A stretch of 64,000 nt of DNA from Botryococcus braunii. Taxonomy: Eukaryota; Chlorophyta; Trebouxiophyceae. Position numbers and translations under genes: made by a program. This document shows positions 1 to 64,000 of the stretch, one piece after another. Below the pieces are notes generated by a model. It ran no database searches, was not told where the DNA came from, and was given only the letters and a program-made list of their open reading frames with translations. The DNA lies in NCBI GenBank assembly GCA_002005505.1, contig MVGU01001314.1:52501-116500 (forward strand). The letters run 5' to 3'. Position 1 is the first letter of the stretch; each line of letters starts with the position of its first letter.

Positions 1-2280
1 CCCAGAATGCCCTGCAATTCCGTGCCAAAGACATGCTTAAAAAAGGTGTGCTCCGCTCCAACGTGCAATGCAAAAACAGCTCTGAGGGAATAGACTGCAT
101 GGTACTTGCAAGATGTGGTCTTTTGTTTGGAAACCACTTTAAATACTTGCTTTTCAAGTTGGGTACGCCAGCTCCACTTTAAATACTCGTTTTTCTAGAA
201 GGGGAGGCAGTTCTTTCGTTAAGCTGCAGCAATTAAAGCTGGACATTTGAGATGTCCTGCTCATGCTATTTATGGCTATATTGTTCCTACTTGCCATTCT
301 AATGCTTTCTGAGACATTGACCTGATCAGCAGAAGCCTGACAGTACTAAGATGTTGAAAGTCATAACGCATTAAAGAGCAAACATGGAAACATGAAAAGA
401 TGCGCGCTTGAGCTGGGTGGCAAGGCATAGGTGATACGAAGAAAAGGACAGTCGACATACAACAGAGACTTGTCAACTATGCTGCAGGGAATGTCGTAAT
501 AGGCCCGGGATCCCCTGCACCCCAAGAATGCCCTGAATTTCAGTACATTTAGGGACCTAAAAATACTGAAATTCAGAGCATCTCCTGTAGCTTTGAAAAA
601 TGTTGCCAAACCTACCTGGGTGCCCTTGGGACTCTGCACATTTATAATGTGTGGCATTCATTTGTTGGCCGTTAAGGTTCAATTTGCAAAATGTAAGCTA
701 AACCCCTGCATAGTCAGCCAGAATCAACAGCAGTTCCCTTATCCAGATGATTTCCTGCTCAGGCACATTATAGCTTTTGGTTGCAAGACAAGTGGCAAGA
801 CCATAGCTATACAAGAAATTACTTTTAAGTGTGTTTTGCCCTCTTGTACTAAAATTAATCCTATCATGCTAGATAGAATTAATGTTGCTTAAATGTATTT
901 AATGCAATATTAAATAGGATTAACCTTGCTTAAATATATTTAATATTGCTTTATTATATAATATTGTTTTCAGGCAATATCCAGGAGAACCCAGGCCTAG
1001 GCTTAAATTTAAGCCTTTAAACGCCTAGGCTTTAGTTTACCTCGCCTGTCAAAATACATATGCATATGGGACATTTCAACACAGTAACTATACTGGGTTT
1101 TCCTGAATACACATGTGCTCTGAATAAAACCTATAAACCTATAAAACCTATAAACGCCTAGGCTTAAGTTTAAGCCTCGCGTTGCAAGGGCATTTGCAAG
1201 CGTGTCTGGAGCTGGAAGGCAATGCAAGACATGAAGTTCGCTGTCATGCACGACACAAAACTTGTTTTTGTTGAAATAACGACTTAAATATCATTTTGAC
1301 CTTTAACCCACTTTAACATGCCTCCGTGCACCCGTGCATACGTTTGGAAACTCGGTACCGACTGCAAAAAGAACTTGACGCCACCTTGACAGTGACCGCG
1401 GACCAAATCACAATTGAATTGGAATGCGCGAGTTAGGAAACTGGAAAACATGTGTTGGGCATTTCTTGGAGGAATTCCAATCTCGGGCCCCTATATGAGT
1501 GCGCCGGAGATTCCTGCAAATAGATCGGGTGTCGTTGGCCGTCCACCTAACCGAAGGTATGCCCTCAGAATCTCAAAACTATGGCTTGAATTTCATAACT
1601 GCTGGGCAATTCGTGACAGTCCAGCTGAACGCAACGGTCCTTCTTGGGCCGACACTTGATCCGCCTTAGACGGCAAAATTTGATGAAATCCCCGCATACA
1701 AGATAGGCGACAGGAAAAGAGCAGGCATTGCTCTGCCTGCTCCTTACCTTTAGAGACTCATGAGTAAGAACCCGTCCTGTCTCCGACGCACATCATACTT
1801 CTCGATCCTGCAATCGGTGACATACATTGAAAGGTGATTTGGGAATCAGTGTAAGGTTCTCAAACTAAAGAAGTTCGGGAAACAACGAGAGGGCACAAGA
1901 ATTTCCGAGAAGGTTTTCCGAACCGGTTGCAATTGCAGTGTTTATGAGGAGCGATGGGTATGAATAGCATAGAAGTAGCAGCAGTTGAACCAGTAATTTG
2001 TAGCTTATAATTTCTGCCATTGTAAACGATTACGATGAGATGAAGTCTTAAACTTCTGTAGTTTGACGACATATCATGTATCGTGATGGTTGGGGCAGAT
2101 TAGAGTTGGTGACTATCGGCTAGCTAGAATCTTGGTCCAGGGTTCCATGGAACCGCTTCCAAGATCAGCGAAGGTGCTAGGCATTCTACTAATGCTACTA
2201 ATTCGTCCGCATCTCCCACCTCATCGCATCCAAACGAAATGATTGCCGACTTTGTAAACTGCTGCCCAACCTAGTCCAAA
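1..2280. other. No recognisable gene
   Basis: No frame shows a convincing domain. The longest frames, such as the one at 593-892, have no recognised motif and unremarkable composition. The stretch 893-965 is very AT-rich, with repeats of a TAAATnTATTTAAT type. I see nothing that can be assigned as a gene or mobile element. Confidence 0.6.
999..1180. repeat. Paired palindromes with CTATAAA repeats
   Basis: A perfect 18-bp palindrome (AGGCTTAAATTTAAGCCT) lies at 999-1016. A near copy with one changed centre base lies around 1160-1178. Both sit next to the word CGCCTAGGCTT. Between them are three or four copies of CCTATAAA. These could be footprints of a small inverted-repeat element; the function is unknown. 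Confidence 0.5.
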
Positions 2281-2281
2281 T

Positions 2282-2536
2282 TCTTCTTCTTCTTCTTCTT
2301 CCAACCACGGCCTGAACTCGTTCCATCGTGGTCGACATAATTTGCTACGAAGGTTTTGCGCAGGTATTGATCTTCACGGTTGATTCCTGTCGTCTCCCAA
2401 CTTAGTCAAAGGTTGAGAACTTACAGCATTGACACTTGCAAAAGAGAAAAATTGTGGTGCTGGTTGTCGCAAACCACGGTTGAGGTTGTCGAGCTCGCTA
2501 GCGGGGGCTAACCGGCGCCGCGAGGCATTATTCAGA

Positions 2537-2573
<37 letters not shown>

Positions 2574-2641
2574 CTGCTGCTGCTGCTCCTGCTGCTTCTA
2601 CTAGTGCTACTACTACTACTACTACTACTGCATGCTGCTGC
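2282..2641. repeat. Trinucleotide microsatellites (TTC, CTA/CTG)
   Basis: A short (TTC)n run lies near 2282-2302. A compound (CTA)n/(CTG)n tract at about 2539-2641 is near-perfect over roughly 100 bp. Apparent proteins of poly-Thr, poly-Ala or poly-Leu across it are artefacts of the repeat. Confidence 0.85.
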
Positions 2642-2724
2642 AACTTCATCCACCCTTGCTGAAGGCTGCCAACGCACTGATGTCTGCGTGGTGCGTGGTT
2701 CCAGGACTTCCAGAGGTCTTCTTC

Positions 2725-2880
2725 AGCCACCTTGTCTTTTCCTGTTCGGCCCTTCAGCCGATCCGGGACCGTTACCCCCACCCCCCTTTCGGTCGTTACG
2801 TCAGTTCGTCTGGCAAGATGACCTTCAGTTGTGGTTAACTTCATTTATGACTGTTTTCAGTTTCGGCCTTAGGTTTGTGT
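2725..2880 (+). pseudogene. LINE 3' end remnant
   Basis: The plus strand here encodes a run resembling the C-terminal zinc-knuckle region of the complete LINE just downstream: it has the same F-S-C / RDRYPH arrangement followed by an SLRQF-W-DL segment in a neighbouring frame. It is out of frame with itself and lacks everything upstream, so it is a 5'-truncated, decayed copy of a related LINE lying head-to-tail before the full one. Confidence 0.6.
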
Positions 2881-2931
2881 CTTGCCCCTTTGCTGGCCCT
2901 TGCTCACTCCTGGGCCCTTGCTCACTCCTGA

Positions 2932-3930
2932 ATGATAGCATTGGTATCTGCACGTAGCTTCTGCGACTTGCGAGTCTTTGACAAAGCCATGAATATCTTG
3001 TCTACTTTCATTAATTCTGGCGAGAAACGCCCACGTTCCGAAAGTCCGACTCCCGATGATCCCCTTGAGACCACCGTCCTCACTGCCTTGCAGAAGTTTT
3101 TGCCATCTCTTGTTGCGCAAATGAGCGAGAAAGTTGTGGATACTTTGAAGGCCACCATTGAGGTGACCGTAGCGGCTGCAGTGGAGCCGCTCAAAACCGA
3201 GATCGGACAATTGGCCAGCAGGGTAGGCACTATCGAGGAGCAGTTCACATTTTTGGGCTCCAATATTGATTCCATTCTTGATGCAAAGGTTGACAGCAAG
3301 GTCGCGACTCGCGTGGGTACTGTTGATGAGACAGTGAGGGCCACCTATGAGGCCATCGACAACAACGTGAATCACTGCCTCCTCTCCATTGAAACTCTGG
3401 AGAGAAAATTCCGCTCTCCACATGCAATCCTTTTCGGGGTTGCGGAGAGTTTGGGGGAGAAGCATCTTGCTGAAGTTAAGACCCTACTTGGCGCTCCTTC
3501 GATCTACGAAACTATTCGTCTGGGGAAGCATTCCCCCACTGCTCCACGCCCTCGCCCTGTGCTCATAAAATTTACTTCCGTTGCAGCAAAGCACGCGGCT
3601 TATAAAAAAGCCAAGGACCTCCGTCGCCAGTTCAACGTCACCATGGATGATGACCTTACCCCACACCAGAAGACCGCGCGTATGCGTCGCCAACCCGAAG
3701 TCCACACACTGCGGGGGGAGGGCTGGATCACTTTTTGGCGAGGAGACCAATTGTTCAAAGTAAAGGCGGGGGGAGCTCCTCTCAAGGTGCCAGTGGGTGC
3801 TCCTGCTGCTCCTGCTCATGCTGCTCCTACTGCTCCTACTGCCGCTCCTGCTCCCACCTCCTCCCCAGCTGCGGGCCTGACCCCCTCTACCTCCTCTGGG
3901 GCTGCGGGTCCATCTCCTATGTGTGCTTAG
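2932..3930 (+). CDS. LINE ORF1 protein (RNA-binding, coiled coil)
   Basis: The frame starts at 2932. The second Met, at 2989 (MNILSTFINSGEKRPRSE), is an equally good start. The first third is rich in heptad-like hydrophobics and charged residues, consistent with a coiled coil. The middle (HAILFGVAES, then RPRPVLIKFTS with a following basic segment and DDLTPHQK) is the pattern of the RRM-like and C-terminal domains of L1-type ORF1 proteins. The C terminus is Ala/Pro/Thr/Ser-rich and low complexity. Such proteins bind the element RNA as trimers or multimers in the RNP. It ends at a TAG (3928-3930) and the same frame then continues directly into ORF2. Confidence 0.75.
   Translation: MIALVSARSFCDLRVFDKAMNILSTFINSGEKRPRSESPTPDDPLETTVLTALQKFLPSLVAQMSEKVVDTLKATIEVTVAAAVEPLKTEIGQLASRVGTIEEQFTFLGSNIDSILDAKVDSKVATRVGTVDETVRATYEAIDNNVNHCLLSIETLERKFRSPHAILFGVAESLGEKHLAEVKTLLGAPSIYETIRLGKHSPTAPRPRPVLIKFTSVAAKHAAYKKAKDLRRQFNVTMDDDLTPHQKTARMRRQPEVHTLRGEGWITFWRGDQLFKVKAGGAPLKVPVGAPAAPAHAAPTAPTAAPAPTSSPAAGLTPSTSSGAAGPSPMCA
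3928..3930 (+). other. In-frame TAG between LINE ORF1 and ORF2
   Basis: The codons before and after are in one frame, and the following context is GGA. Removing this single stop would fuse ORF1 and ORF2 into one polyprotein. TAG followed by G is a context that some retroviral gag-pol readthrough sites share, but no pseudoknot was demonstrated here. Confidence 0.7.
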
Positions 3931-6900
3931 GGATCTGTTGGCCAAGTCCCTCTCTCTATTCTTACTTGGAATGTCCGTGGATTATCCGAGTCTAAATATG
4001 AGCTCCATGACTATGATCGTTTCTTTCCTGCGTTCGATGTAGTACTGTTGCAAGAGACACAACAGAAATACATTGACCCCAACCTTTTCAGGGGCTATCA
4101 GCTTTTTTTTTCTCCACCTGAGGTTTCTCATGAAAAAAAAGGCTATGGTTTGCTTATTGCAGTTAAGGTTAGTTCCTTATATAGTGCTCAGCTGTGGGCA
4201 CACACGTCCTCCTCACTCTGGGTATCTTTACGGTTCATGCATGGCACCCATCCCCCCGTCTACTTGGGCAATGTCTATATCCCCCCCTCTGGGTCTCCGT
4301 TACTTCAGCCTGTCCCTCTCGCCGCTCGTTACAATGAGCTCTATGGTGTTTTGTCATCCCTGGACGGTTGTGTCTTTGTGGGGGGTGACTTCAATGGACA
4401 CATTGCATCTGTTTCCACATCTTCTTCGGCCGATTTAGGCCGCTTCTGTGGTCAAGATACTAGTGGCCGCCAACTTGTCAAATTGGCTGATCAGACTGCG
4501 TTAGTTATTTGTACTGGCTGTGTCTCGGGTGACTTGCATGCTCCTCCCACCTATAGGGCCACCGCCCGTACCTCTGCGACTAGGCCAGACCATATTTTGG
4601 TTTCCTCGTCTCTCCATGCCTGCATCCAGTCTGTTACGGTCGCCACTGAGTTGAAGGGTTCTGACCATTATAGTATCACCACCTCCTTTGCCTTACCCAT
4701 GCGTTGTGCTGCTATTTCTGACAGTTCGCATTTTGGGTTGCCCCTGCGACAAGTCCATTGGAAAGGGGGTTGTCGTGTATGTTATGTGCGTCACTTGGAG
4801 CTTGCTGCTCCCGCCTTGGGTCGTTGTGCTGACTTAGCGTTGGCTGGGCATGTGGAGCAAGCGCTACATACCTTATCCGGGGTTTTAGGCGATGCTGCTC
4901 ACGCTGCAGACATGCGGCTGCATACTGTTCGGTTAGGTTCTCAGGCTAGGACTCGCCCCCATCAGCCGTTTTATGACCAGGAATGTGTTAGACTCAAGCG
5001 GGACTGGCGGCGGGCTGGTCGCCTCCACGGGTTTTCTGCCCCCTTGGTACGTGGACTCGAGCGGCACTACCACTCTTATGTGCGATCCCGTAAACGGGCG
5101 TGGCTCATGTCCCAGTTAGAAGAGTGTGTTGCTCTCTTTCATACCTGCCCTCGTCAGTTTTGGCGGACCTTCCGTGGCCATCCCCCTTCTTTGCCCTTGC
5201 CCTTACATGACCATGAGGTTTGGAACACTTTCATGTCTGAGTTCACTCGGGGGGATATTGACACCCCGGACGAACCCCTTATGCCCTTGTCGGAAGTGGC
5301 ATATCCGACCACCCTCGTACCCGACGTATCGCTTAACCAACCCTTCACCTTACAGGAAATGGAGGATGCTCTTAGTGCCTTGCACACAGGGAGGAGTGTT
5401 GGGTTTCAGGGTTTTCCCTCTGAATTTCTTCGATTTGCCCAACGCCCCCCGGACCCCCAAACTGGCCGACAGGACCCCCATATCCTGGCACTGATTCTGT
5501 TAACCATTGTCAATGCTATGTTTCAGGCGGGGACAATTCCACCTCATTTCAATGTGTCCCGGGTGGTCCCCGTGTTCAAACCAGGGGCAAAGGACGCTCT
5601 GGATCCGGCGAATTACCGCCCTCTTGCTGTCCCTGAACCCTTCATGCGGCTGTACGCCACCCTGTTGAACACTAGGCTTATTCGGCACGTGGAATCCAAG
5701 GGGTTGCGCTGTCAGGCCCAAACGGGGTTCCGCCCGGGCTTCTCCACATTGCATCAGCTTTTTGCGATCCAACACTTCATTGACCTTGCTACCAAAGATC
5801 ACCCCTTATTCTTATGCTCTTTAGATTTAAGTAAAGCCTATGATCGGGTTCCTCGCCCCCTTCTTTGGGAGGCCTTAACTCGGGTGGGGGTACCGGACCA
5901 ATTCTTGGCTGCTGTTAAATCTTTATATGAAGATGCCCAAGTCACTTTATGTGTAGGGGGCACCTCTGGGGAGCTCCTGAAGCCTCAGGTCGGTATCCTC
6001 CAAGGGTCCCCTATAAGTCCTACTCTGTTTGGTCTTTATTCGGATGGTCTGATTCGTTATATTGAAGCTCGGTGTCCGGGTGTGGGACCCGCCACCCGGG
6101 ATGGTCGTTGTGTCCCTATTCAAGGTTATGCTGATGACTATACACTCCAGGCCAAGTCCCTGGAGGAGTTGCAGGCTCACCTTCTCCCCGCTGCTTCAGA
6201 GTGGTGCCAGTCCGCACGTATGCGGGTGCGTGTTCCTAAGTGCCATGCCATGGTCTTCCCCCCCTCGAAGGACGCCCCCCCTCCCGTGCTGTATGAGGGT
6301 CAACCCCTGCCTCAGGTGACCCAGGCTCGTCATTTAGGTGTCATGCTTTCTACGGCTTCAGGCATTGGGGCCACCTTTGGCCATTTACGTGGTAAGATGT
6401 GGGGGGCCTGGTCTACTATTAGCACGCGTTATGGTAACCTCAAATGTGCCACCTCGATCGGTATTCTCTTGCGTCTCTTCTTAGCATGTGTGGTGCCTGC
6501 CTGCTCATATGGGTGTGAGGTTTGGGGTCTACGGGTGTTTTCCCCATCTTCCACTCGGCCCTCCGCTAAGGATTTAGAAAAGGATTTTCTTACTATGTTA
6601 CGGATGATCCTTGGGGTTCGTCAAACGGTCCGCACCGATGTGCTCCTTGCTGAGGTTGGCGTTTGGCCCCTTCATCATATCTGGTTCAAGCGTGTGGTCA
6701 TCTTTTGGAACTCTCTGGTGGATCTCCCACCCGACCACTTGTATGCACGTATTCATAGGGACTCATGCTACTATGGCGTAACGCCTCGTTCCCCGTCCTG
6801 GGCGGGTTCTTTTATCGCTGCCCTTCGCCGCTTAGGTTACCCTTATGCGGCTGATTGTCAGCGCCCGCAGCCCGTTGATATGGATACCTTTTTAGCTCTC

Positions 6901-7356
6901 ATTAGGCAGGCCAATACCCTCCCTGTGGCCTCTCTCCATGTCTCCCCTCGGTTAGCCCCTGCTGATCCCCAGCTATGTACTTATGTGCGGTGGTTTGCGC
7001 GCCCCACTAAGGCTCAGCGCTCCCGCCTCCTTTATCTGTCTCTTGATGTTGCCAAGGTCCGGCTCTTTCTCAGGTTTCGTCTTGGTGTTCATGGCCTCCC
7101 CATTGACATGGGCCGCAGACAACGTCTTCCGCGCCTTCAGCGCCTGTGTGATATGTGTGGCTCCTCTGTGGGTGATGAACACCACTTTGTCTTTCACTGT
7201 CCCGCTCTTACTGCGGTGCGGGACCGTTATCCCCACTTGTTTGTGGGTCCTTCTAGATCTCTTCGGCAGTTCATTTGGCACGCTGACTTGCATGCGGTCG
7301 TCTCCTTTATCTCGGATGCATTCCAGGCTCGTGCTGATTTACGCCGGCTACGGTGA
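3931..7356 (+). CDS. LINE ORF2: endonuclease-reverse transcriptase
   Basis: The open frame of 1141 codons follows directly after the ORF1 stop. Endonuclease motifs: WNVRG (about residue 13), QET (41), GGDFNGH (151), RPDHIL and SDH (244). These are the Asn, Glu, Asp/Asn and His residues of AP-type nucleases. RT motifs: [37 protein letters not shown] and the catalytic YADD at about 734. A CCHC-type knuckle (C-D-M-C, then H-H and H-C) starts near 1072. No in-frame ATG occurs before the nuclease Glu motif. The first Met is near 4237, inside the nuclease, so translation must come from readthrough, reinitiation at a non-AUG codon, or a similar route. No frameshift was seen. It ends in TGA. Confidence 0.9.
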
Positions 7357-7723
7357 CTTGGCCGCAGCCACGTCTGTGGCTGCCCCCCCCCCCTATCCCC
7401 CCTTCCTTCCCCTTTTCGTTTGCTCAGTTATGCTTTCGCTCTTCGCTTGGCCACTTCTTGTGGTCAGTTCTTCCTAGTTTTGGCTTGTGTGTGTGTTGTG
7501 GACATCTCATCATGCCCTCGTGGCTGGACAGATGTAACTTCTTCTTCTTTTACAAGAGTGGAGTAAAAAAGACCAGCCCAATGTTCAGGGACCCAAACCC
7601 CCAATGTGTCAAGCTATGAGTCACACCCGGCGAGCGGCCAGCTGGCGACCCACAGCCGCCGCAATGATGAAACTGACCCGACGAATGACAAAATATCCCT
7701 CCACATCTTCTTGAGCAATGATG

Positions 7724-7812
7724 GCTTCTTCTTCTTCTTCTTCCTGGGCTGTGTCCTGGGGCTTTCCTGCCCCTTCCTTTGTGTCCTGGGGCTTTCCTGC
7801 CCCTTCCTTTGT
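7724..7812. repeat. (TTC)n and a 31-bp tandem duplication
   Basis: A (TTC)n run at about 7726-7745 is followed by two head-to-tail copies of a unit that begins GTGTCCTGGGGCTTTCC, spanning about 7750-7812. No coding significance is visible. Confidence 0.7.
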
Positions 7813-7844
7813 GCTCCTGGCTCCCCACTCGGTACTTTGGGTTT

Positions 7845-7970
7845 GTGTTTGGCCTTGATTCTTAGGGTTTGTGTTTGGTTTCTCTCGGTGTCTTGCTGCT
7901 TCTGTGTTTGGTTTTTCCATCTCATCAGCCCTTTGGGCTGGGTTGATGTAATTTCTTCCTTCCTTCCTTC
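7845..7970 (+). mobile_element. LINE 3' UTR fragment
   Basis: The segment ends with CATCTCATCA, a GCCC/GGGC hairpin, then GATGTAATTTCTTCC and (TTCC)n. This parallels the CATCTCATCA, GCCC hairpin and GATGTAACTTCTTC terminus of the complete LINE at 7500-7550. It is a very short 5'-truncated copy of a related LINE, lying upstream of the bZIP exons and possibly inside an intron of that gene. Confidence 0.6.
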
Positions 7971-8177
7971 AGCCTCGGCACACATTGACAGGCATGCGCT
8001 TGTACCGCAAGGGACATTTCCGCTGCCTGCCTGGGCCACCAGCAACGTCTCCCAGCGAGGGTACCCCGGCGGGGTAACCCCGCCTCAGCCTTGCAGCCAG
8101 GGAAATTGGCCTCTCCTCGAGGCTCTTCCTTCATTGGAGGGGGCACGAGCCCCGACCTGGCAGATCTGTGTCTCTAG

Positions 8178-8821
8178 AGTCTGTGTCTACCCCCCGCAAG
8201 CCCGTCCTCTCCACTTGCCAGAGGCGGCCTCCCCTGGGTCGCACTCTTTCAGCCAAGGCAGACTTTGATCGGAACTGCATTTCCTCTCCATTTGCAAGCG
8301 TACCACAGTCCACATTCTCCATCGAGGAACTGACCTTCCTGGAAGGCTTCGACTTTGGGGCTCAACTGTTCCAAGATCCGCCCCCTCAGGTCACCGCCCC
8401 ATCCCTGCCAGACTTGGGGTCCCCGCTTTCAAGTCTCACGGAACTTGAGGGCGGTATCCACACACTCGAGCTGCTGAGTGGATCAGGCCGCCAACGGTCC
8501 CTCCCCATTTCCGGCCTGCCCTCAGCTGTCAAATCAGGCTCTGGCACTCCGCGCGGCGCTCCGTCAACGCATGACGACTTGGTTCACAGTGCTGGCATGT
8601 CTTGGGAGGATCCTGAACAGAAGGACAGCAAGGAGGCGAGCACTGGCTCTGACCCTGGTGTCTGCAAATGCGAAAAGAAGTGCGCCCTTCTGACTAGCGC
8701 TGGACACCTTTTGTTTCCAGGCACTAGGGCTGTTGGCTCTCTATCTGCACACGCACACGCACATGCACTCGCACACGCACACGCACGCACGCACACACAC
8801 ACACTCACACACACACACACA

Positions 8822-8860
<39 letters not shown>

Positions 8861-8911
8861 GCACGCACGCACGCACGCACGCACCTACCCACGCACGCAC
8901 ACACGCGCGCG

Positions 8912-8986
<75 letters not shown>

Positions 8987-10030
8987 ACACACACACAAAC
9001 ACCAGCAGGGAAGATCGGGGACGACAGAGAAAGTCTTCAAAGCGGTGGTCCGTGAGAAAGAGTCTACCGCTCACACTGCCGGCCGCTGGTGCTCCAAGCT
9101 TGGACTTCACTGTCCGTGCCCGTTTCCCACTGTGGGCATTTTATCTGCTCTCGTGTGCATGTGTCAAACATTTACCTGGAAAGATGTGCGAGCATCCCTT
9201 TGTAGCATTAAAACTCTTACACCTAAAATTAATCAGAAGACCCGGCGGCAGAAGACGATGGTTGTTGTCTTCAAAAGACAGCCCCCCCCCCCCCCCCCAG
9301 GACTCATAGCCAGACCCTTGCACTAGCAGATGATGGATTACAGGCTCCAAGGTTTCAGCTCACATTGTTTATTGGACTGTTGCGAACCCTCCTTACTACC
9401 CATAGGGGCACAGATTGACGATTTTTGTACTGTCTGGCAACAGGAGGATCAGCAACAGAGAGAATGCTCGCAGATTGCGCTTATTCAGGCAGCACCAGCT
9501 CGCTAGCCTGCAAAAGCAAGTACATATTCCGGAAAGGCGGATACCACGACAGGATACCATAGGGATCAGACACCATGCAATTTCAAGGCTGCACAGAGGC
9601 TTGGGGAATGAGATAGTTGACAAATGCAGTCTTTTCTTCTTGTATCTATGGAAAAGGCTACTCTGTTCCCTTCCGTTGATGTTGAGTGCTCCTTGAAGTC
9701 CACATTCCTGGCTGCGCTTCATCTGTACTCCATGAAAGATTATGACATCTATTATCATAATAGAGAAGAACCAATGTCGTACCCTGCTGAGCACATTGAA
9801 GACTTAGGTCCCGCAAGGTCGTTCACGATCAAGGAGAGCTAAAATTCGTTTACTCTGGATTCGCATGCCTTGAAATTGCTGTGAATGGGACGTTCCTGGA
9901 TTTGTAAGTGGGGCTGGGAGAGGGTCAGGTGACAGGTTTGGCGGAAGCAAACAAGCAGCTCTCAGAGCAAAATGCACGTCTGGGTGGGATGCTTCGGCGT
10001 ACAGTTCTGTCTCTTGTTAAAAAGTGTTAG
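8178..10030 (+). CDS. bZIP transcription factor gene, three exons recognised, 5' end not found
   Basis: Exon a (about 8178-8679, start uncertain) is Ser/Pro-rich and ends in basic residues. Exon b (9444-9519) and exon c (9929-10030, TAG stop) complete the domain. Joining 8679 to 9444 (phase 2) and 9519 to 9929 (phase 0) gives [15 protein letters not shown] followed by a zipper with Leu at four successive heptad positions. The spacing N-x7-R-x9-L is canonical, and an Asn sits at the second-heptad a position, which favours dimers. Splice signals are GT/AG: GTGCGC...CAACAG and GTACAT...GGTCAG. bZIPs bind ACGT-type DNA as dimers in the nucleus. No ATG lies in frame downstream of the last upstream stop, so an earlier exon probably exists. 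Intron 1 holds the (AC)n tract. A further exon after 10030 cannot be excluded. Confidence 0.75.
8744..8998. repeat. (AC)n/(ACGC)n microsatellite
   Basis: About 255 bp of CA repeats with interspersed CACGC and a CGCGCG core lie inside predicted intron 1 of the bZIP gene. Long His/Thr or Val/Cys frames through it are not genes. Alternating purine-pyrimidine tracts of this length can adopt Z-DNA. Confidence 0.95.
9282..9298. repeat. Poly-C tract
   Basis: Seventeen consecutive C residues lie in predicted intron 1 of the bZIP gene. The exact length is likely to be unreliable or polymorphic. Confidence 0.9.
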
Positions 10031-10117
10031 AACGGCCCCAAACTATTTTTCAGCTGTTTGACAGAAGACCATCTTTTCGAGCTGCAAAGCTAGCAAGCAT
10101 TGAGGAAACACACATGT

Positions 10118-10178
10118 GTGTACACACAGACACACACACACACCCACACCCACACACACACACACATACACATACACA

Positions 10179-10253
<75 letters not shown>

Positions 10254-10290
10254 ACTCACACACGCGCGCGCGTGCACGTGCACGCGTGTT
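10118..10290. repeat. (AC)n microsatellite
   Basis: About 170 bp of CA repeats with a CGCGCG segment at the 3' end begin some 90 bp after the bZIP stop codon, so they probably lie in its 3' UTR or just beyond. Confidence 0.95.
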
Positions 10291-10378
10291 GCTTTCACAT
10301 CAAAAAATATGAGCAACGCATGTTTCCTGTCCACCGAGGCTGTTTCTAACTTCTTTACGAAATCCTTGCAAGAAGCCA

Positions 10379-10792
10379 TTGTATGATATGTACATTCCCA
10401 GAGTTGAACTGCATGATAGTGCTTTACGGACTCCAGGAGCCCAAATGCGTTTTCTAAATCGTCGTGTGCTTGATGACTATGTGCAATGGGGCAAAACTCT
10501 GATAAACGAGAAGACCAGGCTTTCAGTCCGGGACAAGACTTTGGGAGGTGGCAGACACCCGAGCACTAGCTTTTGTGACCCCCACAACAGCTTGCGGCTT
10601 ACAAGGCAGGGCTCCCTCCAGAGAGGGGAGACAGCAAGGGGGGCGAGTGATGAGAAGGCTGGCAGTTTCCTTGCACTTGCTCAAGCGTTATTCTGCGACC
10701 TGGATATTGACTCCAACCTCATGTCTGAAAACATCAGTGTCCAGGCATCTCGCCCTTCCTCGATGTCTTGTCGCATCTTTCCTGGCAAAACA
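10379..10792 (+). other. Unassigned open frame after the bZIP gene
   Basis: A plus-strand open frame runs to about 10798 and is ended by LTR sequence that begins at 10793. It shows no recognised domain. Its second half is mildly acidic (FCDLDIDSNL). It could be 3' UTR, an additional bZIP exon, or chance. Confidence 0.2.
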
Positions 10793-11163
10793 TGTTGAGT
10801 TCTGAACATTATTATTGAATGCCTTGTGCTTTAAGTGATCTTCATGTGTACAGTATTAGGATATGGGTCCATTGAGAACACAAGGTACCTTGAGACACGG
10901 TAGATTGTGGACGTTCTCGAATTCGAACATAAGGTACAATCTGATCTAGACTCCACGTTTGTCGGCTGAACTCTTCAGGCTGCCCCACCGGTGTGAATGC
11001 CAACTGGTTGTGAAAGATGCTGGGCATTTCCAGATGCTAGTCTTGTCTAACAGTTGTGTATGATACTCAGCAAACAGTCGGACGGACTGCAGCTGGAGTG
11101 ACGTTGTCCGCTGACGACTTGTCTGCTCTTTACAGGTGATGCCGAATGCCCATAACCTAACAT
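10793..11163 (+). mobile_element. Copia family A-related LTR with a single module
   Basis: The sequence is clearly similar to the LTR of copia A (21579-22266): it begins TGTTGAGTTCTGAAC and ends in CCCATAACCTAACA. At 371 bp it is far shorter than 688 bp because it has only one copy of the module that A has twice. It is followed at 11164 by a mutated primer binding site (TGTTATGGGCTCAC). No matching 3' LTR is present, so this is the 5' end of a truncated element. Confidence 0.8.
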
Positions 11164-11418
11164 GTTATGGGCTCACGCTTGCCAGCTGAGCAGAAGGCGG
11201 ACAGGAGTGGATGTTTTCTTTCGAATGCAAAGGAAGTGAGTGCCACCAGACCCGGGGGGGGGGGGGGGGGGGAGGGGCAGACTACGTCAAGAAATCGCGG
11301 CAGTAAACGCAGTTCATCATTTGAATCATCTTCAAGTCGTTCCTTTTATCTTTAAAGACTAAATTTAGACTTCATTTCATGGGAGGTGTCAATCGTTAAG
11401 TTCGACCGGGACTGTATT
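11164..11418 (+). other. Residual leader of a truncated copia; G-tract
   Basis: The sequence after the LTR resembles the start of the copia A leader (CCAGCTGAGC and then AGGAGTG). A run of 19 G at 11254-11272 follows, then about 145 bp with no recognisable content up to the next LTR. Confidence 0.5.
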
Positions 11419-11676
11419 TGTAGCATTTCCTAGGGTATAATGCTCTAGTGGTCCTTGGCATTGCTCTATGACTTGCCTTGTGATCTGGGTTCGCAGTACA
11501 ACCTCGCTCAGGTAGTTCGCTCGGTTGCCCGACTACGCGTCAGAGGCAGTACGATATAATTCAATCCACCCTGGGTTTAAGAGCGGGCTTGCGAATCATT
11601 CATGCAACATCTTTTCCGTGCCCATCACGAACGGTCTCCTTGACTCAAAAACTCTTCCGCTAAGCTAATGCCTACA
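11419..11676 (+). mobile_element. Gypsy family H LTR, plus orientation, with PBS
   Basis: A 258-bp LTR starting TGTAGCATTTCC and ending CCTACA. It is followed at 11678-11690 by TGGTATCGGCGAC, the same primer-site type used by gypsy I and the TRIM. It is an inverted copy of the LTR at 12135-12391. No gypsy coding sequence follows; the next recognisable sequence is a copia fragment at 11694. Confidence 0.75.
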
Positions 11677-11693
11677 CTGGTATCGGCGACAAA

Positions 11694-11961
11694 GGATGGC
11701 AGCCGGCCATATTGTGAAGGAAGCCAACTGGCTTAGGGGCTTCTTGGAAGAGATAGGGGCTGCACCTTGGAGGGTCAAAGTTTTCTGTGACAACCAAGGA
11801 CTTGGTTGTCACAGATGCATTTCCAATTTACGGAACCCCCTTTATTCCAAATTCACAACGCATGTTGCAGTAAGCTTCCACTATGCTAGGGAAGCTATGG
11901 CAGTGGGGCAGGTAGATATCCTTTATATGGAAGAGAAGCCGATTGCCCATGACCTTTCACA
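11694..11961 (+). pseudogene. Copia RNase H fragment fused to an LTR tail
   Basis: The segment is nearly identical to the RNase H region of copia A/B (AAGHIVKEANWLRGFLEEIG and FCDNQG). It is broken by an extra 16 bp that makes a perfect 14-bp hairpin at 11785-11814. It then jumps at 11939 to the last 23 bp of the copia A LTR (CCGATTGCCC...TTCACA), omitting the end of RNase H and almost all of the LTR. Confidence 0.8.
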
Positions 11962-12134
11962 CAAGCACAAGATAGGAAGGCCGGAAGGAAGGACAGGAAG
12001 GATAGGCATGGAAAAGGATGGAAGGGTTAAGATGTTTGGAAGGTTTGTATGTATACTATCCTTGTGAATGAGCAGGCTGAACTGGTGGACATCACCGGGG
12101 AGGACGCCTCAAGCGAGGCCGACCTGGCGGATAC
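11962..12134. other. Short unassigned spacer
   Basis: About 170 bp of purine-rich sequence without a recognisable gene lies between the copia fragment and the gypsy H LTR. Confidence 0.4.
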
Positions 12135-12391
12135 TGTAGGATAATTCAGCGGAAGAGGTTTTAAAGACAATGAGGCCGTTCGTGGTGAGCACGGGAAAAG
12201 CATTACATGATTGGTTCGCAAGCCTACTCTTAAACCCAGGGTGGGTAGAATTATATTGTACTGCCTCAGACGCGTAGTCGGGCAACCGAGCGAACTACCT
12301 GAGCGAGGTTGTACTGCGAACCCAGATCACATGGCAAGTCAAAGAGCAATGCCAAGGACCACTAGAGCATTATTACCTAGGAAATGCTACA
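12135..12391 (-). mobile_element. Gypsy H 3' LTR
   Basis: A minus-strand LTR of 257 bp (TGTAGC...CCTACA on the minus strand). It is preceded on that strand by a polypurine tract, GGGGGAGGGCA, at about 12392-12402. It matches the inverted LTR at 11419-11676. The element's coding sequence lies to the right. Confidence 0.75.
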
Positions 12392-13161
12392 TGCCCTCCC
12401 CCTTGGCATAAGCTATGAGATGGTGTTTATGGCAATGGGGCCACAAACGTAAGACAGGGGTGTCACGAACCCTGCTTACTGTAACTATAGACATCACACC
12501 TCCTATAGTTACCAACCAGCAAGTAAGAGGATTAAGTCCACAAGGCAAGTTAGCACGACACAGACGAGGGACTCGTCTGCTCAATGCCCGAACACCTTAA
12601 CGTTCCAAGGACCATCGTCTGCCAGGCGGATCCTTTAACTTAGGGGACGAACTCTCTAGACAGCACTCACACCAGTGATGAAACAATTAGGTTGAGCATC
12701 AGACTCCTCAGAGCCCTCAGACTAGCACTTGTCCAAACCTTAAGTCCAGTTACCCTGCGTTGCAGTGTAACCTTCGCTTGAGGTGGCTTTCCAACAAAAG
12801 GCATAAGGCATATCGTCTAGAGCAGCAAGCCATACACAACTAACTGCCATACATGATGTATCTCATGGGTAAGATACCAAGCAAGTCATGCAAACACGGA
12901 ACTACAATTTGCAACTACACTGCAACGGCAAGTGCATCACAAAATGGAGCCGTGGGCAAAGGAAACATAACCCATGCAAAACAAGTAGATAAGAGACATG
13001 CATGCAACCCAATTCATGATCCCTCTCCCTCCCAGACCCTTCCACCCTCCCTCCCTCCCAGATCCAAACTGGCTGGCGAAGTCCAAGGGTCATCAGCCGC
13101 AAGTGGCTGGAAAAGTCTCAGGGCCGCAAGTAGCTCAGCAAGGGATGCCCATAAGTGGGAC
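12392..13161 (-). other. Gypsy H 3' untranslated region
   Basis: About 770 bp lie between the polypurine tract and the end of the chromodomain frame. No other gene is seen on either strand. Confidence 0.55.
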
Positions 13162-13806
13162 TTAAGAAAGGACTGGGGCAGCTGCCACGTCGTCTGCCAG
13201 GTGGCGAACATGGGCAAGGGGCTCCCACGTGTTCTCAATCTCGTCATAGCCCATCCATTTGACCAAGTACCGCCAAGACTTTCCAACTCTCTCCGGAGGA
13301 TCCTTAGCGATGATGGCCTCAACTTCGTAGACGCCGCCACGCTTATCTGCATACAAAGGAGGAGGTGAAGTAACAGTCACTGGTGAAGATGAAGACACAT
13401 AAGGTTTCAGCCGGGAAACATGAAACACAGGATGAATGTTCACAGTCTCAGGCAAGAGAAGTCTAAAAGCTCTAGTACCAACTGTTGCAGCAATAGTAAA
13501 GGGCCCAAAATACTTATAATACTTATAAGACATAATACTAATTAGCTGATAGTTTTGACGAGAGTCCAGGTGAAAGCTGGTTTTTCCTTGCACCCAGCAC
13601 CACCTGGTCCCCCACCTTGAAAGGGTGGTCCCGTCTCTTTCTATCTGCATAAGACTTCTGCCGTTGCTGTGCAGAGGCAAGATTAGACTTGGCACTTTTT
13701 AAAGCAGTCTGCAGCCCCTCAACCCACTCAGAAACAGCAGGATTTGCAGAATGTGAAGGAACAGCAGAAGACAAGGGGGTAAGGGGATGACGCCCGTGGT
13801 TCAAGA
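13162..13806 (-). pseudogene. Gypsy H pol, C-terminal part: integrase end and chromodomain
   Basis: On the minus strand, frames carry GRHPLTPLSSAVPS and KSYADRKRRDHPFKVGD (integrase C-terminal region). Then come IHPVFHVSRLKPYV and a chromodomain, YEVEAI with WRYLVKWMGYDEIENTWEP. Chromodomains of chromoviral integrases bind modified histone H3 and steer insertion. The frame is shifted at least once near 13550-13650. The N-terminal part of the same gene resumes at 53477, because gypsy I (13812-53471) is inserted here with target duplication AGAAG on both sides. Confidence 0.85.
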
Positions 13807-13811
13807 AGAAG

Positions 13812-14009
13812 TGTAACGGCAGGAAGCTGCCAGCTCCAATGCCAGGATTTCGGTCAGGAAGCTGCCGGGTCCTGGAATGAAGGCTCTGGAAAGTGGCACG
13901 CGTCTTGACGTCGAAGGAAGTCCCGGTGCTGACCGGCTTGTAACGGATTCCGCTGAATGCTCTAACCTGACTGGTGTCTCGTCTCTCTCTCTCTTCCTTT
14001 GCCACCACA
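13812..14009 (+). repeat. Gypsy I 5' LTR
   Basis: Runs from TGTAACGGCAGG to CCACCACA. It shares long identity with 53271-53471 from CTGCCAGCTCC onward, but the first about 20 bp differ. Confidence 0.9.
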
Positions 14010-14061
14010 AGGTGGTATCGGCGAGAAAAGCAAGGTTTTGCTAATTTACCTGTTGGGTATA

Positions 14062-14991
14062 ATGTCGGCAGCTACTTTCACCACGTTGGTTACGTCGTAT
14101 TGTGAGAAGTTGGGGGCGGCCAGCGATGTTGCCGAGCTTGATGCACTGGATCTCACGCTTGATAGTGACTACCCAAGGTTTCATAGGAAGGATTTTGATG
14201 AACTGATGGCGAAGTGTAAGGTCGAGGTGGCGCGCGATAACTACGATGTCGGCGATCATACGGATCTGATCATTAGTTCGATTGCCCAGTTTTATGTCGC
14301 TACTGTTAAATTTCTAAAGATAGGTGCTCTTGCTGCTTTTCGTCCTGTCTGGGCTACAAGTTATGCGCGAAAGGTTTTTATGACGGAGGTTGCTCGTGAT
14401 CCTGCGGTGTCGCACAAGCTTTCGTCTAATGCGTTAGGCAAGCCGCCGGTGTTTACCGGAAATAACACTAGCCACTGGGTTGCTATTGTTAAGAATTATG
14501 TTGAGGCACAGGGAATCAATGATGACCAGCAAAAGCTTCGCGTTGGCGTCTCATTTCTCTCTACAAGCATTCAGGGTCACTGGTACTCGTATGTCGTAAC
14601 CCATCCTTCCCCTACTTTCGAAGATTTTCAGCAATTCCTGTTTGATTTTTATGACAAGAATGTAAGGGTGACGGAGGCCCGCCGCCACTGGCAGGGGGTT
14701 GGTCAAGGCTCGAGGTCTGTTCAGGAGTATGCCTTGGAGTTTAACTCCGCTCTTGCCGATCTGAATTCCATGCCTGGTGGGGAGGTCACTGAGAATGAGA
14801 AGGTTACGAATTTTCTGAATGGGTTGCGTGCATCGTTGCATTCTCAGTGTCGAATTAATCACAAAACTGGCCGTGCTTTTGATTCGTATATGGAGCTCTA
14901 CCAGATCGCTCATGGGCTCGATGATACTGTCGCTGAAGGGTTTCGTTCGCGCGGTTCCGGTATGTTTCCTTCGAATCACCATGCTTACCGT
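14062..14991 (+). pseudogene. Gypsy I gag, N-terminal part
   Basis: The ATG at 14062 lies about 40 bp after the primer site. The protein has the helical gag core (HWVAIVKNYVEAQG, FLFDFYDKN, SVQEYALEFNSALADL, VTNFLNGL), which assembles the particle. At 14991 it is interrupted by the DNA-transposon array. The frame resumes exactly at 19157 with a Gly/Arg/Phe-rich stretch, so the insertion is clean. Confidence 0.88.
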
Positions 14992-15761
14992 CACCCCCCC
15001 AAATAAGTTATTCCCACCCTGACCGTCAATTGGCGTAATTCGTGTGGCATTTCGCAAGGAAATTAATATCGGCTCTGAAACTCCAGCACGTGATAGTACA
15101 TCAGTACACGTGACTGCCATGCCAGCATAAACTCTTCCCGGTCCGCCCTTAAAGACGGTGCCACGTCGCCTTAGAGAACCCCCTGCAGTACAAACCTCGC
15201 GGAAGCAAACAGGGCCTTCGAAACAAGACGCCGCAGCGTCTTGAGCATGAAAGCTTCTTACGATTAAACTTGAGGTTAAGTATTCTTACTGTTAAAGATT
15301 GTTGTCACGAAGTTTGGCGTTATTCGGTGCTGTGGGGGCTCCGTTGTAGCGGACATGACGAGATCGAGGTTAAGGAGCCATGCGCTCGGCAGTTTTTGAG
15401 AACAAAAGGGCTTTGTTCCTTCTCTCTAGGGCCCAGCTGACCAAAAGAGGAGAGTTTTGGGTGGACTCGTGGGGGACTTGAGGTCTGCATGGGGCCCCAA
15501 TCGGAAGCCGGGATTCGGTGTTGCCTAGGAAAAAAGAGGCAAGAGATGGGATGGGTCCCGCCGTTAAGGCCGGATTTTCTGGTTTTTGTCAAAAATGATA
15601 TTTCGATGCTACTACTGCTATAGGAATGAACCAAACTCTGTTTTACGGACATAAGTTGCAAGCACGAAAGGGACCATTTAATGCCTTCAGTGGCAGGAAA
15701 AGGCGAATCCCTGACAAGCAGTGCCCAAATTACGGGTGGGAATAACTTATTTGGGGGGGTG
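14992..15761. mobile_element. Non-autonomous TIR element M, copy 1
   Basis: 770 bp bounded by CACCCCCCC and GGGGGGGTG. No coding domain was recognised. Confidence 0.85.
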
Positions 15762-16688
15762 AAGTATGGTGGGCCAATAGCGTCGGGTGTGGCGCATGAC
15801 ATGAATTGAGGGGAGGTTTTGCGAACTCGTGACTTACCCTTTGAGATGCGGGTATTATGCTGGCTACACTGGCGTCAAATAGTTTCATATTGGAGCGGGT
15901 TTAAATCAAAATTCATTCTGGGGCCTTATGTAAACCATTTTAAAGATAAATTGTAGCCTTTCTGTTGTGGCGCTAGCACTTTGTATTCATGAAGCCTTAT
16001 CATCCTACGCCCGCTAGTAGTGATGAATGGCTTAACAAGAGACATCCCTCCTCCTTTGCTTATAACCAGATGTCAAGGGCCTGAAGATTGCTGCTGTCCA
16101 GCCTAGATGCCTCCAAATGTTGCGCGCCAGGACTGAACCACCACAGCATGCCCACGTGTGTCTGTAGTTTCTTGGCTGGCATTGTGCCACGGGTGAGGAG
16201 AATTGACATGCTTTCCTTCTATGTTTGCAGCACATCCACAAGCTCTCTTAAAAGGGAAGTTTGGGTATGAGACACCTGGTCAGTGCCTGAAGTAATGGGA
16301 TAGAGAATCGACAACCGATGGCTAGTTGCCACAACTGCCGTCCTCACCTTTGTTAAACATGTGCACCACTTGCCGCACCAACGCATGCTATGTGATTTGA
16401 TGTGATAGAAAGTTTCAACATTACCCAATGCTCCTAGAAGTGTAGCCCCTTCGGCTCTCCGCCACCTGATCTGCCAGGTGCTGAACGGGTTGTTGCGAGC
16501 CGAGAAGCGTAGCGCGTCGGGCCGTACGTGCCGCGAGGCCCGCTTGTCCACCACATGAGGGTGCCATCAGGCACGTGCAGCCTACTACACTAGCATGTGC
16601 TAAGGTCACAACACCTCATGCTGTCACGCCTCGTTAGCCCATGTTGCACCCCCATACCCCACGTGGCATTAGCGACCCTTGAGCACTT
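15762..16688. other. Spacer S, copy 1
   Basis: A 927-bp segment found only between M copies. Its ends (AAGT...ACTT) continue the inverted symmetry of M for four more bases. On the minus strand a weak frame (16554 to about 16050, one stop) resembles coding sequence but has no recognised domain. It may be cargo captured by the element. Confidence 0.5.
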
Positions 16689-17458
16689 CACCCCCCCAAA
16701 TAAGTTATTCCCACCCTGACCGTCAATTGGCGTAATTCGTGTGGCATTTCGCAAGGAAATTAATATCGGCTCTGAAACTCCAGCACGTGATAGTACATCA
16801 GTACACGTGACTGCCATGCCAGCATAAACTCTTCCCGGTCCGCCCTTAAAGACGGTGCCACGTCGCCTTAGAGAACCCCCTGCAGTACAAACCTCGCGGA
16901 AGCAAACAGGGCCTTCGAAACAAGACGCCGCAGCGTCTTGAGCATGAAAGCTTCTTACGATTAAACTTGAGGTTAAGTATTCTTACTGTTAAAGATTGTT
17001 GTCACGAAGTTTGGCGTTATTCGGTGCTGTGGGGGCTCCGTTGTAGCGGACATGACGAGATCGAGGTTAAGGAGCCATGCGCTCGGCAGTTTTTGAGAAC
17101 AAAAGGGCTTTGTTCCTTCTCTCTAGGGCCCAGCTGACCAAAAGAGGAGAGTTTTGGGTGGACTCGTGGGGGACTTGAGGTCTGCATGGGGCCCCAATCG
17201 GAAGCCGGGATTCGGTGTTGCCTAGGAAAAAAGAGGCAAGAGATGGGATGGGTCCCGCCGTTAAGGCCGGATTTTCTGGTTTTTGTCAAAAATGATATTT
17301 CGATGCTACTACTGCTATAGGAATGAACCAAACTCTGTTTTACGGACATAAGTTGCAAGCACGAAAGGGACCATTTAATGCCTTCAGTGGCAGGAAAAGG
17401 CGAATCCCTGACAAGCAGTGCCCAAATTACGGGTGGGAATAACTTATTTGGGGGGGTG
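16689..17458. mobile_element. Non-autonomous TIR element M, copy 2
   Basis: 770 bp with the same terminal repeats and apparently the same sequence as copy 1. Confidence 0.85.
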
Positions 17459-18385
17459 AAGTATGGTGGGCCAATAGCGTCGGGTGTGGCGCATGACATG
17501 AATTGAGGGGAGGTTTTGCGAACTCGTGACTTACCCTTTGAGATGCGGGTATTATGCTGGCTACACTGGCGTCAAATAGTTTCATATTGGAGCGGGTTTA
17601 AATCAAAATTCATTCTGGGGCCTTATGTAAACCATTTTAAAGATAAATTGTAGCCTTTCTGTTGTGGCGCTAGCACTTTGTATTCATGAAGCCTTATCAT
17701 CCTACGCCCGCTAGTAGTGATGAATGGCTTAACAAGAGACATCCCTCCTCCTTTGCTTATAACCAGATGTCAAGGGCCTGAAGATTGCTGCTGTCCAGCC
17801 TAGATGCCTCCAAATGTTGCGCGCCAGGACTGAACCACCACAGCATGCCCACGTGTGTCTGTAGTTTCTTGGCTGGCATTGTGCCACGGGTGAGGAGAAT
17901 TGACATGCTTTCCTTCTATGTTTGCAGCACATCCACAAGCTCTCTTAAAAGGGAAGTTTGGGTATGAGACACCTGGTCAGTGCCTGAAGTAATGGGATAG
18001 AGAATCGACAACCGATGGCTAGTTGCCACAACTGCCGTCCTCACCTTTGTTAAACATGTGCACCACTTGCCGCACCAACGCATGCTATGTGATTTGATGT
18101 GATAGAAAGTTTCAACATTACCCAATGCTCCTAGAAGTGTAGCCCCTTCGGCTCTCCGCCACCTGATCTGCCAGGTGCTGAACGGGTTGTTGCGAGCCGA
18201 GAAGCGTAGCGCGTCGGGCCGTACGTGCCGCGAGGCCCGCTTGTCCACCACATGAGGGTGCCATCAGGCACGTGCAGCCTACTACACTAGCATGTGCTAA
18301 GGTCACAACACCTCATGCTGTCACGCCTCGTTAGCCCATGTTGCACCCCCATACCCCACGTGGCATTAGCGACCCTTGAGCACTT
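17459..18385. other. Spacer S, copy 2
   Basis: 927 bp, apparently identical to the spacer at 15762-16688. Confidence 0.5.
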
Positions 18386-19156
18386 CACCCCCCCAAATAA
18401 GTTATTCCCACCCTGACCGTCAATTGGCGTAATTCGTGTGGCATTTCGCAAGGAAATTAATATCGGCTCTGAAACTCCAGCACGTGATAGTACATCAGTA
18501 CACGTGACTGCCATGCCAGCATAAACTCTTCCCGGTCCGCCCTTAAAGACGGTGCCACGTCGCCTTAGAGAACCCCCTGCAGTACAAACCTCGCGGAAGC
18601 AAACAGGGCCTTCGAAACAAGACGCCGCAGCGTCTTGAGCATGAAAGCTTCTTACGATTAAACTTGAGATTAAGTATTCTTACTGTTAAAGATTGTTGTC
18701 ACGAAGTTTGGCGTTATTCGGTGCTGTGGGGGCTCCGTTGTAGCGGACATGACGAGATCGAGGTTAAGGAGCCATGCGCTCGGCAGTTTTTGAGAACAAA
18801 AGGGCTTTGTTCCTTCTCTCTAGGGCCCAGCTGACCAAAAGAGGAGAGTTTTGGGTGGACTCGTGGGGGACTTGAGGTCTGCATGGGGCCCCAATCGGAA
18901 GCCGGGATTCGGTGTTGCCTAGGAAAAAAGAGGCAAGAGATGGGATGGGTCCCGCCGTTAAGGCCGGATTTTCTGGTTTTTGTCAAAAATGATATTTCGA
19001 TGCTACTACTGCTATAGGAATGAACCAAACTCTGTTTTTACGGACATAAGTTGCAAGCACGAAAGGGACCATTTAATGCCTTCAGTGGCAGGAAAAGGCG
19101 AATCCCTGACAAGCAGTGCCCAAATTACGGGTGGGAATAACTTATTTGGGGGGGTG
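18386..19156. mobile_element. Non-autonomous TIR element M, copy 3
   Basis: 771 bp, with an extra T near 19038 and one transition near 18668 relative to the other copies. Its right end abuts the CGT target duplication. Confidence 0.85.
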
Positions 19157-20869
19157 CGTGGGTTTGGTCGTTTCGATCGTGGGTTTGGTCGTCCGCGCGG
19201 TGTGTTTAAGGCTCGTGGGTTTCGTGCTCGTGGTCGCGGTTTTGATCGCGGTGATCGCTCGCATCATCGCCATGTCCCCGGTTTTCATCATGGGTCTTTT
19301 CCATCCCAGTCCATGCCGCTCACTTGTTATGGGTGTGGCCTCCCTGGCCACAAGCAGTCCGAGTGCCCTATGACTCCCCGGTTCTCGCAAGGATCTGCGC
19401 AGGTACCCCAAGCCCCAGCACATCACGCCGGTCCCACAAATTCTGGTCGCGGCAATGCACCGAGTGTGCGTGGATCCTCTCGTGGGCGTGGGCGCTTTGG
19501 CTGGTATGACGACTTATCTTTCTCAAAACTTGTGGCTGCTCATGTTTGTTTGGAATGGGGACCTGGAATTGAAATCCTTGTTTGTGAAGATATACCCCAA
19601 GTGAACCTGCAAGATGGTCATGTGTATGCGTTTGTGCTTAAGCCCGAAAAAGCCCATGAAGTGCTCTCCGAGTATACTGCCCTGAAGATGCATGCCCGTC
19701 AGATTGGCGCTTATTTTGTTTTGCCCAAACGAGTTGCTAAGGCAGTAAGTGTTGCTCCCCTTTTAAAAAGTAAAGAGAGAATTATGGAAGGTAGGCGCAA
19801 CGAAAGTGTAGCTTTGAAAAGTGCGCATGGGGAAGAAAAAATTGTGGCCCCATGGTCTTTTGAAGTGTGGTATGACAAGAAGAGGCCCAGTATATCAATG
19901 GTGAGAAAAGAACACCCCGAAGAGCAAATGGTCTTGCGCGGTATGGTTGCAGGGGCAACCGCTGATTGTGCAGTTGATACCGGGGGAGAACTCTCATTCA
20001 TCTCGGCAGAATTCCTTAAGCGAGTGAACATAACCCCGCAACAAGTGGATGAATTGGAAGTGGAAGTGGCCACGGGTGACATTGCGAAAGTGGTGCATCA
20101 AGTGCAGTTGCGAACAGTTTTCAAGTCTTTGCCTTGTGTGCATACTTACTATGTGCTACCAAAATTGGCTGGTGACTGTGATGTCTTGTTGGGCATGGAT
20201 TTCCTTAAGCGCTATAAGGCCAAGATTGATGTAGCGGAAGATACGTGTACATTTTGGAAGAGAGGGCGAGGCATGATTGTTAAGTCCATTTCTGCTACTG
20301 CTCAGAGCGCTAGAAAGAAGGCCCCTGTCATCTCTGCGAGGCATTTGGCGCGCTGTATGAAGCAAGGCTGTCCAGTGTTTGTGGGCATGGTAAGCAAGAA
20401 TGAAGGGCATGATAACGAGACACGCTCGGATGGGCAAGGGCATGAACATGTTGATAGGCAAGAGGGCAACGAAGCGCGTAACGAAGGGCATAGCGATTAT
20501 GATCATGATGCTAAAGAGTTCGAACCTGCTTTTGGGCCTACAAACAAGGCCGATGTCCCTTCTGATAAAAGTGGATTGAATCACCCCATTTGTCAACATC
20601 TTCATGCTGAGTTCAGTGATGTCTTTTCTGAGAAATTAGAAGGCCTACCTCCTGACAGACATTTGTTCCACACTATCCCATTGTACAGTGAACATGTTCC
20701 TCCATCCCGACCTGGTTACCGTTTAGCTTTGCCTGAGTTGCAAGAAGCAGAGAAACAGGTTGCTGAACTTCTGGAGCAGGGATTGATTCAACCAAGTTGC
20801 AGTCCGTTTAGCAGCCCTGTTCTGTTTGTGAAGAAAAAGGATGACACGTTGCGTATGGTTATTGACTAG
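19157..20869 (+). pseudogene. Gypsy I gag end, protease and start of RT
   Basis: After an RG/FG-rich basic stretch comes a zinc knuckle, CYGCGLPGHKQSEC, which binds genomic RNA. The aspartic protease follows (AVDTGGELSFIS, and DVLLGMDFL as the second motif). The N terminus of RT is next (PPSRPGYRLALPELQ, SPFSSPVLFVKKKD, LRMVID). A TAG at 20867-20869 replaces the Tyr that nearly always follows this Asp. Copia B is inserted a few bases later, with GTTAA at 20875-20879 and 50720-50724. Confidence 0.9.
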
Positions 20870-20879
20870 CGTGCGTTAA

Positions 20880-21578
20880 TGTTCAGTTGTGAACATACAT
20901 TATAGAATGCCTTGTGCATTAGGTGATCTTCAAATGTACATTATTAGGATACGGGTCCACTATCCACATAAGGTACCTCGAGACGCGTTCTGATGAGGTC
21001 TATTTCGAACATAAGGTACAATCTGATCTAGATTACGCGTTAGTGTGAAAGGACTATTAAAGCTGCTATCACCGCATAGTCGAGCAACTGGTTTGGAAAG
21101 ATACTGGGCACATAAGGATGCCAGTCTTGTTCATGCAGTTGCATGTGTCTAAAGAGCAGACAGTCGTCAAGGACTGTAGCTGGAGAGGCACGAACTTACG
21201 ACCTGTCTGCTTGCTTACAGGTGCGGTGACGCAGGGTGTGTATTGGTAATGTGTTCATGTTTGATTGCTTGTTTGTAAGTGAACCATCTTAGTGTACAAT
21301 CAAGTCTCCCAAACAGCTAAGGGACGGAGTCTTGATTGAGTATAGGAAGGTACTTGCTTTCAGCCGTCAGGAGCGTATCCGTGTGTAGATGCTCATTGAT
21401 AGATCAACATGTAACGGAACTGGTTTGGAAAGATACTGGGCACATAAGGATGCCAGTCTTGTTCATGCAGTTGCATGTGTCTAAAGAGCAGACAGTCGTC
21501 AAGGACTGTAGCTGGAGAGGCACGAACTTACGACCTGTCTGCTTGCTTACAGGTGCGGTGACGCAGGGTGTGTATTGG
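20880..21578 (+). repeat. Copia B 5' LTR, left part
   Basis: Starts TGTTCAGTTGTGAAC. Module copies end in TTGCTTACAG at 21220 and again near 21553, each followed by GTGCGGTGACG. Copia A is inserted at ATTGG (21574-21578); the LTR continues at 35899. Confidence 0.9.
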
Positions 21579-22266
21579 TGTTGAGTTCTGAACATTATTA
21601 TTGAATGCCTTGTGCTTTAAGTGATCTTCATGTGTGCACTATTAGGATATGGGTCCATTGAGAACATAAGGTACCTTGAGACACGGCAGATTCTGGACGT
21701 TTTCGAACATAAGGTACAATCCTATCTAGATCACACGTTTGTCGGATGAACTCTTAAGGCTGCCCCACCGGAGTGAATACCAACTGGTTGTGAAAGATGC
21801 TGGGCATCACCAGATGCTAGTCTTGTCCGACAGTTGTGTGTGGCACTCAGCAGACAGTCGTACGGACTGTAGCTGGAGTAACTTCGTCTATTGACGACCT
21901 GTCTGCTTTGTACAGGTACGGTGCGGCAGTGTGTGTTGTATCATTGTTGCTATTGTGAGAGTGAACAAGCTTAGTGTACCCTGTAGTCACTCAAACAGAT
22001 AAGGGACAGTGACTTCAGGGAGTATAGGCATGTACTTGAACGTAGCCGTCTAGAGCCTTATCTAGTGATTGCTTGATCGGTGCTTGTGTACAAGATAATG
22101 ATGTAACGGAACTGGTTGTGAAAGATGCTGGGCATCACCAGATGCTAGTCTTGTCCGACAGTTGTGTGTGGCACTCAGCAGACAGTCGTACGGACTGTAG
22201 CTGGAGTAACTTCGTCTATTGACGACCTGTCTGCTTTGTACAGCCGATTGCCCATAACCTTTCACA
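21579..22266 (+). repeat. Copia A 5' LTR
   Basis: Two modules at 21782-21915 and 22110-22243 both end in TTTGTACAG. The first is followed by GTACGG, the second by CCGATTGCCC. Between them is a hairpin (arms 21979-21991 and 22008-22020) with a loop that is conserved in LTR B. The 3' end GCCCATAACC pairs perfectly with the adjoining primer site. Confidence 0.9.
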
Positions 22267-22656
22267 GGTTATGGGCCCACGCCCTTCCAGCTGAGCCAAG
22301 TAAAAGCAGGAGTGAAGGTCGTCTACGGATGGGTCAGACGTAAGCGTCAACAAAGGAGCTCGAGCATGGCGCAGCGGCGCAAGGGAACTCGAGTGTACCA
22401 GGACCATTATCTTACTCACAGTTTACCTTTCTGGGAAATTCATAATTGAAGTTTTAGCTGTGCTTTATCATTCATAGACGTTGTCTAGAAGCACTGAGTG
22501 AGTCGGGCCGGACTCCGGCGCAAACTTCTGAGGGGAACATATCTGCTACTACTGTGCAAGACTGGCTGGTAAATTTCCATGACATGGAGGGAATTGTAGG
22601 GTATTGCTGCATTCCAGAAGTTTATGAGTAAGTTTGGCTGGTGAAGTGACAATAGT
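22267..22656 (+). other. Copia A leader with possible ORF0 remnant
   Basis: The leader begins with the primer site. Small frames are present: MAQRRKGTRVYQDHY from 22365, and a segment ending in ME/CCIPEVYE at about 22626. The latter resembles the end of a short frame in the copia B leader (CTPEGYT, about 36606). No full ORF0 like that of C and D is present. Confidence 0.35.
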
Positions 22657-23994
22657 ATGACAAAAAGGGGCAAAGAAAAGGAAAGTAGCAGTGAAACAGC
22701 AATGTCTCAACCTGGAGAAGTCAGTGGGGCCACTCCAGGGCAGTCTATGACCGGGACACAATCAGCCACTGCAGAACCAAAGGTGGAGATTGACAAGGCA
22801 GCCTACATCCCCAATACCTCTAATCCAAAGATGACTGTCATGCTTGATGATGGAGGGCGCAATTTTGAATTTTGGTATGAAAATTTGGAGGCGTGCGCAA
22901 ACACCAAGGGGGTCAGAGCGGCTTTGGAGAGGCCAATGCCAGGGTCGGTGGAGAACTCAGCCATCAAGCAGTGGCTGATCCAGTCAGTTCCAGTCATCTG
23001 GCATTCTCAGATCTCATGCCACAAAGCAGCGTTCGACTTCATCGCGTGGGTGAAGAACAGTCACACTGGAGGGAGCAACCAAGACATCAACCTTGAGTGG
23101 TACAAGGAAATGGAGCAGGGCATCAAGACAGGGGAGACACTCAAGGTCTACCTCTACAGAATGATGGATCTGGCTACAAGTCTCAGAAACAACGCGTTCA
23201 TCCTCTTGGACCACAATGTTGGGGAGCTGATGGTGAAGGGCCTCCCTCCTGTGCTGAGGCTCGAGTCCCTGGAGGTTATGGCAACCGACAAGCCGCCATT
23301 GGAGCTGATTCAAAGAATCCTGCGCGCCGCAGCCAGCCGTGGGTACAAGGACCCACCTGCAGAGGGAACACCTCAGGCCATGGCAGCTGCAGCAGTGGCT
23401 GGTCCCTCTAGGGGGGTAGCTGGAGCGTCATCAAGCGCTGGAGCTGCACCAGGAGTGGGAGCAGTACCGGGAGTTGGAGCAGCACTACCAGCAAACGAAC
23501 AGCCTCCCGCTGGCCCCTCTGCAACTACTTTTGGTGGCAGGGGGCGTGGACCTGGCAGGGCAAGAAGGCCCAGAGAGGAGCTTACATGCCACTTCTGCAA
23601 GGCAAAGGGCCACTTCATGACTGACTGCGGACCGCTCAGGCAGCTGCAGGCTCTGCATCAAAACATGCAAGCGGCAAGCGTTGGGCCTGCAGCTTACTGG
23701 GGCCAGGGAGGCCCACAGTCGTCTCCTCAAGCCTGGTGGGACCATGGATCTGGCCGGGGTGGCCCGCCTTCATCCGCTTCCAGCCCTGGACCTCCTTCAG
23801 CATATAACTATCCAACAAGTCAACACACGTTTCCGGGGTGGCATTTACCACCTCCACCCCCTCCTTCTGGTGAGGCGATGTTTATCTCTCTCAATGTGCT
23901 TGCCCCAACTTCGCATGGAGCTAGCAGCACATCTTGGTTAATAGATAGTGGTGCCTCTGTGCATATAGTCAATGATCTCTCATTGCTCCATAAT
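22657..23994 (+). pseudogene. Copia A gag and protease start
   Basis: The ATG at 22657 starts a gag polyprotein. The core (FEFWYENLEACANTKGVR, GETLKVYLYRMMDL, LLDHNVGELMVKGLP) builds the particle. An Ala/Gly/Pro linker and a zinc knuckle CHFCKAKGHFMTDC follow. Then comes the protease motif WLIDSGASVHIVND with the catalytic Asp. The frame is cut at 23994 by copia C and resumes at 31303 or just after. Confidence 0.92.
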
Positions 23995-24723
23995 TGTACA
24001 ATTCTGGGCGTAATGTTCCCTGCATGTCCCGGCACGAGGGTGTAAAGCCCGGCGACACTCTTGTTGTGCGTAGAGAAACAAGCAGTGTCGTCTGTGAGTG
24101 AGGAGACTTGACTGGCAACAGTAAAGTAGCAAACACCCGAAGTGCTTTTGATGTCCCAATCAAGTCTTACAATGTTTATTGCTCTCTCTCGTCACTCGGC
24201 AACTCGAACTATCCTATCAACAACGTTACTGATAGTCTGCATTACCAATGTCCGATGAGCTAAGCAATTACGCCTTTCTATTGTACCTTATCTAGACCCT
24301 TCCTAAACCATTGTTCATGTTCATATGATGTCTTGACAGCAGTTTACCTGCATGTCCCGGCACGAGGGTGTTAAGCCCGGCGACACTCTTGTTGTGCGTA
24401 GAGAAACAAGCAGTGTCGTCTGTGAGTGAGGAGACTTGACTGGCAACAGTAAAGTAGCAAACACCCGAAGTGCTTTTGATGTCCCAATCAAGTGCCTCAA
24501 TCCTTCGAGCCAGGAGCATATAGCCTTTCGAGCAAACCGTGTCCGATTATCTAATCCTTTCTTATTTAACGTGCAATTGGTCTAGATTGGTTCTGGCAGA
24601 ACTCCTGGGTTCTGCCACTGATTACTCATTCTACTAACTGCTCTCTCTGGTAATTGACGATGATCTGGCCACTATTACTCTTCTGAGGGAAAGGCACCAA
24701 AATGTTCTGTCACTATTATAACA
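23995..24723 (-). repeat. Copia C 3' LTR
   Basis: 729 bp, apparently identical to the 5' LTR at 30574-31302. It is preceded on the minus strand by the AAGGGGAAG polypurine tract. Confidence 0.9.
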
Positions 24724-24741
24724 CTTCCCCTTGCCTTTTCC

Positions 24742-27700
24742 TCACAAAAACTTGGCCAACCCCAGAGCATCACGATGTCCCTGAAACACCTGCCTTGTCA
24801 AAGGCTTTGTGAATATATCTGCTACATTCCTTGCAGAAGGAACGTATTTCACATCCACCTGACCCAATGCAATAGCTTCCCGTGCAAAATGGAAGCTGAT
24901 CGCGATATGCTTGGTATGCTTAGAGAACACTGGATTTCTGAGATGATTGATACATCCCTGATTATCACAGTGGATCTTCACAATCCACGGAGAAATCCCA
25001 ATTTCTTCCAGGAATCCCTTCATCCAATTTGCCTCTTTGACAGCTGCACTTGCCGCCATAAACTCAGCCTCTACAGTGGATGTGGCCACTGCAGACTGCT
25101 TTTTGCTTCCCCAAACTACTGCTCCTCCAAACACCCGAATTACGTAACCAGTAGTGGAGAACCTGTGATCCTGATCACCACCATAATCTGCATCCACAAA
25201 GCCCTCCAGCTCTGTGTCCTTCCCTCCAAGTACTAACACAAGATCCCTGGTAGCCATCAGATATTTCAACACTCTGATGGCTTCATTCCAATGAGCAGTG
25301 GTGGGAGTAATCCTATACCTGGAAAGCACTCCCACAGCCTGGGAAATATCAGGCCTTGTGGTGTTGGCAATGTACAACAGTGACCCAACCAGTTCACAAT
25401 ATCTGTGACCTGGAGGGAAGGGACTCCCAGCTCCAATGCTGGCACTGTTGTCCTTAGACATAGGTCGCTGTGTGGCCACAAAATCCTTAGTCATAGGGGT
25501 GTCAGGCCCCACAGACTCCAGATCCAGCCCAAATTTCTCAACTAGGGCATCAATCTTTGGGATGCAACTCAAAGAAATCAACCCCTTCTCTCTATCTCTC
25601 ATTACTTGACAGCCCAAGAAATCTTTCACCTCTCCAAGATCATGGATGGTGAACTCCTGCTTCAGCAACCCTTCACTCATGCCCTTTGAAACTATCAATA
25701 GATCATCAACATAAATCAGCACAAAGGATTTCCCTCCATCCACAGAACATTTCACATAGACCCCAGCATCACTCTTGCACACCTCATATCCCATGGTATG
25801 TAGCTTCTCATTAAGGGTCTTATGCCATGCCCTTGGAGCTTGCTTCAGGCCATACAATGCCTTCTTCAAGCGACACACAGTGTTCCCATCCCCATTCTCA
25901 AACCCAGGAGGTTGTGTGACATAGACCTCCTCCTCTAATTCACCATTTAGGAAAGCAGTCTTGACATCCACCTGGTGAATTTCAAGACCCTCCTGTGCAG
26001 CCACTGACAGTAAAGCTCTTCTAGACCCATAACTGCTGGTGGGAGCAAATACCTCCATCACATCTACTCCTGGAATTTGCCTACACCCTTGAGCCACCAG
26101 CCTGGCCTTGAATCTAAGCACATTGCCGTGTGCATCCATTTTCACTGAAAAAATCCAGTGAACTGGGATAACTTTGTGCCCACGAGGTCTAGGAACAAAC
26201 TCCATCACCTCATGGGCATCTAAGGAGTTTTGCTCCTCCTGCATTGCAGCCTTCCAGTACTCCCACTGTGGGGACTGCTGTGCCTCCTTGAGACTTGAAG
26301 GCACACTGATCTTCCCAAAACGCACCCCAGTATGCTTCCCCTGCTCTTGCTTACTCTTACTCTCACTCTCATCCACTACTCTTTCGCTGAATGTCGCCGC
26401 ACAGCACGTGGGAACTGTTGGTAAAGGTCCAGATCTCTCCCTCTGCTCTTTCTCTCTCTTAGACTCACAGCTTGCCCTCTCAAGCTTGCTGCCAGCCTCT
26501 CTCACATCATCCTCCCAAACACAGGTACCTCTCGGAAAGCTCTTGTAATTGGGGGAGTTCTCACACTGTCTTGGCTTCCGATTCACCTCCTCAGACACAC
26601 TCTCACATGGCTGACGGTTTGCAGTCCCGTCAGGACTCTCACAGACACGTGGACCACTCTGCATGGCATGAGCACTTGGTCTATTTTGCTGCTGTGCCCA
26701 TGTCTCTCTCTCTCTCTGTCTGCTGCCCACTAGACATGAGCGCTGGGGCGCAGGCCCAGCAGCACACTCCCATGCATGGCCCGTGCTTGCGTGGCTGGCA
26801 CCACATTGTCCTTGGGCATCACTAATAGAGTTCTCATCGCTAACATTACTCTCAGGCACTGAGCAGGTCCCACCCATACATCTCAGCTCACTTGGACCAT
26901 CTGCAGTCTGATCAGAGACTGCCCCCCTCTCATCTCTTACAAGTAAAGCAGGTCTCTCGGTGTCCTGCCCCAATTCCTGCGCTTCCCCTGGTCCTTGTGA
27001 CTCTGTGTCACCTTCAGTCCTCCCCTCTCGCTCACAGCTCTCTCCCTTATCCTGTGCCAGCAGGATATCTCGAGCCGCAGTTCGTTGCTCATAGCGTTGA
27101 GCCCGCGACAGTCCGTCCGGAGGCAGGATGGTCGTAGCCGGATGCGGGTTACGCAGTGACTGCTGTATTCGCTCTAAAGTCTGATGATGTTGTCCGCTGT
27201 CTGTGCTTCCTCGCGCCAGTCGTTGGATGGCGTCCAGAGCCCCGGACTGATCCAGGTCCGGCTGCTGCTCTCCCGTGCTTGCTTCGGGAGACACAATGAG
27301 ACTGCCCTCCTCCTGGGAAGGCTTCCCCTGACTATCAGGCTCAGTTTCAGCCTGGTCAGAGGGTACTGGGAAGGCGCTGTCAGGTCTACTGCTGGAGCAT
27401 GGGCTGCTGACAGTCTGGTTCTGCATACTGCGCTGTGACAATGGCACCACTGGATTGCTGCTGTGCAATTGCCCTGATAAGTCTTCAGGGTATGAAAACT
27501 GCTGAGGCTGGTCAGGGAGAACAGCCATTCCCACCCTAGTAGCTCCCCGAATGTGTTCCACAAATTGAACATCTCTGCTCTCTCTCCAGATCCCCCCTCC
27601 CATATAGATACGATATGCCTTTGACACTGGGGAGTAACCAGTGAACATCCCAGCCACAGCCTTTGGTGCAAAGGTCCCCCTCTGCTGGTCAGGAACGTGC

Positions 27701-29979
27701 ACAAATGCAAGGCATCCCCATGTACGCAGCAGGGATACATCAGGCTTATATCCCATGAACATTTCACAGGGAGAGAGGGGCCTGCCTGTGCTGGGTCCCA
27801 TATTTAGGAGAGTGCAGGCTGTCTCCAGGGCTTCCTTCCACATAACAGGGCTTGCTGCAGCAAAATTGAGGAGGGTCCTGGTGCGCTCCTTGAGGGTTCT
27901 GTTGGCTCTCTCAGCAACTCCATTCTGCTGAGGGGTATATGGGGCAGATGTCTCCAGCTTAGTGCCCTGGGATGCACAGAATTCCTTGAACTTGGCATTC
28001 AAGAACTCTGTCCCTCTGTCGCTGCGGATGCACTTCACAGTAGTTTCCTTCTCAGTTTGCCAATACAGAATTAGGTCTCTGACAACAGCTGCAATTACAT
28101 CTTTTGACTTCACTGGCAGCACTGCCTTCCACCCAGATGCCTCATCAGTTACAGTTACCCAAAAACGTTCCCCAGTAATGGCTGCTGGTGATATGGGACC
28201 CACAGTGTCAATGTGGATTCTGTCAAGGGGTTTTTCAGCAGGTCTAGAGCTTTCACCAAATGGGGGACGTGCATGCTTCCCCTCAATGCACGCTTCACAG
28301 TACTTAGGGCAATTTTCACAGGGGGACATCGAGGTGTCTAAGCCAATAACCAGTTGCTCACTGCTCAGGCGTTTCATCCAGGGGTCCCCTGGGTGTCCCA
28401 ATCTGCTGTGCCACAGGAAACGCTTGGCACAGTCATGACTTTGACCTTTGGAGCATTTCTTCTTCAAGGCAGCTGTCACTGAATAAGGGACCTTCACTGG
28501 TGCTACTGGGAGGCAGTTGTGAATATAATAAAGACCATTCTCTGGTTTCACAGGCATCTGCCAACCACTCGGTCCTGAGACAGCAGTGAATGCTCCCAGT
28601 CTATCTGTACTGAACCGGATTCCATCACGCAGAGCAGCAGATACTGAGAGAATATTGGTGGTAGCTGAGGGAACACACTGGACATGATGCAGCCACACTG
28701 GAATATGCTGAGAGGACAGGAGGCACACTGACCCAGTAGCAACAATGCCCCCAGTGGCATCAGATGTAGCAAGCAGCAGTGGAATAGGGTGGTCATGTAC
28801 TGTAGGGGCATGCAGCAGGGACACGTTGTTCACAAGATGTACAGACGCTCCACTGTCCACAAGCCACGACTGTTTGGACTGCTGGTGTTTACTGCCATCC
28901 AGCACATTATAGGACACCACGTATGGCATACCTTCTGAGGGAGGAGAAGGTGGTCCTGGAGGAGGGTGCAGCAGTGGGAACGCTCCAGTGCCTGGGAATG
29001 CATGCTGCACGCTTGGAGGCGGTTGAGGCGCACCAGGAAACTGACCTTGGGGCCACATGGCAGCAAGTTGCTGTACTGCTGCCACCACATTGCGTTGTGT
29101 CTCTGCATCCCTTTGGCGTTTGCGGCAGTCTCTCCAGAAATGGCCTTTCCTGTGGCAGTAGTTGCATGTGCCTCTCACTTCTCCCCTTGATTCTGTGTCT
29201 GCTGGCTGTTTGGAGGGATTGGCCCCGCTAGAGGAAGAGGCAGGAGCAGTCTCTCTTTGAGCAGGCATTGCTTGCATCACCATGGCAGGCTGCTCTCCAT
29301 CATCGTTGTAGCCAGCAGCTTCTGCAGTGGTGGAAATGAGAGCTGCCAGTTCATCCAAGGGGTAAGCTACTGCAGTGGGCAGTAGACCAGGAGGATTAGC
29401 TGCTGCTGGCAGTCCCTGCACGATCTGGGAGGCCACATGACCATCCAGGAGGTCATGTCCGTTGCGTTTCAAGCAGCTTTTGAGATTTATCATCCTGGAC
29501 ACATACTGAGAGATTGTTTCTCCACGCCTCATCCCTTTTGACATTTCCTTCAGCCAGTCTGCGTTGGCTTGAGTGTTGTAACCACCAACAAATTTCTTGC
29601 AAATAAACAGATATGCATCATATGCTGACGGCTTACTTGACACTTCCCCTAACCATTCCTCTGGAACTGACTCGTACAACAGAAGCATTGCAGCTGCATT
29701 ATGGATAGTTCCAGGCATGGCTGACTGAATGGCAGGAAAAGAACCCTTGGCACTATTGGCAGCAGTGAAGGCATTGTCCCATACCACAAAATTTGTGCCA
29801 TGACGATCCAGTTTAATATGCACTTTGACTTGGGTGGCAATGACCTTGGGAAGTACATCTCCCTCGCCCTTTGATGTGCTGGGTGTACACGGCTGTCGTG
29901 TGGGAGACGATGTAGATGCTTCCTCTGCTGTGGGCTCCTCCTCGGATGGCTCCCTTGATTTGGATCTCTTTCTCGCCAT
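24742..29979 (-). CDS. Copia C gag-protease-integrase-RT-RNase H polyprotein
   Basis: A single frame of 1745 residues. Zinc knuckle CNYCHRKGHFWRDC near residue 270. Protease VDSGASVHLVN near 374. Integrase HHCC (HSRLGHPG and CPKYCEACIEG), then the catalytic core from HIDTVGP (about 588) through SDRGTEFLN and PQQNGVAER. The linker at about 830-1240 is hydrophilic and poorly conserved. RT includes FKARLVAQGCRQ, VDVKTAFLNGELEEEVYV and the active site YVDD near 1423. RNase H has VDADYGG (about 1594), STVEAEFMA and KHIAISFHFARE. The ATG lies 11 nt after the ORF0 stop. Relative to D, about five residues are missing after the YVDD region. It ends in TGA. Confidence 0.95.
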   Translation of the reverse strand: MARKRSKSREPSEEEPTAEEASTSSPTRQPCTPSTSKGEGDVLPKVIATQVKVHIKLDRHGTNFVVWDNAFTAANSAKGSFPAIQSAMPGTIHNAAAMLLLYESVPEEWLGEVSSKPSAYDAYLFICKKFVGGYNTQANADWLKEMSKGMRRGETISQYVSRMINLKSCLKRNGHDLLDGHVASQIVQGLPAAANPPGLLPTAVAYPLDELAALISTTAEAAGYNDDGEQPAMVMQAMPAQRETAPASSSSGANPSKQPADTESRGEVRGTCNYCHRKGHFWRDCRKRQRDAETQRNVVAAVQQLAAMWPQGQFPGAPQPPPSVQHAFPGTGAFPLLHPPPGPPSPPSEGMPYVVSYNVLDGSKHQQSKQSWLVDSGASVHLVNNVSLLHAPTVHDHPIPLLLATSDATGGIVATGSVCLLSSQHIPVWLHHVQCVPSATTNILSVSAALRDGIRFSTDRLGAFTAVSGPSGWQMPVKPENGLYYIHNCLPVAPVKVPYSVTAALKKKCSKGQSHDCAKRFLWHSRLGHPGDPWMKRLSSEQLVIGLDTSMSPCENCPKYCEACIEGKHARPPFGESSRPAEKPLDRIHIDTVGPISPAAITGERFWVTVTDEASGWKAVLPVKSKDVIAAVVRDLILYWQTEKETTVKCIRSDRGTEFLNAKFKEFCASQGTKLETSAPYTPQQNGVAERANRTLKERTRTLLNFAAASPVMWKEALETACTLLNMGPSTGRPLSPCEMFMGYKPDVSLLRTWGCLAFVHVPDQQRGTFAPKAVAGMFTGYSPVSKAYRIYMGGGIWRESRDVQFVEHIRGATRVGMAVLPDQPQQFSYPEDLSGQLHSSNPVVPLSQRSMQNQTVSSPCSSSRPDSAFPVPSDQAETEPDSQGKPSQEEGSLIVSPEASTGEQQPDLDQSGALDAIQRLARGSTDSGQHHQTLERIQQSLRNPHPATTILPPDGLSRAQRYEQRTAARDILLAQDKGESCEREGRTEGDTESQGPGEAQELGQDTERPALLVRDERGAVSDQTADGPSELRCMGGTCSVPESNVSDENSISDAQGQCGASHASTGHAWECAAGPAPQRSCLVGSRQRERETWAQQQNRPSAHAMQSGPRVCESPDGTANRQPCESVSEEVNRKPRQCENSPNYKSFPRGTCVWEDDVREAGSKLERASCESKREKEQRERSGPLPTVPTCCAATFSERVVDESESKSKQEQGKHTGVRFGKISVPSSLKEAQQSPQWEYWKAAMQEEQNSLDAHEVMEFVPRPRGHKVIPVHWIFSVKMDAHGNVLRFKARLVAQGCRQIPGVDVMEVFAPTSSYGSRRALLSVAAQEGLEIHQVDVKTAFLNGELEEEVYVTQPPGFENGDGNTVCRLKKALYGLKQAPRAWHKTLNEKLHTMGYEVCKSDAGVYVKCSVDGGKSFVLIYVDDLLIVSKGMSEGLLKQEFTIHDLGEVKDFLGCQVMRDREKGLISLSCIPKIDALVEKFGLDLESVGPDTPMTKDFVATQRPMSKDNSASIGAGSPFPPGHRYCELVGSLLYIANTTRPDISQAVGVLSRYRITPTTAHWNEAIRVLKYLMATRDLVLVLGGKDTELEGFVDADYGGDQDHRFSTTGYVIRVFGGAVVWGSKKQSAVATSTVEAEFMAASAAVKEANWMKGFLEEIGISPWIVKIHCDNQGCINHLRNPVFSKHTKHIAISFHFAREAIALGQVDVKYVPSARNVADIFTKPLTRQVFQGHRDALGLAKFL

Positions 29980-29990
29980 GCTGATGTCCC

Positions 29991-30515
29991 TCAGTCTGCG
30001 TTAGGTTCTGACAGCTGCGCGTCCCTGTCGTCGTCTCCGTCGTCTGTGTCCGTGCACCACTCCTCTGGGCTGAATCCTTTTCTGCTGCCCAGAAGGGAAA
30101 GTAGGAAGTCCTCGTCAAGAGTAGCGAGAGCACACTCCACTGCTGTGTAGGCTGCCCTTTCTTCCCAGTACTCGGGTCTGTTGGGTCCTCCGAGCTGTTG
30201 TAGATGTCGTTCAAATAATGCTCGCGTGACGAAGCCTGGGTCCGCGTTGATGAATGAACACTCCCACGCAGTTACTTTGTATGCTGGGTAAACAGAGAAT
30301 CGTCGTCTGAACCACAGAGGCTGTTCGAGTTTGCCCAGTCCGTACGCGCGGCTGACAAAATCCTTCACTATAAATGCTCGTTCTTCTGGTGTTCTCGGTC
30401 CAGTATCTCCTCCAGCTCGCCTCAGGCTATCATATGTCGGTGGTGAAGGAGGTGGGGGAATAAACGGTCTTTTACCGCCGGTCGCCATCCTTCCGCTCTG
30501 CTTCGTTCGTCCCAT
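29991..30515 (-). CDS. Copia C ORF0 with histone H3 tail-like N terminus
   Basis: A 174-residue frame begins about 40 nt after the primer site and ends 11 nt before gag. It starts MGRTKQSGRMATGGK. After Met removal, residues 2-5, 8, 11-14 equal those of histone H3 (R2 T3 K4 Q5, R8, T11 G12 G13 K14) in the same register, with Met at position 9. The rest is not histone. It aligns with ORF0 of copia D through AFIVKD, YPAYK, PGFVTR and an Ala-rich helix, then ends in an acidic tail (TDTDDGDDD). No known domain was recognised. Conservation between diverged families implies selection. Histone mimicry is inference. Confidence 0.85.
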   Translation of the reverse strand: MGRTKQSGRMATGGKRPFIPPPPSPPTYDSLRRAGGDTGPRTPEERAFIVKDFVSRAYGLGKLEQPLWFRRRFSVYPAYKVTAWECSFINADPGFVTRALFERHLQQLGGPNRPEYWEERAAYTAVECALATLDEDFLLSLLGSRKGFSPEEWCTDTDDGDDDRDAQLSEPNAD

Positions 30516-30573
30516 CGTCGGCTCGGAACATGCTTTCAGTTGCCCAGCTCAAGAGTTTGGTGGGCCCATAACC

Positions 30574-31302
30574 TGTACAATTCTGGGCGTAATGTTCCCT
30601 GCATGTCCCGGCACGAGGGTGTAAAGCCCGGCGACACTCTTGTTGTGCGTAGAGAAACAAGCAGTGTCGTCTGTGAGTGAGGAGACTTGACTGGCAACAG
30701 TAAAGTAGCAAACACCCGAAGTGCTTTTGATGTCCCAATCAAGTCTTACAATGTTTATTGCTCTCTCTCGTCACTCGGCAACTCGAACTATCCTATCAAC
30801 AACGTTACTGATAGTCTGCATTACCAATGTCCGATGAGCTAAGCAATTACGCCTTTCTATTGTACCTTATCTAGACCCTTCCTAAACCATTGTTCATGTT
30901 CATATGATGTCTTGACAGCAGTTTACCTGCATGTCCCGGCACGAGGGTGTTAAGCCCGGCGACACTCTTGTTGTGCGTAGAGAAACAAGCAGTGTCGTCT
31001 GTGAGTGAGGAGACTTGACTGGCAACAGTAAAGTAGCAAACACCCGAAGTGCTTTTGATGTCCCAATCAAGTGCCTCAATCCTTCGAGCCAGGAGCATAT
31101 AGCCTTTCGAGCAAACCGTGTCCGATTATCTAATCCTTTCTTATTTAACGTGCAATTGGTCTAGATTGGTTCTGGCAGAACTCCTGGGTTCTGCCACTGA
31201 TTACTCATTCTACTAACTGCTCTCTCTGGTAATTGACGATGATCTGGCCACTATTACTCTTCTGAGGGAAAGGCACCAAAATGTTCTGTCACTATTATAA
31301 CA
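30574..31302 (-). repeat. Copia C 5' LTR
   Basis: On the minus strand, module 1 ends at 30927 followed by GTAAAC, and module 2 ends at 30599 followed by GGAACA. The other LTR (23995-24723) has the same layout. Runs TGTTATAATAG to GAATTGTACA. Confidence 0.9.
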
Positions 31303-34300
31303 ATAATGCAGTTATGCATAGACAGCCTCTTCCTCTGCACTTGGCAACCTCAGACGCCAAGGGAGGAATCATTGCATCTGGGTCTGTATGCCTTGTGAAT
31401 GCAAGGCACGAAGTATTCTGGCTGCACAATGTGCAGTGTGTTCCTTCTGCGCATACCAACCTCATTTCAGTCACTGGTGCAATTCAGGATGGAGCATCTT
31501 TCCTGACTGACACTGCAGGTGGTTACACAGCCATGAAGGGACCTGAAGGGTGGTGTGGAGATATCACCCGCGCACGAGGTCTGTTTTTTTTGGAGTTTGT
31601 TAGTCCTGTCAGAGGGCAGCAAGTTGGCTGCAGACATATTGATCACATGGCTGAGGCGTCTCATCTTAGGAAAGGACACGTGTGTAGCGAGAGATCTCTG
31701 TGGCATGCTAGGTTAGGTCATCCTGGTGCCAGCAGCATGCAGAGGTTCTCCAAGGAAGATCTGGTTACAGGAATCAATATCTCCCTTGCTCCCTGCTCTG
31801 AGTGCCCCAAGCACTGTGAATCGTGTATACAAGGGAAACACTCCAGACCTCCTTTCCCTGTATCTTCCAGGCCTGCACATCACCCACTCGATAGAGTCCA
31901 TGTGGATACTGTGGGTCCCATATCACCTCCTGCCATCACAGGTGAACGATATTGGGTCACTGTAGTGGATGAAAGTTCACACCAAGTTGCCTCCCTGCCT
32001 GTGAAGTCAAAGGATTGCATCCCAAAGGCTGTGATAGACCTGCTCCGTTTTTGGCAGACCCAACGAGGCACGGTTGTGAAGTGTGTGAGGACTGACAGGG
32101 GTTCAGAGTTCCTGAACCAGCAATTCAAAGAGTTTTGTGCTCAGCAGGGCACTAAGATGGAGTCCTCAGCGCCCTACACGCCTCAGCAGAATGGGGTGGC
32201 GGAGAGGATGAATAGGACCCTGAAGGAGCGAACAAGGACTCTGTTGGTCCATGCTGCAGCAGACCCCTCCCTTTGGAAGGAGGCGCTTGAGACAGCTACC
32301 CTCCTCTACAATGTGGGTCCTACTTCAGGCAGGTCCCTGACCCCCATGGAATTATTCTTTGGTGTCAAACCTGATGTGTCTGTGCTGCGCACGTTTGGCT
32401 GTGTAGCCCATGTGCACATTCCCAGTGGCCAAAGGTCTGTTTTTGGGCCCAAGACCATCCCTGGGATGTTTACTGGTTATTGTCCCCAGTCTAAAGCGTA
32501 TCGTGTGTACGTGGGGAATGGAGTGTGGAAGGAGAGTAGGGACGTCAGCTTTATCGAGCACTTGAGGGGGGCTGAGAGAGTGGGTCTATCAAAGGTCCAG
32601 CCTGGGTCTGTCTATGATTCTAGGATATCACCCCCCCTTGGCAGTGAGAATCTGGCAACGCCTCAAGCAATTCCCTCTGCTGCTCCACCCACGTTCTGGG
32701 ATGAGGAGGATGACCATGGAGTGGAGACGCTTTCCACTGGGGCTCCTGGGACCTCTAGACTTTGTGCTGGGGATCAGTCTGGAGACGGGACCACAGCAGC
32801 ACATGACCAAGGAAACCCCACCAGCCTGGATCCTACTGTTGGGACCCCAGAACCATCTCAGCACTCGTGGTCGGTGCTTGAGCATATGCAGAATCTGGCC
32901 AGGGGGGGTGTAGAAACTCAATCCCAGGTAGAAAAAATGCAGAAGGTACAAGAGGGGTTGCGAATGCAGGGGAAGTCACAAATTCCCCTTCCTCCAGGGA
33001 CCACCCTTACAAGGGAGCAGCGTTATGTACAGCGCGTGGCTAGGAGAGAGCATTCTGACATCCCATTGCATGCCCCTGACCCAGGTCAGGCAATTGTGAG
33101 TGAGCCAAACATGGTTGGTCTCCCTGATATGCAGGGGCAGGTTGAGACAGTCGAGGCTATGTTCGGTGCAGATGTAAGAGATGAGAGCAGTGGGTTAGAC
33201 ATGCCAGCAGTAGGGGAAGCTGGTGCCCAATCCCAGTCACTGGCTAGTCATGCTTATGGTGTGCAGGCTGACATTGTAGGCGCAGCTCAGGCAAGTCTGG
33301 GTAGTGTGCCCAAGTGTGAGTCCAGGAGAGAGAGAGAGAGCTGCTGCTCCCCTCTGCATTGCGGAAGGTGCGAGAATGTAAGGGTGCTGCACATGAGTCC
33401 AGTAGTCAAGGAGAGAGAGAGAGACTTGAGAAGGAATCAGATAATCCCGGCAGTACTGCCCAGTCCCAGCATAAGGTACATAATGTACCTTATTCTGGCA
33501 ACCAGGGAGAGAGAGAGAGAGAAGGGAACAGCATCAGTAAGGCTGACAGCCCTGCTGCACCACAGCATAAGGTACAGAGTGTACCTTCTGTCACGTTGGG
33601 AAAAGTTCACGTGCCCTCAAACTTGAGGGAAGCCCAGCGCTCACCTCAGTGGGAGTTTTGGCAGCAGGCAATGCAAGAGGAGATGGAGTCTTTAGACACC
33701 CATGAGGTTATGCAGTATGTGGAAAGACCCCATGGGCAGAAAGTTATCCCTGTTCATTGGATTTTTTCTACAAAAAACGATGCACATGGGAATGTCACTC
33801 GGTTTAAAGCAAGATTGGTTGCCCAGGGTTGCAGACAGATTCCTGGTATAGATGTTGGTGAGGTTTTTGCACCTACCAGCAGCTATGGTGCTAGGAGAGC
33901 TGTGCTGGCAGTGGCTGCCACACAAAATCTTGAGATCCACCAAGTGGATATCAAGACAGCTTTTCTCAATGGGGAGTTGGAGGAAGAGGTCTATGTGACC
34001 CAACCACCAGGATTTGAGAATGGCAACACGAGAGTTGTGTGCAAGCTCAGGAAGGCACTCTACGGTCTTAAGCAAGCCCCACGGGCTTGGCACAAGACCT
34101 TGAGCGACAAGTTGAGCGTGATGGGGTATAGTGTGTGCAAGAGCGACGCTGGGGTATACATCAGGAGGGCCCCTGATGGTAATCTGTCGTTTATTCTTGT
34201 TTATGTCGATGATCTTCTCATAGTTGCCAGAGTGGTTGCAGAGATTGAGTGGGGGAAAGAGTTATTGAAGAAGGACTTCACCATCCATGATTTGGGAGAG

Positions 34301-35185
34301 GTGAATGATTTCCTGGGGTGTCAGGTCCTACGCAATAGAGTTCAGGGCACTATTTCCATGAGTTGCACTCCCAAGATTGATGCTCTTGTGGAGAAGTTTG
34401 GCGTTGCTGATGATGGACGTGGGGTTGATACCCCCATGTCCAAGGACTTCGTGGCTAGCAGCAGACCCGAGTCCTCAGATGGTATGTCACATGGGGCTGG
34501 TACCCCTCTGCCACCTGGTCATCGATACTGCGAGTTAATTGGATCGTTACTGTACATAGCCAATACGACCCGGCCTGACATTTCTCAGGCTGTTGGAGTG
34601 TTGTCAAGGTATAGAATGACACCCACTACCTCACACTGGAATGAGGCCATTCGAGTGCTGAAGTACTTGAGAGATACCAGAGAGTTAGCTCTTACTCTGG
34701 GTGGAAAGGGCCCTGAGCTAGAAGGCTATGTTGATGCCGACTATGCTGGGGACCTGGACCACAGGTATTCCACCACTGGCTATGTTCTATCAGTCTATGG
34801 TAGTGCCGTGGTTTGGGGAAGCAAGAAGCAGAGCTCAGTTGCTACCTCAACTGTGCAAGCTGAGTTTATGGCAGCTGGCCATATTGTGAAGGAAGCCAAC
34901 TGGCTAAGGGGCTTCTTGGAAGAGATAGGGGCTGCACCTTGGAGGGTCAAAATTTTCTGTGACAACCAAGGATGCATTTCTAATTTACGGAACCCCCTGT
35001 ATTCCAAATTCACAAAGCACGTTGCAGTAAGCTTCCACTACGCTAGGGAAGCTATGGCACTTGGGCAGGTAGATATCCTCTATGTGGAATCTGCACGCAA
35101 TGTGGCTGACATTATGACCAAGCCACTTGCCAAGCCCGTGTTTGTTGGTCATCGTGATTCACTAGGTTTGAGAAGATACACTTAA
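31303..35185 (+). pseudogene. Copia A protease end, integrase, RT and RNase H
   Basis: Integrase zinc site (HARLGHPG and CPKHCESCIQG), core HVDTVGP / RTDRGSEFLN / PQQNGVAER. A hydrophilic linker follows, then RT (FKARLVAQGCRQ, KTAFLNGELEEEVYV, YVDD) and RNase H (VDADYAGD, TSTVQAEFMA, KHVAVSFHYARE). The frame changes in a (GA)n stretch around 33330-33345, where A has two extra bases relative to B. RT and RNase H downstream are open to the TAA at 35183-35185. The linker carries HKVxNVPY-type peptide repeats encoded by DNA palindromes. Confidence 0.92.
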
Positions 35186-35205
35186 AGCATGCAGGCAAGG
35201 GGAAG

Positions 35206-35893
35206 TGTTGAGTTCTGAACATTATTATTGAATGCCTTGTGCTTTAAGTGATCTTCATGTGTGCACTATTAGGATATGGGTCCATTGAGAACATAAGGTA
35301 CCTTGAGACACGGCAGATTCTGGACGTTTTCGAACATAAGGTACAATCCTATCTAGATCACACGTTTGTCGGATGAACTCTTAAGGCTGCCCCACCGGAG
35401 TGAATACCAACTGGTTGTGAAAGATGCTGGGCATCACCAGATGCTAGTCTTGTCCGACAGTTGTGTGTGGCACTCAGCAGACAGTCGTACGGACTGTAGC
35501 TGGAGTAACTTCGTCTATTGACGACCTGTCTGCTTTGTACAGGTACGGTGCGGCAGTGTGTGTTGTATCATTGTTGCTATTGTGAGAGTGAACAAGCTTA
35601 GTGTACCCTGTAGTCACTCAAACAGATAAGGGACAGTGACTTCAGGGAGTATAGGCATGTACTTGAACGTAGCCGTCTAGAGCCTTATCTAGTGATTGCT
35701 TGATCGGTGCTTGTGTACAAGATAATGATGTAACGGAACTGGTTGTGAAAGATGCTGGGCATCACCAGATGCTAGTCTTGTCCGACAGTTGTGTGTGGCA
35801 CTCAGCAGACAGTCGTACGGACTGTAGCTGGAGTAACTTCGTCTATTGACGACCTGTCTGCTTTGTACAGCCGATTGCCCATAACCTTTCACA
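35206..35893 (+). repeat. Copia A 3' LTR
   Basis: 688 bp, equal in length and apparently in sequence to the 5' LTR. It is followed by the ATTGG duplication at 35894-35898. Confidence 0.9.
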
Positions 35894-35898
35894 ATTGG

Positions 35899-36232
35899 TA
35901 ATGTGTTCATGTTTGATTGCTTGTTTGTAAGTGAACCATCTTAGTGTACAATCAAGTCTCCCAAACAGCTAAGGGACGGAGTCTTGATTGAGTATAGGAA
36001 GGTACTTGCTTTCAGCCGTCAGGAGCGTATCCGTGTGTAGATGCTCATTGATAGATCAACATGTAACGGAACTGGTTTGGAAAGATACTGGGCACATAAG
36101 GATGCCAGTCTTGTTCATGCAGTTGCATGTGTCTAAAGAGCAGACAGTCGTCAAGGACTGTAGCTGGAGAGGCACGAACTTACGACCTGTCTGCTTGCTT
36201 ACAGGATACGCCACTGCCCATAACCTTTTACA
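35899..36232 (+). repeat. Copia B 5' LTR, right part
   Basis: The remainder of the interrupted LTR, with a third module ending in TTGCTTACAG followed by GATACGCC, and the end CCCATAACCTTTTACA. The primer site GGTTATGGGCCCAC follows. Confidence 0.9.
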
Positions 36233-36281
36233 GGTTATGGGCCCACGCCCTTCTAGCTGAGCCAAGGGCAGACATGAGTGC

Positions 36282-36428
36282 ATGGCATCATCGGATGCAT
36301 CTGTACTGGGTTTTCCACGGACTCGCCTGACGGCAAGAAGAAGTAAAAATGAACAACTGGATATTCACTCAGAAGGCCTACCTACAGAGTCTTCAATCTC
36401 TTGGGAAGTTTTTTTTTTCGTGAAGTGA
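36282..36428 (+). CDS. Copia B short leader ORF with H3-tail-like segment
   Basis: A 48-residue frame starts about 50 nt after the primer site, the same position as ORF0 in C and D. It contains PRTRLTARRSKNE, which lines up with RTKQTARKTTN of copia D ORF0. Lys-to-Arg and Thr-to-Ser are conservative changes, and the trailing Asn is kept. The globular part of ORF0 is missing. It may be a decayed or exonic ORF0. No function is claimed. Confidence 0.4.
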   Translation: MASSDASVLGFPRTRLTARRSKNEQLDIHSEGLPTESSISWEVFFFVK

Positions 36429-36645
36429 CCTGAGATTATCACCAGTCGTCGTTATCGTGAGACCGTCAGTAGGTCCGGGTGGTCAGGCAATTGAATTGCT
36501 GAAGAATATTTTGCATATCTTGCATATTAAGGTTACATGCTAGACCTCGAAAGGGTGGAATACTTGAAAGTGCTGTGGTGTACGCCGGAAGGGTATACTT
36601 AAATCAGCTGTGTCAGGCTGAACGCTGTGAGAGGAAGTGAAGTGT

Positions 36646-39349
36646 ATGGCCAGACCTCAAACTCGTTCTCAAAGCAAGGTTTCTGAAAGTAATCCCAGCA
36701 GTACAGAGACTATGGCAACACCAGCAGGAGGCAGCACGGCCTCCTCAGGAGCTGGACAGTCAGGACAGACCACTGGAGGCACTGCAGCCAGCTCGTATGC
36801 ATACACGATGAACTCCTCCAATCCCAAGATGTCTACGCAGCTGAAGGCTGATCGCACTAATTTCAGGGCCTGGCGTGAAGAGCTGGAGTCCTGCGCAATG
36901 CAAAAAGGAGCAATGGGAGCGTTGGAGACAGCCATGCCTAAGACCGCAAAGAACGCAGCAGTAAAACATTTCATTTTGCAGTCTCTCCCGTCCATGTGGC
37001 ACGACGAAGTCAAACAGAGGGGGAGCGCTTTTGACTTCATTCAGTGGATGGCAGACCGCTGCACCGGAGGGAAGGACAGGGAAATCAACGAGAAGTGGAT
37101 CAAGGGGCTCAAACAAGGCGTGGTAAAGGGAGAGACAGTGCAAGAATGGTGCCACCGAGTCATCAGTATTGCCGCCTCCCTGGAGGCCAATAACCATCAG
37201 CTGAGCGACCGCCAGATCTGCAGGTATATGTATAAGGGGCTACCTGCAGTCTTGCAGAACGACGCTTGGGCAATTACCTCCGCCAAGTCAGACCCCTACA
37301 ACATGCTGGAGACGATCCTCACTGCCATTGAGAACTTGGAGTACCAGGATATCCCGTTGGCAGAGTCAGTGCAAGTCACAGCATCAGCTGCAGCAGTTAT
37401 GGCAGCAGCAGCAGCAGCCGTGCCAGCTCAGGGTGGGATCCCTGGGCCTCCCCAAGGCGCTGGAGCTGCACCGGGCGCTGGAGCAGCACCAGGAGTGGGA
37501 GCTGGAGCACTTGCTGATGGTCAAGCCCCCTATGGCCCTTCTGCTCACAACGCTGGAGGCAGGGGGCGAGGGTCTGGACGTGGCAGGAGGCCAAGGAGGA
37601 ACTGGCGTGTCGCTTCTGCAACAGGACGGGACATTTCTGGAAGGAGTGCCTGGATCTGAAGAGGCTGCAAGCTCTACATGGCACAATGCAAGCTGCAAGT
37701 GCGGGCCCAGCTGCGTGGTGGGGCACTGGAGCTCCTCAGCAACAAGCCAGCTGGTGGGATGTTGGCCAAGCCAGAGGAGGCCCTCCCGTGTCAACCTGAC
37801 ATGCTCCTGGATCTGTGTCCACTATCTTCCCCTTCTTCCCAGGCTAGCATCTCCCACCACCACCTCCTCCAGGTGCTGGTGAGCCTATGTTCGTTTCTTT
37901 GAATGTGCTTACCCCTACGTCTCATGGGGCTTGCAGTACCTCGTGGCTGATAGATAGTGGTGCATCGGTGCAATTTGTAAATGATCTGTCTTTACTACAC
38001 AACCCAGTCATGCATTCCCAACCCCTCCTTCTTCATTTGGCCACTTCTGACGCCAAAGGAGGAATAGTTGCAACTGGGTCTGTGTGTCTTGGTTTCAATG
38101 CCAGACAAGAGGTGTTTTGGCTGCATAATGTGCAGTGTGTGCCCACTGCACACACTAATCTGATTTCTTTCACAGGAGCCATTTAGGATGGAGCATCATT
38201 CCTCACTGACAGTGCAGGTGGGTACACGACCATGAAAGGCCCAGCAGGCTGGTCTGGTCGGATAGCCAGAGAGCGAGGGCTGTTTTTTTTAGAATGGGTG
38301 TGTCCAGTCAAGAGCCAGCATGATGCGCAGCCACAGTCCAGTCCTCATGTTGCCTCGTATCATGCCAGGAAAGGGCACGTGTGTATAGATAGACTACTGT
38401 GGCATGCAAGGTTGGGTCATCCTGGGGTTAAGAGTATGACAAGGTTGGACAACGAAGATCTGGTCACTGGGATCAATGTGTCCCTTGCTCCATGCTCAGA
38501 GTGTTCTCCCCAGTGTGAGTCATGTATACAAGGGAAACATTCTCGCCCCCCTTTCCAGCTTCCTCTAGGCCTGCCGAAAGTGTGTTAGATAGAGTGCATG
38601 TGGACACTGTGGGGCCCATTTCACCAGCTCCCATCACGGGAGAGCGTTTTTGGGTTACTGTGGTTGATGAAAAATCCCATCTGATAGCCTCATTGGCAGT
38701 GAAGTCGAAAGAAGCCATTCCCAAGGCCCTCATTGAGCTCTTGAAGTACTGGCAGGCATTTCATGAGAAAGTGGTGAAGTCTGTGAGATCTGATAGAGGG
38801 ACAGAATTTCTGAATCAACAGTTCAAAGAATTTTGTGCTCAGCAGGGCACTTTAATGGAGACCTCAGCTCCATCCACGCCTCAGCAAAATGGACTAGCTG
38901 AGCGCATGAATCGGACTCTGAAGGAGCGCACAAGGACCCTGCTGGTGCACGCTGCAGCAGACCCTTCCTTGTGGAAGGAGGCACTGGAGTCTGCCACCCT
39001 GCTTTACAACGTGGGCCCCACCACAGACAGGCCTCTGACCCCTACTGAGATGTTCGATGGGGTAAAGCCTGATGTTGCTTCCTTGCGCACATGGGGCTGT
39101 GTGGCACATGTTCACATTCCCCCAAGTCAGCGGTCTGTATTTGGACCAAAGACCATTCCAGGCATGTTCACTGGGTATTGCCCACAGTCTAAGGCCTATA
39201 GAGTGTACGTAGGCAATGGTGTATGGAAAGAGAGCAGGGACGTTACATTCCTTGAGCATTTGAGAGGGGTGGAGAGAGTGGGTATGTCTAAGGTGCAACC
39301 TGGATCCTCTCAATGGCTCTCAGGAGCGTCCTCGCAGGGCAGGGGAGGC
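36646..39349 (+). pseudogene. Copia B gag, protease and integrase
   Basis: The gag ATG is at 36646. The core is similar to A (FRAWREELESCAMQKG, GETVQEWCHRVISI). A one-base shift near 37590 precedes the zinc knuckle CRFCNRTGHFWKEC. The protease motif WLIDSGASVQFVND is at about 37945. A TAG at 38184-38186 stands where A has a Gln codon. Another shift near 38570 precedes the integrase core HVDTVGP, SDRGTEFLN and PQQNGLAER. Copia D is inserted at AATTC (39350-39354), a short way past the integrase. The copy is inactive. Confidence 0.9.
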
Positions 39350-39354
39350 AATTC

Positions 39355-40044
39355 TGAAATATTCCGGGCTTGGCGTATCCTGCATGGTGGCGGCACGGAG
39401 GGTGTTAGACGATGTCCTCCTACTTGTGCGTTGTTAAGTAGGCACGGACATATACAAGTCAAGGACTGGTTAGCAACTGATTGATAGACACCCGGAGTGC
39501 CACTATAGTTCCAACCAAGTGTTACAATCTCTCTCATCTCTCCTAACAAGGTGACGCAGTTCAAACACGCCTGACCTGCTCTCACCCAGGTCGTGTTCAT
39601 TACTTTGTCCGATGAGCTAAACTCAACTCCATATGTCTAGCATGTTCTAACAATGTTCATCTGAGTGCTAAATCCAGGAATACAATAAGGATTAAGTCAC
39701 CTGCATGGTGGCGGCACGGAGGGTGTTAGACGATGTCCTCCTACTTGTGCGTTGTTAAGTAGGCACGACATATACAAGTCAAGGACTGGTTAGCAACTGA
39801 TTGATAGACACCCGGAGTGCCACTATAGTTCCAACCAAGTGCCTTCCCTATCCGTGCTTGCCCCATATGCCTCCTTTCTACAAACGTGTCTGTAACTTGC
39901 GTTATGGTAGTCTTCGTTCAAATGCATGTATTGCCTGGCAGAACTCAGAGTTCTGCCTCTCTTTCCTAATTGGTATTGTCTTCATCCGGAGACTTGCCAT
40001 TATTTCTCCTCTGAGGGAAAGGCATAAAATTAATTAACACAACA
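39355..40044 (-). repeat. Copia D 3' LTR
   Basis: 690 bp, nearly identical to the 5' LTR. The polypurine tract lies at about 40045-40055 on the minus strand (AAGGGGAAG). Confidence 0.9.
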
Positions 40045-40062
40045 CTTCCCCTTGCCTTTACC

Positions 40063-41580
40063 TCACAGAAACTTGGCCAGTCCCAGTGAGTTACGATGTC
40101 CCAGAAACACTTGTCTAACTAGTGGTTTGGTAAAAATGTCAGCCACATTTCTAGCAGATTGAATGTACTTGAATTCAACTTGCCCCTTTGCAATAGCTTC
40201 ACGGGCAAAATGACAGCTAATTGCAATATGCTTTGTGTGTTTGGAGTACACCGGATTCCTCAGGTGGTTTATACACCCTTGGTTGTCACAATGAATCTTC
40301 ACTATCCACGGTAACACTCCAATTTCCTCCAGGAAACCTCTCAGCCAATTTGCTTCCTTCACAACAGCACTTGCTGCCATGAATTCAGCCTCCACTGTTG
40401 AAGTGGCAACAGCAGATTGCTTTTTACTTCCCCACACCACTGCTCCTCCAAACACAGTGAGGACAAAGCCCGTGGTAGAGAAGCGATGATCCTGATCACC
40501 TCCATAGTCGGCATCCACATAGCCTTCTAGCTCTATCTCCCCCCCTCCGAGAGTTAGAACCAAATCTCGGGTTCCTTTCAGATACTTCAACACACGGATG
40601 GCTTCATTCCAATGTGCTGTGGTGGGAGATATGCGATAACGAGACAATACACCTACTGCCTGAGCTATATCGGGACGTGTGGTGTTGGCTATATACAGAA
40701 GAGACCCTCCTAACTCACAGTAACGGTGACCTGGAGGTAGTGGACTGCCAGCACCAATGCTGTCGCTCCCATCTCTCAGTGCAGGCCTTTGGGACATTAC
40801 GAAATCTTTTGTCATGGGAGTATCAGGTCCCACTGACTCAAGATCCAAGCCAAATTTCTCTACAAGTGCATCGATTTTAGGGATGCAACTCAGGGTGATC
40901 AGCCCTTTATCTCTATCTCTCATCACTTGACATCCCAAGAAATCCTTCACTTCCCCAAGATCATGGATGGTGAACTCTTTCTTGAGGAGTCCCTTCACTC
41001 TCTCGATTTCTGACATACCCTTGGAAACTATCAGAAGATCATCAACATAGATCAGCACATAGGACTTTCCTCCATCAGTAGAGCATCTCACATACACTCC
41101 CGCATCACTCTTGCACACGTCATACCCCATGACTTCAAGTTTGTCATTTAGGGTTTTGTGCCAGGCACGTGGAGCCTGCTTCAGGCCATACAACGCCTTT
41201 CTCAATCGGCACACAATATTCTTATCACCATTCTCAAAGCCAGGAGGTTGTGTTACATATACTTCCTCCTCAAGCTCACCATTCAGAAAGGCGGTCTTAA
41301 CGTCCACCTGATGAATTTCACAGCCCTCTCTTGCAGCAACAGCAAGCAGAGCTCTTCTAGCTCCATAGCTACTAGTAGGAGCAAAGACCTCCATCACATC
41401 CACTCCAGGGATTTGTCTGCATCCCTGTGCCACTAATCTGGCCTTGAATCTCACCACATTGCCATGTGCATCCATTTTCACTGAAAATATCCAGTGAACT
41501 GGAATAACCTTATGTCCACGAGGTCTCGGCACATACTCCATGACCTCATTAGTATCTAGAGAATTTTGCTCTTCCTGCAT
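40063..41580 (-). pseudogene. Copia D RT and RNase H
   Basis: RT motifs FKARLVAQGCRQIPG, VDVKTAFLNGELEEEVYV, ALYGLKQAPRAWHK and YVDD. RNase H motifs VDADYGGD, TSTVEAEFMA and KHIAISCHFARE. The frame is continuous with the upstream protease-integrase frame except for one TAG, where A, B and C have CAG (Gln) in the context SPQWE. It ends in TGA next to the 3' LTR. Confidence 0.92.
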
Positions 41581-41601
41581 AGCTGCCTTCCAGTATTCCC
41601 A

Positions 41602-44415
41602 CTAGGGAGACATCTGTGCTTCTCTCAAATTAGAGGGAACGTGAATTTTCCCAAATCTGACACCTGTGTGCTTTTCCTCTGAATTGCCTGATTTTCTCTC
41701 ACTTTGTCCAGAACCCACTACTCTTCCACTGACACTCGCTGAGTTACACATCACAGGCTCTCCAGTAGGAGTAGAATGCTCTCTCATAGCACGCTCTCGC
41801 TTGGACTCACACTTGGCTTTGCACAAGTTACTCTGCTCATCCCTCACATCATCCTCCCATGCACAGGTACCTCTCGGACAGTCTTTGTAATTTGGAATTC
41901 CTTCACATTGTCCAGACTTCCGATTCACCTCCTCGGACACACTCTGACATGCCTGCAAGAGTTCAGACTCTTCAGGTCTCTCACAAGCAACATCGGGATA
42001 TGGCAGAGTGTCTGCATACTTCCCCTGATTTATGTGATCCACATGCCTCTCAGACCGACTGCATGTCACTGTTGGGAGTGACCTCACATCTCTGACATCA
42101 CTCTCCCAGGCACAGGTACCTCTCAGTGAGCACTTGTAATTTGGTCTGTCTCCACAATGTCTGTGCTCCTGATTCACCTCCTCCTCTCGTCCCTTACATG
42201 GAGTCAAGGATGCAGATCCTGTCTCCCGCTCACAATCATGTTTGGCTGGTGCAGAGGAAGCATATGATGCTTCCTCTGACCGGTGGCTGCCACCACAGTC
42301 CCGTCCAGGAGTGCTCTGACTGGACGGGTTGCCAGAAGAACTCTGCATGGTCACATCTCTTACATTTCTCTCAGTCACTGAACAGGACCCACCCATACTG
42401 CTCAGCTCCCCGGGACCATTTGCAGCTTTGCATGTAGCTGCCCCCCTCACTGCACTCACATGCAATTCATGCCCCTCATGTGAATCACCCTCTAGCTGCA
42501 CTTCCCCTGGTCCCTGTGACAGAGAGTCACATTCAGTCAACCCCTCTCGCTCTCTGCTCTCTCCCTTCTCCTGTGGCAGCAGGAGGTCTTTGGTGGCAGT
42601 GCGTTGTTCGTGTCGTTGAGCCCGGGTCAGGCCATCCAATTGGTGGTTGCGGCATTCAGACCTAGTTGGTCTGACGACCTCCTGGGCTCGCTCCATCTGC
42701 GGTCGAAGGTGGGAGTCTCCTCTCACTCCTCTGGCTAAGTCCTGTACTGCCTCCAGGGTTTTATCCATCTCCACTGGGTCACACAGTCTTCTGGATTCAG
42801 GCTCGGGCTCAGCCTCACTGGGGGGTCCTGTGACAGGCTGTGTGGGGAGGTTGTTGGAGGCTGGCAGGTACTCAGGCTCACTGTGTGGGTCATCAAGATC
42901 TGTCTCAAGGCTGATGTTGGTTGTGCCATGGGAGGTGCCGGGAAAGACTGGGGGAGTGTCACTTGCAGAGGGCTCAGGACACAGAAACTCTGTAGACTGT
43001 GTTGGGGAAACGCTCATGCCAACCCGAGAGGCTCCCCTGAGGTGCTCCACGAAAACCACATCTCTGCTCTCCTTCCAGATACCCCCTCCCACATAGATCC
43101 GATAGGCTTTGGAGGAGGCTGAGTAACCAGTAAGCATCCCTGGCACAGTTTTGGGGGAAAACACAGAGCGCTGGACATCAGGAATGTGCACAAAGGCCAA
43201 GCAACCCCAGGTACGCAATGGGGTTACATTTGGTTTGTGGCCAAAAAATAATTCTGATGGCGTGCGGTCCCTCCCGGTACTGGGACCCATGTTCAGTAGG
43301 GTGCAGGCAGTTTCCAGGGCCTCCTTCCACAACGTTGGACTGGCAGCTGCAAAAGCCAGAAGAGTCCTGGTACGTTCCTTGAGGGTGCGATTGGCTCTTT
43401 CAGCCGCTCCATTCTGTTGCGGGGTGTAAGGAGCTGAGGTCTCCAATTTAGTCCCCTGGGATGCACAAAATTCTTTGAACGTGGCATTCAGAAATTCAGT
43501 TCCACGGTCACACCGGACACACTTCACTTTGGTTTTCTTCTGGGTCTGCCAATATAGAATGAGGTCCCGCACAGCAGTACTGATGGCATCTTTGGACTTC
43601 ACATGCAGGACTGCCTTTAACTGAGATGACTCATCCAAAGCAGTCACCCAGTAACGTTCACCAGTTACTGCAGCAGGAAAAATGGGGCCCACAGTGTCAA
43701 TATGTACTCTGTCAAGTGGTTCAACAGCTGGTCTACTGCTTACTCCAAATGGAGGCCGAGACGTCTTTCCCTCAATACATGCTTCACAGTAGACTGGACA
43801 ATTGGAGCAGGGACATAGGGATGTATCAAGTCCCGAGACCAGGTCCTCATTGGTTAGGCGCTGCATCCATGTTTCACCTGGATGTCCCATTCTGCTATGC
43901 CAGAGGTATCGTCTGGCACAGTTGTGTGAGTTTTGGGTGGGGGTTTTGGGCTTCACAGCAGCTGAAATTCTTCTGTGGTTAACACTGGGACTCAGAGCTA
44001 CAACTTGATGAATATAAAATAGCCCTTTCTCTGCACTGATCCGAGACCTCCAGCTGTTTGGACCATAGACTTCAGTGAACGCTCCAACATCATCTGTGCG
44101 AAAGACTGCCCCATCCCGCAATGCTGCAGATATTGACAGTATGTTTGAGGTTGCAGAAGGAACACACTGAACATGATGTATCCACAGGGGAACTCCCACT
44201 CGACTGAGGATGCAGACAGAGCCAGATGCTACAATTCCTCCAGTGGCATCTGAAGTGGCCAGATGTAATGGGATGGGTTTGGCATGCACAGTTGGATTAT
44301 GTAGCAGGGTCACATCATTCACCAGATGTACAGATGCTCCACTGTCCACCAGCCAGGATTGCAGAGACGAATTTCTGACAGGAGTCTTCAGGATGTTGAG
44401 GGAAATTATGTATGG
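41602..44415 (-). pseudogene. Copia D protease, integrase and linker
   Basis: Protease VDSGASVHLVNDV, integrase HSRMGHPG with CPVYCEACIEG, then HIDTVGP, CDRGTEFLN and PQQNGAAER. The linker (about 42960 to 41640) is Ser/Glu-rich. It contains at least two copies of a motif of the form EEVN-x-C-x-PNYK-x-RGTCAWE-DVRD. Copia C has one copy. The upstream end is interrupted by the TRIM at 44416, with TATGG on both sides. Confidence 0.9.
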
Positions 44416-45107
44416 TGTAATATCTTGTGCCGATCTCAAGTTCGTGTGAGAATGACCTCACACAGGTGCGACCCGTCTGATAGCACCCCGCCAGCCAAGC
44501 TGGCCAGATTACGTAATGAGGTCATCGTACCCCGCTCTCCGATCACGCGCTATCGGCTCGATGCCGATCGGCTCCCTAACGGACCCTTCGCACTCGGAAC
44601 GTTACACCCTCCCCCACCTAGGCTCAAGCCGTCTCGGATTGAGGGGGATGCATCTCCCACACAGGAAGCACTACAGTCAAGAGTGTATCACGTCCTGACC
44701 AGCCACCTTCGCAGGAAGCCTTACAGACAAGAGTCCCATACCTCTTGCCCAGCCACCCGCCACCCTAGTCCCGGCAGACTAGTGGTAACGACAATCCACA
44801 CCCATGCTCATTTGGACTGCCCGCGGAGCACTCCCGGAAGTACAACCTCCGTCACCAGAAATCCATCTGGCTAATCAAGCTATGGTGATGGTCAGTGAAA
44901 CCGCCGATACCAAAGATGTAATATCTTGTGCCGATCTCAAGTTCGTGTGAGAATGACCTCACACAGGTGCGACCCGTCTGATAGCACCCCGCCAGCCAAG
45001 CTGGCCAGATTACGTAATGAGGTCATCGTACCCCGCTCTCCGATCACGCGCTATCGGCTCGATGCCGATCGGCTCCCTAACGGACCCTTCGCACTCGGAA
45101 CGTTACA
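44416..45107 (-). mobile_element. TRIM (miniature LTR retrotransposon)
   Basis: Two 191-bp LTRs (44416-44606 and 44917-45107), apparently identical, enclose 310 bp. On the minus strand the primer site TGGTATCGGCGG follows the 5' LTR (right side), and a polypurine tract GGTGGGGGAGGG precedes the 3' LTR. The internal region has no coding capacity. TATGG duplicates lie at 44411-44415 and 45108-45112. The primer site matches those of the gypsy elements here rather than copia, so a gypsy probably mobilises it. Confidence 0.93.
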
Positions 45108-45112
45108 TATGG

Positions 45113-46162
45113 CATACCTCCAGGTGGTGGAGGTGGGGGAGCTGGGGGTTGAAACCATGCCGGAAAGGCATCCAGTCCAGGGTGCGCCAGCTGGGCTGCA
45201 GGAGGGTGTGGGCCACCCATATGTGGAGGTCCCTGTGGCCACATTCCCTGCAGTTGTTGGACCGCTACCATTACGTTCCGTTGGGTCTCCTCGTCCCGCT
45301 TCCTCTTTCGACAGTCCCTCCAGTAATGCCCCTTCTTATTGCAGTAGTTGCAGATGCCCTTTGTCTCGGACTTGGCCTCAGAGACAGTTGGTTGGGCCTG
45401 CTGATGGGCTGCACTGGCAGCTGGTGGGGTATTGGTTCCACTGGAGCCTTGTCCAAGAGCCAAAACCCTTGGTTGGCGAGGAGCATATTCATCAAAACCC
45501 ACTGCAGCTGCTGTGTTGCGCAGAAGTCCAGCCAGCTTCTCCACGGGTTGTGCTGCAGCAGTTGTGATCATTCCTGGCTCTTTAGCTGCATCAGGCAAGC
45601 CCTGCACAATCTGGGTTGCAACGTGTGCATCCAGTAGAGCATGGTTGTTCCTGTCAAGGCATGCCTTCAGATTGATCATTCTGTTGACATACTGCGAAAT
45701 CGTCTCGTCATGTTTCATTCCCTGGCTCATTTCTTGGAGCCAATCTGCATTGGCCTGGATATTATATCCACCAATAAACTTTCTGCAGATGAACTCATAT
45801 GCATCATAGGCAGAGGGCAGATTAGACAGAGGTCCCAGCCATTCCTCTGGGACTGACTCATAAATCAGTAACATTGCGGCTGCATCATGTGCTGTACCAG
45901 GCATAGCCTCCAGGATGGCAGGCAGAGACCCTTTTGACTCATTTGCTGCCAAAAATGCATTCTTCCAAACAATAATATTTGTCCCCCGTTCCTTCAGTTT
46001 TATGTGTACCTTGACATTTGTTGGGATAATCTTGGGCAGCTCATCTCCGCTGCCTCTTGAGGTGCTGGGAGTACACGGTTCTCTGATGGGTGTGGATGAG
46101 GCTGGTTCACTGCTTGACGTTGATGCTCCACAAGCTGATGATCCTTTCTTCTTGGAAGTCAT
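45113..46162 (-). pseudogene. Copia D gag
   Basis: The ATG at 46160-46162 lies 51 nt after the ORF0 stop. A Lys/Ser-rich N terminus is followed by the gag core (GTNIIVWKNAFLAANESKG, ADWLQEMSQGMKHDETISQYVNRMINLKACL). A zinc knuckle CNYCNKKGHYWRDC comes next, then a Pro-rich end leading to the protease. It is interrupted at the gag-protease boundary by the TRIM; without it the frame is continuous. Confidence 0.9.
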
Positions 46163-46213
46163 AATTCCCCAGTTGTCTTATAAGTCCAGTACTCGCAAGG
46201 TAGCAGCAAGATC

Positions 46214-46714
46214 TTACTCTATGTCCCTCTCCACATCAGAGTCAGACTCCCACTCAGATTCTGAACGCAACTTGTCCCTTGAATTCTCCAAGTCTTTGAG
46301 CAACCCTGATGGCAAAGATGCCAACGCAGACTCAACAGCCAGATATGCAGTGCTTTCAGCTAATTCTTGTTCACGATTGATCCACTCGGTCGTACGGAAG
46401 TATGTTCGAAACTTGGCCCGAGTGACAAAACCTGGCTCTAGATTCACAAATGAGATTTCCCAAGGAGTAAACTTGTATGCAGGATAAATTAGGAATCTCT
46501 CTCTGAACCAGGTGGGTTGAGCTAGCGGACAGCCAACGTGAAGGTGAAAGATGTAGTCTTTGACGATAAAGGCTCTCTCGTCAGGATTGCGGTCTCCACG
46601 TTGTCCTCCTTCTCTGATTAGTTCGTTGTATGACGGAGGTCCTGATCTCAAGCGCGCTGGAACGTTGAGGTTGGTAGTCTTCCTGGCTGTTTGCTTTGTC
46701 CGCTTCTTCGCCAT
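46214..46714 (-). CDS. Copia D ORF0 with histone H3 tail-like N terminus
   Basis: A 166-residue frame starts about 50 nt after the primer site. It begins MAKKRTKQTARKTTN. Residues RTKQTARK and the Thr two residues later equal histone H3 positions 2-9 and 11, displaced by two extra residues at the front. The middle aligns with copia C ORF0 (DERAFIVKD, IYPAYK, EPGFVTRA, an Ala-rich helix) and the end is acidic (ESEWESDSDVERD). The overall plan is basic tail, compact middle, acidic tail. The domain is unknown. Sharing it with C, despite wide divergence elsewhere in the protein, supports a real gene. Confidence 0.85.
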   Translation of the reverse strand: MAKKRTKQTARKTTNLNVPARLRSGPPSYNELIREGGQRGDRNPDERAFIVKDYIFHLHVGCPLAQPTWFRERFLIYPAYKFTPWEISFVNLEPGFVTRAKFRTYFRTTEWINREQELAESTAYLAVESALASLPSGLLKDLENSRDKLRSESEWESDSDVERDIE

Positions 46715-46782
46715 TCACAGTTTAGTGAGCTCCGATTTAGGCGCCACCCACTCTCAGCATCCGAGCCCGTGGGCCCATAACC

Positions 46783-47473
46783 TGAAATATTCTGGGCTTG
46801 GCGTATCCTGCATGGTGGCGGCACGGAGGGTGTTAGACGATGTCCTCCTACTTGTGCGTTGTTAAGTAGGCACGGACATATACAAGTCAAGGACTGGTTA
46901 GCAACTGATTGATAGACACCCGGAGTGCCACTATAGTTCCAACCAAGTGTTACAATCTCTCTCATCTCTCCTAACAAGGTGACGCAGTTCAAACACGCCT
47001 GACCTGCTCTCACCCAGGTCGTGTTCATTACTTTGTCCGATGAGCTAAACTCAACTCCATATGTCTAGCATGTTCTAACAATGTTCATCTGAGTGCTAAA
47101 TCCAGGAATACAATAAGGATTAAGTCACCTGCATGGTGGCGGCACGGAGGGTGTTAGACGATGTCCTCCTACTTGTGCGTTGTTAAGTAGGCACGGACAT
47201 ATACAAGTCAAGGACTGGTTAGCAACTGATTGATAGACACCCGGAGTGCCACTATAGTTCCAACCAAGTGCCTTCCCTATCCGTGCTTGCCCCATATGCC
47301 TCCTTTCTACAAACGTGTGTGTAACTTGCGTTATGATAGTCTTCGTTCAAATGCATGTATTGCCTGGCAGAACTCAGAGTTCTGCCTCTCTTTCCTAATT
47401 GGTATTGTCTTCATCCGGAGACTTGCCATTATTTCTCCTCTGAGGGAAAGGCATAAAATTAATTAACACAACA
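46783..47473 (-). repeat. Copia D 5' LTR
   Basis: On the minus strand, module 1 ends CACCATGCAG (at 47129) followed by GTGACT; module 2 ends CACCATGCAG (at 46808) followed by GATACG. The other LTR is 39355-40044, where a one-base loss near 39768 is visible. Confidence 0.9.
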
Positions 47474-49999
47474 AATTCCAATGTCCCCAGCTCACCAACA
47501 GCCATTCCCGTGAATTTTTGGGAAGCAGAGGATGACCCAGTGGTGGAGTGCAAGCCCACTGGATCTCCTGCTACCACTGCCAGCTCTCCAGAGGATCACA
47601 GCAGGCTGAGGAGCTCAGTCGGACCTGTGGCTGGAGCCCCCAGCAGCCAGGATGGTTCCCCTGCCACTTCAGAGACCTCACAGCAGTCCTGGTCATTGCT
47701 GGGCCATCTTCAAAATTTAGCTCGGGGGGGTGCTGAAGCGCACTCGCAACTGGACAAACTGCAGAAGATGCAGGAGGGGGTCAGGTTCCAGGGGAAGTCT
47801 CAACATAGACTTCCCCCGGGAACCACCCTCACAAGGGATCAGCGTTATGAACAGCGCCAGGCTAGGAGGGACTCAGTAGGGGTCCCCATGCATGGTCTTG
47901 GCTCAGGCCAGGTACTTGTGAGTGAGCCACCCTTGGTAGGTCTCCCTGATTTGCAGAGGCAGGTTGAGACAGGGGAGGCTATGCTTGGAGAAGATGTTAG
48001 CGAGGAGAGTAGTGGGCTAGAAGTGCCAGCAGCATGGGAAGCACGTAACCAAGTTGAGCTGGGAGCCAATCATGCTTATGGGGTGCAGCCTGACACAATA
48101 GGCGCAGCTCAGGAAAGTCAGAGTAGTGTACCTAGGTGTGAGTCCAGGAGAGAGAGAGAGCTGCTGCTTGCACCTGCATTGAGAAAGGTGAGAGATTGTA
48201 ATGGTGGAGCGCATGAGTCTGGCAGTTCAAGAGAGAGAGTTGGGGAGGGCTCTTGCAGTTCTGGCTGTACTGCAGGATCTCGACATAAGGTACAAAATGT
48301 ACCTTATTCTGGGAACCAGGATCAGAGGGATATAAAAGACAACAGTCCCAGGAGTGCTGGCAGGAACTGCAGAGTCTCAACATAAGGTACAAAATGTACC
48401 TTATGTCAAGCTGGGAAAGGTTCACGTGCCATCTAACCTGAGGGAAGCCCAATGCTCCCCTCAGTGGGATTTTTGGCAACAAGCAATGAGGGAAGAGATG
48501 GATTCCCTTGATACCCATGAGGTTCTAGAGTATGTGGACAGACCACATGGACAAAAAGTTATTCCTGACCATTGGATATTCTCCACTAAAATTGATGCAC
48601 ATGGGAATGTTACTCGCTTTAAAGCGAGGTTAGTTGCCCCAGGGTGTAGACAGATCCCTGAAATAGATGTTGGGGAGGTATTTGCACCCACCAGCAGCTA
48701 TGGGGCAAGGAGGGCTGTGCTGGCAGTGGCTGCCACACAGAATCTTGAGATCCACCAAGTGGATATCAAGACGGCTTTTCTCAATGGAGAGTTGGAGGAA
48801 GAGGTCTATGTGACCCAACCACCAGGATTTGAGAATGGCAACACGAGGGTTGTGTGCAAGCTCAGGAAGGCACTATACGGTCTAAAACAAGCCCCACGGG
48901 CTTGGCACAAGACCTTGACCGACAAGTTGAGCGTGATGGGGTATAGTGTGTGCAAGAGTGATGCGGGTGTATACATCAGGAGGGCCCCTGATGGCAACAT
49001 GTCCTTATTCTTGTTTATGTTGATGATCTTCTCATAGTTGCCAGAGTGGTTGCAGAGATTGAGTGGGGGAAAGAGTTGTTGAAGAAGGACTTCACCATCC
49101 ATGATTTGGGAGAGGTGAATGATTTCCTGGGGTGCCAGGTCCTACGCAATAGAGTTCAGGGCACTATTTCCATGAGTTGCACTCCCAAGATTGATGCTCT
49201 TGTGGAAAAGTTTGGTGTTGCTGATGATGGGCGTGTGGTTGATACCCCCATGTCCAAGGACTTCGTGGCTAGCAGCAGACCCGAGTCCTCAGATGGTATG
49301 TCACATGGGGCAGGTACCCCACTGCCACCTGGTCATCGATACTGTGAGTTGATTGGATCGTTGCTATATATTGCCAATACGACCCGGCCTGACATTTCTC
49401 AGGCTGTTGGAGTGTTGTCAAGGTATGGAATGACACCCACTACCTCACACTGGAATGAGGCCATTCGAGTGCTGAAGTACTTGAGAGATACGAGAGAATT
49501 AGCTCTTACTCTGGGTGGAAAGGGGCCTGAGCTAGAAGGCTATGTTGATGCCGACTATGCTGGGGACCTGGACCACAGGTATTCCACCACTGGCTATGTT
49601 CTATCAGTCTATGGTAGTGCCGCGGTTTGGGGAAGCAAGAAGCAGAGCTCAGTTGCTACCTCAACTGTGGAAGCCGAGTTTATGGCAGCCGGCCATATTG
49701 TGAAGGAAGCGAACTGGCTTAGGGGCTTCTTGGAAGAGATCGGGGCTGCACATTGGAGGGTCAAAATTTTCTGTGACAACCAAGGATGCATTTCCAATTT
49801 ACGGAACCCCCTTTATTCCAAATTCACAAAGCATGTTGCAGTAAGCTTCCACTATGCTAGGGAAGCTATGGCACTTGGGCAGGTAGATATCCTCTATGTA
49901 GAATCTGCTCGAAATGGGGCTGACATTATGACCAAGCCACTTGCTAAGCCCGTGTTTGTTGGTCATCGTGATTCACTAGGTTTGAGAAGATACACATAA
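47474..49999 (+). pseudogene. Copia B linker, RT and RNase H
   Basis: Resumes after copia D at AATTC. A hydrophilic linker with HKVQNVPY repeats is followed by a frameshift near 48370. RT has FKARLVAPGCRQ, VDIKTAFLNGELEEEVYV and a one-base deletion near 49005 just before the YVDD active site. RNase H (VDADYAGD, TSTVEAEFMA, KHVAVSFHYARE) is open from 49046 to 49999. Confidence 0.92.
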
Positions 50000-50019
50000 A
50001 GCATGCATGCAAGGGGAAG

Positions 50020-50719
50020 TGTTGAGTTGTGAACATACATTATAGAATGCCTTGTGCTTTAGGTGATCTTCAAATGTACATTATTAGGATACGGGTCCAC
50101 TATCCACATAAGGTACCTCGAGACGCGTTCTGATGAGGTCTATTTCGAACATAAGGTACAATCTGATCTAGATTACGCGTTAGTGTGAAAGGACTATTAA
50201 AGCTGCGATCACCGCATAGTCGAGCAACTGGTTTGGAAAGATACTGGGCACATAAGGATGCAAGTCTTGTTCATGCAGTTGCATGTGTCTAAAGAGCAGA
50301 CAGTCGTCAAGGACTGTAGCTGGAGAGGCACGAACTTACGACCTGTCTGCTTGCTTACAGGTGCGGTGACGCAGGGTGTGTATTGGTAATGTGTTCATGT
50401 TTGATTGCTTGTTTGTAAGTGAACCATCTTAGTGTACAATCAAGTCTCCAAACAGCTAAGGGACGGAGTCTTGATTGAGTATAGGAAGGTACTTGCTTTC
50501 AGCCGTCAGGAGCGTATCCGTGTGTAGATGCTCATTGACAGATCAACATGTAACGGAACTGGTTTGGAAAGATACTGGGCACATAAGGATGCCAGTCTTG
50601 TTTATGCAGTTGCATGTGTCTAAAGAGCAGACAGTCGTCAAGGACTGTAGCTGGAGAGGCACGAACTTACGACCTGTCTGCTTGCTTACAGGATACGCCA
50701 TTGCGCATAAGCTTTTACA
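50020..50719 (+). repeat. Copia B 3' LTR
   Basis: 700 bp. Modules end at 50360 (followed by GTGCGG) and 50691 (followed by GATACG). A hairpin between them (50438-50450 with 50465-50477) has the same loop as in LTR A. Confidence 0.9.
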
Positions 50720-52862
50720 GTTAAACCGCATTACTATTCCTGATCGTTAGCCTCTCCCGCGGATTGATGAGTTGCTTGATAAACTGCAAGGTGCTGTGTG
50801 CTTTACAAGTCTTGATTTACTCTCTGGCTATCATCAAATTCGCTTGCAAGAGGAAGATGTTCCCAAAACTGCTTTCCGTGTTCCTTTTGGCCAGTATGAG
50901 TTCAAAGTTCTACCCTTCGGTTTGACAAATGCCCCCGCTACTTTTCAACGTATGATGAATGGCGTATTCCATGACTTTGTGGCTGAAGGCTTTGTGGTGG
51001 TGTACCTTGATGATGTTTTGATCTTCTCTAAAACCTAGGAAGAGCATAAAGAGCATTTGCAAAAAGTTTTCGAGCGCCTACGTGAAGAGAAATTGTTTGT
51101 GAAGCTAAAGAAGTGTTCTGTTTGTCAGCCTGAACTACGCTATCTTGGCTTTATTGTGGGGAAGCATGGAATCAAGATTGATCCGGATAAAGTCGCAGCA
51201 GTGATGAAGTGGGTCGTACCGACGACCGCCACAGAGGTACGACAGTGTTTGGGCCTCTGCAATTTTTCGCGGAAATTTGTGCAAGGGTATAGTCAAGTTG
51301 CTGCCCCGTTGAATCACTTATTGCGAAAAGGTGTCCCTTGGCTGTGGACTGATGCATGTCAAAAAGTGTTTGATGGGTTGAAGTGGGCCATCACAAATGC
51401 CCCAGTGTTGGCAATTCCTGATCTCTCCCCGAATGCGCCTAAGTTTCGGGTCGTGAATGATGCCTCAAAGAATGGTGTTGGTGCTGTGCTTGAGCAAAAT
51501 GGACGCCCATGTGCCTATATGAGCCGGAAAGTTTCTGATGCTGAGAGAAACTATCATGTCAACGAGCAAGAGTTGGCTGCAGTGTGTGTGGCATTGACTG
51601 ATTGGCGATGTTATCTCCTTGGGAAACCCTTTGAAGTGGTCACTGATCATGCAGCAAACACGTTTTTGCCGTCCCAATCGGTTTTGAGCCCTCGGCAAGC
51701 CAGGTGGTCGGAGTTGCTCCAGATGTACTCTATAGAGTGGAAGTATGAGCCCGGTCGTACTAATGTTGCGGACCCTTTGAGTAGAAATCCAGCGTTCGTC
51801 GTTAGTTCTTTGGTGCACACTCCTAGGGGCTCTGTTCAGCATAGGGCCGCGATGCCCGGTATGCCTAAAGAGGCGTTTACCGATCGCGGAACGGTGTTCA
51901 CGAGTGCCTTCACTAAAGCGTTGTTTAAACTTTTGGGCACGAGGTCTGTCTTTTCAACGGCTTATCATCCAAAGACTGATGGACAAACTGAGCGTGTGAA
52001 TCGCATTGTGGAAGACATGTTGCGGCATTATTTTAGTCCTACACAACATGATTGGGATGTGCATGTGCCAGCCGCAGAATTCGCTTATAACAATGCTTAT
52101 AAATAATCCGTTCGCACAACTCCATTCCGGTTGGTGTATGGGGAGGATCCTATTGAGCCGTTTGCAGTGATTTCTGGGACCACTTTTCCGTCGGCTAAAA
52201 GATTTGCTATAAAGTTGCAAGATGATCTTGCGTTAGCGACGCGCAACCTGATTGAGGCACAAAATAGGCAGCGCACTTATGCTAACCAGGGGCATGTTGA
52301 GTATGAAGTTGGGCAAGAAGTACTCTTGTCCACTAAGAATATTCGTTGGAAGCATCCTGGCACCAAGAAGTTTTTGCCTCGTTTCATTGGGCCATTCAAG
52401 ATTTTGGCTAGGATTGGCGCTGTTGCATATAGGCTGGAGTTACCTGATGAGTACACCATTCACAATGTGTTTCATGTGTCGTTGTTGAAGCCATATCATA
52501 AGGGTGTCAATGTGGCTCCCTCACCTCCGCCAGATTGGATTGATGGTGATTGGGAATACGCGGTGGAGTGTATTTTGATGCATCGAGAGAAGAAGGCTGC
52601 GCACCATGCGCCGAAGAAAGAATACTTGGTAAAATGGAAAGGCTACGGGCCTGAGCGTAACTCATGGGAACCAGAAGCAGGATTCATAGAACATGCCCAA
52701 GAGGTTGTCCAGGAGTACTGGGCTGGTCGCGCTCTCAATGAGAAGGTGGGAACAAGGAAGCGCACGAATGGTGTCGCGGCTGCAGGCAACGGTACTAAGA
52801 AGCGAACTAATGAGCACGCCTCAGCGACTAAGAATACTGCGCCTAAGAAGAGGCGGAATTAG
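50720..52862 (+). pseudogene. Gypsy I RT, RNase H, integrase and chromodomain
   Basis: RT continues with RALN/RITIPD split by copia B, then [23 protein letters not shown] and the active site YLDD. RNase H has VNDASKNGVGAVLEQ, NEQELAAV and DPLSRN. Integrase jumps from the RNase H end straight to FTDRGTVFTS and AYHPKTDGQTERVNR; the zinc finger and the first catalytic Asp are missing. Stops: TAG at 50748-50750 and 51036-51038, TAA at 52104-52106. The integrase end (VFHVSLLKPY) and chromodomain (KEYLVKWKGYGPERNSWEPE) follow, with a Lys/Arg-rich C terminus. Confidence 0.9.
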
Positions 52863-53270
52863 ACACGGAGAGGCGATCTTTTCCTTCACTTGTTTGTTGC
52901 GGGTACAGCATTGCTGCCCGCCGGGGGGAGGGAGAAGGGCTTAGTTGCTCCCCGCGTGTCACCCCGTTGTTATACAAGTGGGAAGTTCAGTACGGTGAGC
53001 TGTATAGCGCGCGCATGATGTTAAGTGTAGATCATCGATCCACTTTGAAGCCCGCCATGACAATTTCAAGCAATGAATGCTGATGAACAAAGCTCACTGA
53101 CGTACCCTGGCGTACCTCACCATTGGAGGCTCAACAAACTTGTCGCCTAAGCTATATGTGTACAATAAACTGTTGCTTGAGTGTAGACTACATGTACACT
53201 GCTTGAAGAACTCTTACCTTACAGAGTCTTGCTCGTGATGACTGCTCTGATGTGAGCGAGGACGCTCCCA
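52863..53270 (+). other. Gypsy I 3' untranslated region
   Basis: About 400 bp between the chromodomain stop and the 3' LTR. No other gene is seen. Confidence 0.6.
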
Positions 53271-53471
53271 TGTAGGGGAGGGGGAAGGCTGCCAGCTCCA
53301 ATGCCAGGATTTCGGGCAGGAAGCTGCCGGGTCCTGGAATGAAGGCTCTGGAAAGTGGCACGCGTCTTGGCGTCGAAGGAAGTCCCGGTGCTGACCGGCT
53401 TGTAACGGATTCCGCTGAATGCTCTAACCTGACTGGTGTCTCGTCTCTCTCTCTCTTCCTTTGCCACCACA
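53271..53471 (+). repeat. Gypsy I 3' LTR
   Basis: 201 bp from TGTAGGGGAGG to CCACCACA, followed by the AGAAG duplication at 53472-53476, where the gypsy H frame resumes. Confidence 0.9.
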
Positions 53472-53476
53472 AGAAG

Positions 53477-56400
53477 GGTGTCTGCAGTGTGGAAGCCTGG
53501 AGAGAGTTGTTATAAGCGAACTCCACCATGCCTAAATACTTGCACCAATCATCCTGTCTCGGCCCCACAAACCCTCTTAACATGTCTTCCATGCTCCGAT
53601 TCATCCTCTCTATCTGTCCATCAGTCTGAGGGTGGTAGGCAGTAGACATAGCAATCTCAGTACCCAATAATTTCACAAAGGCCTTCCAGAAGTGCCTAGT
53701 GAATCGAGGATCCCTATCACTAACAATTGACGTAGGCATACCAAACCTAACAAAGACCCTGTCAATAAACAGTTGTGCAAGTTGAGGTGCAGTGATGGTT
53801 TTCATGCATGCAGCCAAGACACACAACTCAGAGAACCTATAAACAAAAACCACAATAGAATCAAAACCACAGCAGACAGGTAAATCAGTCACTAAATCAA
53901 GGGAAACGCTATGCCAAGGTCCATCCGGAATGGGCAGTGGCTGAAGCAGGCCATAAGGTATGGCTCCAGTCCCTTTATTGCGCTGACAGATGTCACAAGA
54001 CCTGCAAAAGTCCCTGACTGATGAGCTGAGACGTGGCCACCAAAATTCCCTGCACACTAGCTCATACAGCTTGTTAATACCAAGATGTCCAGAAATGGGT
54101 GTGGCATGACACTCTCTCAATACCTTCTCTCTCAATGCTTCAGGCACGTACACTTTACGTGACTGCACAGAATAAGGTACAGAGTCTCTCAACACCAAAA
54201 CACCTTCATCCACAAGTTTTACAACTGTGGGGTCAGAAGCACAAAGCAAGGCAATCTCTTGTAGGAGAGAAGAGACAGAAATGGAGGAGACATGCATCAT
54301 TGCAAGGTCAACACGCCTAGACAAAGCATCTGCAACAACATTATCAGTCCCTTTAACACATTTAATGTCAGGCATGAAACGCATAATTTCAGTTAGCCAT
54401 CTTTCATGTCTACTAGTCCTAACAGGAGCAGTCAACAAATTCTGAAGTGCTTGCTGGTCAGTGTGCACAGTAAACTTAGCACCTAGCAGCAAATGTTTCC
54501 ATTTAAGTAAAGCATGAACAAGAGCCAATAATTCTCTTTCATAAGGGGCTAATTTCTTCTCAGGGGGCTGGAGTTTCCTGGACTCGAAGGGGGCTGCAGT
54601 CCCTGTCCTTGATCCTGCTGCAAAACAGCACCCACAGAAAAGCATGAGGCATCGACATGCACAACAAAAGGTTTATCTAAATCAGGCATTAATAAACAAG
54701 GAGGAGTAGAGACAAGATGCTTCAATGCAACAAAGGCTTGGATTTGAGGTCCCTCCCAAGTCCAAGGCACATCCTTCTTAAGCAACTCAGTAAGAGGATA
54801 GGCAACATCTGCAAAATGATCTATGAAAGTCTCATAATAACTATGACACAATCAGGGGAGTGGGCCAATCCTGGATGGTTGAAACCTTCCTTGGATCTAC
54901 CATTATCCCTTGAGGAGTCAACAGATGTCCCAAGTATTCCACCTGCTTAGCAACAAATTCACACTTAGACCTTTTACAATAAAATTTATGTGCCATGAGC
55001 ACTGACAAGACAATTCTCAAATGCTCCATATGTTCTTCAATAGATTTAGAATATATTTGGATGTCATCTAGGTAAGCCAACACAAACCTACCAAGGAAGG
55101 GAGCCAAGATATTATTCATCACTAACTGAAAGGTGGCAGGAGCATTAGTGAACCCAAAAGGCATCAAAGTGAACTCGTAATGGCCATAACGGGTCTTGAA
55201 GCTGTTTTTTCAATGCTGTCTTCGTGCATTCTAATCTGGTGGTACCCAGAGGCAAGATCAAGCTTAGAAAACACACAACTTCCATGCAACTGTTCAAACA
55301 TCTCATCCACGCGAGGCAGTGGGTGCTGATTCCTAACAATAATCCTATTTAAGGCTCTGTAATCAATGCATAAACGCCAGCCACCATCCTTTTTGGGAAC
55401 AAATAGAATGGGTGCACCAAATGGAGAAGTTGATGGGCGGATGAACCCCCTCTCAAGGAGCTCCTGCAGCTGTGCACGTAGTTCAGCAAGCTGAGCTTCA
55501 GACAGCGGGTAAATGCGGGAGGCTGGAGGAGTTGCGTCCGGCTCCAATCTGATGTAATGATTACCAGCACGAGAAGGAGGGAGGCCTTCAGGAAGTCCAG
55601 ATAAAACATCCTTAAACTCCTGCAAAAGCTGCTCCAACTCTGGCACTTCATATGCATTAGTATCTGAGGTAGCATTAACTGCATTAAGATGAGTAATGTA
55701 CAATGGTACACCTAACTTGACCATTTCATCCACTTCCATGGAAGAAACCACATACCCTGGCATGCCTGACCTCTGACAGCCTAGAAGCACATGTGTCTTG
55801 TTATCATGAATCAAGGAAACAGCATTCAACTTCCAATTAACTATTGGGTTAAAGACAGTCAACCAAGGTTTGCCTAAGACAAGATCATAATATGACAACT
55901 AAGTGGGAAGGCAAGTGACTCCAAAACCCAAAGTTCCCACAGTCAGGTCAGTTGACACATTATGTCCTACTACAGATGTCCTACCATCAGTCACTCTTAC
56001 AGTAACAGGTGAACTTAAAGGAATAGTGGGAAGGGCAAGCTCCTGAACAAGTTTATCATCAATAAAGTTGGCAGAGGCTCCACTATCTAACAAAATCCTG
56101 ACAGGTCTACCAGCAACAGTTCCCTCAAACTCAATGCAGGTAGAGGATAAGTCAAGACCATCCACAATACGTCTACTATTAAGCCGAATGAAAGAGTCAA
56201 AACATGTTGCAGGCAGAGGTTTCTCCTTCACACTAAGAATACCAGTCTGCACAAAACAACGAAACAAGGGCAGCCTGTATTTGCACTACAGTGGGGCGCG
56301 CGCTGAAAGGTGGAAGTAAGACCCAGGGCAGTCAAAACAGAAGCCGAGAGCAATAAATCATGAGACTGTTGTTGAGTAGTCCCTTCCAAAACCTGTGCAC

Positions 56401-56554
56401 AGTCACTTGGGCAAGAGAGCACAGTCAATCTCGTACATGGTAATAATTGTGACACAAGCTGGCTAATAGTACACTCCCTGTTACTACTATCAACAAACAA
56501 GACAACATGAGCATCACTAGAAGGAAGGTGAGGAGCTGCATCTCTCTTATACAT
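53477..56554 (-). pseudogene. Gypsy H protease, RT, RNase H and integrase
   Basis: On the minus strand in order: a remnant of gag (from about 56554), protease LLDSGASANFIDD, a TAG at 55899-55901, [13 protein letters not shown] ([32 protein letters not shown]), a frameshift near 55180, [13 protein letters not shown], active site YLDD, and a shift near 54600. RNase H follows (HTDQQALQNLL, ADALSRR). Integrase has the zinc finger (H-H / C-C around LRECHATPISGHLG and CDICQRNKG) and the core DLVTDLP, SDRDPRFT and YHPQTDGQIERMNR. It is the upstream half of the gene whose end lies at 13162-13806. Confidence 0.88.
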
Positions 56555-57366
56555 TGTTGAATGAATTGGTCAATACTGTGCTTAGTGACATCCCCTGTCA
56601 CATGACGTCAACAGCGGAGTAAACTATAGACTTTATGAACAGTATAGATCATAATCGCACCTCAACGACATAACACGTGACTTGTACGATATGCGATCTC
56701 AGTAGACATTGCGTATGGTAGTACTTTAGGATCCCTGCAGTCCGAGCCATCCCTGGGCAGCTCAGGAACGGCTCGGTACTTGTCCGAAGCATGTTGGTAT
56801 CCTTGACCAACCTCTACTGTTGGAGAGTGCTGTTCCTGGAAACGTTGTAGCGTGGACGGTTTTTCCCACAGGCTACGAACTGACGCTGCCGTCGTGCCAT
56901 AACTGCAGGTGTGTTTAGGGTTCTCAAAGACGTTGCAGATATGATTGTGCTCAAACATTCAGACCAGTTAGATATTACTGCAGTGTGCATTGATGAGAGT
57001 GCATGACGAGAGCGCACTGAATGTTTGACCTCATTGAGACTTATGTTAAAGTTGACAAACATCACAAAGAGTCCTTGCTGAGTTACTATGAACTATTACT
57101 GTATTCTAGTGACGTATATTCAACATCGCAAGGCCTCTTTGGTGCTAAACTCTACTATCAGGCAAGGCGTAGTGTTACGTGGTCTTTAGCAAGAGTGAGA
57201 GCAGTTAACATCATATGTAAGACTTGTCCGAAGCATGTTGGTATCCTTGACCAACCTCTACTGTTGGAGAGTGCTGTGTGCTATTCCTGGAAACGTTGGA
57301 GCGTGGACGGTTTTTCGCACAGGCTACGAACTGACGCTGCCGTCGTGCCATCACTGCAGGTATCGC
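56555..57366 (+). mobile_element. Copia-type family G LTR with duplicated module
   Basis: Starts TGTTGAATGAATTGG next to the gypsy H gag remnant. A module of about 130 bp occurs twice. Copy 1 ends ACTGCAG at 56908, followed by GTGTGT; copy 2 ends ACTGCAG at 57359, followed by GTATCGCC. The module sequence differs from those of families A-E although the architecture is the same. Copia coding sequence follows within 25 bp, so the primer site and gag are deleted. Confidence 0.6.
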
Positions 57367-57383
57367 CAAAAGCAGAAATGCTT

Positions 57384-58320
57384 TAACCATCATGATCTAG
57401 GTAAGGTCAAAGATTTTTGGGTTGCCAAGTCCGTCGTTACCGACAGGACAGGCAAGTTTCTATCATTTGCATCCCAAAGATTGAGGCTCTGCTAGATAAA
57501 TTCGGTGTGAGCGATGGCGGAAGAGTAGTGGACACTCCCATGCAAAAGGGATTCGTTCCTACTCGGATGCCCTTTGTAGAGGATGAGCGTGATGGTTCGG
57601 GTGCTGGGGTCCCCTTAGATCCAGGTCATAGATATTGTGAGCTTATTGGCTCACTGATGTATATAGCCAATACAACACGACCTGATATTGCACAAGCTGT
57701 CGGCGTTCTCTCTCGCTATAGGTGTAATCCCACCAATGGCAGTGGCCACTGCCCATTGGAATGCAGCAATGCTTGTGTTGCACTACCTTGGGGATACGAA
57801 GGACAAAGTCCTCGTACTAGGTGGCAACTCCAGTGTAGTCTTGGAGGGTTATGTAGATGCCAATTTTGCGGGTGACCTAGATAGTTTATTTTCTACGTCT
57901 GGGTATGTATTTTATGTCTTTGGCGGTGCTGTGTCATGGACCAGCAAGAAGCAAAACTCTGTGGCTACCTCAACTGTTGAGGCAAAGTTCATGGCTTCTA
58001 GCCTTGCCATCAAGGAGGCCAACTGGCTGAGGTCCTTCTTGGAGGAGATTGGAGAGCCACCGTGGAATGTTAAGATTTTCATTGACAACCAAGGGTGCAT
58101 CAACAATCTTAGGAACCCTGTGAACTCTAAATTCACAAAGCATATCGCAGTGGCATTCCATTACGCACGTGAGGCCATTAAGTTATGCCAAGTTGATATC
58201 CAATATGTGGAATCAGCTAAGAACCGTGCAGATGTGATGACCAAGCCATTGGTTGTTCCCGTGTTCAGGAAACATGTCGATGCTCTAGCTAGAGGTCTAC
58301 TCACTCTGTATCAAGAGTGA
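57384..58320 (+). pseudogene. Copia E RT end and RNase H
   Basis: Starts within RT (HDLGKVKDF), shifts frame near 57417 and near 57740, and then carries RNase H (VDANFAGD, TSTVEAKFMAS, FIDNQGCINNLRN, KHIAVAFHYARE) to a TGA at 58318-58320. It is related to A-D but diverged. The 3' polypurine tract AAGGGGAAG directly precedes the LTR at 58334. Confidence 0.88.
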
Positions 58321-58476
58321 AGACAAGGGGAAGTGTTACATTTTGTGACATATAGTGAGATTGCCTTCCTCTTGAACAGACATGAACTCTAAAAAGGAAC
58401 TGATAAATAATGGCATGAACAAAGGTATACATGAGACGCTTATCAAAGAGAATTGTAATTAAGCACAAGGTCATGT

Positions 58477-58484
58477 TATAAATA
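58477..58484 (+). promoter_or_regulatory. Candidate TATA box in LTR E
   Basis: TATAAATA about 85 bp upstream of the first module, in the expected U3 position. Transcription start not demonstrated. Confidence 0.45.
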
Positions 58485-58819
58485 GTGTCGTACGGTATTC
58501 GCACGTGGTTGCCAGATCAACGCGTGATCTTGCAACGCTGGTATTTGCAAGGCAAGCAGCGGAGTTGAATGTCACTTGCCTAGCACTATCAATGATTGAT
58601 GCATGTGTGAAGACAGCAAGTGTTTTGCCTATGGCGTAAGGCCGTCACACGGACTGCACAGACAACTAAGACAACTGATCACTCGCTCTGCTCGTGCTTG
58701 CAGGTAAGGCCGATTGGCCTAGTTAGACATGTCAAGACATGCATGGACAAGTTACTTGCTTACTATAACTTAATTGTTGAACATCTGTATCTTCATCGAT
58801 ATCGATTGTGGGTGTCATA

Positions 58820-59045
58820 TGTAAAGACAACCATTACCTTGTACTTCATATGCGTGCATGGGGAGATCCCGTACAGTTCTCTCTGGTTTTCATATATACT
58901 TAGATGAACGCGTACATTCTATAATTGTCCGCTCTGCGTCGCATTTATGACGAGAACTTCACGCATTGTAATCAGTCGCTATCTTCGTCTTCATGAACGG
59001 ATCTCTTGGCCTCAGTCAAATACTCTTCCGCTGATTGCCATAACA
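58820..59045 (+). mobile_element. Solo LTR of gypsy F
   Basis: 226 bp from TGTAAAGACAACC to GCCATAACA with TCATA on both sides (58815-58819 and 59046-59050). This is the product of recombination between the two LTRs of an inserted element. It matches the LTR at 61189. Confidence 0.9.
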
Positions 59046-59316
59046 TCATACCTATGAGTGAAGATCACGGAGACAAGTGTCATGCAAGATATTTGTTAGC
59101 GTATGCAAGGATTTATGTTATGGAGGCTCAATTGCGTTAGCACAAGAAGACTCTAAATGTAACGACTTGCCTAGCACTATCAATGATTGATGCATGTGTG
59201 AAGACAACAAGTGTTTTGCTTATGGCGTAAGGCCGTCACACGGACTGCCCAGCCAACTAAGACAACTGATCACTCGCTCCGCTCGTGCTTGCAGGTCTTA
59301 AGCCCATAACCTAAAT

Positions 59317-60599
59317 GTAAGATTTATGTTACAGAAGGCCCTGTGAGGGAGAGGATCCTAGCAGAGTGTCATAGCGAACCTTTATCAGGCTATTTGGGCG
59401 CTCACAAGACTGCTAATGAAGTGTGCAGGTTCTTCTATTGGCCAGCCATGGTGCTTGTCGTACGTCAGTACTACAGAGAGTGTACTAGCTGTCAGCGGAT
59501 GAAGGGAACTAGCACCTTTTGGATTGTTGCAGCCCTTGCCTGTTTCAGAGTCGCTTTTGAAGAGTGTTTCTTTGGATCTGGTGACAGACCTGCCATTGTG
59601 CTGTGGACATGACTCCATTGTAGTCGTTGTCAATCGTTTGACCAAGTTGATTGTATTTGCGCCTTGTTCTAAAATTGTGAGAGCACCTCAGTTGGTTCAG
59701 ATCTTCATTTACGCAGTATTTAGACGGTTTGGCATGCCAACTTCCCTTGTGTCTGACAGAGACCAAGGTTTACTATTCATTTTTGGAAGGCATTCATGTC
59801 GTTATTCGGCATGCAATTGAACATGTGTACTGCTTACCACCCTCAGACCGACGGTCAGACCGAGAGGGCTAATAGGACTGTTGAAGACATGCTGAGAGGG
59901 TTTGTGGGTCCCAAGCAAGATGATTGGTGCAAGTATTTGGCCATTGTGGATTTCGCTTATAACAATTCAGTACAGGCCACCACTCAGCATAGTCGACTTC
60001 CCTTATTCCTGAACAATGACAGAAACCCTCTAACGCCTTTGTCCACGGCTGTTCCTAAGCGCTCATCGGTGCCCGCCATTGCTGAATATGTGGGGGACTT
60101 CCAGAAGGCTTTGAATGTTGCCAAATTTAATATTCCATCTTCCCAACAGCGCCAGAATACTATGCCAATAGAAGGAGGAGGGATCATCCTTTCCAGGTTG
60201 GAGATTCAGTGTTGTTGGCTGTGCGCAAACACCAGCTCCCCCCTGGGTTGTCCTCTATGCTATCAGCCAAGTATATGGGCCCCTTCTCTATCCTAGAAGC
60301 TCTAGGTGTGAATGCGTTTAAGCTGCAGCCAGCTGGATTTGCCTTCTGATTTCAGGATTCACCCTGCTTTTCATGTGTCTAAATTAAAGCCATACGTATC
60401 GTCCACTAACCCTACTGCAGAGTGTACAAACCCTAGTCCTTTGTTTACAGGCAGACAAAGAGATTACTATGAAGTGGAGACCATCGTGGGCAAGAAGAAA
60501 TTTGGACGCTCCTGGGGCTTTCTTGTGAAATGGAAAGGCTGGTCAGATGATGATAATTCTTGGGAGGCGCTTCAGAATGTCAAACCTTATCGCACCTGA
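59317..60599 (+). pseudogene. Gypsy F integrase and chromodomain
   Basis: 5'-truncated. Contains the integrase zinc finger (AECHSEPLSGYLGAHKT, CTSCQRMKG), the core DLVTDLP, a TSLVSDRD region with a frame change near 59770, and YHPQTDGQTERANR. It continues with AYNNSVQATT and, after another shift near 60200, FHVSKLKPYV and a chromodomain FLVKWKGWSDDDNSWEAL. It is close to gypsy H in this region. Stop TGA at about 60597. Confidence 0.87.
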
Positions 60600-61188
60600 C
60601 AGACCTTCCTTTTCCTGGCTGGAGCAATGACTTCCTCTTGGCAGCCTAGATCTTCGCCGCATGGGTCTCTGTAATACAGCTGCGCTTAGACTTGGGAGGG
60701 TGGATTGTGGGTTGGGAGGATTTGGGGCTGGGAGGGTACTCATGGTGTTTGTGCCTTGCAATTACGCTCTCGGGACCCTCTTTCAAAAGCAGTACAACAT
60801 ACAGTACAGCATAAGGTACACTGTACCTCCGTTTTCCAGCTTACTGTTCTAATGTACTTGTGTTGAAGGGTGGGGGAAGTAACATGGATTGGGAGCCATG
60901 CCCCTTTGAATCAACTTACAGTTGTAGTCAGTTCTTCCCTAGATGCGACTTTCAATTAGAAGGGAAGGCCCTTAAAGGCCATCTTCTACTGGAGGGAATT
61001 GTTCCTCTTTTTCCTTCCTCAGGTATCTTCCAATGTCTTGTTTCTCTGCAAGTTGTAATTGACCTGATGTGTGTGGGTTAATTGCGCAAGAACAGAAGGG
61101 TTTCCGTAGTCTTTTTGATCTATCTTCATGATCTGCGTTTCATGAAGAAGGGCCCTTGCCCGTCATCTTCGTTCCAAGGGGGAGGGAA
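60600..61188 (+). other. Gypsy F 3' untranslated region
   Basis: About 590 bp ending in a polypurine tract (AAGGGGGAGGGAA) just before the LTR. Contains the palindrome-like ATAAGGTACACTGTACCT at 60811-60828, a motif shared with copia A and B. No other gene. Confidence 0.6.
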
Positions 61189-61418
61189 TGTAAGGACAAC
61201 CATTACCATTACCAAGCTTGTACTTCAAATGCGTGCATAGGCAAATCTCGTACAATTCTCTCGGATGTCATGTATGATTAGATGATTGCATGCATTCTAT
61301 AAATTGGCCCCTCTGCGTGGCATTTAAGACGAAATTTTCACGCATTTTAATCAGTGGCTGTCTTCTTCATGAACGGATCTCTTTGCCTCAGTCATATACT
61401 CTTCCACCGATTGCTGTA
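61189..61418 (+). mobile_element. Gypsy F 3' LTR, end lost
   Basis: Starts TGTAAGGACAACC and follows the solo LTR at 58820 to GATTGCTGTAAT, then runs into microsatellite sequence without the terminal ACA. No target duplication. Confidence 0.8.
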
Positions 61419-61433
61419 ATAGTGGTTGTTGTT

Positions 61434-61523
61434 GTAAAAAAAAATAAAAATAAAAAAAATAATAATAACAATAACAATAACAATAACAATAACAATAACA
61501 ATAACAATAACAATAACAATAAC

Positions 61524-61588
<65 letters not shown>

Positions 61589-61805
61589 TAATAATAATAA
61601 CAATAATAATAATAATAATAATAATGATGATGATGATGATGATGATGCTGATGATGATGATATCAATAATAATATCAATAATAACAAATATAAATATAGT
61701 TATGGTGTAATTATAATTATAATAGTTATAGCTATAATTACTCTTATTATTGCTACTACTATTACTATTATTATTATTGTTACTGTTACCGTTGTTGTTT
61801 TCATT
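61434..61805. repeat. (AAT/AAC)n, (GAT)n and (ATT/GTT)n microsatellites
   Basis: About 190 bp of AAC/AAT units, then (GATGAT)n at about 61625-61660, then AT-rich sequence and an ATT/GTT run at about 61740-61805. The first and last tracts are roughly complementary and could fold back. The poly-Asn and poly-Leu frames across it are artefacts. Confidence 0.95.
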
Positions 61806-62947
61806 ACGGTTGTTATTCCATCTTGTACCTCATGTTCTGCCTATATTGCACATGAGAAGACCATCTCGTCACGCACAAGGCACTCCCTTATATTTTAAAT
61901 ATCCAACAATGATAGTAAGGCATGATATGAGCTTGTAATTACACCCACTCATACGTAGAAAGCCACATGATGGGCCAACAGTATGCATGGTTCTACAGTC
62001 ACATCTCGTATCAGCACTTGCACGCACATTATGTATACATGATGTGCCTGGGAGTATACGTATACTCCCACACTACTACACGATTACCGCTTTCCGGCCA
62101 GCGAATGGGGGCCAAAGTGCATGATATCTTAACATTGTGACGCCTCGTACAGATACCTCAAATCACTAGCTTTGCCAGGCAGCTTGATGGCTTCACTACA
62201 GAGAGAAGCTGCTACTCTCGCATTTTGGGCCACGCCATTCATAGCTGCTGCACATGTGACAATATTGCATGAATGCATGAATGCATATTGCATAAATGCA
62301 CATGTGCGCACGTCTTTAACATAGTTCTCATTGGCCTACGTCACGACCCTACCTTTCTGCAGAAACTTTACAGGTCTTATGAAATGACATAGGGTACATG
62401 GGCCAAATTGTAGCACATAGCCTCATTTGCACGTCCGCCAGTCTTGCTTCCCATCGTGCCTCCTGTCGTGCTATCAACATGAGTGTATGACACTCCACCC
62501 AGTGGCGGTAATTGAGATCATCCGCACTCTTCTCCTTTTGTGCTCCCCTCCTTTGCATAGGCGACAGTCCAACGCACATGCTTTTGTTACTGTGATGATA
62601 GTAAGTATGCTGTAACATCAAGCTGGACAAGGATCCTGGGGTCCATATGCTCGGACTCCAAGACTGTAAGTATCTGTCACAGTATATAGGCAGTTGAGAT
62701 AATGATCACATTATTAGGATTTGACTGAGCATGGTAGCATGTGGAGTGTGTGGAGTGGAGTGTGTGGAGGTGTGACTACGCATGTCACACCCACAGTATT
62801 AGCAGAAGACATCACATTACATGGGGGTGTGGGCTCTTGCTTTCGATAGTGACATTTGCAGGTTTCGCTTATGACTGGCTGCGAGCAAACAAATCACTAC
62901 GCGGATAGCTAATCCAGAATCTGAAATCCGGAATTGACAACCCACCC
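61806..62947. other. No recognisable gene
   Basis: Only short frames occur. A perfect 22-bp palindrome lies at 62049-62070, ATGCAT-rich repeats at about 62265-62310, and GTGTGGAGTG repeats near 62735-62770. Confidence 0.5.
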
Positions 62948-63205
62948 TCATGAATCCAATACTTTCTGAATGCGAACGAATGCTTGAGACATGCTTTTAA
63001 ACACGTGGCCAGATTCTGTGATAAAGAGGGGCCGTACAGGGGGAGTGGCGGTCAGTTCCAACCATTGTGTCCATAAGTCCCTAAATGCTCTATAGCCATG
63101 TGCCATGTTGCGAAGAAAGACCTGAACCTTCAGCAGGTGATTCTTGCTGCTATGGGCCTCCCGGAGCAGCCTGTCAAGGTTGTCGATTATATTCATTATC
63201 TGCCC
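62948..63205 (-). CDS. Probable RidA/YjgF-family exon
   Basis: On the minus strand, after a GTGCAG acceptor at 63206-63211, about 85 residues align by eye with the C-terminal half of RidA-family proteins of the YoaB-like type: GQIMNIIDNLDRLLREAHSSK, then LLKVQVFLRNM, FRDLWTQWL and PPVRPLF. The Arg in PPVRP matches the conserved PAR Arg that binds substrate carboxylate. RidA proteins hydrolyse reactive imines or enamines. The N-terminal half must lie upstream (right), where no convincing exon was found. The last 20 residues do not match the family, so the gene may be broken or spliced. Confidence 0.55.
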   Translation of the reverse strand, partial: GQIMNIIDNLDRLLREAHSSKNHLLKVQVFLRNMAHGYRAFRDLWTQWLELTATPPVRPLFITESGHVFKSMSQAFVRIQKVLDS

Positions 63206-63619
63206 TGCACATGCCAAAATGTCAGATGAAGTTCAGCAATTTTAGACAGCCATTTGGCTAGTAAATTGATAAGAAGGGGTTTTTCCTGTGGCCTGTTGCA
63301 CACCCATCGCTCCCGTTTCAGAGTATGTTGAACCACACTCCTGGACTCCCGGAGAGTCATGGGGCAGCTGGGAGGTTGCAAGTCTGACACAGATCCTCTG
63401 CTGTTCAGCAGATAAGCATGTCACATTTATCACCTTTTGCCTTGATCAACAGGCATTGATGAAAAAACAAATTAAAGTAACAAAAATTGCACCTAGCTTG
63501 GCACCGTTCTCATTCTTTCTGTGTGGATCACTCATACTTAACCAAGCTCAGTCTGCCTGTCTGAATTCTACTGATTACATATGCTACACACTATGATGTA
63601 CAACTGTTAAGAGGAATTC
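63206..63619. other. Unassigned sequence upstream of the RidA-like exon
   Basis: Expected to hold the intron and earlier exons of the minus-strand RidA-like gene. Frames at 63196-63433 show no family motif. Confidence 0.35.
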
Positions 63620-63845
63620 TGTTATAGCAACCAGCGGAAGAGTATATGACTGAGGCAAAGAGATCCGTTCACGAAGAAGAAGATAGCGGCTGATTACAAC
63701 GCATAAAGTTTTCGCCTTAAATGCGACACGGAGCGGCCAACCATAGAATGTACGCGTTCATTTAATTATATTTGAAAACCAGAGAGAACTGTAAGGGATC
63801 TCCCTATGCACGCATATGAAGTACAAGGTAATGGCTGTCTTTACA
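63620..63845 (-). mobile_element. Gypsy F LTR, minus orientation
   Basis: 226 bp whose reverse complement runs TGTAAAGACAGCC to GCTATAACA, matching the solo LTR at 58820-59045 in length and order. Flanks AATTC and TATTT do not match, so no target duplication is seen. Confidence 0.8.
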
Positions 63846-64000
63846 TATTTTAGGCAGGAGAATCTGGACAGGAACACATGACCTTGACACAAACAGATTT
63901 TACAAGATCATGTATACACCTTGGGTTGGAGACATTAAACGACAAGGCGACTGGAATATAAAATGCAAAAATATTACTTTATGTTGTCTTTTGAAGAACC
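63846..64000. other. No recognisable feature
   Basis: The last 155 bp show no coding or repeat signal that I can support. Confidence 0.4.

Follow-up and report, generated by a model that had tools for sequence, protein, structure and literature searches.

ORF0, the leading long ORF of a Copia-type retrotransposon in the alga Botryococcus braunii, very probably begins with a mimic of the histone H3 tail, as judged by sequence comparison, and in the clade of the reported copy (the M9 clade) methionine stands where H3 has Lys9. The first-pass annotation had proposed a naturally evolved, K9M-like decoy against H3K9 methylation. We hold it close to an even call that the M9-clade tail would be an unmethylatable pseudo-substrate for H3K9 methyltransferases, in the manner of H3K9M or EZHIP. 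The proposal stands in so far as the H3 mimicry is conserved and Met9 is fixed in this clade; however, sister clades carry Lys or Arg at position 9, so that the imitation of H3 reaches beyond a K9M decoy.

The Copia Element and ORF0

The window, by which we mean the whole 64,000-nt stretch of DNA analyzed, contains a complete Copia-type element at 23995-31302 on the minus strand, with LTRs ending in TG...CA and a flanking 5-bp ATAAT duplication. Its parts are as follows.

23995..24723, minus: 3' LTR; the ATAAT target duplication occupies 23990-23994 and 31303-31307
24742..29979, minus: gag-pol, single open frame, 1745 aa, same Copia element as ORF0
29991..30515, minus: ORF0, M9-type, 174 aa; H3-like N-terminal tail, proline-rich linker, predicted helical core, acidic C terminus
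30471..30515, minus: Met and codons of the putative H3-mimic tail GRTKQSGRMATGGK (residues 1-14); Met9 codon 30486-30488
30516..30573, minus: leader from LTR to ORF0 start, 58 nt; holds the starts of two short upstream ORFs, of 6 and 19 codons
30574..31302, minus: 5' LTR of the minus-strand element, 729 nt, no difference from the 3' LTR

With LTRs agreeing in 729/729 nt and gag-pol open, the element is intact in the features examined, as the first-pass annotation had described it. Its assignment to Ty1/copia rests on the integrase (rve, 582-683) lying before the reverse transcriptase (RVT_2, 1257-1496) in one pol frame (Pfam), together with the LTR ends and the 5-bp duplication. No other long ORF lies between the 5' LTR and ORF0, whose stop falls 11 nt before the gag-pol ATG and whose translation (29991-30515, minus; 174 aa) begins MGRTKQSGRMATGGKRPF. 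The second upstream ORF (19 codons) overlaps the ORF0 start out of frame (30472-30573, minus), and both leader ORFs may regulate the translation of ORF0 or gag-pol. Elsewhere in the window (14991-18684), 300-nt repeat pieces with 100% identity occur three times, 1697 nt apart, forming a long-unit tandem array.

The reported protein matched no Pfam family at E<=0.001, and among 28 ORF0 members no histone family was matched at E<=1 (Pfam), nor was a histone-fold domain found after the tail. Capture of a histone gene was therefore rejected: no histone fold was found, and the H3-like part comprises ~14 residues, too few to be judged at the DNA level. Searches with Foldseek against the PDB and viral models, and with VIA, gave no credible fold for ORF0. 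An AlphaFold model from 11 sequences gives residues 1-20 a pLDDT of 49, shows helices between 28 and 141, and leaves the acidic C terminus unstructured; the tail is, in this model, disordered and exposed.

The H3-Like Tail

After the initial Met, the reported tail reads GRTKQSGRMATGGK and is identical, without a gap, to host H3 at positions 2, 3, 4, 5, 8, 11, 12, 13, and 14 (9/14), with Met at position 9 aligned with H3 Lys9. Translation and alignment to host H3, which has the canonical tail in three B. braunii genes, thus agree with the 9/14 match in exact register first reported. Removal of the initial Met is expected, as a prediction, because Gly or Ala comes after it. The M9-type tails include ARTRQTGRMSTGG as well as that of the reported copy. 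Two further loci (L032 and L035, on C224 and C256) represent divergent H3-like host sequences, one of which begins MARTKQS, and are possible H3 variants.

When residues 1-20 of ORF0 were shuffled 100,000 times, no shuffle reached nine in-register identities or an equal local score. The local scores of the reported tail are 54 against H3 versus 22 against H4, 28 against H2A, and 13 against H2B. Another histone tail as the model was rejected: H4, H2A, and H2B score 13-28 versus 49-57 for H3 with P0001, L062, and win46k, and 14-17 versus 30 with P0010. In a search of 177,635 distinct PDB sequences with a profile of 28 ORF0 proteins, all 29 matches at E<=1 were H3, H3 variants or peptides, or a Cse4 chain, aligned N-terminally. 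The best E value was 0.055, so that one such match alone would not suffice; each single match is weak, and the list is pure. Three tail peptides, picked as queries after the H3 resemblance was already known, had best E values of 0.18, 0.009, and 0.02, and the best 60 of their 107, 129, and 124 matches were all H3-type. Both the profile search and the shuffles thus place the match beyond chance.

Distribution of Tail Types in the ORF0 Family

ORF0 belongs to a large family: each of three member queries gave about 800 candidates in the 176-Mb genome, of which 150 places were scored, so that sampling of the family is incomplete and which loci were taken depends on the queries. The three relatives first found in a protein collection are EukProt gene models of Botryococcus braunii. 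Matches of ORF0 to 15-18 kb repeats by tblastn (E 0.04 to 0.23) were dropped as chance, and a scan of viral_contigs with P0010 as query brought up no relative.

The M9 clade contains the close subfamily that includes the reported ORF0 (MGRTKQSGRM[AS]TGGK), a 75%-identical subfamily (MGRTRQSGRMxTGS), and a third with MARTRQTGRM[SG]TG; 21 of the 54 copies read begin MARTRQT. The subfamily most often read, MARTRQTGRMSTGG, is nearer to H3 than the reported tail. A K9-type ORF0 is carried by a second Copia element in the window (39354-47495, minus), which has LTR-like repeats at both ends and its pol in two frames (41602-43890 and 40063-41580); the M9 and K9 types lie here at most 16 kb apart.

46214..46714, minus: K9-type ORF0 of the second Copia element, 166 aa, 46% identical
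46673..46714, minus: putative K9-type mimic tail; H3K9-aligned Lys codon 46679-46681

This K9-clade member resembles H3 2-11 and retains Lys9, and the K9-clade sequence KQTARKTT equals H3 4-11 with S10T as the sole change. Lys occupies position 9 in 21 of 22 K9-type copies with open frames >120 aa, the remaining copy having N; these 22 come from 30 loci (L068-L097), the rest being seven with K9 in broken or shifted frames and L076, whose tail is lost. With the K9-type query, 28 of 150 scored places match residues 1-80 or 1-81 only, 25 of them at the same 91% and with a 90-aa open frame; these short copies may represent a non-autonomous element of high copy number in which the H3-like tail, and not much more of the protein, has survived. 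The R9 clade is represented by two proteins on JGI contigs (THHRQTARRS and ARRRQTARRN), with Arg at position 9 in 2/2. In a fourth, distant group the H3 likeness is faint (P0015-P0017) or absent (P0019). Almost no variation is seen at Q5 and R8 across the ORF0 clades that were aligned (28 rows).

In a tree calculated from the core only, with the tail left out (37 rows), the K9 group, the R9 group, and the fourth group form one well-supported branch apiece; the M9 rows all fall together, joined by the truncated P0006, with weaker branch support on the M9 side (81/53). The tail type therefore goes with the rest of the ORF0 protein; the root of this tree is unsure, as is the order in which K, R, and M arose at position 9.

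The H3 likeness is uneven over the family. Of 100,000 shuffles, 0-13 equaled the H3 score for P0001, P0004, L062, L057, and L042 and 1-5 for win46k, P0008, and P0009, and the numbers were 408 for P0005, 135 for L050, 682 for P0010, 177 for P0011, 22,450 for P0015, and 73,784 for P0019. This pattern bears on the reading of the N terminus as a basic nucleic-acid-binding or nuclear-targeting stretch that resembles H3 incidentally. In every full-length clade the N terminus is basic; P0015 and P0019, the most distant relatives tested, are basic without resembling H3, and the likeness is weaker in P0005, L050, P0010, and P0011. However, shuffles that keep the composition rarely reach the H3 score in the eight members with the lowest counts, and the PDB profile matched only H3-type sequences and no other basic proteins; we consider this reading unlikely, and the residues conserved in the M9 clade, discussed below, also speak against it.

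Conservation of Met9 and Selection on the Tail

Position 9 is Met in 54/54 read copies of the M9 clade, corresponding to 39/39 distinct proteins. The copies derive from 58 loci (L001-L028 and L038-L067; the window copy is L003), of which 54 have a start codon and an open frame >120 aa; of the four left out, L022 and L028 show Met9 and L009 and L043 have no readable tail. A genome-wide pattern consisting of Met and the first eight residues was found at 216 places, with ATG at position 9 in 214 and two without. The first-pass annotation had suggested tabulating this residue and had named free variation among copies as evidence against a decoy; with Met9 fixed in the reported clade, position 9 does not vary freely there.

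Other positions are less uniform. Position 4 is Arg in 44/54 and Lys in 10/54 copies, and positions 10, 13, and 14 are variable. The earlier emphasis on matches at K4 and K14 thus holds for the reported ORF0 and its close subfamily, but neither residue is conserved in the clade and they were rejected as essential parts. Arg8 is kept in 38 of the 39 distinct M9 proteins through synonymous codon changes; the codons in use are five for R8 (Arg), four for T3 (Thr), and three for R4 (Arg). Also kept are T3 (38 of 39), Q5 (37), T11 (33), G12 (38), and M9 (39), which charge, as a basic stretch would require, leaves unexplained. The M9 proteins thus present Met at the acceptor position (39/39) with Arg at -1 (38/39) in an H3 context, the arrangement of a K-to-M peptide.

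Nei-Gojobori estimates for the M9 clade put pN/pS at 0.26 for the tail, 0.69 for the adjoining linker, and 0.29 for the core; pS ranges over 0.46-0.56 (tail 0.49, linker 0.46). In the K9 clade, the ten-residue tail segment has a pN/pS of 0.107, the lowest of five segments. The sample comprises 22 of the 39 distinct M9 and 15 of the 18 distinct K9 proteins, with related copies pooled and hence non-independent. As pN/pS in the tail is low despite diverged synonymous sites, the constraint acts on the amino acids; within the M9 clade it extends over the tail but scarcely over the eleven residues that follow. The H3 match therefore lies under protein-level selection, as seen in pairs of related, non-independent copies.

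In many copies the start of the protein is delimited by an upstream stop. A stop codon lies three codons 5' of the ATG in 21/21 MARTRQT copies and immediately 5' of it in 10/10 MAKKRTK copies, so that the N terminus of these is set by the sequence. An in-frame ATG further upstream, which could lengthen the N terminus, is present in 7/54 M9 copies. In the L038-L041 subfamily, an in-frame ATG lies 8 codons 5' of the MGRT start and could bury the mimic if used. The start context differs between clades, with T at -3 in 22/22 K9-type starts, a poorer context than the purine of the M9 starts.

Alternatively, Met9 might owe its conservation to use as an internal start codon, from which leaky scanning would yield a shortened ORF0. 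Both ATGs of the reported ORF0 have A at -3 and G at +4, and the annotated relative P0006 starts with MSTG, resembling the residues from Met9 onward. Over the clade, however, the Met9 ATG has C at -3 in 34/54 copies whereas every first ATG (54/54) carries a purine at -3 together with G at +4; the K9 and R9 proteins have no Met at this position, and the constraint on residues 2-8 would be left unexplained. We regard leaky scanning as very improbable.

A Possible Decoy for H3K9 Methyltransferases

As a decoy, ORF0 would be a Copia accessory protein whose disordered N terminus imitates the host H3 tail around Arg8-Lys9. The M9-clade tail would offer no lysine for methylation at position 9 and mostly none at 4, because Met9 is invariant and Lys4 is mostly replaced by Arg. 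Preceded by Arg8, Met9 would enter the lysine channel of a host H3K9 methyltransferase loaded with SAM and occupy it, and H3K9 methylation would be lowered or displaced during expression of the element; the helical core and the acidic C terminus might serve to place or multimerize ORF0. Since a basic residue at position 4, R8, and M9 are the residues that such binding would want, the decoy reading was chosen for the M9 clade. The translation of ORF0, removal of its Met, the target enzyme, its inhibition, and the benefit to the element are steps that we infer.

Published work on H3K9M provides the model: in a G9a structure, the Met of an H3K9M peptide occupies the lysine pocket and residues 3-12 are ordered, H3K9M shows improved, SAM-dependent binding to the methyltransferase, and in fission yeast a single K9M gene blocks H3K9 methylation in a dose-dependent way (PMC5030085). 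This dose-dependence would count against a decoy, the dose of ORF0 being an assumption, as does Gly at position 7 of the M9 clade in place of H3 Ala7. For GLP/G9a, Arg at -1 is described as critical, H3K4 makes polar contacts with two Asp, and K4 trimethylation causes a mild loss of affinity; the fungal Dim-5 tolerates Ala at -1, so that the need for Arg is not universal (PMC2797608). R4 could keep contacts of the K4 type with these Asp residues.

On the host side, a search for a SUVH-type enzyme, from which intron-split genes are hidden, brought no H3K9 methyltransferase to light, a point against the decoy: SRA exon matches lie on contigs C126 and C176 and 11 SET places on nine other contigs. 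Pre-SET had no match in the genome by the same kind of search, and the control was likewise without a match, so that the silence of this search is no sign of absence.

EZHIP is a separate natural protein with a K27M-like peptide and flanking disorder that inhibits PRC2; placed at the key position of an H3-EZHIP fusion, Met or Ile lowers the mark whereas Lys or Arg does not (PMC6513997). Given the sister clades with K9 and R9, and Lys and Arg being non-inhibitory in the EZHIP case, the family as a whole cannot function by inhibition. The function common to the clades may be the engagement of a K9 writer or of another H3-tail partner, with the Met form as a later sharpening. More specifically, and with rather more doubt, one lineage would carry a methylatable K9 mimic, whereas its sister has fixed Met9, mostly lost Lys4, and would poison the host H3K9 methyltransferase.

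A lesser but serious possibility is that the tail binds another H3-tail reader, chaperone, or modifier and tethers the element complex to chromatin or recruits a host factor, with residue 9 not acting. The occurrence of M, K, or R at position 9 according to clade, with Q5 and R8 nearly invariant, would fit such a partner, and so would the K9-clade tail being the most constrained of the five segments noted above. K9-clade tails may be methylated on this lysine and then read by a chromodomain protein, as with the self-methylation motif of G9a; methylated H3-like motifs of G9a and GLP are bound by HP1 (PMC9768651). Chromodomain frames are common in the genome, with 150/150 scored places above the cut-off, and many are retroelement-like. 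Against this stands the invariance of residue 9 in the 54 M9 copies while its neighbors vary, which an indifferent partner would not require; furthermore, M and R are unable to carry the K9 marks that readers use. The scored chromodomain places come from 1236 candidates, and many of the open frames are exactly 1382 or 1198 aa long, presumably chromodomain-carrying retroelements.

Comparison with Known Systems

Histone mimics of viruses and other parasites are known, as is one K-to-M mimic, and few element-encoded factors are known by which transposons resist histone-based silencing. Among the matches listed, open-licence titles and abstract openings contained neither a transposon-encoded H3-tail mimic nor a natural H3K9M-like protein. 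A paper on Botryococcus genomes describes the class I elements of the B race as mainly LTR elements, and the words "histone" and "Copia" are absent from its main text (PMC11286282). If true, the decoy reading would place a natural H3K9M-like inhibitor on a mobile element, would extend K-to-M inhibition from engineered histones, tumors, and EZHIP to an algal arms race, and would offer a source of naturally selected inhibitor peptides. The natural K9- and M9-type versions within one genome form a built-in comparison, for which a one-residue swap and a peptide assay would be a cheap test.

The closest likeness is to the engineered H3K9M, with which ORF0 shares an H3 tail context where Met, preceded by Arg8, stands in for Lys9. 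Without its Met, MARTRQTGRMSTGG is identical in 11/13 residues to the H3K9M peptide of the G9a structure (PMC5030085), K4R and A7G being the sole differences over the 13 residues. Unlike H3K9M, ORF0 is a separate transposon protein and no nucleosomal histone, and is a putative inhibitor. EZHIP (CXORF67) is similarly a natural non-histone protein with Met at a target-lysine position and flanking disorder; however, it concerns H3K27 and PRC2 in mammals, whereas the ORF0 mimic concerns H3K9, is N-terminal and in register, and belongs to a many-copy retrotransposon. The histone mimic of influenza NS1 is likewise an H3-like stretch encoded by a selfish genome but is described as C-terminal, tied to the H3K4 mark, and without a K-to-M change (PMC12937675). 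The self-methylated motifs of G9a and GLP are H3-like with a lysine followed by a threonine, as in KQTARKTT of the K9 clade (PMC9768651), but belong to the host enzyme. VANC of the Arabidopsis VANDAL transposons is a transposon-encoded counter to silencing, as ORF0 would be; unlike ORF0, it binds in a sequence-specific way to noncoding regions of VANDAL copies, and the abstract describing it mentions no histone mimicry (PMC10398659).
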